A stretch of 64,000 nt of DNA from the NCBI RefSeq assembly GCF_008831285.2, contig NC_045144.1, forward strand, positions 17,933,716 to 17,997,715, in the 5' to 3' direction. Below are positions 1 to 64,000 of this stretch, piece after piece. The notes beneath the pieces were generated by a model, which was not told the DNA's origin, ran no database searches, and worked only from the letters and a program-made list of their open reading frames with translations. Position 1 is the stretch's first letter. The number at the start of each line of letters is the position of its first letter. The translations under genes were made by a program, and so were the position numbers. Origin of the DNA: Nymphaea colorata. Taxonomy: Eukaryota; Streptophyta; Magnoliopsida; Nymphaeales; Nymphaeaceae.

Positions 1-420
1 AGCTCTCGAGATCGGATTCCGACTTAGGGCTGCACAGTGTGCACTCTGCAGCACCGCCTTTGGAGGGCCACAAACGGATCGGGTATCATCAATTAATCTT
101 GTCTGGATTTTATCTGAATTGTTTTTTGGATAATTAAAAAACACGCTCAACTTTTTAATATGTGGATTTTGTACCCCAAATACTTGTCATCATTTTATGA
201 AGAACATGTTCAACTTTTCAATGGTTTGGATTTTCATTTCTTCTATGTTCAATGGAAGTACAAACCAATTACATATATTGAGAGCCAAAATTTGTCATTG
301 CCTAAACAAAATTTAAGGGTTGTTTGAATGTTGTTCTACAAAACATAATGGATAGAATGTTATGTCTTCCACACCATTATCTAGTTCTTGCAGACAATGG
401 TGTTCTCTATTCATTATTGG
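1..420. other. Intergenic, no gene seen
   Basis: AT-rich sequence with no recognisable coding region. Position 25 reads TAGGGCTGCACA, which matches the reverse complement of the sequence ending at 883, but the sequence after it does not continue the match, so I treat it as a stray or truncated end. Confidence 0.5.
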
Positions 421-883
421 TTTTGTTTGCACAATGAGCTGAGCTAATTCGGGCTCGATTTGAACTCTTTCGAGAAAACTTGGCTCGTGCTCGACTACTT
501 TATAAACGAGTCGAATTCAAACTTACAAAGATACTTGAAATGGTAAACAAGCCCAGTTCATGTTTCAGGAACTCGACTCGTTTATATTCGACTCGACTTG
601 CAAACCGGTAATCCGTATAGTACTGCCAAAACCACTGGTTTTAACTTTTAGAGTAAAAACAAATTTTCACAAGTTACATGAGTTAAACACTTACACAAGT
701 TAAACGAGTTAATGCTTACACGAGTTAAACAGGTTAAACGAGTTGATTCAAGCTCAATTTTGTATAGTCGAGTCGAGCTCAAGCTTGCTATAAGGAGCTC
801 GACTCGAATTTGAGCTGCTTTTTGAGCCGAGTTTAGCTCGAGCTGGCCAAGTTCGGGCTCAACTCGGCTCGTGTGCAGCCCTA
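421..883. mobile_element. Degraded hAT-like non-autonomous element
   Basis: The right edge reads GTGTGCAGCCCTA (871-883), so its reverse complement starts TAGGGCTGCACACGAGCC, a typical hAT-like terminus. The left edge around 428-450 (TGCACAATGAGCTGAGC) resembles the same sequence with substitutions. The interior is rich in GAGCTCG/CTCGAGC words on both strands, as in many plant hAT-derived MITEs. I see no coding capacity and no convincing 8-bp target duplication, so the boundaries are uncertain. Confidence 0.4.
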
Positions 884-908
884 AATATGTTTGTTTTGTC
901 CCGTGTTT

Positions 909-1026
909 ATGTCTTCCATGTTCTGCACTAATGGAACACTAGTGTTTATTATGTCTTCCATGTTCTGCACTAATGGAACACTAGTGTTTATTATGTCTTC
1001 CATATTCTGCACTAATGAAACACTAG
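909..1026. repeat. 42-bp tandem repeat, about 2.8 copies
   Basis: The unit starting GTCTTCCATGTTCTGCACTA recurs at 911, 953 and 995 with few changes. Because 42 is a multiple of three and the unit lacks stops, it leaves open frames on both strands; these are repeat artefacts rather than genes. Confidence 0.9.
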
Positions 1027-1741
1027 ACCGAAGCTTTACCAGCTTTCCCTTGCATGATATACAATATGCACCAATGAAGGGTAAAAGCCAATATAACAAG
1101 TGTTCCTAAGAAAAACCCAACCCATGAAGTCGTGAGAACATTATCTCATATGACCCGATTTAGAAGGAGAGCTCTTGAGCCACATTTATTATTATGCTAA
1201 AAATTTTACTCGTCTTAGCAACATTTAGAGACGAATTTAAATGTGTTGGAATAAATTGATTAAATTAGTTAGTACTCCTATTCTGCAATGAATGGATAAT
1301 ATACATGGGCAATTTCTAATTCTCTTACTATGAAACCAAACAAGAAAATAACTTTGTATTGCAATCTCCCTTAGCAAGTAATTTAATTTTTGTCTATCTT
1401 CTTAGTGTCTTATAAATGTTGTTGGACGATGAGAACAGTAACAATAAACTATTTCATAAATTTGACTTAAAGATAGAGGGCAGATACATTTCAATGAATT
1501 CGCTTTAATTTTTGAGACAGTTTCATGAATTTTCTATTACCAAATGACTTCTTAATGTGTTTCCTTATTTGGACACACTTAGTACGTGTTTGTCATGCGT
1601 GGAATCAACTGTTCAAGTGGGATAACTGGGATTTTGTTCCTAGAAAACATTTTTCTCAGTTGGAGCGTGCACTTTCTCTCTCTCTCTCTCTCTTCTTCTT
1701 CGTCTCTTCACAAGCCCCTCTCTCTTCCTCACCTTTCCATG
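1027..1741. other. Intergenic, no gene seen
   Basis: AT-rich DNA with a short CT run near 1675-1692. Small open frames here show no family resemblance and no sensible splice context. Confidence 0.5.
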
Positions 1742-1923
1742 CAGGGCGGAGCCAAGGTAGGGCCAGCATGGGCCCTAACTCCACCTCAATTTTTTTTTTA
1801 AAAGAAAAGTTACGTGTAAATTTTTAAAAAAATTCACTTGTTCCATATAAATTTTTAAAAAATGATATTTTGACTGATCAAAATTTAAAAACTTTAATTC
1901 TGCATGAAAATTTTTTGGCTATG
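1742..1923. mobile_element. MITE, CAGGGCGGAGCC family (degraded member)
   Basis: It begins CAGGGCGGAGCCAAGGTAGG and ends in a degraded TTTTGGCTATG, a weak inverted match. The flanks TTTCCATG (1734-1741) and TCCATG (1924-1929) may be the remains of a target duplication. The AT-rich interior and length match the better-preserved members at 2561-2763 and 52101-52298. Confidence 0.45.
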
Positions 1924-2560
1924 TCCATGTTTTCATCATGAGACTCGCTCTTGCTCTCTCTCTGCTTATAAAAGAAACCAAGGCACCCATTGGCAACTTG
2001 CTGCCCAGACTGCACATTCTGCTGATGTGTCTCTGCTCATGCTTACCAGTTGCCTTAACCCTGCTATAAATTGTTGTACAGTTGGTAGAGTTACAGAGGA
2101 TAGCAGAAGAAGAAGATATGAGAGAAGAGGAAGAAGGGAGAAGAAGAAAGGAAAGTCGATGGCAAGAGAGAAATCAGTGTCTCTGATTCGGATAGACTAG
2201 AGCAACGATAACGTTAGTGGCCTCTCAATCAACTCCTCCCTTTTGGGTGCTCCTCATGTCTTGAGAGAAAGTTACTTGCGCTAGGTGCACCGTGTGCAGT
2301 AAAGAATGGAAGGACATTTTGGTAATTTATTAAAAATACCTTTCACGGACTTTTTTTTATTTTTTTTTATTTTTAATTTTATTTTTACAAAAAGTTTTCT
2401 TATTCAATATGAACTCGAGGTATTTTAGTCATTAACCAATACGACTCACGAAATTCATGCACCAGTATGACGCATATATCCAACTTCGCAGCTTCTAGGG
2501 TTTCTAAATATGCTAAATATGCAAATTTTTCTATCCTTGATTAGTAACCTTGTCCTAAGG

Positions 2561-2763
2561 CAGGGGCAGAACGAGGGGGCACCTGTCTGGCCATGGCCCC
2601 ACCCCAATCAATTGAAAAAAAAAATTATATTGAAGAAATTGAAAATTTTTAGTTTTACTTACACTATATGTATTATTTGAATTCGGGTTCAGTTTGGCTC
2701 CATCCGAATCTAGAAGTTGGACTGTTTAGCCCGCCCCTAAGAAAAATCTTGGCTCCACCCCTA
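2561..2763. mobile_element. MITE, CAGGGGC/TAGGGGTGGAGCC family
   Basis: A 203-bp element without coding capacity. The left end is CAGGGGCAGAACGAGG; the reverse complement of the right end is TAGGGGTGGAGCCAAGA, giving imperfect terminal inverted repeats. The flanks TCCTAAGG (2553-2560) and TCCTAAAA (2764-2771) agree at 6 of 8 positions, as for an aged 8-bp hAT-type target duplication. The middle is AT-rich, and GGCC-containing stretches lie just inside both ends. Confidence 0.65.
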
Positions 2764-3754
2764 TCCTAAAACATGCCTTGCTTTAAGTTGCACTAAATCT
2801 TACATAGTTCTCCTTAAATGCCTTTGATATGGTTTGAAATTGAGATATAACAATATTTGTCCAACAACTTTAATTGTTCCACATTTCCTCCAACTTGTTC
2901 ATTATGTTTCGCTTGAAAGGACGTAACTTAGTAGGTCGGGCTAGTCGGCATGCAAACTATATATTATCAGTTTGATTTTTGTGGGTATTCAGAGCCTAGG
3001 TGCAAAGGAAAATGAACAAATTGTGTTCATGGGCTCTATTCAAATGAAACATGAAAGAGAACCGTCTTAGAGTCAGGCTAATATCCTTAAATTTTGGTCA
3101 TGTTGGTTATGGAGTCAATAATCATTACTAAAACGGGTTTCTGTTCTTGTGAATTTTGTAAAATTATAAACTTTCTAATGTTTCTCCGTTCATTAAGACC
3201 GTGTTTGTGAATTATTTATTGAACTTACTTAGGCAGTTACTTTTAAGTTTTCGAAAGTTTTTATTAAGGGTAAGACAGAAATTCTAAATATTCTAATGAT
3301 TTTCCGTTCATTAAGATTGTGTTTGCGGATTATTTTATTGTTTTTCAGTTTTACAAATTCCATCAAAACATAAGTTTTCAAACAGGTTAAAAGTTGGTGG
3401 TTGCTTGTAAATTGCTTAAAATAAAACTGTAAAAACCACGTCGCCTCGACATGCACACAAATTGGCCTCTTATGTTCAGAGCTCTTGTCTTTTTTTGTTG
3501 TACTATCTTGTCCGAATCGCCATTAAAAAGCATAAAGTCTTATCTTCCAAATAGGATATGATTTTTTACAAATTTGATATTCTTCTGTAAACTAATTTCT
3601 AGATGGCACAAAAGAAAAACATGAATTCAAGATCAACTCAACCTTATTCGTTTTGCCCCTTCACATAGTTACCCAATCAGAACCCCATAATGAACTGGTT
3701 AAGAGAAAAAAAAAAAAAAAAGTGATAGACATTTTTATAATATAATAATTTTTT

Positions 3755-3823
3755 TTTGTTTTTTTTAACCATTCATCTACTCACATTTTTGATTAAATGG
3801 TTGAGTAACTTTGGATAATTAAA

Positions 3824-3828
<5 letters not shown>
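3755..3828. repeat. Short dispersed repeat next to (TA)n
   Basis: The stretch around TTTAACCATTCATCTACTCA and TTGAGTAACTTTGG, followed by a TA tract, recurs in diverged form at 57404-57800 and, in both orientations, at 62290-62460. It is probably a small non-autonomous element that carries or attracts TA microsatellites. Confidence 0.5.

Positions 3829-3887
<59 letters not shown>
3829..3887. repeat. (TA)n microsatellite
   Basis: An uninterrupted run of TA dinucleotides of about 58 bp. Confidence 0.95.
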
Positions 3888-3888
<1 letters not shown>

Positions 3889-4990
3889 AAATCCTTCGAA
3901 TATCTTGAATTTGATCTAATCACAACCACTCTATAATACATCAAGCAATATACTTTGAGAAGCCAAAGAATTTCTTCATCCATATCTATGTATGTGCGCA
4001 TGTGTGTACTTAATAAACTCTTTGCGGACTAACTGAGAGGGCATCCACCCTGCCCCTCTTATGTTGATAACACACAAATCGACCTCCTTAACCCAACATT
4101 TACTAGTAAAGCCTCTTGGTTTCATCTTTCACTCTTGAATATAAAGTAAAAAAATATCCTAATTCTTTGTTGTTGTTTTACAAAGTTGAGAGGAAAAAAC
4201 TCATGCAATTGTGTCCCTACAAAACACTAGGCTTTGAGGGCCAACTATAAAGGACATTTTTCTAGTTTCAGTTTTACTATTGGGGTTTTTCATTTTAGCA
4301 TAAAGGGCATTTTGGTCGTTTGATTCTTAACATAACATATAAACTATTTGAAATTCCTTTTAATAGGATTGCATTGGAAGTAGCAATGTCCTTGGGAAAA
4401 CATGTATTTTTTTTGTGTGTTTTTTAATGCTTATTTAGAGGAAACTGTCTTGGGGCGTAAAACTTCTACAGCTATACCCTCATGCTTTAAGGTTTTAGCT
4501 CGCTTCAGTGTTAGAAAGACTTATAGTATATCGTTCAACTCGAGTGTCACGTTAAAACCTTGAAAAATAACACTTGTTTGTGACAATGACATGAGATTCG
4601 AATCTTGGATCCTTTTAAGTGTGAGCAGCTTTGCCATTTCTTTGTCGAGATATTTCTTTTGTCATGTGCTTTTAGCATGACCCTGCATCCCAAAAACATG
4701 ACATTCTAGTCCTTAAATCAAACAAATGTTTATACATTTTACTAAATTATAGTAGGAAAGGGAAAAAAAAAAGATATATAGATTGAACAGTAAGAAGGGG
4801 ATGAAGTAAAATGACTAAAATGCCCATAGTTGGTAAAAAACTAGAAGACTCTCCCGCCGATGAGGGCAAATGTGGAACCCGAGGAAAAACCCTACAAGGT
4901 TACCAAAATGCCCCTACAGTAAAATGGAAAGGCTTAGATTTAACCTGATGCGTTCTTACGATTAGAGCAAAATTGTTGTCCTTAACTGAA

Positions 4991-5623
4991 ACATTTCATT
5001 TTGAAAGCATGCCGCATAAGCTACCGACAATGGACAATGTTTCCGTAAATTTGAGAGAAATCGGGGGTGTTTCTTGATGATCTTCTATTCCCGTCACCGC
5101 AACGGACAAATTTTCCCATTTCCCTCCCTTTTTGCTTGCAGATGACTCAGTTTGTGCGCTGGGCTCTCCTCCGCTCTTTCTCTGACAGGGGGGATCCGTT
5201 TGCATTCTCATGGCGTCTTCCTTATCCATCTGTTAGAGAAGATGATGTCAACAGCTGGAAGGTCTTCCTTTCTTACTTTCTTGAAGCGTTGTTGAATTTC
5301 ATTGTACTCGGAGCTGGTTTCAGTGTCTTTCATCTCAGTTCTACCGTTCGTCTTGGATTTTCGAATCCGTCACTTGTTTTTTCACCATTCCACGTTGATT
5401 GGACTTCCGATTACCGGCACTGCGTTTCCGATCGTCAAAAGGTCCCGTTCCGTAGTCGCTGAGCAGGGATCGACAGGAGGATTCTGGTGATTTTCGGTAA
5501 TTACGGATTTACGGTCTCGTCGAGCTCCCGGTAGCTAGGAGAGTTGGAGGCGTAGGCATTTCGGGGATCTCGTTCCTTTCCGTCCTCTTGTGACAGTCCG
5601 GCGTTGCGCCGTGAGTGGGCTAA
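4991..5623 (+). promoter_or_regulatory. Probable promoter/5' leader of the alpha-mannosidase gene
   Basis: The sequence becomes GC-richer and CT-rich toward the start codon at 5624. Short upstream open frames exist (for example one opening at 5067 and closing before 5465), but none resembles a known protein and all stop before the main start. I cannot place the transcription start or exclude a leader intron. Confidence 0.35.
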
Positions 5624-7036
5624 ATGGCGCGGCCTGTAGCTTTAGCGGTGGCGGTAATGGCGATGGTGGTGGCGTCGCTGGCAGCGGGAGCTGAGGGCGG
5701 GTACATTGCTTACAATACGACGGCTGGGATCGTGTCCGGGAAGCTCAACGTGCATCTGGTGCCGCACAGCCACGATGACGTCGGGTGGCTAAAGACTATC
5801 GATCAGTACTTTGTCGGCACCAACAACTCGATTCAGGTCTCTCTTTCTCTCTCTCTCTCCCTCGTATGTGTCTCTGTTGCTGTGATTTTCTTTAGGATTT
5901 AGGAATGTCTTCTTAATATGTTTGATTTAGCGGGAAATTTTGTTTGGGTTCTGAGTGATTTCACGTGGTTGAAATTCGGGTATCAATAAGGTGGCCGTGA
6001 GGCCAACCAGTCTCAGTAATTGGTGCTCCCTGAGGCTGATCTGCAATGGTACTTCTCGGAATTTGAATGGGACGTTCGATGTTCTTCTGCTTCTTTTTCT
6101 CTCTATATGTCTACTTACTTTCCGATGAAGGCCAATTCAACGATTATGACCTTCTTCTACCCCTGTTTTTTTGCAGGGAGCGTGTGTAGAGAATGTACTG
6201 GACTCCGTATTTTTGGCATTGCTAGCGGATAAGAATCGGAAATTTGTCTTTGCAGAACAGGCAATTTTGCTCTCTGGCACTAGAGTTTCCTCTTTCTTTG
6301 TGGCGCCTAAAGTGTTTTCCTCATATGCGTGCAGCTGAATAAATGGCTACAACATGCAGATATTTGCAGCTGAATAAATGGCTACAACATGCGGATATTT
6401 GTGCCCTGCATCCATCTAGGATGGAAGCTATACCTCCTTTCTTTCTTTTCCTTGCGAGGAACGTAATCTATTTTTTGAATACTGCAGGCGTTTTTCCAGC
6501 GTTGGTGGAGGAAGCAGAGCCCTAGGGTGCAGAAGATTACGAAGGTGCTTGTTAGTGCAGGTCGACTTGAATTCATGTAAGAATTGTTCTTTCTTCATAA
6601 TTTAACTGCAGACCAATTATGAAATAGGCGTCCCCGTTTACTGTGTTCTGGTCGATTTGGATTGTGGATGGTAGAAGCAGTAGATTTAGTTAATTGACTG
6701 TTTTCTGTCTTTCTTTTGTTGTCCAGAAATGGCGGTATGTGCATGCATGAGGAAGCAGCTGCTCATTATATTGACATGATCGATCAGACAACTCTCGGCC
6801 ATCGGTTTATTAAGGAAGAGTTCGGCCAGATACCAAGAGTTGGTTGGCAGATTGACCCATTTGGGCATTCGGCAGTGCAGGCTTACTTGCTTAGTGCAGA
6901 GGTGATTATGGTTTTCCCTTTTCCTGGGGTTGCTCGTGTCCCGGAGTTGCTCATGGAATTTCTGTTTTCAATAGCAAAGAACGTGTTGCCTGTATGATGC
7001 TTAGTTTGAGTAGATTTTGGAAAAAACAAAGGGCCT

Positions 7037-7076
<40 letters not shown>

Positions 7077-10000
7077 TATCAGACCTTCGTATGTCAGATG
7101 TGATAAGAATTGTATATGTTCTTAATTTTAAAGAAATCTAATGGTGGGTATTAAGTTGAAAAAAATGAAAAGTCAGGTATATTTTAAAGAGACTGAAGTA
7201 CCTCTCAATTCAATGCAGAAAGCAAATGAGTTTCCTTAATTGAAATTTGTTACCTTCTTTGAAGGGCATTTTGGTCTTCTGAAAATACAAACAGGTTTTC
7301 ATTTTTTTCAACTTAAAATCTTCTTAAAATCAATGCCCAAATAATTCCTGTCGAGTATGTAAAACTGCACAATGGTGCCATCTATAATAAAAAAATTGTA
7401 TTGTCCCGTTTTCTGTTTGTAAACTAGAATTATGATGGAAAAGCATACTTCCCTTATGTGAACTACATTTGCTACCACTCTTTCCGGAATTACTATTTGA
7501 ATTAGCTTATGGGAAATTGCATAGCCATAGGTACCCATATTAACGTTCTGACTATGCCTAGTGATTTGTGCTTTTTAAGAACTATTTCCGGGTAAATTTT
7601 TCTGGATGGTCTGATAAATGACGCCAATTCTGTTACTTGACTACAAATAGCATGTAAACTGTCACGGTTAGTTCCAAGTGGTGGTCTGAGAGTCTCTCGA
7701 CTGTCATGGTTATCTTCTTGTTTCAATCTCCCTCCTCCCTCCAATCTTTGTCCTAGCTGATATCCCACGCACCACACTTCTAATTGTAACTCTTTCCTGC
7801 TTTGATGGAGCAAAGCAATAATGTTTCACTAATTTTTGGAAAAAACTACAGTTACCAAGCATTTTACTCTCCTTCTACTGATTTTTCTTTTCACGAAGAA
7901 AAACCACTGACATATGGAGACAGAAAAAAAGAGTCATGTTTTTTGTGACTGGTACATGTGGAATTTTGAAATGCATATTGTAAATGTGCAGAAAAACAAA
8001 GGAAGTGATTGTAAATGAGTAGGTTCTTTTGTTCATGCTTCCATGTTCCTTTCCAGGTTGGGTTTGACTCCCTTTTTTTTGCTCGAATCGACTATCAAGA
8101 TCGACAAAGACGGAGAGATCACAAGAATCTGGAGTTTGTGTGGCAGGGTTCTAAAACCTTCGGGTCATCCTCACAAGTAAGTATATCATGGGGTTTATCT
8201 GAACGATATTGGATGGCCTGGACTAAGAACAGGATTTGTTATTTGTTTATTTATTGGTTTATAAGGTGTGCATCTGAGTTCCCAAGCAGCAGTCTTCTCT
8301 ACGTATTAAGTGAACGTCAGCTTTAACAATCAGTCTTCTTCCAGGTTTTTACTGGTGCATTTCCTGATGGGAATTATGAACCACCGCATCATTTCTACTT
8401 TGAAGTGAACGACCACTCTCCAACCGTTCAGGTTTGTATCCATAGTTTGTTGCGCTTATGCAGACGCCCATATTCATGTTTTTTGTTCTATTTCTAGGAC
8501 GATGTCTCGTTGTTTGATTATAACGTCCACAAGCGGGTCGAGGACTTCGTCAAGGCAGCGATTTCACAGGTAACGTCCACATGCTTCGCAGTTCGATTTT
8601 CGTTTTCTTTCCATGTATTATTCCTGTCACTCAGCCCCTGTAATTTGCACTCCTGCCGTAATCTAACGCACTCCTGCCGTAATCTAACGCTTGTGTGGAG
8701 TCTACTTTTTCAAGCAATGCTTAGATGGTGACTTTTTCTTCAGTGTTTTTGACTTTTCATATTCGTAATAAAGGTCTATATCCATATGCGATTTCAATTT
8801 CTTTTTGCAGTCTATAGTTATGCATGTATAAACTTCAAATAACAAAAAGACATTTTGAGCAGTTGATGTGAATCTTTGACGAATTGGCTTTCTAGCGAGG
8901 CCCATGTAATGAACTAACGGATCCAGTAAAATTGGAGATTGCGCAACTAGTAAGTAGTAGTAAAAATTCTGAAAGATTAGCAAAGCTGTCCCGGTTATGA
9001 GATATTTGAGTATTGCTTGCTGTTGCATAAACGGAAGAATAAGGTCCTTGATCCGCCACTTTTTAAGTTTGGTCCATTTTCCCCATTCTTGCAAATTCAG
9101 TGAAACTCCATTCTTAAACTGACGATAGATTAGAAGAAACCATTAAGGTGTCCGGTAGTGATGAAATAAAGTGAAATGCTTTCCAGGCATAACCATTAAC
9201 GAGTGTGGCTGTATCCTCTAATGCTTCTGGATTTGCTTTCACATAAACCGCCTGTCTACGTTCCGGATGTAGCTTCTTATCTAAATTTGATTATTCTCAA
9301 CAGATTTAATTGAACAAACTGTGCCCCTCGCCTTATGGCCTGGTGCTCCGGGTCAGGAACTTTAAATTAATATCAAGAGAAAGGAATGGGTTGTAGGCCT
9401 GTTGCCAATCGTTGGGGTTTCTTGTTGCAAGCCTGTAGATGCCAAGCCTACTAAAAATTTTGCATCAGTGAGAATAGTGCAAAGCATGCTCTGGAAGCTA
9501 CATATTTATAATATATGCTATTCCTTATGCTGTTTATATTGCAGAAAACCAAAAAATATAATCATATCCTTTTTTTTTGAAAGGTAGCAATTAAAATAAT
9601 CAAAATTACTCTCTTAGGCCACTCATGCAGTACATTTAGAATGATGAAAGAAAAACAAATATCTCTATAACTAGTGATGACCAGCATTTATTTTTTTAAT
9701 AGTGCACAAAAGTTTGTGAAAACTGGACATGCATGACAAAATTCTAGCAATAATCTTTTAGAAAATTTTGGTTCCAAACCTACTGACTTGCATGTATACA
9801 GTTCGTAAGGACGTTAGCACCAATCTGTTTTTCTTGTTCAACAAGTTTTAGAAATAAATAACAGCTAAGGAAATTATTCCTCAGCCCTTGTTTTATGGTG
9901 GCACAACCCCCCAGATGCTTGCAGACGACTTATCTGGTCCATAGTTTATTGACATTTGTTTAGACTTTCAACAAAGGGAGTTTAACTTTAGCTGTTGACC

Positions 10001-13000
10001 TTTACTTTTTCAGGCCAATGTAACTCGCACAAATCATATAATGTGGACTATGGGAACAGATTTCAAGTATCAATATGCAAATACTTGGTTCAAGCAGATG
10101 GATAAGCTTATTCATTATGTAAACAAGGTATTTCTTCAACTGATATTCTACTTTACCCATGGAGTGGCTGGTCATACAGGAGGTCAGAGAAATGCATGCT
10201 AAAAGGCATGAGAAGCCTTGTCATTGTCTTCTTTTATCTATCATCAACTATTTTGGTGTGGATTGTATCACACTACAGTCGTTTCTGGATGTTTTGGTGG
10301 TAGTTGTGCTTTTTGTATATGTTCTTAAATTGTCATACTTGCATAAAGGAGTCAGGTATTCTTACTTATATAAGAAGTATTGTTTCTCAAATAATGTAAT
10401 GAGCAGTAGGCATTAATAAAAGCTAATTGTTTCGACAATTTAATGTGATAGGCATTGGAGGCACACCTTTGTACTAATATCTGGGTTTTCTGGAGTCACA
10501 GTGTCTTCATCAAGAGATCCTGGGTTTGGGTTCAAATCCATTTTTAAGCTGTCTCTGAAAAGAAACCATATTTTCAGAAGAACAACAAAAATTGAAACTC
10601 ACATATCCTGCATCATCATATTCATGAAAACAATTAGTTTTCAACATGCCATTCAGAAAAAGGGATTTTTAGACAAACAAAATGAGGATTCAACATGTAT
10701 ATAGCTTCATAGTCCTGTAAGCCAACAAAATCACAAAAATGTATAAGTGAATTCATGTTTTGAGCCTCAATCTCAAATAGGATTCCCACTTCCCAACTTC
10801 ATAAACCTTCATCCTCTTAAGAATTCAAGAGTCACAACTTTTTCAGGGATCTCAATTTTTGAGTTATATGATTTCAAGTATTGATTCCTAAGTGATCCCT
10901 GTTACCACTTTATACATCCTTCCAGGTTTGCAAATCCTTAAAAATTTTACTGCTTTCTGTTTCTGATTTACCTGCAACTTTTCAGTCTGATTGCAATTCT
11001 GACATATATTTTCTGAATAGCTTATTTAGGAAGTCATTTGCCAGCTTTAATTTTCATGACTTTCAAGTTTCCTGTCTTGGATTTCTCTGCTTGTCAAAAT
11101 TTAATTACTCTACTGTTAGGATGGACGAGTCAATGCCCTATATTCAACACCATCCATTTATACTGATGCAAAACATGCCGCACGTGAGTTATGGCCACTA
11201 AAGACTGATGATTTTTTTCCGTGAGTAAAATCTTCTTTTTGTTAGACTATATTACCCTATCTCTCTGTCTCTCTCTGTATTATATTTTTTTTCTTTAATC
11301 TGGTCAATTGATGAAGACTTTTAAAATTTTTTTAGGTATGCAGACCGTGCCAATGCGTATTGGACTGGGTACTTCACTAGCAGGCCAGCCCTCAAGCGCT
11401 ATGTAAGAGCCATGAGTGGCTATTACTTGGTAAGAATGTTTGTTTGTTTTTAGCTGTCACGCATGCTTTCGCATGAGAACACATACGAGGAAATTGCAGA
11501 ACGTTGAAAGTTCTCCTTATCAGGCTGCAAGGCAACTTGAATATATTCAAGGAAGAAGCAATTCAGGACCAAATTCAGATTCTTTGGCTGATGCTCTAGC
11601 AATCAATCAGCATCATGATGCCATTTCTGGTACCGAAAAACAGCATGTAGCCAATGATTATGCTAAACGTTTAGCAATTGGATACTCAGAGGTACATAGC
11701 TTGTCACACTGTTCTACTCACTTTCTATTTTCTCTTTGTTTATTTACTTTTCTGTTTTTTTGGTTACATTGATCTGCAGGCAGAGGAAGTAGTTAATGTG
11801 GCATTTGCCTGCATAACAGAGGGAAAGTCAAATACTAGTTGCAAAAATGGGGAGATGAAGTTTGAACAGGTAATAAAGTTCTTAATTTACTAAGTAACTT
11901 GTAGATACTATTGCACATATAACAGCTTAAAGTTCCTCCTGACATATTGCTTTACTTTCACATATATTATAACCGGGAAAGGAACTCAGTTGCCCAAAAC
12001 ATGACACTAATTTGGATATGGCCATAAATGCATAAGCTTGATGTAACAAGCTTATGTGAACACACCTTAAATAGAGATTGCAATTTCCACAGGGACATAT
12101 GTTGACTGTTTTAGCATTCATAGTTTATTGTGCAAGTAGACCACCACGTCCTTGGCTCACTCTAAATAACATGCGTAAATGTTGGACCTCTGGCTCATTT
12201 AATTTTAATGAGTCATCACAAAGTATCTTTGAATAATCTCTGTGTCTCTGTGCTTCTTGCCTTAAATTTCAATAACTCATGATAATGTGGTAATGCAAGC
12301 TTACTTTTGCACGTTCTATTCTCTCAGACAAGTGACTCTACCTTTTTCTAATCCACTATTTATCTGTAGTATTTGGAACATATTTTAAGATATAAGTTGA
12401 AAATTTTATATCAACTCTGAGCTCCTTGAGCACTTTTTGCATCAGGATATCTCTTTCTTTACTTATTTCTAAGTTTAAATTTGATAATAGTGCTCAAATT
12501 AATAAGACAATTGACACCAAGTCTTAGAGAAAGGCATAAAGAGTTCATTGGGCTATCCATGCCAAAAAGTCCCATACCAAAGAAAATAATTAAGATGTAA
12601 AGTGACAGTAAAGGACATTTGAGAAGTTTCCATTTTGAAGCTGGGCGGCCTAGTTGGGATCAAGCAAATTTTGTCTAGAGCTTTGGCAAAGATAAGGCTA
12701 TGGAAAGCTAGGATAAGCAGGCTTACCTTATCTAGCATTGACTGGATGTAATCCAAGCCAATAGACTTTATTGATCCTACTCACTTTTAGTTGTTCATAT
12801 TCCAAATCTGGAAACTTCCAAATTCCACACATTCACTTCTTCCATGTTTCAGTATTGGGCTGATGCTTATATGTCAACCTTAATTTTCTTCCAGTAAGAG
12901 GCCAAAGAGATGCTGAAGAACCACTGCCTGTCATAGTTCTCAGTGGCATCCCTTTTTCATTAGAACCAATAAGACCTAAGCTTTTAGTTCCTCTTTCTCC

Positions 13001-16000
13001 ATATTAAAAGTTGATGTTTGGCTACAATAAAGATGACAAATGAAAATATACCTACTGAAAATATTTTGACAAGACAGTTTGGGAAAGAATAAATTTGCTA
13101 GCATATATTATTTGCTAGTATTTATTTTCAGATGTACAACAAATGAGAAGAAGCTTTCTGGAATAGGAAGCATATTTATGATAAATTCGTGATGTATATG
13201 AGTTATTGTTATACTTCCTGCCAAATCATTGTCTCATTTTTATCACAATAAATTTGTGGTCTATAGGAAGTGTATCTATGTCTATGACTAAAAATGCCTT
13301 CTTCTAAAGGTTTTCTCTTTTGTGCACCTGAATGTGCGAACATGGCCAAGGAGTTAAACTTAAACTTGTCGTATAGAAAGTAGACATATAACTGTCAGAG
13401 AAAATGTGCATCCAATATGGACCAAAAAAATTGTCTAGTTTGCACTTTGATTGTCAGGTGTTATGTACTCCCTTTTTATGATTAAACTAGTATCTAATTT
13501 AAACCTGAATTTTGGGCAGAAGAAGGGCGAATTACCTTTTATTCTCCTCGTGTGATGCCCTTAAAATTTAGTTATACACATTTTTTTTTCTTTCTAATTT
13601 TTGGTTCTCTTTAGGGTGGCTCTTGACAAGCCAAAAAGTTTATGTTTGTTGCTGAAAATTTTCGTGTCTGCCTTCTAAAGTAGGTAAATGAGAACTGGAT
13701 GCTTTAACATTCAATTTCATGATGTAGGGCTGAACTAGAATGAAGCTTATAGCTAGAATGAATTCACTCCAAATGCAAGGAAATTATGAACTGCAATTAA
13801 TACGGTGCTCAGCAATGCTCCCACTAAATTTTTCGATGTTAATTGTTGAAGTTAAATTTGAAAAAAAAAATGTTGTTAAGCTATACTTGGTATTGGTTGT
13901 TGTTCTTCATTTTTAAAGTTTGTTGCTCCTTTCTTTCTTTTATTCCTTTTTTCTGAAAATGACTATTTTTTTCTCAGTTTTTACTAAATCACTTCACAGA
14001 TATTTTGAAAAAAGTTCATTAGAAATGGTTTTTGATGTGCCTGTGTTAGAATTTCTTTTTCATGTATCCATAAGTTCAATTTGTTGTTCATGTAAAGCAT
14101 GGAGTAACAATAGGCTAATTAGTATATTATTTTGGACTACCGTTCCCTGCTTGCTACATGAACTGGATGATTATAAGTAGACACTTTTTTTTGAACTAAT
14201 ATACATGTTCCATTGTCATCTATTCTATCCTTTGGCAGTGCCCACACTTGAACATAAGTTACTGTCCCCCATCAGAACGCAATCTGAAAAAGAAACTGGT
14301 GAGGCCCTGGTCAGCTGTTTCTTGGAAGCACCATACTGAAGAAAAAACATCATTTTTTTGCTTCTCTTGTTTCAAATTACTAACATCTTTTCTTGTTTGA
14401 TATAGGTTGTAGTTGCTTATAATTCACTTGGATGGAAGAGAGTGGACGTAGTTCAGATCCCTGTTAAGTATCCTTAATCACATTCTCTATCAAACAACAT
14501 CATTTGTTACAAACAATTTTTTGGCTGGTGTAGGCTACCTGCTTCTTTCATAGTTTGTGGGCTGTAAGCAAGTAGTTCAGGATAGATGCTGCATCAAACT
14601 CTGTTTGTTTCCTTAATGCCATTCTTAATTTCTTACGGCAACCCAAATTGCCTTGACTGGTTTAGGAACACTTCTTCCTCGAATAAATGCAGTAGAAACA
14701 TAGAGGGGATCTTTATATACTTTTTCTTCAGGGATTAAGCTTCAAATATTTTTCTGCTTATTCATTCACAATGAACAAAGATGTAGTTCCTTGTACATTA
14801 TTGTGCACCAATATACTGTTCTTCAGAAAGGGTGCCACACCTGAGTCAACAACTGAGAAAATTTTGTTTGTGGAAAATTTTACAATGTACATAATATGTT
14901 TTCTGAAAATTGCTGCAGCTGCACCCACACTCGTGCCCCACACTTGTGTGACATAGGCTACCTTACTGGAATTCATCTTCCAACTTGATATGAGAACGTG
15001 CTTATCTCTGAGTACTTGAATCCATCTACCACATAATCTTACACAACTATTTTGGTTAAATTTCCTTGACAAACTTACAGAGTGTGTGCTTGCTTGATGA
15101 CTTCTTTCTTCTGTATAGGCTAAACAGCTGATCCATGTGATTTTTTTTTTTCAGATTAGCAGTGAATCAGTAATTGTTCGAGATTCTGATGGAATGGCAA
15201 TCAAATCACAAATTTGGCCTCTATCAAATGCCTCTGTTGGCATGAGAAACTTTCATGTCAGGGCATACACTGGTTTATCCCCGAGCAATGCACCAAGATT
15301 TTGGCTTGCATTTGCAGTAGCTGTGCCACCATTGGGTTTCAGCACTTACACCATAGAAGATGCAAGAGGGAAGTCATTTGAGCAAGAAGGTGTGTATGCC
15401 CTGTTTTTGCACCATGAAAATGATTGTTCAAAACTTCAAATTATCATTTGCTTGCTTGAGATGATTTTCCATTTCATTCATGCAGAGAAAATATCAACCT
15501 TGTCAACAGTATCTCCTCATCAAGGTACAGATAATATTGAAGTTGGACAAGGGAATTTGAAGTTGATTTATTCAGCAGATGGAAAGCTTTCTCGACTGTT
15601 GAACAAGAAGAGTTTGGTGTGTTATACTTTCTGTTGTTCCTAATAACTGTTGTTTTTTCTAATTTGGAGTAAATCACTTGTGTACTTGTCTTATGCTCAT
15701 GATAACTCATTTCCTTTTAGAGTTGGTATATGCAATATCAGCTTCCAACAATTCTTTCTTTATCACCGTGCAATTACACTTCGTAAATTTTTTGTCACTT
15801 TGGGTTTGTATATCACCTGGAGATGCTTAGGTTATGAGTGTGATAGTTTTCAGTCTTCCTTCCACTCATATATCTCTTATGAGTTTGTGCATTGAGATGC
15901 TGTTAAAGGTTTATTTCTTTTCTGCTTATACTTTATGATTTCTTTTCTACTTTGTCTGGCAGAAATTGTTATTTTATCCAGTGTTATGCATAACATAGCA

Positions 16001-16870
16001 TATCATACCATCATTAATTTATGTAACATAACTATTAAGAAAAATGTATTACACCCCTGATCTAATTTGAGGGATCTAGCTACACTGCATTTGGTATAAC
16101 TTATGATATGCCCCTATATCTTGCATTATGGTACAATACTAAGCAGATCTTATGTTACATCTTCAAATTACAAAAAGCACCAACAAAAAGTTTTTTTTTT
16201 CTTTGTGGAAGTTAAATGAATTTTTTTAATTCTGAATTTCAAGTTTGTCATAGAGGAGATTCATACATTTACTGTAAAAGAAAAAAGAAATTAGAATTCA
16301 TTTCATGCAACAAAATTAGAGCTTGCATGGTTCTTCAATCTTCATATAAGAGCCTATGTCTATCCGCCAAACTAAAACATGTCAAATTTTGTGACCGTTA
16401 AGTTGTTTCAAGACTCCTAAGAGTAGGTTATACACAACAGAACTTGTTTAGTTGACCCTCATTTAAGTATTCAGAGCAATTTAAGTGGTCAATTTTAAAT
16501 TGCTACTACTTCTAATGAAAACATGCATGTCATAAGTAGCATATATTTGTTATTTCGCTATGCCATTATGCTTATGAAATTCATGTTTTTCATAATGAGT
16601 TCTTTCTTTCCTTTTTTTTTTTTATTTTCGTGTAGTTATATCATCACTATTTTTTTTTGTGATTTTGTCATATTAGAAACTAAATTTGCTATCTTTTAGA
16701 TTATGTTATGTTAGATTTCTGTGTAATTTTGGGCCTGACTGATATGGTCATTTTACGCATTTTACAACATTGATCTTGTCTGTTATGGGAGCTAAGGGTG
16801 ATCTTTGCACTTTTTTTGTTCTAACTGTTCTCTGTAACATGTTGTACATATTGAGTTCAATCACATTTTA

Positions 16871-16960
<90 letters not shown>

Positions 16961-19900
16961 TATGTATGTTTGCTAGTACCAAGCTAGATGTTTTAGCTAT
17001 TTATTTTCTTTTCAATTTGAAAATGAACTGGTTTCAGCTTTTTTCATGTGTTTGCTTGTGAGGTTTGTGCAACTTATGGTAAAAGATATTGATTGGCTCT
17101 GCATCTGAATATGTTTGGAACTTGAGCTTGCAAATATATGCATAAAACAGTTTCGTTTGCTTACTTTAGTTTCCTGCCTGCAAGGTGGATGTGTCAGTGA
17201 AACAATCATATATTTCATATGCGGGGTTTGCTGGAACTGACAGAGATCCACAGGTAATTGACATGCCGAAGAATAGAATCTTTATGATACTCAATGCTCA
17301 GAATCTCTTGGAATAATGTCTCCGTACCTTTTTTTTTTTTTTCCTCCTCATACTGCTGCTTTGCTGATCTGTCATTTTATATCTGTTATCGAAGGCCTCT
17401 GGTGCATATGTATTTCGACCAAATGGCACAATCTCAGCAAGTTCTGCAGGACAGGTTCTTTACACTTTCATGAGAATTTGATGCAACATTCGCCGGTTGG
17501 TTCATTTCGTTGACTTTCAATGGTCAAATTTGCTCTACAATTTCAGATACCAGTGACCATAATTCGTGGACCCATATTAGAGGAAGTGCATCAAGAATTT
17601 AGTCCTTGGATATATCAGGTACTTCCATGGTCCACATGAACATAAACATTTTTCATTAATCATTCAAATTTAATTTCTTCAATATGCTAGACATCCAAAT
17701 ATTTTTTTTTTCTATCTGTTGGATTGGTTGTCTTCAGATTTTTATTGCTGACTATATTATGGTTTCAAATTTTAGTTCCACTAACTAAATAGGACTCTTA
17801 TTCATGCTTATGATCGAATTGACACCACACAGATAACTAGGATATTCAAGGAAAAGGAGCATGCTGAGGTTGAGTTCTTTGTAAGTCTACTCTTTTAAAT
17901 ACCCAAAGTACCACTTATAGGAATACATTCCTTTTTTACCTGAATATAGCTATGTTCCTTTTGAGTTTGTGATTTCATAGTTGTACCATTTTGCTACCTT
18001 GATGCAGATTGGTCCCATACCTGTGGATGATGGAATCGGCAAAGAAGTTGTTACCCAGATTGCCACTAGTATGATGACTGACAAGACATTCTACACAGAC
18101 TCTAATGGGCGGGATTTCCTCAAAAGGGTTTGATTTTACTAGTCTTCTGTTTCAGCCATACTGATCTTTCTTCTTGCATTCATAATCAAGTGGGATGAAA
18201 ATAACATATTGAGGACATCTAAAAGAGAGATCTATTTTTCTTCATTGTCGAAGCAAACTACCGATATATGTTGCTACCACTGAAAGCATGGGGTGAAGAT
18301 GTTTTGGGTAGGAAATGTGCAAACAACATATCAAATGCAACTTAATTGGAAGCCATTTCAGTGGCAGATTTTTAGTGGGTGAGTTCAACGGTTAACAGGG
18401 ATGTCTTAAGTCTCAATTTGCTGCCACAGTATAGCAGTTTAAATAGGTAGAAAGCAAAGCTGGTCCAACATTGCGTGCCTCCCTAATCAAATGTAGAAGT
18501 ATCCAATGCATTTCATCTCATTATCTTGACCTATAACTATGTCCCTGTTATATTTTGGCGTTGTTCTCTGTGATACACAGATGGTTCATTTTGATAGCCA
18601 GTTGGTTGTTAAAATTCGTTCACGCACAATATTTAAACTACTTTTTTTGTCTTTAGGCATGTCTGTCAAGAAAGCTGCAACGTCTACAACCGATGATCAT
18701 GACAACTTTTCTTCTGCCAGTGTTTCTTTCTTGATATTTATATTTGTATTTCTATCATTTTGTAGATTTCAACATGTTTCAATTTGTGAATTTCTATCTT
18801 TACATGTTTTCACTGTATTGAAATCAAACAGCTGGCAGTTAATCTTGGAGAGCATGTGTAGATGTTGAGACATCATGACTCGAAATGGAAATACCATATC
18901 AATGATGAACACTTAATTCTTAAAACATTACTAGAATCAGCATAATAGCATGTATTGTACTGAGGCACTTCTTCGGGATTCAGTAGCATAGCCACAGTTC
19001 TGAGATTCAAGCCATACTGCTACTGACCCGCACATACAAATAGATGACTATTTTGGTGCCTACGTCATCCTTGACATAAAACTTGTTAAGTTGCTTAGGC
19101 ACTTTGAATAAATAGGTACCAAAGGTGCTTGATGTTAGTAACTACATTGCTCCTCTACATTTGCAGCATTGCCTATGTAATTAATTACACGAATATTCAT
19201 GTTATGTGCAGATTCGGGACTTTAGAGCAGACTGGGAGCTGGAGGTGACCCAACCAATAGCAGGAAACTACTATCCAGTAAGTTTTATCAAGATTACTAT
19301 TTCCTGTAAAAGCTTTTGGTAGGATGTCAATGAGCTTGTTTTTCCCATGAATTTGTTCTCGTGCAACTTGTCCAAAGAGCTTGTGTTTTCACATTCTTTC
19401 TTTATTAAATATTGTGACATAAACATCCATGGCTCATGAATTTCTTTGCTTGGTTATTTGGTTGGTCCTTTCTACCAAATTCCAGAAAAGGAGATTCTAT
19501 AGTTGTGCACTGTTATATAATGAGTAGTCGATGAGGACGACTGGATATATGCTTTGCAGCAGAAACTTCCTGGATATTATAAGTTTTGGACTTTCTGAAA
19601 AATGCAATCCTGCTTGGGGACAAGCCTCCTCTCATTTCATAACTAAGTTGGCAAATGAAATAGTGGTAGAATGGGGAAGAAAAAAAATGCTGGTGTTAAA
19701 ATGTATGTATTCTTTATATTTATGTAAATACAATTATCTTATCCATGTATGCATATATAAATGATATACATATATATATATACTTGATATAAATGTATTC
19801 TGTATACTGATTTTCTTAATGTAGTTCTCCATTTTCTTCTCATTTTTACTTTGACTTCTTTTCTATTTTTCTGAGCTGGTCAAAGTTGATCTTTGACCAG

Positions 19901-22900
19901 CTGAGCTAACTGTTCGACCAGCTCCTTGTTACTAGCCAGTGGCTAGCTCGGCCAGCCCTCTTGTATATAAATATGGATGACTTCCATTCTAGCATTTGTA
20001 CATGTATATACCTAGTATATGTATGTATACATATTAGAATAATATATATTCTTTATAGGTTAAGTATGCATTTTTATATTTATTTTTTCTTTACTGTATT
20101 TATTTCTGCATTATTTTGGAGCTTTAGTCTTGGTCATTTGGGTCATTCCCAATGGCTGGCTCAGCCCTTGGCTGCTCATATAGAACGGGTTCACCTTGTT
20201 GTTGCTCCAATGCTTTTATAAGATTCTTAATGAGAAGTCATAAAAATCATGTGTTTTTGTACCAAAACTGTTTCTTTATCCTTATTCTTTTTTCTGTCTC
20301 TTCCAGTTGAATCTTGGGATGTATGTGATGGATGACAGCCTTGAAATGTCAGTATTAGTTGATCGAGCAATAGGAGGATCAAGTGTAGTTGATGGAGAAA
20401 TAGAATTGATGCTTCACAGGTGGCCTTTTCTGTGTTATGCCATAAAGAAAATTTTTACATGTATTTTCAAGATAGCTTGGTAGCCTAAGCTCTCCGCTCT
20501 CATGGTGATGTAGGAGGTTGCTTCATGATGACTCACGGGGTGTTGGAGAGCCACTAAATGAAACGGTTTGTGTCCTTGAAGAATGCAAAGGATTAGTGGT
20601 ATGTGTAAACCATGCTGTCTCTCTCTCTCTTTCTCTCATATGTGTTCTTTGGTTGTCATCTATGATTCTATATTACTAAAGAAAGAGACTGGATTTGAAC
20701 TACTGCAGCTGCTATATGATGCAATTTCAGTGGCAAAAAGTTTCTTGCCTATGTTGCCATGCCTGATTGGAAGTTTTGCCCTTTTTATGTTTATTTTACA
20801 AAATCCAAAAGGCATCAACACTTACAAATCTAACAACTTATTTTCCAGTTAAGGATTGAAAACCCAAAATTGGTTTTCAAGACCTTCACACATTTTTTTA
20901 TAAAGACATACAAAGATTAGTCCTGGTCGTACTTCACTATTTTCCAATTTATGAAATGAATCTATACTGCCTTTACAAATATTTCACCATGCATGCAAAT
21001 CTTTTGACTCCCCTAGCAGATTCTACGTGCTATACTTTGATGTTGATGCTGCAGACAATTTGCATGGATTTTCTTTAAAGAAACATTTGCTATAAAATTT
21101 TTGTAAGTATTATTTGTTACATATATGTTACTTTAAAGATAATTTAGAAGACAAAATGTAGCCAACTTCAGATTTTCTTAGTCAAATTATTTAAGAACAC
21201 AACAATCACCTTGTTCAGAATCTACCAAGATCCAGTTACTTGCAGCTATGTCCTGTCCATGTTGCTTTTGTTAGGTTCAGAGAATTTTGTACACAATAGA
21301 AAATGGCTGAGATTCAAGTAGTAAACAATCATTAACATGCTGAACATTTTTTTCCCCCTTAATCATCTTCTGGAAGTAATCAAGTTTAGCATCTTGAGTT
21401 GGATCCTATATGGTCGGAGACTCAGAATGATAACACAGTTACGAATCAGTCAAGCCCCTGAAAGGATTAGTCTGGAAAGTAGTCTAAGTCAGTTCAATGA
21501 CTCAATCAGTTTCCCAAAAGAAAATCGATAAATGTAGAAACGTAATACTTAAACTATCAAAAGCAATAAAAAAAATGGTATCACTATACATCAAGCAACA
21601 TACATACTTCTCCCACTACATATAACATTGCACAACGATGACATAAATAATTCAATGCTACTTAAGAGTTTGTATATAAAATCACTAGTCTAGTAGTAAA
21701 GAGGGAACCAATCTCTCCAACATTTCCTGACAAGAGAAGAAGAAGAAGAAGAAGAAGAAGAACCGCTGACACCATAGAAGGTAGGCAACATGGCGCTGAC
21801 TCAGCAGATAGGAAGAGAAAGGGAAAAAAACATGAAAAATAATAATAAAAAAAAGTAAGAAAGAAGAATATATATTTTTTAAAATTAACTTGTGGATAAC
21901 CCTGAATTTTTACTTAAATTTTCTGTTTCCACTTTTGTCCCGAGTTGCTGTCAGCATCCAGTTTGTATCCTCTCGGAATGCCTTAAAAGAATCTGGTTGT
22001 TACCTTTGTCTTATTGCAATAGGCCATTCGCATTTTAATCAACAAATAGTTTGTCTTGAGTCCTTTTAGATGGAAGAAGAACCTTCGGTTTATAATTCAA
22101 GCTTCAGTAGTTCTTGTTCTTCAGGCTTGTTGACCCATACCTTCCAACTTCAATGTTCCCAAACGTAACAAAGTTTTCTTAGGATGTTTGTAGGGAACTT
22201 TGTGATCTTTTCAGTTTCCCATGGTTTTGTTTGGTCTTTTTTCTTGAGCCACATTCTCATGTAATTTCATTTTTATTGCCTGCTTTGATTATTGGAAATT
22301 CCACCTGATGTTTCACAGGTTCAAGGAAAATTTTACCTCAACATAAATCAGTTGGGCCATGGGGCCAAGTGGCGTCGTACTACGGGTCAAGAGATATATT
22401 CACCAATTCTTTTAGCATTTGCAGAGCAGGTGCAGTTAGCTTTTTGTTTTAAATTTGAATTTTAGTGATGACTGATGTTGAGGTGATACCAGTAGCATCA
22501 ACGATTTTGTGGCAGGATGGAGATGAACTAAGGATTCCTGTATCCAAATTTTCGGTGACTGATTCATCTTATAGCCTGCCTGATAATGTGGCAATGATCA
22601 CACTCGAGGTATATGATTTCATTTATTCTTGAATAGCATATTAAATGAAGACTGGACCATAAAAACTTGCAGATGCTGCTTAATTAGCCTACGTGGTTAT
22701 GGTTCTATTGATCTTCCTTTTCATTTTGAAGTCACAATGTCTTCTCTTATGCTTCAGGCTTCTGGCTCAAAAGGATATCATATACAAAACAACTAAGTGA
22801 TCCTAAAAATTTAGTCAGTGACCGTATGTGAAATTTTGGAAGCATGGGCTTCCTGTAATGTGGATCCTAAAGCGTACCATCGGACATTTCTTGTATTTAG

Positions 22901-24224
22901 GTACAGGCATTTGGATTTCTGATTTTCCGTTTGTTTGCAGGAACTCAAAGATGGGAGTGTGCTGCTGCGATTGGCACACCTATACGAGGTATCTTTTTGC
23001 CTCTTTTGGTTAGGTTTCATTTAGGCTGCTTGCCTGGAGAATGATTGGGAAAAGGTTTGTCACTCATTGATTAACATGCCTTGCCAGTAACTAGAGAAGT
23101 TCACACCGCTTCTTTCATCTGTTGTATTCTGTTTCAGTAATGGTTTTTAAGGGATGGAAATCAAAGTGAAGTATTCCTGTGATGTGTCTTTCCCATTGAC
23201 TTTTACTCTTGACATATATCTGTTAGCAACCACTGATCAATATATTACTACCTCACTGTTGAAGTGGTACTAGTAGCACCATATGGTTAGGTTGTGAATA
23301 AACAATGGGATCACGAGTGGATTTTTCTATCTCAAATTATATATATCATTTATGACTCTTGATTAGTTGGTCTGGTAATTCCATATTGTCATTTTACCGT
23401 TCTGAGTTTACTAAGACTTCCAATAATTTCTGAGATCCTTTAACTGACTATTGTTTCCTGCAGTCATGCTTTGCACAATCTTTCTACATCTGCACGTTTC
23501 TTGGCTTCTGAATTTTTCTGGTGTTATATTCCAGTTGAGCGAAGACAAGGATCTTTCTATGATGGCATCGGTTGACTTGCGAAAGCTCTTCAGTAATAAG
23601 AAGGTAAAAGCTTTGGCTTCAATTGGACTTGAAGCCCAATATTGTGATTGCATTTTTCAAGCGACCCTCAGTATCTGTTTAGGAAATTAGCATATAGCAC
23701 TTAAATTGCTGTGATTAACAAAGACCATTTTTACCTTTTACTTGACAAATCCAGATTGGTCTTTTGATGTGAATCCATGTAAAAGCATTAATTGCAGAAA
23801 AACACAGTACTTAATCGGTCAAAGCATCTCAATCTTCAGTACGGTATTATTAGTCTATGAGTATCAAGTATAGTTTTGTTGACCTTTCACATTTGTTCCA
23901 CATTTTATGACATTTGCTTGAGTCTTTTTCTTCTGTAAAATTGTAAGTGAATGCACAGGAAACAGAGGTCATAGAGATGGTGCTCTCTCTCTCTTTCTCT
24001 CTCACAACGGAATTTTCATGCATTTACAGATCAGCAAAATTTCAGAACTGAGCTTATCTGCCAATCAAGAGAGAGAAGCCATGGAGAGGAAGAGACTGGT
24101 GTGGAACGTAGAGGGCTCGCACAATGCTGAGGCTGTGGTGAGAGGAGGACCTGTGGACCCAATCAAGTTGGTGGTGGAGTTGGGTCCCATGGAGATCCGC
24201 ACCTTCATCCTGGTGTTCAATTGA
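5624..24224 (+). CDS. Lysosomal/vacuolar-type alpha-mannosidase, GH38 family (29 exons)
   Basis: It hydrolyses alpha-mannosyl residues of glycoproteins and glycans in the vacuole or apoplast; the closest relative I know is Arabidopsis At3g26720. Exons: 5624-5836, 6177-6260, 6488-6576, 6727-6901, 8057-8176, 8345-8431, 8498-8569, 10014-10127, 11120-11220, 11336-11429, 11524-11691, 11780-11869, 14239-14298, 14406-14462, 15155-15389, 15486-15616, 17185-17253, 17395-17454, 17547-17618, 17833-17880, 18008-18127, 19212-19277, 20307-20419, 20514-20598, 22319-22429, 22516-22608, 22941-22988, 23535-23603, 24030-24224. All phases agree and give 1012 aa, against about 1020 in the family. Residues 1-22 look like a signal peptide. 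HSHDDVGW (48-55) supplies zinc ligands H50/D52; [10 protein letters not shown] carries the nucleophile D172; QHHDAISGT (412-420) adds zinc-site H/D residues. Intron 2 uses a GC donor. Exon 17 could instead start at 17170 in the same frame, adding FPACK, but the family alignment favours 17185. No broken exon seen; likely functional. Confidence 0.95.
6261..6487 (+). other. GC-AG intron (intron 2 of the mannosidase gene)
   Basis: Exon 2 must end at GAACAG (6260), because the conserved protein runs [10 protein letters not shown], and the next bases are GCAATT; the acceptor is CTGCAG. No GT donor close by keeps both the frame and the conserved residues. GC-AG introns are a known minority class in plants. 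The intron also holds a 35-bp direct tandem duplication (6331-6400). Confidence 0.85.
6331..6400. repeat. 35-bp tandem duplication in an intron
   Basis: Two adjacent copies (6331-6365, 6366-6400) beginning GCAGCTGAATAAATGGCTAC; I see one mismatch between them. Confidence 0.9.
7038..7076. repeat. (TA)n microsatellite in intron 4 of the mannosidase gene
   Basis: A simple TA run about 39 bp long inside the 6902-8056 intron. Confidence 0.9.
8647..8688. repeat. 21-bp tandem duplication in an intron
   Basis: GCACTCCTGCCGTAATCTAA with one more base is repeated directly twice inside intron 7 of the mannosidase gene. Confidence 0.9.
10490..10560 (+). mobile_element. Possible tRNA-derived SINE fragment
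   Basis: GGGTTTGGGTTCAAATCC (about 10524-10541) looks like an RNA polymerase III B-box. The upstream GTCTTCATCAAGAGATCC is at a plausible A-box distance but matches poorly. No clear body or tail; it lies in intron 8 of the mannosidase gene. Confidence 0.3.
16873..16958. repeat. (TA)n microsatellite in intron 16 of the mannosidase gene
   Basis: Two long TA runs separated by a single GA interruption. Confidence 0.95.
19871..19904. repeat. Near-perfect palindrome (stem-loop) in an intron
   Basis: Arms CTGAGCTGGTCAAAG and CTTTGACCAGCTGAG flank a 4-5 base loop with one mismatch. The stem contains TCAAAG/CTTTGA words similar to those in the 31.65 kb hairpins. Confidence 0.7.
21731..21763. repeat. 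(GAA)n trinucleotide repeat
   Basis: About ten AGA/GAA units inside the large 20599-22318 intron of the mannosidase gene. Confidence 0.9.
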
Positions 24225-25359
24225 GAACTCACTATGCTTATGCCGTTTCCCCGCGCTCAAGAAACGTGATAAACTTCTCGTTCTGCATGCCTTCACCCAA
24301 TGCCCTATGCGTTTCGCTAGTAATCTAGGCAGCAATAAATTATCAGCAGCTTCTTTTGTTCTTTTCTATTCAGTTTCTGAATTTCAACTCTCATTTCATG
24401 CAATACAATCTTTACTAATCTTTCTCAATCTTCATGCTTTATTAATAAGTTTCCTTTCAATTGAACGCTTGTCATTCAAGATACCATGTGTGTCCACAGG
24501 AGTATGGTCGAGGACCGGTAAAATTATGGTGGGTGCTATTTCTCTGGACTACAAACAACGGTGCGCGATGCTTAGTTGATGGGTATCTCGTTCTCCACCC
24601 AAATCCCAAAATCACCATAGGATAAAAGTAAAGAGGACAAAATTTATGTTTTTTAGTGTATCTTCCATTCAGCATACCCATTCCATGTGTACATCAAGGA
24701 TGATTTTGGTGGTACTTCTATATTTTCGATCCAGTGACATCCCTGCCCATATGTGTTACTTATTGATATGGTTCTGGAAAAGGTTGACCCGACGCTAGAT
24801 CCAAACAAAATGAGGTTTAGTTTCAGTTAGATTGAATTTGTCTTTAATTCTGATACCAGAGTTTCAAAATTACTGGATCACGTGCCACTGGATCCGATCA
24901 AAATAACTAAAAATGCTGAAACTCGTTCAAAATCATTGTCGAGATATGGATCCGTTCATCATCCCCAACGAGCATCCAGCTAGCTTCAACCCATCTGACC
25001 CGGATCAAGATTTCTAGTCCGGATCCAATAATACCTGTCAAACCCGTCTTCTTAAACGCGTCCCAAGGCAACCGTCCATCTCAAGATGAGAGGCCATGGT
25101 TCCTCGCTCGCTTTTTGGGTCCCCACGAGGCCGTCCATCTTGAGATGAACGGCTGGCAATGACAAGAACGGGGGCCACGTTTTCTATATTTTCCAGCTGG
25201 AATTTGGAAAAAGAAGAAAAACAGGGAAAGCGGGATATTCCGCGCGGTGATGCCCGATAAATACCACCGCGCGGTCGCGGCGCCAATTTTTTCTTTTCCG
25301 TCTGAAGCGGCGGTTTGGCTGAAACGCTCGAACTCCCCACCGTTCCCCCAAAGAGTTTC
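24225..25359. other. 3' end of the mannosidase gene and promoter/leader of the RING gene
   Basis: AATAAA at 24334-24339 is a plausible poly(A) signal for the upstream gene. Two quasi-palindromic words, CCGTCCATCTCAAGATGAGA (near 25074) and CCGTCCATCTTGAGATGAAC (near 25133), lie about 60 bp apart before the RING gene. The last 150 bp are GC-rich, as expected of a plant promoter and 5' leader. No coding gene seen. Confidence 0.5.
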
Positions 25360-28300
25360 ATGTCCATCTTGCCTTCTGACGCCAAGGGATCCCCATCGTC
25401 TTCAGCAGATTCGCGCTCGGAAAACCCTAATTTCGACAATGGAGTTCTCCAAGCCCCTGAATTGTTCGGTCTTCACGGCCGCGGCGGTGGAGATCTTGGC
25501 GCCTATGGATCAGATCCTGTTGACACTTCTGACAGCCTCTCAGTCGTTAGCGCCGGTCAGTTTTCCCGATCTTGTTCATGGATAAGCCCTTTTTTTGCGT
25601 CTTTCCGTTTTCTTGATCTTGCGCCGGTATCTTTGCGGGTTAGGGTTTGAGTGTGCTACGTGCCCTCTTTTTGAGCAGGTCTCGTTTCTTGGGAACTATA
25701 GTGTAGTACGTGGGGGTTTACGTTGTGTACAAGTATTTGCGCCGATACATTTGGCGTCTTGTTTGTCTTCATTTTCTTTGGAAGGAATTCTGGGCCTGGT
25801 TGAAGTTTTGCTGTATGATTTTTTTCTTGTTGTTTCGGTTCCAGTGGGAGTGCAATGTAATGAGAACATTTCTTTGTCGCAGTTGTTTGATTTTGTTCAT
25901 GACGATTCATGAGCTTCTCGAAGGTGATTAGATTGTTCCACATTGATCTTGTGGTTTTTCACTCTGACTTCAAGGGATGCGCTTAGTGATGTTAATGGTG
26001 GTTCTGCCTGCCTTTCGGGAAAAGTGGGTTAAATATGGAAGAGATATTTCGTTCTTAAGTCATTACTGTGCAGTGTTAACAAATTATTAGGAGCAGGTGC
26101 CAATTCTATGTCAAGGCGTTCACAGATGCTTACTTTAACGGTTTAACCACATTTTTGAAACGAACAAGTCAATGTTTTCTGTTTCTTTTTGTTCTCAAAC
26201 TGTGAGTATTTCCGTCCTGTTGACCAGTTGCCGAATGATTGGTGGGTCTATCCCGTAGGGTACTCTGAGTCATTGCTTGGGCAAATTTCTGACGGGTTGA
26301 ACATGAATATGTCTATCAGGCAACAAGGAAAAAAAAGAATTACATGTCATCAAATACAGTAAATCTTTAATGCGAACATGTCTAGCTATGGCTGCCGTAA
26401 GATCCGTTTTGGTTTTGAACTTAAGCTTCATCTTCACTTTCTTGATTTAATGCTCAATAACATCAGATTTATGGAATATGCAGCTGAAAGATATTTGAGT
26501 TTCCATTTCATGCAACTATGTGAAAGAGAGGTCAGAACTTCTTGGAAGAAGCTCATGCTCAGTTGGACGAGTCAATTTTCCTTTTTTAAGTTCCATTCTT
26601 TCACATTCTCATCCAGATGATCCGAATTGCAATGAGCAACATATCTCAAAGAAAGTGGAGATGATGATAATCATAAATCAAGGTTTAATGGGTCCATAAA
26701 TTTTAACGAGGACACATAAAAGAAATCTACATTAGAGTGTAGCAAGATCACATCTATATCAGGTTTTTTTACTTTCTATCACTTTCCTTTAGCTTCTTAC
26801 TTCTTAGTACATCACTGTGAACTAACACAAAAATGCATTACAAGCATCACTTGGAATCAAGGGTATAGAGTAGAGCAATACAAAGGTAAGAAGTGATTCA
26901 AGTAAAGGCATCAACAGCCTTTTGGGATTAGGTATCAGTTCCATTCATTCAGCTCTGGTAACTAATCAACTGATGATGGGAAATCATGCCACAAAGCTAT
27001 GTCACATGGGTGCGGGTGTGGCAAGTTCCAAAAAAAAGGGTGCGGGTGCGGCAAGTTCCAAAAAAAGGGTGCGGCTGCAGCCAGAGCATATATATATATA
27101 TTATATATACATATATACATATATACATATATATGTTATTTGTTATATGAATAATTTTATTTATCAGTATTTTTAAACTTTGTTTTATTAAGGTTACCTT
27201 GAATTGATATATCAATGAAAACGCAGCCAAAACATTTTCAAAACCGCCAAAACTCATTTCTGCCGTGTCGGGCAGCACCCGCACTGATGTGGGTGTGGGT
27301 GCGCCACCATAGTTGGCGCATCTGTGTGACTTAGCCACAAAGAAATTTCTCAGCCCTGCTGGTGAAACAGCAATGTTTTTTGGTGGTGGCATAAAAATGG
27401 AAGATAGTTTTTGAATCTTAAATAATTTTTTAAGATGCAACTAATCATGCATGGATAATCCTGTGTGACTAGGTTCAATGTCATGTCACCTCTATCTTTT
27501 TTTTTGAGTATTTCAATCATGGTAGTGCACACGTCAATTCTTTTTATGCATAACAGCACGAACAAGTTGACAGTCCTGGATAGCAGATGCTTTTTTTCCA
27601 TGCTGTTAAGCTCAAAAACGGAAATTTGCTTACTGCTTTAATTGCATACACACATTCCGCTGTTTTTTTTTGGTTGTGTATTACTTTATGCTTCTGTTTA
27701 ATAGAGCAAGAGAGGGAATGGATAAGGGAGGGTGGAAGGTGAGGGAAAAGTAGAGGAGAAACCACTAGATCAGTACTGAAATATGTTACTGGTTCTTGTA
27801 TGGCTGTTTTCCTTTCCGAGAATGGCTTTTGGTCTGTAAGTATGGCCTTGTGGTTTACATGGGATGACAGCCTTGAAGGCTTGAACTTTAGGGCCAGGCA
27901 ACTAGCAGAGCCTGGTCCATCATAACTTGTGAAAAGTTTCAGTGGGGCAGGAGTTGATAAAAAAGGGGAGTATGAGTAGCAACATTGAACCATCTAGTTT
28001 TGTCAATGGTCACCCTTGTAATCTGATAAATTTAGTGGAGGTGCTTATTTGTAAATTGTAATACTTCATCTCGCTGTTTTGTCCATGTTTGGACTCACTT
28101 TTTGCTTTTTTTAACTGTACAGGTACAATTGCAGCACCTACAGCTAATTGCAGTGTGTCATCCAATAGAGTAAGTTGGCCTACTTCATCCTTTTCCTTTT
28201 TATTTAATTCATATAGTGCTGCTTTATATGTTAATGCTTTTGTTTTAAGTGTTTGTCTATTGCAACACGAAGTGCACTGCCCTCTTTTCTTTATGTTCTG

Positions 28301-31254
28301 CACTGTTTTTCTAAGTCATCTAGTTTTCTTAGGCAACCAATGGAAGAGGTCCAACCGTGAGGAAAAATTTTGGACAAAGCCATCATGTACCTTCAGGCTG
28401 CCGAACTTCTGAGCAGGGAGGGCTACCTTTCGAACCTAGGTCAGAACAGCTCAGTGGAAAACAAATTGCAACTGGTAGCTTACATAGTAATCCTGTACAT
28501 CAATCAGCAAGGAAAAGCCAGATGATGAATGCCAATCATTTGCTGAATTTTCATTATGATCCCATATCTCGCCCTCAACCAAGGGCCTTACCCCCAAAGA
28601 GGCAGCAAAAGGTAAAACCTTACAACAAGGACCTGTTCCTTCAGGCAAACTACAAATTTGTCATACTAGATGCCGATGATCGCATAATTGAGTCAATGGA
28701 TCCAGATAAAATGTTAGAGTGGGAGGATATTATCTGTGTAAGGTATTCTTCTCCAAATCCTGTACAGTGCCCTATTTGCCTGGAGACACCTCTCTGTCCA
28801 CAAATAACTTCATGCGGACATATTTTTTGTTTCCCATGTATTTTGCGCTATCTGTTGATGGGTGAGGAGGATCATAAAGGTGACTGCTGGAAGAAGTGCC
28901 CACTTTGTTTCACTATGGTGTCAGTTAAAGATTTATACACTATTTATATTGATTATGTTAAAAAGTATAATGTTGGAGATCGCATGGATTTTACCCTTCT
29001 TACCCGAGCAAAAGATTCAATGGTTCCACTTGAGAAAAATTCTAATGTGTTTAATGATGGCAATGGTGGTTCTTTCTGTGACACCTTCTCAAAGCTCACT
29101 GTGACATCAGATGTTGAATTGTCAGTTCGGGAAGCTAAGCTTGAACTTAATGATTGGTTAGCTAAAGCAGAGGTTGGAAAAGTTGAGGACCTAGAGCTGT
29201 TACCATATGTTTGTGCAGCTCTAGAACAACTAGACCAGAGGAAGAAATTGTGGACCGAGCATCAGGTTTTCAGCAGCAGTCCAAAAAATGCTGCAGTTTA
29301 CCATGTTAACAGTAAGCCTTGTAAATACACCCCAGTCAAGAATCTGTCTCATGCTACAAAAGTGAAAAGCATGCATGAGAACAGATCCTCTCATACTTTG
29401 TATATTAATCATGAACCTTGTAGTAGTGAATTAGATCCTCCGACAATGGTGAAGGAAGTTGAAGAAAAAGGTCCTCATCACGTAAACTATCGATGGGAGC
29501 AGTTTGAAATGTCAGAAAAAGTGTTTGCCTTAGATGAGGATGACAAAGGCCTCCAGAAGCAATCTGGTGATGGGAGTAACACACAAGAGAAAGACTATTA
29601 CACCTTTTACCAGGTATTTGAAATTTTTTCCAAATTTCTTTAGATAAGTTTGTCAAGATTTTGCATGCTTGATAAGTTTGCCTTTTTATGCGATGATTTG
29701 TCAAAGTTCAGTAGTGCACAAACAAAATGCTCTTATATGCTTTGTCTACCTAGTCCTCTTGTTACTCCTTCCATCACGTTCCCCTTTTTGAGATTCAAGC
29801 TGGAGTTCAGCCCAGAATCTTACCAAGCTCAAGACACTCATTTCAATGGGGCAATTGTGACTAGCCTGTAGTCATGTTTAACCTACTAATGGTGAACTAA
29901 TCTGCACAAGCATTAAGACTTCAAAATATCATTTGTTTTCCATATTGAGCAGCAAATGCTGGAGTTCAGCCCAGAATCTTACCAAGCTCAAGACACTCAT
30001 TTCAATGGGGCAATTGTGACTAGCCTGTAGTCGTGTTTAACCTACTAATGGTGAACTAATCTGCACAAGCATTAAGACTTCAAAATATCATTTGTTTTCC
30101 ATATTGAGCAGCAAATGCTATTGATTAAAATACATATGGTGACAGTTGCATTTAAACGCTTTTAGACATGCACATACTATTTGATGGGGTTTTATTTTTC
30201 AGTTATGTTCCAACAGTGAACTTTTTTACCAGATAATGCTGGGTCTCTTAGTGATGACATATTATTCTTAAATTTTTGTGCTTGATTTGATATTTGGCCT
30301 CTTCCATTTTTAGATAGGAGTATCGTTTGTAACTTTCTGTGTTTATTTGTTTAGCTTAGGTTCACGACAAATAGGTGATGCTTATACCATACGTTGTTTG
30401 TATGTTAGTGTACTTTGACATGATTGCACATGGATATTGGATGCACACAGTGGTAAAACCCAAGGGTGCAATCAACATCAAATGGACAACCAAATATATC
30501 AGCAATATCAATTATCAAGTGTCCATGTTTGACGAAATCTGAATATCAAATCTTTTCTCCATAATTTTTTCATATGTATCATCTTCTTTGCAGCTTCTAT
30601 GAGTTCCTATTCAAGCCGACCATGTTCCTGTGAACTATCCAATGTATCTCTGAAAATTACAAGGATGATCTTTGCCTTTGTATTCAATTGTTGCTTGTGT
30701 CTCATATTAGTCTCTGACTTTTTTTTTTTAATGTATCTTGCAGTCTGTTGATGGTCAACTTCTTATTCTTCATCCCCTAAATATGAAGTGTCTTCTTCGC
30801 CATTATGGCAGCCATGATTTGCTTCCCCCCAGGTTCGCATCCAGTCCATGTGGAAGATTAACAAGTAGCTGATTAAATCTTAGATCATGACTTAATAGTA
30901 TTAAAATCTTTTAGATTATGACTTTCACTTTTTTGTTTGTTTGTTTGTTTGTACTTTGTATCATGCTCCATGGTTAAGTTTAGCAGGTAGCTACATCAGT
31001 CTATGCATTTTAAATTATTAATAGATTGTCCGAAGGACATGGTTCAGTTTGATTAAAATGACTGTCAATAGTGTCATGTTTGAGTAAGCATCAGATGGGA
31101 ACATGAGTGATTCTAAATTTGTATGTGTCATGTGAAAAACCTTTTGACTTCTAGTTTTGGGGGAAGAAAGTGTGTTGCCGCCTATGTCACATAGGTACGG
31201 GTACGGACCATTTTCAAAAAATTTGGGTGCAGGGGTGCGGCCGTACACACACGC

Positions 31255-31286
<32 letters not shown>

Positions 31287-32594
31287 CTATATATATATGT
31301 CAAAAAATTTCAAAATGAATAACATATTCATAAATCATTATCCAAATTCCAAAACACAGTGTGGAAGTAATTAACATACAAATACATCAGCTTTCTTGAT
31401 TCTCCGTCGCATCATCAAGATTAGAAGGAGCAACAGGTCACGCTTTTAAGATATATTGACATCGCTATGGTTATGGCTCACACTATTATCGAAGAGTCAA
31501 GTTATAGAGAAGGGATTGATTTTCAAAACATTGTATGGAAGATTTTAAATGAAAAGTTGTGAGGAACTATGTACAAGAAAGGTTTAGAGTGAAAAAGGAA
31601 ACAGGAAAAGAGGGGGGGATTTTTAATGTTCAACTCAAAAACTGGACAACTTTGGACTCGGTCAAAGTTGACCGAGTCCTAAAATGGACAAAAATGATTC
31701 CAGCCTTCCAGGTACGTTGACCGTACCTGGTGCTGCGTTGACTGCACCTTTGCCGTACCCAGGGCCGTACTCCTCCTTAAGAGGAGTACCCGTGTGACAT
31801 AGGTTGCTGATGTATTGGCCAATATGAATAAAATAAGGATGAAAAATAATTTGTAATTTTAAATTTTTAAAATAAGTCGTGTGACTGATCTGGCTCAGAT
31901 GCATATCAACAATATGCATATGATTTTGTACAATTCAATCCAACATTTACAATGTTGTGGCTGCTTAACATACACTGTCTAATGCCTGATATGCAACCAT
32001 TTTTTGCTGCTAAAAAAAATCACCAATTATAAATTCATGATCTTCTACTCATGTCTTTTTTTTTTTTTAAATATCCATTAAAAGAGAGATATTTCCAACG
32101 GTAAGATATATTTCAAATAGTCTACTTTTGTTGCAGTGTGTTTGTTTCACATGCATTGTATGCTATGCATTTTATAGAAATATACTGTTGAACCATGATG
32201 CTGTAAGATGTTGCCTTTTTCCAGTATAATGAAATTAAAATTGAAATTGCTGCAGAATTGGTGGTGAGATTTTGCAATTGGAAACAGTAACTCAGTCAGA
32301 AGCCGTGAGGAAGCGTTATCGTTTCTTAAGTCATTTTTCCTTGACTACTACCTTTCAGGTTGCTTATTTATTATTATACGTTCTTTTTTCACTCGGTAAT
32401 TGCTTTGCCTGATCTGTCTTTTCAATGCAGCTTTGTGAAATAGATATGAGTGGTATCTTGCCTCCTGAAGCACTATCTCCTTTCATGGATGAAATAAAAA
32501 GGCGTGAATATCAGCGAAAGCGTCGTGTCAAGCAGGTGTGCAGGAACTTCGTAGTAGCAAAAATTTTGACTAACAAATATATATATATGTGTGT

Positions 32595-32626
<32 letters not shown>

Positions 32627-33808
32627 ATGAAACTCTATACATGCATTTGTTATGGTCCATTCTGTAAGCATAAATACTTATAAATTAAATTATATAGATA
32701 TATTTGTATGGTTGCCTCTCTGAAAAATAGATAAGGTAGAATCGATTTCAGTACTTTTATCGAGGGCTCCTGGAGCAGTGTAGCAAGTAAATATGAGGGC
32801 CATGATCACTGAATATATGTTATCTGATTGTGATATGTAAAGTAACTTAAAGAGTTACCTTACCCTTTGTAGCTTGTGTAATCATATGAATCAGATGGCA
32901 ACAATGGTGCTTGTAAATGACTAGGCATATACACATGGAATCTTTATTACAGCTACCATGCACACGAGAGACGCCTTCCTTACTGTTACAGTGAATTAGA
33001 AATTCTAATGTCTTTGCCCCTCTCATTTTCAGGAGTCTGAAGAGAAGGCCAGGGGCATGGCTGTAGAAGCTGCCGCTTCCATCTATACAAGACCTGTAAA
33101 TTCTTCAAGTACAACATTCTCAGAAAATGATTTTCAGGGTGAGTGCACTTTTCTTATCGTTTTCCTGATTTTATTGAAAGGACCTTTACGGCAATTTATA
33201 AAATCTTTGTTTTATTATCATATAGAACATTAGACTGATCCGATGCATTGACTGATCAGCTCTAGGAACCTCTCCTGCTTCATCCACGAGTCCTCCAGTT
33301 GGTGACAGGAAGCTCTTCTCAGACGTAACTCGTCTTGGCTTTGCCGCTGCATGCGATTCTCCTTCTTTAAGAACTGAGCAATCGGTTGAGGCTTCTGCCA
33401 CAGCATCGGGTGAAGCTTCTTGCCAAAGCTGTAAGTGAGACCTTGTCCTTTATGACGCATCACATGTATTCACAGTGGCCAAGCTAGTAGTCACAGTATT
33501 TGTCTGCATCCTCACGCATGTGCTTTCCGCACACATCTGCACTTTGCACAGCTGCAGCTGTGATAGCTTTTTTCTCTAATGGCTTAGCCAAGCAAGTTTT
33601 CTGCTGGTTATGTTGGATCGTTCCTCAGTTCTGTTCATGCCTCTTGATTGCAGGCCCAAGAAGTGCAACTGCCTTGTCATTTGCCAGCATCATGTCCGCA
33701 GCCAGAACTCCAGACCAGGCCGAGGTCGTAAAGATGAATGGCCTTGGGAAAAAAGGCAAGAAAGCAAGCAGAGTACTGTTGTCGACCGCTGGTGGACGTC
33801 GCTATTAA
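25360..33808 (+). CDS. RNF10-type C3HC4 RING finger protein (9 exons)
   Basis: Probable E3 ubiquitin ligase of the RNF10 family; the plant relative I recall is At3g26730. Exons: 25360-25555, 28123-28169, 28333-29613, 30744-30832, 32256-32358, 32431-32535, 33033-33138, 33266-33430, 33654-33808. All phases agree, giving 748 aa, close to the plant family length. I chose the start MSILPSDAKG because plant relatives begin this way; an in-frame upstream ATG at 25315 would add 15 residues. The RING spans about residues 227-273: CPICLE, CGHIFCFPC and CPLC supply a C3HC4 zinc-ligand set. After the RING, the sequence FLSHFSLTTTFQ, a basic RRVKQ stretch and a Lys-rich tail (GKKGKKASR) are RNF10-like. 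Exon 3 alone encodes 427 residues including the whole RING. The substrate in plants is unknown to me. Introns 1 and 4 carry transposons. I see no defect in the gene. Confidence 0.93.
26997..27334. mobile_element. hAT-like MITE with perfect 8-bp target duplication (in RING gene intron 1)
   Basis: A 338-bp element starting CTATGTCACATGGGTGCGGG and ending so that its reverse complement starts CTAAGTCACACAGATGCG. It is flanked by CCACAAAG on both sides (26989-26996 and 27335-27342). Subterminal GGTGCGG repeats, an internal TA tract and no coding capacity mark it as non-autonomous. An 8-bp duplication fits the hAT superfamily. Confidence 0.85.
29800..30117. repeat. 159-bp tandem duplication in RING gene intron 3
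   Basis: Two head-to-tail copies (29800-29958 and 29959-30117) starting CTGGAGTTCAGCCCAGAATC. I find one clear difference (GTAGTCATG versus GTAGTCGTG), so the duplication is recent. Confidence 0.95.
31182..31802. mobile_element. hAT-like element, same family as 26997-27334 (in RING gene intron 4)
   Basis: A 621-bp element. The left end is CTATGTCACATAGGTACGGG; the reverse complement of the right end is CTATGTCACACGGGTACTCC. The flanks GTTGCCGC (31174-31181) and GTTGCTGA (31803-31810) agree at 6 of 8 bases, an aged 8-bp duplication. It has an internal TA tract and three strong hairpins near its right end, and no transposase reading frame. It is longer and less GC-rich inside than its sister in intron 1. 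Confidence 0.82.
31654..31789. repeat. Three consecutive perfect hairpins with TTGAC (W-box-like) words
   Basis: Stem 1: GGACTCGGTCAA / TTGACCGAGTCC (31654-31665 and 31668-31679). Stem 2: CCAGGTACG / CGTACCTGG around a TTGAC loop (31708-31730). Stem 3: GTACTCCTC / GAGGAGTAC (31767-31789). TTGAC(C/T) cores lie at 31660 (reverse), 31668, 31717 and 31738. They are probably subterminal structure of the surrounding hAT-like element. Confidence 0.85.
32578..32627. repeat. (TA)n(TG)n compound microsatellite in RING gene intron 6
   Basis: A short TA run passes into a run of about 18 TG units with two CG interruptions. Confidence 0.9.
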
Positions 33809-34694
33809 GCTTTCCCAGTCTGACATCCATAAACGTGAGATAAGTACATCATGCGCTTGGATATGATATTATGAGGCACTTGTAAAGAAATTGTCGCATA
33901 GAGACTGAGGATTGATCACATGTGCTTCGCGTGGATGTATCTTTTCTCCTACTTTGTCTGTAAACCCGGGGCCATTTATCTCCATGAAGTCAACGGGTTC
34001 TCCCTCTGGTTTTGTTTATTGGATTCCAAGTTCAAATATGGATGCGGTTCTTGTACTTAGCCTTCGGCCCTGAGTGATTTAGTCAAACAGCAATGCTGTT
34101 CATCTTTTGGGTGATTAGGATCTATGCGTTGCCTCCCAGATTGTTTGTAATCTTGGTCTATGAATGAATGCTTATGGTCGAATAACTTGAGTTATTGCCG
34201 GTAGGATGAGCTGCCAAGTCTATAGTTTTTGCTTTGCCGATACGACCAAGAATTTTCTTTCTCGATTGCGGAGAGGTTCCGTTCGTACCGTCTTTGGATT
34301 ACATGAGAACGGATCGATGGTAAGGCTTTTCAACCTCCCAGCCTATCCAGTGGCGGACCCAGTAAAGTAAAATGATGGAGCACTTGAAAATTGATAGAGA
34401 GACATTTATGAATAAACCAAACAAATAATCGGAGGCAAACCAATATGTAAACAATGAATTTTGTGGGCAGGTCCAAGTTTAATTTGCTCATCATGATAAT
34501 GTGACGTTGGTCTAATAACGGTTTACTACAGCAAATTCATCTTTAGTTGAGATGTATTGAACAATCATCTCATTTTTTGGCAAATCTTTTCTCGAATAAA
34601 ATGTGAGTTCCTATGTGTTTGCACCGTTGATGATAATCTGTAATATGCTTCAAGTATCTATAGTATTGGATGATCTCAATAAATTGTCAAATAT
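33809..34694. other. 3' flank of the RING gene
   Basis: Presumed 3' UTR and downstream spacer. GTGGCGGACCCAGTAAAG near 34352 may be the edge of another eroded repeat. I see no coding gene. Confidence 0.5.
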
Positions 34695-35868
34695 CTGGTG
34701 AAAGGTGTAATAGTCTTTTTCTTGTTTCCATTCCATCACCAGATTGCTTCCGGAGGCGTTCGTCATGCAGTCGATAGCTTAAGTGATGAGGACTTTTTTC
34801 ATCAACTTCCTTCACCACTACAAGCTTAATGATTAACAAAAGTCTGAGAGGATCTGTTCTCATGCATGCTTTTCACTTTTGTAGCATGAGAGATTCTTGG
34901 CTGGGGTGTATTTACAAGCTTAGTGTTTACATGGTAAGCTGCAGCATTTTTCGGACCGCTGCTAAAAACCTGATGCTCGGTCCATAATTTCTTCCTCTGG
35001 TCTAGCTGTTCTAGAGCTGCACAAACATATGGTGGCAGCTCTAGGTCCTCAACTTTTCCAACCTCTGCTTTAGCTAACCAATCATTAAGTTCAAGCTTAG
35101 TTTCCCGAACTGACAATTCAACATCTTATGTCACAGTGAGCTTTGAGAAGGTGTCACAGAAAGAACCACCATTGCCATTATTAAACGCATTAGAATTTTT
35201 CTCAAATGGAACCGTTGAATCTTTTGCTCGGGTAAGAAGGGCAAAATCCATGTGATCTCCAACATGATACTTTTTAACGTAATCAATATAAATCGTGTAT
35301 AGATCTTTAACTGACACCATGGTGAAACAAAGTGGGCACTTCTTCCAGCAGTCACCTTTATGATGCCCCTCACCCATCAACAGGTAGCGCAAAATACATG
35401 AGAAACAAAGATATGTCCGCATGAAGTTATTTGTGGACAGAGAGGTGTCTCCAAGCAAACAGAGCACTGTACAGGATTTGGAGAAGAATACCATACACAG
35501 ATAACATGCTCCTGCTCTAACATTTTATCTGGATCCATTGATGCAATTGTGCAATCATTGGCATTTAGTATGACAAATTTGTAGTTTGCCTGAAGGAACA
35601 GGTTCTTATTGTAAGGTTTTATCTTTTGCTGCCTCCTTGGGGGTAAGGCCCTTGGTTAAGGGCGAGATATGGGATCATGATGAAAATTCAGCAATTGATT
35701 TTCATTCATCATCTGGCTTTTTCTTGTTGATTGATGTACAGAATTACTATGTAAGCTACCAGTTGCAATTTGTTTCTAATTTGTTGCTCAGAAGTTCGGC
35801 AGCCTGAAGGTGTGTGATCGTTTCTATCCAAAATTTTTCCTCACAGTTGGACCTCTTCCACTGGTTGC
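34695..35868 (-). pseudogene. Inverted, broken copy of RING gene exon 3
   Basis: The minus strand matches exon 3 of the RING gene (28333-29613) almost end to end. It begins at the exon's first bases (GCAACC, here 35868-35863) and ends at its last CAG (34697-34695), with only some 15 bases of possible intron similarity beyond. Roughly nine bases in ten agree where I compared by eye. Lesions: about 40 bases lost near the 5' end, one base lost inside the RING after CGHIF (about 35408-35412), TCA to TAA giving a stop at 35126-35128, and about 50 bases lost near 34772. The second RING cysteine pair keeps its spacing, but CPIC has become CSVC. No other exon of the gene is present, so it cannot encode the whole protein. 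A relic, possibly still transcribed; it points toward its parent and lies under 1 kb from the parent's stop codon. Confidence 0.92.
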
Positions 35869-35929
35869 CAGAGCATCTGGTTGAGGTCCATTTTTTGTTG
35901 TACATAATTAAAAAGAAAAAAGGATATGG

Positions 35930-36247
35930 CAAAGGTAACTTTTTCCTTTTATTGTCTTGTGTTAGGGCAGGAACATATGACCTTTCCGCAGCCAACGACT
36001 CACCCACCATTCGGGTGAGTGAGAGGGTCAATCCTATCACCCGAAGCAAAGCACGAAGCACCTCCATTTGCCTTGCCTCCGAGGTCCTGAGCTAGGTTGG
36101 TGTCAGTGATAGAACGAGACACCCTTCAACTTGGATGTCAAGTCCCACCACCTTAAAACACAAGAGCATAGCGCCCACAGAAATTGAACTAGAGACCTGC
36201 CTTATACAAGCCTCTAGTCCGACCAGCTACGCTATGTCCCTTGAGGC
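35930..36247 (-). mobile_element. tRNA-derived SINE
   Basis: Read on the minus strand, it opens with a tRNA-like head: the A-box-like TAGCGTAGCTGGT (36234-36222) and, at normal spacing, the B-box-like AGTTCAATTTC (near 36190-36180). A body of about 250 bp follows toward lower coordinates and ends in an A-rich stretch near 35930-35950. The acceptor-like start GGGACATAGCG is at about 36240. No coding capacity is expected. It lies in the same orientation as, and immediately upstream of, the broken RING exon copy. Confidence 0.65.
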
Positions 36248-38395
36248 AACTCAACCACCATTCACCAATCAGATGGTTAATTTGAGTTGGACTTTGTTTC
36301 GGATTCGGCATAGATACTTTGAATCTGACTTTGTATCCAAGAGATGTAAGACCCAAGTTTTTATGCCCAGCTATATCTGAATCAAGACTCAGACTTCAAT
36401 ACAAATACCTGATTCATAAACTGAATCCAAGTCACATTGTATTTCTGATATTTTTTTCTTTTCAGCTCCAACTAAACTGGTTCAGTTCCAAGTAAACAGT
36501 CGGATATCACCAATCTATTTACATCATAATGAACATCTTGGTTAGCCATTGTTAGTAAATGGAAACTCATTGCGGAAAATCAATCATTAAGTAAGCGGGA
36601 TATCATTCCAAGACATCAAAAGCAAGAAAAGTATCCTAGGAGCTCGTTTGTGGAAACATTAACACATTGTCCCATGAATCTGCTTCTAAAAAATAGAATT
36701 ATAACAGTGTTTTATTAATCTGTCCTTTTTTTTTTAAGGGTGAGTTCATATTCTTATTAGAATGTTACCGTTGCCAAAGAGCCTCTAAGAGAACAAAGAG
36801 TTTGGTGCCAAATATATACTAGTATCCTGCTTAGCCAGATAATTACAGGTAAAAAGATAATTACAGGTAAAAGGCGGTGTCTAATCAAAAGTTTCCGAAA
36901 AAGGGAAGACAGTACAGGAACCGGCGAGCACCAATGAAGCTACCACTCTCTTTTCACAGCAGGCTGCCTTCCCACCGTTCACGTTAGTTAGTTCATTGAA
37001 ACGTCCTCTCCTTTGAGGTGTCGCTCTGTTGTTCATATAACTATGACTTGCAACATTCCCAATAAGATGGATTCCTTGGTGCTTTTTCATTGTACAATCT
37101 GCAGTACTGGAGGTGCCATTGTCTCGTCGAAATAGTCACTCGGTTGGTTGCATTTGGAAGACAAGTCCGCCTGTCAGTTTATGCAGATTTCACAATCTGC
37201 TACGTCGACACGTCCTTATGAAGGTATTTCAAGGTTTCCACCGTCTGTCTGACTGATCAATGGACACCAATCATGGGCTTTCATTCTTTGGATTTCGCCA
37301 TTAATCTGCACTCGAAAGTTATTAGTTATATTGAGTCGTTGTGAACCAACAATTTTAGCTTCTTTTAACTAAGAATAAACATTTTTCAGCGTCTGTAAAT
37401 CTGCACATTAGTGTTTATATTTGTTGGTATACATACATACATTCTTATAGTGTGTGGATACATAAATATACATAATGTGTGCACTGGTATGGGCAATTGC
37501 CAAACAAATAACATTATTTATATATTGATATCTTTGCATCAGACATTTTGTTGTGAGAGGCTGGAGGATTTTGGTGTCCAAGTCTATATATATATATATA
37601 TATAACATGTGTGTCTGTTAAATCCACGGTCTTACACTAATACTCATATTTCTTATTACAACAAAAGGTTGTGTTTTAGTTAGTATGATAGAGGATTCTT
37701 TTCTTTGAAAATGCAATAGATTTCAAATACTCACAGTAGATTGTTTTCTTGCCTTTATGTTTGATTTACTTTGGTTTGGGCTACAGATTAATTAATATGA
37801 TTTGTCGATGGATTCTTCCCACTGGTTGTTGGTAGAAAATGCTAAATGAGTTAGCAATGAAAAGCAAATCGCAATAGATATGAGTCCAAATAAGACCTTC
37901 CAGCATAAAATCCAAATCCAAATCCAAGTTGCGGCAGTGGAAAATCCATAAATGCAGATTTTTTTATATAATTTTACATTTTTAAGGGGTACATGTATGT
38001 GATTAAGAAAATTCACTGCGGCGTTTTGATATGAAAATAAACGCTTTTTGTAGATCTGCATGGGCAATCGCAATGTTTTGGTTGGATGGGATTAAATATA
38101 TTTCTAGATTCAGATCCGATATCAAGTGAGCATCCCTACCCATCTCAAAATTCAACCATCTGTTCAACAGAAGTTCATATTCAAAATCAGGCCCTGCGAT
38201 TATGACTGGTTACGTTTTAAAGGTTCATTAGGGGCGGACTGTGTATCAACCGGATTGGATTCTGAGTTTCATCTAGACAGATCCAAATCGACTATGAATC
38301 AACTCTAGAGAAGCTAGTGGCCAACATCTCTAACTAAGCAGATTTCATATATGGGCTGTTTGAGTTAAAATAAGGTCATGCACAACCTTGGCCTA

Positions 38396-38442
38396 AAAGG
38401 GGAGTGTACATATACAATATACACTCCCTTTTTAGGCCAAGG
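38396..38442. repeat. Long hairpin beside a (TA)n tract
   Basis: Arms CCTTGGCCTAAAAGGGGAGT and ACTCCCTTTTTAGGCCAAGG pair over some 20-23 bases with one mismatch, around a loop reading roughly ACATATACAA. The TA tract begins a few bases later. It could be a fold-back element or the two ends of a deleted MITE. Confidence 0.85.
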
Positions 38443-38446
38443 TGTA

Positions 38447-38448
38447 TA

Positions 38449-38520
<72 letters not shown>
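38447..38520. repeat. (TA)n microsatellite
   Basis: An almost pure TA run, broken by one TG unit near its start. Confidence 0.95.
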
Positions 38521-38523
<3 letters not shown>

Positions 38524-39883
38524 GTATTTTTTCAATAAAGAGGGAGCATAGGAGCTTTTCAAACTTCTTCTGATGTCCCCATGTTCCCAATATCCTTCCA
38601 AAAATACAGATGGCAGTGGTACATGTTTATACTATAATAAGTTAGACCAAATCCTGCCACTTTACACCCAAAACTTTTTTATTGTTATGTCTTAGCAAGG
38701 AACAGTGGTGGGAAGCTTACCCGCAAGTTCCTCCCCAAAGAGCAGACAGATGTTTGTTTGATTATATATATATATATATATATAGTTAGGTCCGATCTGG
38801 AATCACATGGTGCAGTTGATTTTAAAACTTTTCTTTGTTAAGTGTTGACGAGTGTCGATGTCTATTTATATTTGTTCGGATTTGAATTTAAATCTGACGC
38901 TAAAACCCATATTCAGTGGCCACTGCAATTGGATTTTTCATTCACTCGGCATCTGATACTGAATTTGGGTAGAAATGGTATTGATCTATGTCCAAAGACG
39001 ATTATAATTTGTAATTCATGTTTGCCTCCAAATTCATTGGGCCCGATCGGATATCTAATAAGATCCACCTGGTCGAATCGGAGAACCGGTTGCTTCTTTC
39101 ATAATCCATCCCACAAAGAGGACGCCATGGATCTGATAAACGATCCGTTACCAATTGAACCGAGTCGCATATGGAGGACGCCGACTCTTTTTGACTTTGA
39201 GAATCTAAAAAATAAAAGTTACAGCGACCAACTTACACCAAATCCATTTCTTTATTGTTTCACCAAGTTTTAGAGAGGGAGTGGGGGTTAGCTCTTCTTC
39301 CCATGAGATGATGCATCGGTTTTCACCACCGTAGATTTCGAGATCGACGATCCAAATCTCTCTCTCTCTCTATCTCTAATGCTGACCCTGAGAACCCCAC
39401 ACGCAACAAAGTACAGAGCATTAGTCGCCAACAGCAAAGATTTATTATTAATAATTTTCCTTCTTTTTGATCTCGCTTCCCTTTGCTCTGCTCCCCTTTA
39501 CGACGCCATTGGTGTCGACCATCCTGACGGGTGTGCCTGGAAATCCGTGTCTAGAGAGAGAGACGGAGACTCCATAGCTTCTTTCACGTCTCTCCCTGCC
39601 GACCACCTACACTCTTTTTCCCACTCCACCGATTTCTTTATTACTTCTTTTCATCATATTAACTGATGTTCTTCGCCCCCCTGCACTTCAATGTTGCAGC
39701 TTCTGCCATTAATGCGCCTCTCCCTCCCTCTCCCTTTTCTGCCTCGCTTCTCTCACACTCCCAACGTCGTTGACTCGCCGGGAACCCCGCCAACGTCGCC
39801 GTAGTCGGCGATTCCTGCAGCTTTTCGCCCGTTCTCCGACGTGCCCATCTCGAGTTATTTCGGCTTTCGTCTGCCTTCGTAAG

Positions 39884-41289
39884 ATGCTCAGATTTGCGGT
39901 CAGGTAAAGGACCATCTTCCCTTGTGGTGTGGTGAAAAGTGGGATAATCTGGGATGTTCTGTTATCTGCCGCATAGAAGGATGCAACATCTTAGTATCTC
40001 GATTTTCCTGGATAAATAAACATCCGACTACTCTCTCTCGTTTTGAAAAAAATCTCTGCTCCCATTGATTTTCATGCAGCAGCCGATCTCTCAGAAGCTT
40101 GAAAGAGATCAAGGCCTCGAGCTCATCGGAGAATCGCTTCAGATTCGTATCGACGGATGCACGGAAGTAAGTTGGTCGCCACTATAGCTCTCATGCTCTC
40201 TCCACATTTGCCTTTTTTCTTTTCAAACCGGATGCTATTCAATGACTCGGTTTCCACGATGAATTCCTTTCCTGCTTGTCGACTCGGATGGTTCATGGTA
40301 CAACCACCCTGACGCCTTGAGACGGCGATCCAGACTGACGCTTTTAATCGATATGCACACCTTGCTGAACCGGGCACGGCGATTCCCTAGCAGCTCTGAT
40401 GTTGTTTATCCGGAACCGTAGTTCAGTAGGAAGGGAACCGGCCAATCATTTTCGATTCGTATCGTAATTGAACCGTTTCCGGCTGATGCAGGTTGGAGGG
40501 GAAGGTGGCGCTGATAACCGGCGGCGCGAGCGGCATCGGCGCGGCGACGGCGGAGGAGTTCGTTCGGCACGGCGCTCGCGTCGTGCTCGCTGACACGCAG
40601 GTCGAGCTCGGGGAGCGCACGGCGGCCCGCCTCGGCCCCAGCGCGGCGTTCGTCGCCTGCGACGTGGTGGACGAGCGGCAGGTGTCGGACGCCGTCGACT
40701 TCGCGGTGGCGGAGCACGGGAAGCTGGACGTGGTCTACAATAACGCGGGGGTCGCGGGCTCGACCGTCCCCAGCAGCATCGCGGAGCTGGACCTCGGGGA
40801 GTTCGACCGAGTCATGGCTGTCAACCTGCGCGGCGCCGTCGCGGGGATCAAGCACGCCGCTCGGGTGATGGTGCCGCGCGGCTCCGGCAGCGTCGTATGC
40901 ACGGCGAGCGTCAGTGGGCTCATGGGCGGGCTCGGCCCCCACGCCTACACCGTGTCGAAGTTCGCCATCCCGGGCTGGTGAAGTCGGCGGCGAGCGAGCT
41001 CGGGCGCCACGGCGTGCGCGTGAACTGCGTGTCGCCCTTCGTGGTGGCGACGCCGCTCGTGGTCCGGCAGTTCGGGGCGTTGTACCCGGGCATCGACGCC
41101 GAGCGGCTGACGGAGATGGCCGCCAAGCTGGGGGAGCTTGGCGGAGGGGCCCGGTGCGAGGAGAGGGACGTGGCGAGGGCGGTGCTCTACCTCGCCTCCG
41201 ACGACGCCAAGTACGTGAGCGGCCACAACCTCGTCGTCGACGGCGGCTTCACCTGCACCAAACGCCTCTCCCTTCCTCCGTCCCTGTAA
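39884..41289 (+). CDS. Short-chain dehydrogenase/reductase, with an apparent 1-base frameshift
   Basis: A classical SDR, an NAD(H)-dependent alcohol dehydrogenase type like At3g26760/At3g26770; substrate unknown. Proposed exons: 39884-39903, 40080-40166, 40492-41289, with GT-AG introns and consistent phases. The two small exons give an Arg/Ser-rich start (MLRFAVSSRSLRSLK) that could be a mitochondrial or plastid targeting peptide. Exon 3 carries TGGASGIG (residues 45-52), Asp70 after beta-2 (suggesting NAD), NNAG (119-122), Ser175, and YTVSK (Y188, K192). After SKFAIPG the frame breaks: one base is missing at about 40974/40975, giving W-stop. The next frame resumes at once with LVKSAASELGRHGVRVNC and runs in register to the stop at 41289, ending GHNLVVDGGF as expected. 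Full length would be about 300 aa. It is either a recent pseudogene, or a sequencing or assembly slip in GC-rich DNA. The first two exons are my inference from splice signals. Confidence 0.8.
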
Positions 41290-43423
41290 CCCGCCGCACC
41301 TTCACACGTTCCATTTCTGGGTTTTCTTTTCCCACCTTCCTCTCTCTCTCTCCCTCTTTCAGTGGAAAGTTGATTTCCGTGGTTTCTTTTCCGACATCTC
41401 TCTCTCTATCAGGAAGTCGATTTCTGGGTTTTCTTTTCCTACCTCCCTCTTTCTCTTTCTCCCTCACTGTGGAAAGTCGAGACAAGGCGTTTGAGAAATC
41501 CCAGATGAGAAACGGTGACAAATGGGTTATTTTATTGCTTATCTACATCACATTGTATGTGCTAGCTTTTCTTTTAATAGTTAATACCTTTGTTTGTGAG
41601 ATTTTTTTTTGTGGAAAATAAATGAATGTGGGAAACTCGAGCGCACAAGGGGCAATTGGGCTCATGCCCTAGGGGGCTAGGAGCCGCAACTTTCTCTTTT
41701 TCCTTAAGAACATTAAGTTTTGGTATAACAAAACAAGTGTATTTAGTTTTTTTTTTATTTTATATTTTACCGTCACAAGTGAAATAACATAACGAGATAT
41801 GCAATACTTTGCCATCAAGCATTCGGTAGAGCCTCATTATTTATCATTTGATCGGTTTTATTTGCAAAAAAAGATAGAAAAACATCAAAAAAAAATGGGA
41901 GAAAATGTGAGTTTTTCTTAAAAGAAACGTCAAAATGAAAAAACAAAAAAAAAAGTGTTTTATTCATGTTTTATCCTTTTTTCAAAGTTTTATTTTCCCC
42001 CCCTTTTTTCGTTTTTCCTGGTTTTACTTTTTTGTATATTTTAATTACCAGATTTTATTTTCATATTTTCAGTTTTCACATTTTATTTTAGTTTTTTAGC
42101 CTTTAAAAAAAAATGCCAAGACTTTTTCAAGAAAAACAGCTTTGTCTTATTATACATATGACAAAAACCTCACCATTTTATAATCGAGAACCATATTTGT
42201 GACAATAGTGAAATCATGCTAACTTTTAAGGCAGATGTAGAGCTATAGAATATTTACAGACAAAAAAAGGGAAAAAAGATTTGTCAAAAAAAAAAAAAAA
42301 ACCTAAGTTTGACTTGATGAGCAAACCCTAAGAATACACATCACCAGCTTGACCAGTTAGCATAACCTAAGAACAAGAACCTACTCTGAATATGACACAG
42401 GAACATAGCACCCATGAAAACCAAGCAGAATATATATTTGTTATGCCCCATCAGACTTTTAAAGGTCATTTTACTTTATTTTTAAGTCTTGCTAAGCGCT
42501 TTAGCCCCGACGTAGCCCAAGAACCGACTCGATGATGTGAATCGAACGATTCGCAATCAAGTCGACAACTTCATAATCCAAGAGTGGGCCCACACAAGAT
42601 CTGACCTAGATCAACATATCCTTGGTTCATCAAGTGCCATCTAGAACTCATCCCTACTGAACACAGTGAATCCAACAACCCATGATGAGCTCACAAGCTA
42701 TCGTTCTTTGAAGCAATCTTTTTCAAAAGGTCTCTTCCTTTGCCTTTTTGCCTGGCCTTTCCATTTTCCTCTGCTTCCACGAAAATTCCTCCCCTCTTTC
42801 TAGCTTCTTGCTCCTTTGTCTTTATTATCTTTTCCTTTCTTTTCAACTTTTGTGTTACTCCCTTCTCTATCAATATAAATTTGCTTAAAAGTGACAGGAA
42901 AGAAGGAACCCACTTGTGTTTTAGCCATAGAAATGTTCGCCCTGAACTAAGAGTCTAAGACCAACCCTTCTCATGTATTTTGTATCTACTTTTTCTCTTG
43001 GCCATTAGATCTGTTGGATCGGACGGTTCAAATTTGTTCGGGGGTGTGGACGTAATAGGCAGAAAATTCGATTAAAAATTTATTTTGACAAAATTAATTA
43101 AAATTTTCAGACATTTTTCTCACCTTTTCAAGTTTTTTTTCCTAAATGAAAAGAGCACGGTTATACATTTATGCTTTCCAATGTTTTATGGTTTGGGTAG
43201 ACTAATATGTCACACTTGTCATTGTTTATACCTTAGAAAAGTACTTGAATGTGAGCCTCTTGCACCCCTTTACTGGGGGCAAAACCGGTAGGGGCCTTGT
43301 CTCTTCCCCCAAGAAAAAATTAAAAAAAAAATACAAGAGTTAAAAATTTTTTACTTAGCCTATACCAAAGTTTTGAAATTTTTCATTTGGACCATTGTTA
43401 AAATTTCGAAATTATAGTTCAAC
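41290..43423. other. 3' flank of the SDR gene and intergenic AT-rich DNA
   Basis: 41311-41470 holds two or three degenerate copies of a CT-rich unit containing TTTCTGGGTTTTCTTTTCC and GTGGAAAGT. The rest is poly-A/T-rich with no gene recognised. Confidence 0.5.
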
Positions 43424-43727
43424 TTAAGCGTAAGCATCAAACCAGGCCACCGGCGGGTACCCAGTACTCGACCCGATTTGGGCTTAGGCCAAGGCCCAAA
43501 AAAAAAGGCACAAAGCCGGACAAGGTGGGCCCGATAAAATTTTTTAAATATTTATTTTATTAATATATATGATTATTAATATTTTATTATAATTAATTAT
43601 ATTTATATTATTTTATATTAAAAATAAATATATTTTAATTTAATTGGGTCAAGCCCTGGCCCGGGCTTCGGGTGTTGGGTTGGCTCGAGCCCGACTCATT
43701 ATCTTGCCAGGCCTGATGCCTATGCTT
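43424..43727. mobile_element. MITE with 8-9-bp target duplication
   Basis: An element of about 303 bp flanked by TAGTTCAAC at 43415-43423 and 43727-43735 (8 or 9 bp depending on where the end is set). The inner ends AAGCGTAAGCATCA and, as reverse complement, AAGCATAGGCATCA form inverted repeats, followed by CCAGGCC/GGCCTGG. The interior is AT-rich, with GC-rich GGGCTC/GAGCCC words near both ends. No coding capacity; hAT-like or Mutator-like. Confidence 0.78.
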
Positions 43728-44215
43728 AGTTCAACCCCACTAATAATAAAATTTCTAGCTTTGCCCTTGTCTTTGACGCAGGGTGATGTACATCTATTAA
43801 GTCTTTACGATCACAAGGCCGACACTCAGCCCGACTTTATTGAAAGGACAAGAAGTCCCGAAGCCAAGGGCCCCAAAGAACAGCGGACCTATCAAAAGGA
43901 AGGGAAAGTAGGAAGGAGGTGCACATTGACCCCACCAGCTGCGAGCAACTTTCTTGGGGCCTTGATGAAGGAGATTGTCCGGTCGCCCACAAATGTGACT
44001 AATTATCTCACAGCCTTTTGTGAAAGGCAGGGGAGAATATCAACCCATTAATTAAAATTATTGTGAAAGATCAACGCTTTTTGGATCTTTAGCAGCGCAG
44101 GGTAAACAAAATCATATATTTTATTTGTTTATGGCAGCAACGGATAGACCACTTGTGGCCGTGCCATGTAATGTTTGTATGTATGTGTGTGTGTGTTTGA
44201 TCAAAGTATTTTAAG

Positions 44216-44271
44216 TAATATATATATATATATATATAAAAGATTAATCCTTGAACCCACTGTGCCAGTTA

Positions 44272-44310
<39 letters not shown>

Positions 44311-44317
44311 TAATCCT
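44216..44317. repeat. Duplicated (TA)n block with shared flank
   Basis: TAATATA...ATAAAAGATTAATCCTT occurs at 44216-44252 and again at 44274-44317, with different TA lengths and 21 bases between the copies. Confidence 0.9.
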
Positions 44318-45724
44318 TCTTGCGTCAAGCAAAAAGAGAGAACTTACAACATTATATGGCAACAAGTGAGGGAAAGGAAAGCCCTTGTCCCAATGGGAGA
44401 GGGGCAAACATGATGCATCCTTCAATGAAAAGAGTAAATATATTTTAAATTCTACTTCAAACTGGAATTGGAATGCAAATTCCAGTTTTAGTTTCATTTT
44501 GTGTTTGATGGTTCAGAATTTTGATTCTGAAAATGATAATGACGTGTTTGATAAAAATATGAATTAAAATTCTAAATATTCTAGAATTGGTGAATTAAAA
44601 CCATGGTGATGACATGTGTTTTAAAAAGAAATGAAAAAATTTTAAAATTCTAGAATCATAATTTCACTCCCTATGGTTGAATCTCAATTTCAAAATTTTG
44701 ATTCAAAAATGAGAATATGATGCTAGAATCAAAACTCTTGGTTTGATAAAGCAATTCCCATTTTAGCAAAAATGAGAATTTTGATTTTACAATTCCACAA
44801 TTCCGGCCTCATCAAACGCCCCCTAACATACACATGGAATAGTTATACATAATCATATATCTTCAGGGGAGTTGGTGCAGCAGAAGATAATAGTTGGTTT
44901 CATTTTCATGTCTTTATCACATCAACGTACCTCAAAAAGAAAGCCACCAACATGCAAACTGAAGCAGGATGGAGGTAGCACGACATCTCGAAGCACCAAG
45001 AACATGTCATGTACCTTACGAGAATAAAGGGTTGAGTATAAGCTTCGCCTTTGCTTGTCGTGGAAAACCCCACTCACCCAAACTTAGATCCAGCACATGA
45101 AATTTTTTATTAGTTAATGTGTGGTTTTAGTTTGCCGAATTTTGTTGGTTCCTGTCTTGGGCTTTGGTGTGCTTTTTTATATATAGCTCGATTAATTATT
45201 TTCGTTAAATGGTGGCAGGAGCGTTCACATTTTGGAAAAGAAAAAATTATACTTATATTTTTGAAATTTTAACCTATTTAAAAATTAAAAAAATTGTTCG
45301 GCTCCCCTGCAAATTTGAAAAATACTATTGGGCTCCCCTAAAAAACAATTTCTGACTATGCTTCTGATCATGAGTATGTTAAATATAATATTTTAAGCAC
45401 CACCAAGAATAGGGTAGCCGAGCTCATTTTGGCATCAATCTGGATGACAAGAAATGAATGGATGAAAAAGAAAGGAAGATTTACGCCGCCAGTCCTGTCT
45501 GGTAGGTGGCGGAGCTCTTATTAAATTTAAGTATTTTTATTTTATTAAATGTTTTTAAATAAATTTATTAATTAATTTTCAAATTAAAGAAAGAAAGCAA
45601 ATACTGTGAGTGTAGGGTAGGGAGGGGGTTTAGCTTGTTTCCTCCTTGAGTTAAGTTGCATACATGACGTCGACAAAGGGAGTACGGGCTGCCAAAAGGG
45701 ACAGACGCTGGCTCTCTCTCGATC

Positions 45725-45772
45725 TTTCATCAATAATGGACCCTGATTTTTCATCAATAATGGACCCTGATT
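45725..45772. repeat. 24-bp tandem duplication
   Basis: Two identical copies beginning TTTCATCAATAATGGACCCT. They lie in a minus-strand open frame (45941-45651) that I do not accept as a gene. Confidence 0.9.
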
Positions 45773-46516
45773 GAGAAGATTCTTGTTTTGGCCCATATGC
45801 ACAGAGAAGGAGCGAGAGAGATTTGCTTGTGGTAGCCATGTCTTCTGATATTAAAGAATGAGAGAAGGTCCAACTTGCAGCAGAAACAAGAAGCGCGTGG
45901 AAGGATTCTATTGAAGTTCCATCCTCACAGCTACACGCCAATCAGAACCAAAATGGCCAAACTTCATTCGAACCAAGTTGTTAAAATGGTTTCTGTTTTG
46001 AACCACTTTTTAGAGAGATTCAGAAAATAAGCAGATTTCTTTTTAAACAAAACTTGGAAGCTTTTAGGAGAAAATAGCGACGAAAGTGTATAAAAAAAGA
46101 AAAGTCCGAAAAGATTCCTGCAAGACTGTGATAACTAAGTAATGATTTGTAAGGTTTAATCAATTGGAAGAGAAAAATTAGTGACTACCCAATAGTACAA
46201 GTGTGACATAGCAAAAGGTGTAGTTAACTAGCAGCAACTGAATCAATCCACTTAGTAGGTTTTCTTTTGTAACTGTTGCATTCGAATTAATCTACTCAAA
46301 CCGACTTAAAAACAATAAGACTCAAAATGCTAGTAAGATACTCGAAATAAGAAACCTTCATTTAAGCCACAATGGGAGATAACAAATGTCTCTGAAGAAA
46401 ATTTCCATCCTCATAAACATAAATCACAAATGCTAATGGCTATGATCGATCAAACTGGCTTGCTTACTGACAGAATTTTACAAAGAGCAGAACTGCAGAA
46501 GACCAAGTGTTAAAAT

Positions 46517-49500
46517 CTACATGGCGCCATGAAAGCCTGCTGAGTGCAGAAGCACTGCTTTTATCTCTTCGGGAAGAACATCGGGTCCCTCTTTGCATTG
46601 CTGAAACAAGACACGGACAGAACAGCTTTTTAAGTTTTAACCAGATGTCGTTGAAGGTGATAGCATTACAGAAAAGTAGATGGGAGACCAAGTGAACTCA
46701 CCTCGGCACGGAAAACATCCAAGGCGAAACCGTTGAAACAGCTAATTACTGCCTGTTGAATATCAAGCCCAAGTCCGTCCAGTGCCCTCATGGCAGATAG
46801 CAACAGGCCTGGTCTTCTTGCACAAAACATATGGATATTGACAGCCCTTCCTTCTCTAACCCTCACCTCCACCTGCAACAAGAAATGAAAGCGGCCTGTG
46901 AGGACTGCAGGATGGAGCCAGTCAAGCAGAACATGATAGTTCACATGGCTGTCTGTTCAGGTCAGTTTCCATTCACTAGAGGACACGGATCAGTATTGGC
47001 TGCACATTATAGTTCATGATTATTCATGGTCATGAGCTGGATCTATAGTTACAGACAATGTAGCTATCCTTGCCAACATATGGAAAGTACGTTCGAAAAA
47101 TATCATGACACTGTTCTCATGGTCCCAATTTAGTACAACCAACTTGACATTGCATGTTTTTCACTCAAACAAGGCCAACAAGTAGTCCATCTGTATCCAT
47201 CTTTTAGAAATGAAAAATAGAGAAACTAGGACGGTAAATCGGCAGTCATTTTAAGGTTCTTTGGATAGGCAGGAAAAACTTCATAAATTTTCAGATCATC
47301 ACACAAGTACGAACCAAAAGATGAGCATGAAAGTGTAAATGTCGTGACAGATTTTAGGACCAACAAATAATAAATATAGCTACAACATGGCAAAAAACTT
47401 ACTCTCGCTGGTTGGCTGTTTGGGCTTGGCAATGAACTTGGACAGAGTTCCTCCTTCACCCGGCATGGCAATGTTGGTGGTGTGGGCGTCAGAGGGTGGA
47501 AACTTGGTGTAGTAGGGACAGAAGAACTAGGAGTCGACTCAAGCTCATTGTGAAGATCGTTGATCCTCTGAAGAAGCTCCTTCAGGTACTCTATTGCATC
47601 ACCAAGGATTGAAGCTCTGTCCATCTGATGTGCCAAAATGGTTAAAAGATAAGAAAAAAAGAAAAAATTAGTGTGTCCTGTCTACCTGCCAAGATATTGC
47701 AAAAGAAATAACTGGCCATGTAAGAATGTTGCATTATCAGTAGAAAACTGACGTCTCTTATGGTACATAATCATTTTCTCCTAGATTTCCCAACTATATG
47801 GTTCCAATTCCAAATACAATATAAGGAAATTGTTTAAAAGCACAGATAACATGAGCTGCACTAGAGGAGGAGCAACAGAAATGATAAGCAAAATGGACCA
47901 AGCCATGTCATCCTACATACCGACTAGCAGAGACAAAAGGCCTAAATTGACTATCAGGGAATGAATACAAGAAGATCACACTAACTTCCAATTATTAGCA
48001 GGAATGAAAGCATAAAAGGGCGAATATAAAGGCAGACGAAGACATACAAAAGAAGGGAAAGAAAATGAACAGTCAATGATCAAAATTAAGTTCGATCCCT
48101 GCATTATGGTTGCCGGTTTGACCAGAGATAGCCCATACAATAGAAAGCAAAACTGAATCTACATTAGAAACAACTAGTAATCATTTGGGCGACTCTAAAT
48201 GCATGCTGGAGGGCTGGTTTTAGCATCAAGACTATTTCCAAAAGCGACTTTCTGACACTAAGACATGTCCAGGCGCAATCCAGTTTGTTTAAAATTTTAA
48301 ATGGTACACAGACATGTATGAGGATAATGTCATACAATCCCATGAATTGCAAGTGGAAAGAAGAAACTCTCCTAAGGTGGTAGCGGGCAAAAAGCCTAAG
48401 ACAAAAACTTGCTCACAACGCATGCTTACAGTCCGAGTAATATCATCAATTGAAAGAGAAAAGGTGAAAAAGGAATAAATCAAGAAAAGTGGAGTTTCTA
48501 ACAGCAGTTATCCGTGCATTCTGAATACAATTTTATCAAAACCAAGACTAAAACTTTCGATTCATCGCAGAGTCAAGTTGCTAGACAACAAAATTAAACT
48601 CAGGTTCAAGAGTTATTTCATGGAGTACAAGAAGCCCGAAGACAACGTGAAAACGTAAAAATTGTGTCACCTTCCAAAACTACTTTTTTAATCCTAATCG
48701 CAATTAGTAAGATACAGAAAAGATCAGAGTCTCCAACTAAAAAAATACTTCGGATCAGTCCACTGACTAGACGTTAACAGCACTAGGTCCCGCATAAATC
48801 TCTAGCAGGAGTCATACTTCACTTGACATGTCGGGATAGAGCAACTACGGCTTTGTTGGTTCTTAAATAGATGTCTACAGTAAATTAATTTAGACGCTTT
48901 TGAATATACAATCATTTCAATAATGCAACCACAAGCTGGACCAAGATCAAAAGCGCAATATTAAAACCATAAACAGGAGAGGAATAGGAAAAAGATAGAA
49001 GACCAACTTTGCTGATGTTGGGGACTACAGATCTGAGCATGTAGAGCCGATCATTAAGCTTCTTCCTCCTCCTCCTCTCAGCCATCAAGTTCTTAGCCGG
49101 CAAGCCCTTCCTTTTCCCCTTCTGCTCTCCACCATCGCCGGCCAGCGCACCCGAATTCAAATTGCTTCCACATCGAGCCATGGCAGCCGCCCCTAACCCT
49201 TCCCCTCCGGTCTCCGCGGTCATAGTCTCCTCCGGCTTGTTATCCGCCACTTCATCGGAATCATACTGGAGCGCTGACCCATCCATGCTCGTCTCATCCA
49301 CCAGATCATCATCGATCTTCCTCCTATCCTCCTCCCCACCTCGTCTCCCCGCGTCAGCGACCGCTAAGGCTGGAGCAGCGCCACCACCCACAACTGAATT
49401 TTGCCGAAGTGCGGCCCTCTTCTGAAACAGAGTCGGCTGAGCTCCGACAGGAGGGAAAATCTCGAGTGGCCTCAAAACCTTAGGCCGGTTCAGGAACACC

Positions 49501-50162
49501 CCGCTGTTAATGCACCCATCCAAGCTGAAATTCAAGGAGCCGAAGCTTGGATTCTCGCAGAGCGGCGGAATCCGGCCGAGTTGGCCGCCGGACCCGAAAT
49601 TGGAAGTGCCCATCTGGGTGTGTGAACTCAGGACGCCGAAGCCACTTCCAGGAACCATAGAACCATGGTGGTCACTCGCATTGGTACTAGGTCCGGGGCT
49701 CGGATTAGCGTTAGGGCTCTCCTGCAAAGAGGCCAACAGCCCAGCGTCGCTCCCCAAATCGAGCCCCGCGTCGAACGGGTTAGAGCAGATGGCGCCGAGG
49801 AGGGAGGAGAGGCACGGCTTCTGGGGAAGGAAGGGCGGGATTGGCGAGGGGTCGAGGGCGAAGACGGAGGAGGAAGGGGAGCAGGAGGAGGAAGAATCAA
49901 CGGGGTGGAAGAGGAGGGCGTCATCCGGCGGATTCGAAGGGGCGAAGCCGGCGAGCTCTTTCATCCCTTCATGGTGGTGTTGGGTGGTGGTGGCGATGCT
50001 TTGGACGTACCAGTCGTCGTCGAGCATGGACCTGAAAGAAGAAGATGATGGGTGTCCACCGAGTTCGTCCTTGCTCCCCATTGCTCCCCTCGTCCACGAG
50101 ACACCATCATCTTCCTCGCCCTCTTCCTCCATCCACCCCACCCCATTCATCCTCGACAGCAT
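46517..50162 (-). CDS. ICE1: ICE1/SCREAM-type bHLH transcription factor (4 exons)
   Basis: A MYC-like bHLH factor. In Arabidopsis, ICE1/SCRM activates CBF cold-response genes and pairs with SPCH, MUTE and FAMA in stomatal development. Exons on the minus strand: 50162-49008, 47624-47403, 46872-46702, 46600-46517; all junctions are in phase and give 543 aa (about 494 in Arabidopsis). The start [14 protein letters not shown] matches other plant ICE1 proteins; the frame stays open upstream but has no ATG. The basic-HLH region runs about residues 350-410: [19 protein letters not shown], then helix 2 in exon 2 beginning [29 protein letters not shown] (in exon 1) is a conserved ICE motif. Exons 3-4 encode the ACT-like C-terminal domain, from [17 protein letters not shown] to the end GFHGAM. 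The N-terminal half is Ser/Pro-rich and GC-rich. Exon 1 ends at a GTTGGT donor, weaker than usual. The 5' leader is CT-rich. I see nothing broken. Confidence 0.95.
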
Positions 50163-50193
50163 TCCAGCTCTAAATCTACTCAGAGAGAGGGAA

Positions 50194-50224
<31 letters not shown>

Positions 50225-50330
50225 TCCAACGACGGCGAACTGAACGAGGAAGGAGGACGGACTGTAAAGAGTTTATCCTTCTGAGTTTTACAGCATAAAT
50301 TTTACTGAAGGCCCCTCCCACTTACTGTAA
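50163..50330 (-). promoter_or_regulatory. 5' leader of the ICE1 gene with a (CT)n tract
   Basis: Read on the minus strand, the 120 bases before the start contain a CTCTCT run (plus-strand GA run, about 50197-50222), typical of plant 5' leaders near a core promoter. No upstream ATG in the main frame within this interval. Confidence 0.5.
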
Positions 50331-52092
50331 ATGAACGAAAAACAGCATATTACCATTAACTTTTCCGATTTGATGCCTCGAACTTGAATTTACTACCGGG
50401 TGGTGCCTGTGGTAATTAGTTCATCACCCCTGGGATAAAAGTTTGGCATTTTTACCGCTTTCTTTTTACTGTCTCTGCAGCTGTAAGGTCTCCAATTGCA
50501 CCCTCCCCCCTTTTTCCTTCATAATTACTTGTGGGAGCCAAACTTTAAACATACAGAGTGCTTATTTGTAGGGCAGAATGCTGTTTATGTGTATAGGCAC
50601 TCACTAGGTTTTCTTAAACAACATTGACTAACTGAAACAAAGACAATTTATTGGAGAGAAATATATAAATTCAAAAGTTTTTATTACTAGTATAAGTTAA
50701 AATTTAATTTTTTATATATAGAAATGTACATATATATATATATATATGTATATATATGTGAAGAAAGTAAATGTAAGAATTTCATTAATTTGATTTATTG
50801 TTCATGAGTTGTATAAAACTATTTTTAGAAAAAAACTTGTAGTTGGTCTCTTCAGCTGAAAGCTAAGCCATTAATTAAGTTAATTGAATAAGCATAACTA
50901 ATATAATCAATGCCCATAAGTTTGGTATTTCTTACTCCAAATACCTTAATAACCCATCTATACTTGGTGACCACTAATATACAAGTACGAGACCCATAAC
51001 AAATCATGTTGTCCATTTCTAAGGCCTTGAGAAAGTGTATCGAACTGGGCTTGGGTTTCGGGTATCGGGCTGCATTCAGGACGCAGTTACCAACAGTGGG
51101 CCAACCCGAGCTCGACTCATTATCAAACTCGGCCGGTTGATGCCGAGACCAAACAATGTCCTTTTGATGAAGATCATGATTAGTGCTTGGCAAAGGCCAG
51201 CAAGAGATAGACTCCAGTGCTAGATCGAAACTTGACCTGAGCTCGGCACTATAACAATTGACGCAGAGCTTAGTTGAGCTGCATGAACCGACCTAGTTTA
51301 ATGAGGGAACACGAGCTAAGTTCGAGTTTTAATGAGTGAATTGTGATTGAACATGCCCTTGTTTGAGTCGTTCATTAATTTATAATGTAACATATCTGTT
51401 TCAAGAACATACGCTATATTTTAAGTGAGTGGAGGAGATAAATCCGGGTAGAAAGCTGAAGCTCCTACTTAACCCTTTGTCCCTTATTGTTTTAACAATA
51501 TATCATGTCTTAACGACCACTTTTATTTATGATAGAACTATCTATAATTTGATTCATAAGATTAACGTTTCGAAACAATTTTGTCATTAATCAACCAGTA
51601 ATTTGGGGAGCATGGAATTGGACTACACCTGTGGTAGAGACCCAAATCCATCCATACAGACCAGTACTAATGTGGATATAGATCTCATGGATATTCGGTA
51701 AAAATTAAATTTCTCATGCCCTATTAAAGGAAGAAGCAAATGAAGCCAAGGGAATTATATGTTTTACATCTTTTAGATTGCAAGTTTTCGGACCTTAATT
51801 AAACTAGCAAATTAATTACTCAAATCCGAAGGTCCGACCCGAGTACCCAACTGGGACTCCCTCTCTCTTTGAACCAATTATGGATTTGATACACATTGCA
51901 ATTAAAAGTGGATATAAAGTTGTCTTTGATAGCCTTTAATCTAGGATCTGAAACTACATAAAAAAGTGTGTTTTGAAAGATCCTCAAAGGATCTCAATAC
52001 ATGTTAAAAACCGTGGATTTAAGGTCAGATGGCCCTATCCAACCTTAAATCCATGGAACATCCGACCTTAAATCTATGGAGATCTCATATCA
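50331..52092. other. Upstream region of ICE1 and intergenic DNA
   Basis: The ICE1 promoter should lie at its low-coordinate end; I cannot name specific cis elements with confidence. A TA tract sits at 50728-50758. No gene recognised. Confidence 0.5.
51022..51148. mobile_element. Possible fragment of the 43424-43727 MITE family
   Basis: GAGCTCGACTCATTATCAAACTCGGCCGGTTGATGCC closely parallels the right end of the 43.4-43.7 kb element, whose last part reads GAGCCCGACTCATTATC, then TTGCCAGGCCTGATGCC. The left end and a target duplication are not clear. Confidence 0.45.
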
Positions 52093-52100
52093 CCGCCGAC

Positions 52101-52298
52101 CAGGTGCGGAGGGGGGGTGGGGGGACGCCTAGGCCGTGGCCCAACCCAAACTAACTGGAAAAAAAAATTACATTAGAAAACTAAAAATATTTTAGTTGTT
52201 CATTGTATTTTTTTTCATTTAGGTTCTGTTTGGCCCTACTCAAATTTGAGGTTGAACTATTTGGCCAGTCCCTCAACAAAATTCTGGCTCCGCCCCTA
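52101..52298. mobile_element. MITE, CAGGGGC/TAGGGGCGGAGCC family
   Basis: A 198-bp element with left end CAGGTGCGGAGGG; the reverse complement of the right end is TAGGGGCGGAGCCAGAAT. The flanks CCGCCGAC (52093-52100) and TTGCCGAC (52299-52306) share GCCGAC. It has the same internal layout as 2561-2763: a GGCC-containing left part, an AT-rich middle, then TTTGGCC and GGCTCC. Confidence 0.65.
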
Positions 52299-52306
52299 TT
52301 GCCGAC

Positions 52307-55300
52307 CTTGGAACGAACTGAAAGATCCGTTTTGTATTCGATAAATACAATATGGAAAAATGGGAACAGATAAACATAGATTCAAATGTAACCTATTCGG
52401 ACTTTCTTATGGAATCTGAGAGAATGAACTCAAATCCGAATAAGATGTCAGATAAGATTATCTGAACCGTTTCTTGTTAATATCGACCGATACGCATTGT
52501 AACTGATACGGTCCCTTTAAAACTAAGCCGTTACGACGTCGAATCGGCCGATCCAGAGCCCTCAGTCAATATATTTTACCATGGTTAAGAAACGAAGGGC
52601 ATTTGGGTCAATTACGGTTGAGCGCTCTCAACGTATCAAATTTGGCGTCACCGTAAAATCTTTGCCTTCATCTTCACGGCACGTGTCTCAGCATCGACGG
52701 TCCAGATTCGTCCTCCCGCGGACGGTAGGGAGTAATATCAGCAGACCGGATTTGGTTTGGATACCCGATTCGTGGACCCCACTGAGATCCGAATAGATCA
52801 ACACTGTCTGCCCGTAATCCAAACAATAAATGAGCGAGGCCCGACTGGAGGATCCGAATTTGATCCGGTTCTGACACATTTGTTGTAGAATTAAGTTACC
52901 GATTTCTGCCACCAAAAAAGGCATGCTCCCATCATTTTCCAAACTCTCATGGTACGGATTTTGGGCTTGGATCTGGATCCACATGGTACCTTGTTTTGGA
53001 TATTAAATGCGCCCACGTGGAATTAAATCAGCTTGTGTCCAGTTCTGGATCTAGAGAGGGTGTACCGAAGTTGGATCCAAACAAATCTTGAGATCCTTTT
53101 TCCTCAATATTTGGATCGACCATCTTACTCTAGGTCTCTAACTCCATTAGTATAGTGAAGCTGTTGAGATAAAGCAACTGGAAATTTTATAAAAAAAAAC
53201 ACTAACTTTAGTAGGTTTTATGCTTACGAGACACAACAAGGTGGTCCAGCTCTTTAAGAACTCAGATTTGAATCTCGAAGTGGTCAATGTACTCTACTTC
53301 TACATCGTAAAAGGTTCCGAAACATGTTTTGTGAACACTTATGAGAGCGAACAAAGAGAGAGCGGGCAGTGAAATGAACCACTCACCCTTTTAAAAAAAA
53401 AAAAAAAGACATAAACACGAGTATAAAGTGGGTATGATATTATATCTGGCTAAAACTAAGTCGAATTCCCTCGTAATAAATTTTCTCAAAGATCTATGTT
53501 GGCTGGGGTGGGCAGTGGCCCTAACCAGCCCACACGTAACTCCGCTACTATTTAGAATTGAAACTAAAAAATTGGGTTTGGACTTGAAATCAACTGTCGG
53601 ATTCTTGGATCGGGTCCAGCACGCGTCCTGCTAGATCCATCTTATTCAAGGGCAAGGATGGATCGGGGCAAGGCAACACAGTGAACCAAGGAAGGAATAT
53701 TCTGGAGGAAGCTCAATAGATACTTTGCCGGATCCCTTTAACTATTTCTGATACCGGATTCTTTTGATCCCGATCCGATCCAAATCAAAACAATGATGGT
53801 TGATGCGACCGGTTTGGACCAGTAAAAAGCGCGTCTTTAAGAATTCCAAGCTACTTGCCACGTAGCATTTTATAAAACATCAAATTTCTTTACCAAATAT
53901 CAAAAACACCATTTCGAAGAAATCGAAACCGATACGCAAAGTTGGAACATCTTCCCTCTCGGCCCATGTGGGAAATAGTCTATCAATTATATATAAAATA
54001 ACTTTACACATTCAATTAATGCATTTTTATGCAATATATATGATGTAATGAATAACTTATAAAAATAAAGGTAGACATAACATAGTCAAGCGTATAAAAT
54101 GAACTTTACAATATTTACAAATACAACCAACTTCCATAATTAAAACTTCACTTTACAATTCACTTAAACTAATATTTATAACTTGACATAAGAAAATTAT
54201 AGGAATTTATTTTTTTCTGCTGAAGGACCAATAATGTGCACCGCCTCGGAAAATAAAAAAAAAAAAGAACCGAAATAAATGAGCACTACTCTACTGCCAT
54301 AAAATTTCAAAATGTAGAAAAATAGAAAACAACAACACATGCATTCATGTGAATCGAATCGCTTTACTACCAATTTGATTCGAATCGAACCATTTACCCC
54401 AGGACTTCGTAAGGGCAAATTCGTCATTTCGCATTTGTCACCAAGTGAAGGGAAAGAGAGCGGGGCTCATAAAAGAGACGACGACAAAAAATAAAGGCCT
54501 TGTTTGGGTAGGAGAGAAGAGGAGGGTGGAATAAATTTTTGACGTGGGGGAGGAGGAGACCCCTCCTCCCTTTCAAGAGCCCCCAAGTTTCTCGTGACAC
54601 TAATTCATCTCCTCCCACCAATCCAAAGCTGGGTCTGGTGGTGGAAGGTGGGCTCGATCGCGACCACTCGGCCCTCCCACCCCAACCTCTACTTGCCACA
54701 TGTCGGCCTCGCCGCCTCCGCCTCCCCGCCTTCCATTACGCCTACTTGGATAATTTATGCTTCTACTTAAACTTATATATCCTCATATTTTTTCCATTTA
54801 ATTGTAGTAAATTATGTTCAATTATATCCTACCGACAGGATAATAGGTTACGATGCATGAAAAGGCATGTCTCTAGTTTAATTTTCTTAAGCATCATATC
54901 TTAGCATTGATTATAAGCAGAAGGGTGCACCGCTGTAGGCGGAGATAGCAAGAGACCCCAAGAGCTGCATGGGAGCCTTTCCAGTGGTGGGTCATAATCC
55001 TCTTGCCTAATAGAAAATCAACCGTATTTAACTAACTTATTTCCCGAAGGGATTTATAACTTTTACAATTTTGTTGCATGATTTTCATGTTTTTTAGGTG
55101 TTATAAATCTAATTCTAAAGCATATCTACAAAAAACCATATGGGAAAAATGGAAATTTAACCTTTCTTAAGTGTTATGTGTTCTCATTGGCATGCCCCCC
55201 CCACTCTCTCTAAAACTTACAATTAGTTCTTTCTCTTCTTGGCGGCATAATTAAGTTAAACTTGTGAACTTGTTTAAATGTTCTAATAATAAGGTTAGGA

Positions 55301-55312
55301 TTTGTTCACTTT
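52307..55312. other. Intergenic, no gene seen
   Basis: Much of it is rich in GGATCC and ATCCGAAT words, which look like eroded repeats. 53240-53290 contains AGATTTGAATCTC, a B-box-like word that may be a SINE relic. No open frame with family resemblance. Confidence 0.45.
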
Positions 55313-55315
55313 TGG

Positions 55316-55470
55316 GGCCGTTTGAGAACAGTAACATTATGTTATTATGCATTTACTCTAAAAAATGTTTATATTCATTGGACACTTTAAAAAAATGTTT
55401 CATGAATCTGCCGTGCATGTTAGGGTAGATCTATAAAATAATAACATATCGTTACTGTTCCCAAACAGTC
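55316..55470. mobile_element. MITE with about 30-bp terminal inverted repeats
   Basis: The left end reads GCCGTTTGAGAACAGTAACA, then TTATGTTATTAT. The reverse complement of the right end reads GACTGTTTGGGAACAGTAAC, then GATATGTTATTAT. The flanks CTTTTGG and CTTTGGG may be an eroded target duplication. About 155 bp long, no coding capacity. Confidence 0.72.
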
Positions 55471-55479
55471 GCTTTGGGT

Positions 55480-57320
55480 TCGAGGTCATAGGCGAAGAAG
55501 ATCCGAGTCTTTGAATCCAGACCCCAGATCTGAGGTTTTTAACATGCAATATAGGGCTGAAATCTACACTTAGGATATCCATTGTTTGTTAAATCGGCCT
55601 TGGATCGCAACCATCAAGCATATCTAAGCGTAAATTGGATCTCAACTATCAAGCGTAGCTAAGGTTCACGCAATCTCATGTAAAGTCCATAATATATGCC
55701 CCAGATTTGGATCTAGGTCCAGATTCACTTGGGTTTGGTGCTGGTTCAATTTTTGCGACCTCTAGTTCTATTGGTCTAAGTAATTGGATCTTAAATCCAA
55801 AATCATTGTTTTAGATCCTAGAGGCTTGCAAACACAAGGTTATGGGATGCAGAAGCGCTTAAAGAGGTCACTTATGCCTCCATTGGGATTGTGCATCACC
55901 TCCAAAATCATTATTTTAGATACCATGCTTGGCATCTAAAATCTAAATGTTAAACTTAGTAACAGATCCAAGATCCAACAGGGCAAACAGGTCCAATCCA
56001 TTTTCTATTTCAATCCAAAATCTTCAGTTGACCCCAAACATAATAAACTAATTATTTTTCTTTTGAAATAATAACAAATAAACGGGAGGGGGCCCAATTC
56101 GACCAGATGCACCTCGAAGCAAACAAATAACAACTGCAGACTAGCCGAAGACACTTTCCTTAACTATCTATGTAACACCCTAAAAATTTAGTCCAGTATT
56201 GAAGATTGTGATGAACCTTTAAGGACTTATAAAAAGAGTTATTAAATAGAATGTTGTCCTAGTTCCTATATTTTTTAAGGTTTGAACCGAAACTACTAGA
56301 GGGTGGGTTGGGATCTACTAGACTATGATGCAAGCCCAGTAATATGGGCTTGGTGCGATAACTCTTTGGAATCAGGTACGAACCTTTCACATTAAAAGCT
56401 GCCAGCTGAAATGTACCGGTGATGATACCCACAAACACCAAAGCAGCCTTTAAGAAGACAATGGGTTGAGTGGAAGCTTTGGCTCTTTTCTTAAGCAGTA
56501 AGATGAAATATTTTTCCTGCTCACCCAAGATTAAAAGCCGCCATGGAGAACTCGATCTTCCAAACTGACAGCAGGATCCGGACTATAAACGAAGGCATGT
56601 CATGGCTTCTTCGTTTAGGGCATATTCTTCAATTTACTGCCAAATTCTTTGAGCCTGTAAATTGAATGGACTGTTTCTCACCAGCGTTTTTATGAAGGAA
56701 TAATGAGAGCAGAGACAATTGAGGCCTTCAACAATGAATGAGAGAGAGAGGGAGGGAGGGAAACAGTGCATTCATGACTCACAGTCCCAGTTATATCCAA
56801 TAAATGATCCACAGTGCACCAATTTAGGGCTGGGCACCTTCTCCAATTGTTAGTACAAATTCATGTTCTCTCTCTAGGTCGTTTTCTCTCACATGCATAT
56901 ATCTAAAAAGTGACATTTTTTATATGGTTTTGCATAGTGTATGTATTATAACAAATGATAAATTGTCAGTGAAAAATGAGAGTCCATATGAGTTCCAAGA
57001 ATCAAATTGGCACTTATCAATGCGTTTGAGATAATGACGCAGCTAGTGAGGTGCATCGGGCATTGATTTATATATTTAAGAACTAATTTGAGATTAGTTT
57101 AATTTTTTAAGGCACTCGGTTAACAAAGCTTTTGATATGGGACATACAATAAGATTTATAACATACTTCTTCCTGTTCTTATAGTTAATTTTCACATATT
57201 TTTTTAAAAATATTCTAATCAATAGTCCTCAATAGCCCTTTGGCTTCTTGCAGCACACTCTCCAATGCAATCCATGGGTAGGTGTGTTTAATAAGACCCG
57301 GGATTGTCAACGGATTTCAA
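55480..57320. other. Intergenic, no gene seen
   Basis: It contains GATCC/ATCTAG-rich eroded repeats and several short frames without family resemblance, including a minus-strand frame at 56259-56528 that I do not recognise. Confidence 0.45.
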
Positions 57321-57403
57321 CTCTTCTATATATATATATATATATATATATAGTGAGTGAAAAGTGACATGATTAAAAAAAAAACAAGAATAAAAATGTG
57401 TAC

Positions 57404-57794
57404 TAATTTTATATGATGAAAATTATGATAATTTTTTGCTTTGTTTTTCATTCAACTGTTCTATCATAATAGATCAGATGGCCTTTATGATTATGTTGAG
57501 TGACTTTGAGTAAACTAGAGTATATATATGTGTATGTATATATTATATATATTAATTTTACATGACAAAAATTCTAGTAGTTTTTTGCTTTGTTTTTCTT
57601 TTAACTGTCTTATCATAATAGATAAAATGACCTTTATGAGTGTGTTGAGTGGCTTTGGGTAGTTAGAGTCTATCTATATATATATAGTGATTTTATATGA
57701 TAAAATTTTGGTAAGTTTTTGCTTTGTATTTGTTTTAACTGTCATGGTAAATCAGATGACTTTATGAATGTGTTGAGTGACTTTGAGTAGCCAA

Positions 57795-57800
<6 letters not shown>
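57404..57800. repeat. Three degenerate tandem copies of a roughly 140-bp unit
   Basis: Each copy contains a TTTTATATGATAAAA-like start, TTTTTTGCTTTGTTTTT, AACTGTC/TTC...CATAATAGAT, ATGACCTTTATGA and TGTTGAGTGACTTTGAGTA, and ends in a TA tract. Copies begin near 57404, 57555 and 57690. Related single copies occur at 3755-3828 and 62290-62460. Confidence 0.75.
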
Positions 57801-57864
<64 letters not shown>

Positions 57865-58051
57865 GTTAGCTTGTTGGGGGTAATATTGGATGATTAAATA
57901 TTGAAAAGCTGTCGATAAATGCACCAGAACCATGAGCAATAGTTCATAGTGTAGCGATGATTTATTGTATTTTTATTTTTTAACTTCACTTTATTGTACT
58001 TTTGAGTGCTGGGCTTTAAACATTTAGCCATTGGATAGCTGGTTGATCTCA

Positions 58052-58122
<71 letters not shown>
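57798..58122. repeat. Mirror-arranged compound microsatellites
   Basis: (TA)n(GA)n at 57798-57865 and (CT)n(TA)n at 58055-58122 are reverse complements of each other, separated by about 190 bp. Together they form a large imperfect inverted repeat. Confidence 0.85.
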
Positions 58123-58125
<3 letters not shown>

Positions 58126-58380
58126 TAGATAATACGTATAGGCGTGCGTGCACACACAAACACAACATAAAATGAAGGGATGTGGATCACTGATTCACTG
58201 ACATCAATTTGGCAACATCGATCCACCTTGTCTATCCGTTGAATCGACAAGGGGGGAGCAGGCCTGCTATCTACTCCCAACTCCATCTCCTTGGCATTTA
58301 CTCCACTAAGGACAGAGACGGAGGCTTCCATGGAGCGACGCACCGGCAGAAGCAGAAGCAGACGCAGACGATTAAATACA

Positions 58381-58720
58381 ACTCTTCCCTTCCGTCGAGA
58401 TGCACCGCTTCTGTTCATGGACCTTTCTAAAATAATGGCTCTCAGCAGAGTCCATTTCTGCAGATTCATAGTGTCCTTTCCTTGGTAACAGAGAATCCGC
58501 TCTCTGGTTAAAAGATTTCGCCCCATGCTCATTTTATCAGCATCGGCCACAGACAATAAATAATCTCTCTTTCTTTTCTTTCGTTGAGATGTGCCTGTCT
58601 TCCTCCTCTTTCTAAAACGATAGCCTTCATCAACGGCATCGACTGTTGAACACAGTTCTTTCTTTCACTGATACGTAGCTGTCTTGTTCATCTTTCTAAA
58701 ATGATATACAGCAGTACACG
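58381..58720. repeat. Three degenerate copies around TTTCTAAAAYRATAGC
   Basis: Similar stretches of about 65-80 bp occur at 58381-58450, 58569-58640 and 58655-58715: TTC..TTGAGATG, then CTGTTCATC..TTTCTAAAA, then AATGG/GATAG. I see no coding role; open frames here lack family resemblance. Confidence 0.5.
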
Positions 58721-58859
58721 GCGAAGGCATTGATACAGACTCATGTTTTTTTCTGTACAACTGGTTCTGCGTTTGCTGATACCCATCGAACAGGGCTTCA
58801 CGCCAAAGCAGAGTGTCTAATGTAAAAGGCGGAGGCCTTTTACACAGTAGAGACATTTT

Positions 58860-60262
58860 GTGAATATCCTATTAATCTGGTCCACAGATTGGAGCACGTT
58901 CATGCAGAGTCCAATGAACCTGTCTGAATCTTTAGGCCAAATTTATGGGACATTCATAAAATGTTCATGCTGCCAAACTACTTAACAAATCACATCAGAT
59001 TTCATATTCTCAGTACATAGCCTGAGAACCTAAATATCTCTATCATATCATATTATAGCTTGTCTTTTACTTTTATTAATGCGAATCAAAGTCAGCTATG
59101 AGGAGGCAGGTTAAACTCACTTCTGTATGCCTGATTACTGATTCTTATAATATTGGCAAATTGCCATGGATGACCTAAAGGATTAGGATTGCCACTAATG
59201 AGGCTGGTGATGAGAGTTTTTTCTTTGGCTTCACCAAAAGTTTAGTTATTCAATTATTTAATTAACTAACATTGTTCATATAATAAAATATGGTATTTTA
59301 TAATAACTAAGTACTTGTCCTTTATGATTCTCCACCAACAAAAAGAAGGAAAAAAAGAAAAAGGAGATACATCTTCATTAATCTTTGTGCAGTATCTTAA
59401 TCATAATCTTCTATGCATAAAGAGAAACTTCAAGAAAAAGTGAAAGCCAAAGTGGTTCATTTAGTGGGTTTGGTTGGGTGCCCTTCAATCTAGAAGCCAA
59501 AGCTAATCATACATCATGGAGCAAGGAGATGACCTATAATATGGGGATTTCTGGCTAATGGCATGAACAAATAAAATTAAATTGAAAAAATATTACAAAA
59601 TGTATCAACATATTTGAATTCCGAAAGAAGTACATTGTAATATGTTCTAGATATAAGATTATGATCGATGCAAAATATCTTTATGCTCACTATCGTATAT
59701 AAGATGTTTTTGAACTTTTTCAAAGCAAAAAAAGGTATTCAGACCCATTTCATCTAAATGACAACATGCTATTTTTGCCTACTAATACTTAACAGCAACG
59801 TTTGATGTCAAGGTGAAATTTGGAACGTTAGAGTTATCAAGGAAAAAAATCCATGGTAACAAATAGGATCTCATAGGGTAAATTTACTATGGTAATTTTT
59901 CCTGTGTGATTTGAAAAGGAAAAACCATACAAAAACTTGTAGTTTCCCTCGATGTACAGCAAAATTGTGCATCAAACATGTTTTATATCAAAATAGGTTT
60001 TATAAACATGCTAGGGTGTTTATATGTTCTTAAAATAAATTTTTAGCACAAAATGAAAGGGTCTGGTTTCTATCCCTCACGTAAGTGTCTAATTTTTACA
60101 TATATATATATATATATATATGAATTGAAATCAACTGATTGTTGGATGTTTGCTGGATGACAAAACATAACAAGGGAAGTTCCAACAATAGTTTATGGTT
60201 TAGAGGCAGTTGATTATTATAGCCAGTCTTTAAATATCAGCGATCCAGCAGATTTCAATTTT
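58860..60262. other. Intergenic, no gene seen
   Basis: AT-rich DNA with a short TA tract at 60100-60121 and no recognisable coding region. Confidence 0.5.
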
Positions 60263-62100
<1,838 letters not shown>

Positions 62101-62110
62101 TATATGCATA

Positions 62111-62284
62111 TAGGGCTAGAGCCAATAATTTTTTGTGACAGGATAAAAATTATAGTTTGAAAATTATAACAGGAGTTGAAATAGAAATTTTTAAATTGTT
62201 TATATATGTTAAACTAAAATTTTTACATTTACATATAAATTTTTAAAGTTTTTAAAATTTGAAGGGAGCCTCCCTCCGCCCTTA
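62111..62284. mobile_element. MITE, TAGGGC..GAGCC family (AT-rich member)
   Basis: Starts TAGGGCTAGAGCCAA and ends CTCCCTCCGCCCTTA, whose reverse complement is TAAGGGCGGAGGGAG. The flanks TATATGCATA (62101-62110) and TATATACATA (62283-62292) agree at 9 of 10 bases, although such AT-rich flanks can match by chance. Confidence 0.55.
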
Positions 62285-62289
62285 TATAC

Positions 62290-62460
62290 ATAACTATTTA
62301 GAGTTACTTAACCATCTCACCAGGATAGTTTATATGGAGCAGATGAATGGTTGAGAAAAAAATTGAAATTAATATTAGCCATTTTTTTCGTTATTTTTTT
62401 AACCGTTCATTGTAATGAATCAAAAAAACCTTGGTTAAATAGTTGGATGACTCACTAAAA
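62290..62460. repeat. Inverted pair of the TA-linked dispersed repeat
   Basis: 62290-62370 read in reverse (TTTTTCTCAACCATTCATCT, then GGTTAAGTAACTCTAAATAG) matches the copy at 3755-3828. 62385-62460 carries a direct copy (TTTTTTTAACCGTTCATTG, then TTAAATAGTTGGATGACTCA). Confidence 0.55.
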
Positions 62461-63880
62461 ACAACCCAAAAAAAAATTATAAACTCTATTTTTCAATTAA
62501 ATATCACTGATCACATTCTGCAGATCTTTTGTGGCAGAATATAGCTTTCATGAGACATTGAAATTGAAGGTGCGCATGGATAATACTGTCGCTCAAGGGT
62601 CACGTCTCAATTTGTGAGGTCACTGTCTGCTCTTCATTATCCCCACAACCACATCTCTCCGCATAAAAGAAGATCTCCAGATGTGATGTGTCAAGGGCTT
62701 TATTGTTTGGAACTATTTATATTATAGTTATCAAGAGTGCCGTGTTAGAGAGTTCCAACTTGATATATATATATATATATATTTTTTCAAGCAGAACACT
62801 AGATTTGATATGGGGATTCTTTACTGAAAGTTTCTACAATTTGGAGGTCCTATATTTAAAACAAAAGAAGCTGACTTAGTGCGTCTTTGTTGCACCGCCA
62901 ACAGTTGAATATGTGTTGGGGAAAATTTTGGGTTTTACTTATTTTCTTTTCAAGTTTCCCAAACTTCTGTACTCCTCCTTTTCTTCAGTTGAATGCGCTC
63001 TGTATATTTATCTCAAATGAGATTGTACTGCAGATGTTCTAATGTTTGGGCTTCTCTTTCTTCACCGGACAACAAAATTTGTGACAATGTTCAATGTTCG
63101 TGGTACGTGTATGAAATTTAAAAATTTATTATAAAGAAAAAAAAGTTTTAAAACCAGCAAAAGTATGAATAATCATATTTTTATATCTAAGATCACCCAA
63201 GACAATCAAACATTCTATGAAATTATATGTATAAGTGTATACCACAATTGAAATGCAACTCTAACAACTCTTACTTTAAAACCTCCAATCAAATTTTACT
63301 TATGGAAAGCACACCTTCAGGTTAAGAGACTTTGTTGCTTATCTGGGACATAAAACCCCCAACAACATCTCCCTGCACCCATGGTTCCGGCATGCATCCG
63401 CTTGTACAAGAAGCAATTTTCTCCGAGTTTTGATTTGAACTAGTGACTAGCTTCCTACTAGTTGTTGGTGCAACTGCCTATGTAATTTTGTAATATGCAC
63501 GAGAACAAAAGCACGTGCGAGCAATTGCCTACACATGCCCATAAAAAGTATTTATTTTCATATTAAAACTTGATTAGCAGTTTTTTTTTCATCTACATAT
63601 AAGTGCCCTTTAAAAATTTTAATTCATATAATTAATACCATTTATCCACAAATTTCTGGTTCCGACCCGAATATACACCTTATTATTTTCCCTTAATTGG
63701 AGGTCCATGATGATCCCAACAATGACATATTTCTACATTTAAAAAAAAAAAATATTTGGCGTGACTTTTTGAGGGATTATTAATGGTTGCAATTATTTAT
63801 ATTATAATCTAGAAATTAGGCCCTAAGGCCTAGGGTTGGTCCACCTGTTAATGGTTTTATTTTTCTTCTCCATTTTCTAC
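62461..63880. other. Intergenic, no gene seen
   Basis: AT-rich DNA with a short TA run at 62763-62782 and no recognisable coding sequence. Confidence 0.5.
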
Positions 63881-64000
63881 GTCACATATGTGAAGATAAT
63901 TAAAAATTATGCATGGCTTTAGTTTAATATTCTTCTAATGCAATGTCACATAGGTGCAGATAATTAAAAATTATGCATCGCACTAGTTTAGTATTTTTCT
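63881..64000. repeat. 64-bp tandem repeat running to the window edge
   Basis: GTCACATATGTGAAGATAAT (63881) recurs as GTCACATAGGTGCAGATAAT (63945), each followed by TAAAAATTATGCAT and TAGTTTA. Period 64 bp; the array may continue beyond the window. The first 10 bases resemble the terminal repeat of the hAT-like family at 31182. Confidence 0.8.

Follow-up and report, generated by a model that had tools for sequence, protein, structure and literature searches.

A broken, inverted copy of one exon of a RING-finger gene lies on the minus strand about 5 kb downstream of its 1.3-kb source, which comprises exon 3 and the adjoining 16 nt of intron 3 (Table 1). The analysis covered a stretch of 64,000 nucleotides of Nymphaea colorata DNA, termed the window in the following; in our judgement, its genes are in keeping with a plant. 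The locus is real and represents a further example of the known class of non-processed pseudogene fragments. We consider it likely that the copy is a partial, DNA-derived pseudogene fragment generated by repair-linked synthesis, with a 5′ edge that fell on the splice acceptor by coincidence and, by default, with no function.

Table 1 Features of the RING-finger gene, its inverted exon copy and the surrounding region (positions in the window).
Feature	Position	Strand	Details
Parent RING-finger gene	25360..33808	+	Nine coding exons, 750 aa; exon model made by hand
Parent exons 1–5	25360-25555, 28123-28169, 28333-29613, 30744-30832, 32256-32358	+	
Parent exons 6–9	32431-32535, 33033-33138, 33260-33430, 33654-33808	+	
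Exon 3, source of the copy	28333..29613	+	Length 1281 nt; phase 0-0; encodes the RING domain
First 16 nt of intron 3, also in the copy	29614..29629	+	12/16 matching, ungapped
Spacer, parent stop codon to copy	33809..34677	+	869 nt; a read-through transcript would cross it
Inverted, broken copy of exon 3 and about 16 nt of intron 3	34678..35868	-	BLASTN, global alignment
SINE-like insertion	36013-36248	-	15-nt direct repeats, 14/15 matching; 35998-36263 with repeats
Neighbouring gene, lysosomal alpha-mannosidase-like domain (PF21260)	15119-15643	+	Pfam
Neighbouring gene, short-chain dehydrogenase (PF00106)	40487-40981	+	Pfam
Neighbouring gene, helix-loop-helix protein (PF00010)	48912-50321	-	Pfam

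In the hand-made exon model of the parent gene all eight introns show GT-AG borders and the reading frame is open throughout. Pfam placed the RING domain (PF00097) at residues 227–273 of the protein with an E value of 3e-06, above the family cut-off, and exon 3 is the largest exon of the gene. The protein presumably resembles the animal RNF10 family. Intron 3 contains a tandem duplication (29799–30119) consisting of two copies, whose starts are 159 nt apart and which are 99.4% identical over 162 nt. By eye, related-looking stretches around gtcacatgggtgcgg and gtcacataggtacgg were seen in two of the introns (27001–27330 and 31180–31800), perhaps members of one family of small transposons. At a larger distance, a diverged tandem repeat occupies 57401–57830, in which stretches offset by about 149 and 284 nt resemble each other at 77–80%. 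No Rfam family matched the window at its gathering threshold.

Self-BLASTN of the window aligned 28332–29629 of the plus strand with 35869–34678 of the minus strand (E 0.0; 84.9% identity when gaps are included), and this pair had the highest score among the repeats listed. In the global alignment 1096 of 1189 gap-free columns were identical (92.2%), interrupted by 10 indels. Eight of these are gaps on the side of the copy (34, 1, 1, 2, 3, 23, 42 and 2 nt), the other two being gaps of 1 nt each on the side of the parent. Read in the frame of the parent, the copy contains 5 in-frame stops among 385 gap-free codons and is thus broken; none of its three reading-frame pieces matched a Pfam family at E 0.01. 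By alignment, a chance likeness of exon 3 and the copy is excluded, and the originally predicted diverged and broken version of the exon on the minus strand is confirmed.

We compared all nine exons, intron 2, intron 3 from 29630 onwards and 1 kb of upstream sequence with the window by BLASTN, and exon 3 alone found a strong second place, in agreement with the prediction that no other exon had been copied. The remaining matches of gene parts were six at E values of 0.056–0.096 and the tandem repeat within intron 3. The flanks of the copy gave two matches of 21–22 nt to the region 23500–34600 (E 0.024 and 0.027). Neither exon 2 nor exon 4 was found beside the copy by anchored matches or by alignments evaluated against shuffled sequences, the start of exon 4 agreeing with the copy flank at 6 of 16 anchored bases. 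A tblastn piece that seemed to extend into exon 4 (residues 452–540 on 34821–34579, 29% identity) was rejected as a sign of that exon, as 195 of 1000 shuffles scored as well. For wider flank alignments on the 5′ side, the scores were reached by 11 of 200 and 30 of 200 shuffles. On the far 3′ flank a match of about 16–22 nt, located about 890 nt into intron 3 and about 300 nt from the copy edge, was equalled by 2 of 200 shuffles only, but it is not collinear with the gene and was left as chance. The shuffles in the flank and exon-4/intron-3 tests were of two-base blocks and were not exact dinucleotide shuffles.

The two edges of the copy differ in character. Its 5′ edge falls within 1 base of the exon 3 splice acceptor, and past this edge the match ceases, with intron 2 agreeing at 4 of 8 and 4 of 16 bases and exon 2 at 4 of 16. 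On the opposite side the match runs on for about 16 nt into intron 3, as anticipated by the prediction of an offset of about 15 bases at one edge. Elsewhere in the window, 0 of 6157 GT-start control sites reached as good an ungapped agreement as that listed in Table 1, and 42 of 122688 did so when sites were admitted whatever their first bases. With the compared stretch set to 8, 12, 17 and 20 nt, the corresponding GT-start controls numbered 3, 7, 0 and 3 of about 6160. Allowing one 1-nt gap, 14 of 15 aligned bases matched. When the complete 195-nt 3′ flank was aligned locally with the start of intron 3, the score was not significant (135 of 1000 shuffles reached it), and the assignment of the intron bases therefore rests on the match anchored at the exon edge. 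Thus, the description of the copy as precisely exon 3 holds at the 5′ edge and is too strong at the other, where intron sequence is included. Likewise, the original start at 34695 marks the end of exon 3, with the copy going on to 34678. Both edges were as close to exon edges in 3 of 300000 random segments, in 2 of 9800 at a fixed length of 1297, and a single edge within one base is expected by chance at 0.58%, all of these figures being post hoc, as the case was chosen for that feature. Such closeness is unusual and counts against a purely random breakpoint origin.

The substitutions gave no sign of selection on the copy, 23 of 91 in-frame changes being synonymous (25%) at an unselected expectation of 27.6% ± 4.5%. 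A diverged paralogue as the source is unlikely, because the synonymous excess that it predicts is absent. With the NG86 method, exon 3 and the copy yielded a dN of 0.074 and a dS of 0.099, corresponding to a ratio of 0.76. In gap-free codons 22 of 87 changes were synonymous, which is low (p 0.0016) against an equal-rate expectation of about 41%, calculated by hand with parent silent sites changing at the rate of the copy and an assumed parent dN/dS of 0.1. Because of this shortfall, it seems that the silent sites of the parent changed less than expected or that the copy changed faster. Mismatches are unevenly spread along the alignment (p 0.013, 17 windows), where the first two and last three windows show identities of 0.83–0.90 and the middle twelve 0.875–0.975.

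We infer that the copy arose during repair of a DNA break, by templated synthesis or by template switching; its 5′ breakpoint would then coincide with the splice acceptor fortuitously, and the copy would now be decaying, by default without function. The approximately 16 nt of intron 3 point to a template consisting of DNA or unspliced RNA. As a partial segment disabled by stops and indels and made up of one exon and intron bases, the copy has the features of a non-processed pseudogene fragment. For grasses, gene fragments are described as filler DNA at repaired double-strand breaks (PMC3445842), and our locus resembles them in that part of a gene was copied and no transposon ends were found. 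Here, however, just 5 kb separate donor and target, which are oppositely oriented, and the repair mechanism is a proposed one. The exact 5′ edge also suggested an origin from spliced mRNA or a circular exon, which was dropped, as the copy includes about 16 nt of intron 3. A template of RNA in the wider sense, whether a pre-mRNA that had lost intron 2 and still kept intron 3 or a circular exon, reverse-transcribed and inserted in either case, would account for the exactness of this edge, yet we regard it as very improbable. The intron bases, at the 3′ end, rule against an exact circular exon, and the copy follows the exon collinearly from 28333 to 29613, without any permuted order, at variance with a circRNA-derived pseudogene. 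Signs of a processed pseudogene were likewise absent: exons 2 and 4 are not joined to the copy, no A run follows its 3′ end, and no flanking duplication was detected, the 41-nt edge windows sharing at most 6 nt (ATCTGG). This short edge repeat was ignored, because, when 41-nt windows are paired at random, 8.5% of the pairs have even a 7-mer in common.

Carriage of the gene fragment by a transposon, be it a Pack-MULE, a Helitron or another element, appears quite improbable as well. Helitrons are characterized by a 5′ TC and by a 3′ hairpin plus CTRR, whereas the signature of Pack-MULEs and related elements consists of terminal inverted repeats with a target duplication; the latter was not found around the copy in a search that weaker or shorter ends could escape. 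The neighbourhood does take insertions, as indicated by the SINE-like insertion about 145 nt from the copy. This insertion, however, is flanked by 15-nt repeats of its own and stops short of the copy; its tRNA-like boxes were judged by eye from known motifs. Short exact repeats bracket the copy as well, one direct of 9 nt (34571/35889) and one inverted of 10 nt (34652/36319), but both are, in our judgement, of the length expected by chance. No bracketing pair, direct or inverted, was present at E 1e-5 among the 21 matches listed by self-BLASTN of the window. Among five inverted pairs of at least 14 nt in the region 33.8–37.5 kb, a single one (I4) encloses the copy, with one arm falling within the SINE-like insertion. 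We thus retain repair-linked synthesis from a DNA template as the preferred origin.

The copy is convergent with the parent gene and starts 869 nt past its stop codon. A plus-strand transcript running from the parent into the copy would fold into a long, imperfect hairpin that Dicer-like enzymes could cut, and the copy is in this respect a putative source of small RNAs directed at parent sequence. We modelled such a read-through RNA with exons 3–9 spliced and the transcript extended to 35869 (4071 nt). The modelled RNA showed an MFE of −2405.6 kcal/mol, compared with −1123.8 kcal/mol for a control with the copy flipped, and 1117 of its 1656 pairs connected exon and copy, whereas the flipped control had 11 such pairs. 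This pairing is in exact register, from 28333–35868 to 29613–34695. Exon 3 and the copy share 14 perfect runs of at least 21 nt, the longest of 65 nt, and 95.5% of the gap-free positions can pair when G-U is counted. On paper, the data corroborate the predicted folding of sense exon 3 and antisense copy into a duplex of roughly 1.2 kb; given the perfect runs, divergence is not too high for pairing, an outcome that had been named as evidence against the proposal. The stem exceeds 100 bp, and the loop, calculated by hand, amounts to 1615 nt in the spliced read-through RNA and 5081 nt in the genome.

A working hairpin siRNA locus, whose duplex would be diced into small RNAs damping the parent or methylating the locus, is rather unlikely. 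The duplex might arise from read-through of the parent into the copy or from an antisense transcript starting beyond the copy. Orientation, spacing and the modelled pairing energetics argue for such a locus, but AATAAA hexamers precede the copy in the spacer (at 34411 and at 34595) and another sits on the copy edge itself (34678); AATAAA is weakly diagnostic as a signal in plants. No selection for pairing was apparent either, since G-U-keeping changes were not significantly favoured (40 vs 26 transitions, two-sided p 0.11). A precedent exists in rice, where a pseudogene survey attributes siRNAs both to gene–pseudogene pairs and to hairpins formed by neighbouring inverted pseudogenes and counts 38 gene–pseudogene antisense siRNA cases and 2 hairpin-forming adjacent inverted pseudogene pairs (PMC2708354). 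In the same survey, however, 53.4% of the pseudogene antisense siRNAs were 24 nt long and most were not nat-siRNA-like, and no small RNAs came from the parent of the inverted pair that it illustrates (PMC2708354). The siRNA-locus idea would fit the present locus by folding geometry only. Exceedingly improbable, in our view, is the combination of a young self-tuning hairpin arm, acting via rare read-through dsRNA, with an RNA-templated origin from partly spliced pre-mRNA that is marked by the acceptor edge.

Two further systems are instructive for comparison. The rice Lgc1 locus is reportedly a tail-to-tail inverted repeat of glutelin genes that is silenced through read-through and a demonstrated dominant silencer. 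Tail-to-tail inverted copies are common to Lgc1 and our locus, and read-through would give dsRNA here as well; in contrast to the dominant silencer, the present locus consists of a broken exon copy with no phenotype. Allen et al. are said to have put forward the inverted duplication model of plant miRNA origin in 2004. In this model, part of a target gene is duplicated in inverted, convergent orientation, and a foldback results (PMC3237417); the arrangement is found here as well, although our locus would represent at most a first stage.

A close likeness exists to the rice pseudogenes. One annotation contains 11956 non-transposon pseudogenes, with 6214 fragments forming the largest class (PMC2708354), and our copy is similar to these fragments in being a broken partial gene copy oriented to pair with the parent mRNA. 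The rice inverted pseudogene pairs have stems of 154–185 nt and were selected for a stem >100 bp and a loop <2 kb (PMC2708354). Here, the parent itself forms the other arm, the stem measures about 1.2 kb, and the genomic gap is 5.1 kb, compared with the 2 kb within which rice pairs were searched. The rice set also includes small RNA data (PMC2708354), whereas the evidence for the water lily locus is its sequence. A topic literature search, carried out without the species name, found no published account of this particular locus.

For the interpretation of similar loci, a note of caution follows: exon-sized edges alone do not show retroposition, and in the present case 16 intron bases argue against it. 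Should the locus yield no small RNAs, the copy simply adds to the decaying gene fragments. Should it yield them, it would constitute a 1.2-kb early-stage case, with a divergence of about 8%, in which a gene acquires an inverted-repeat silencer of its own, and one could date here the steps that lead from duplication to an siRNA locus.
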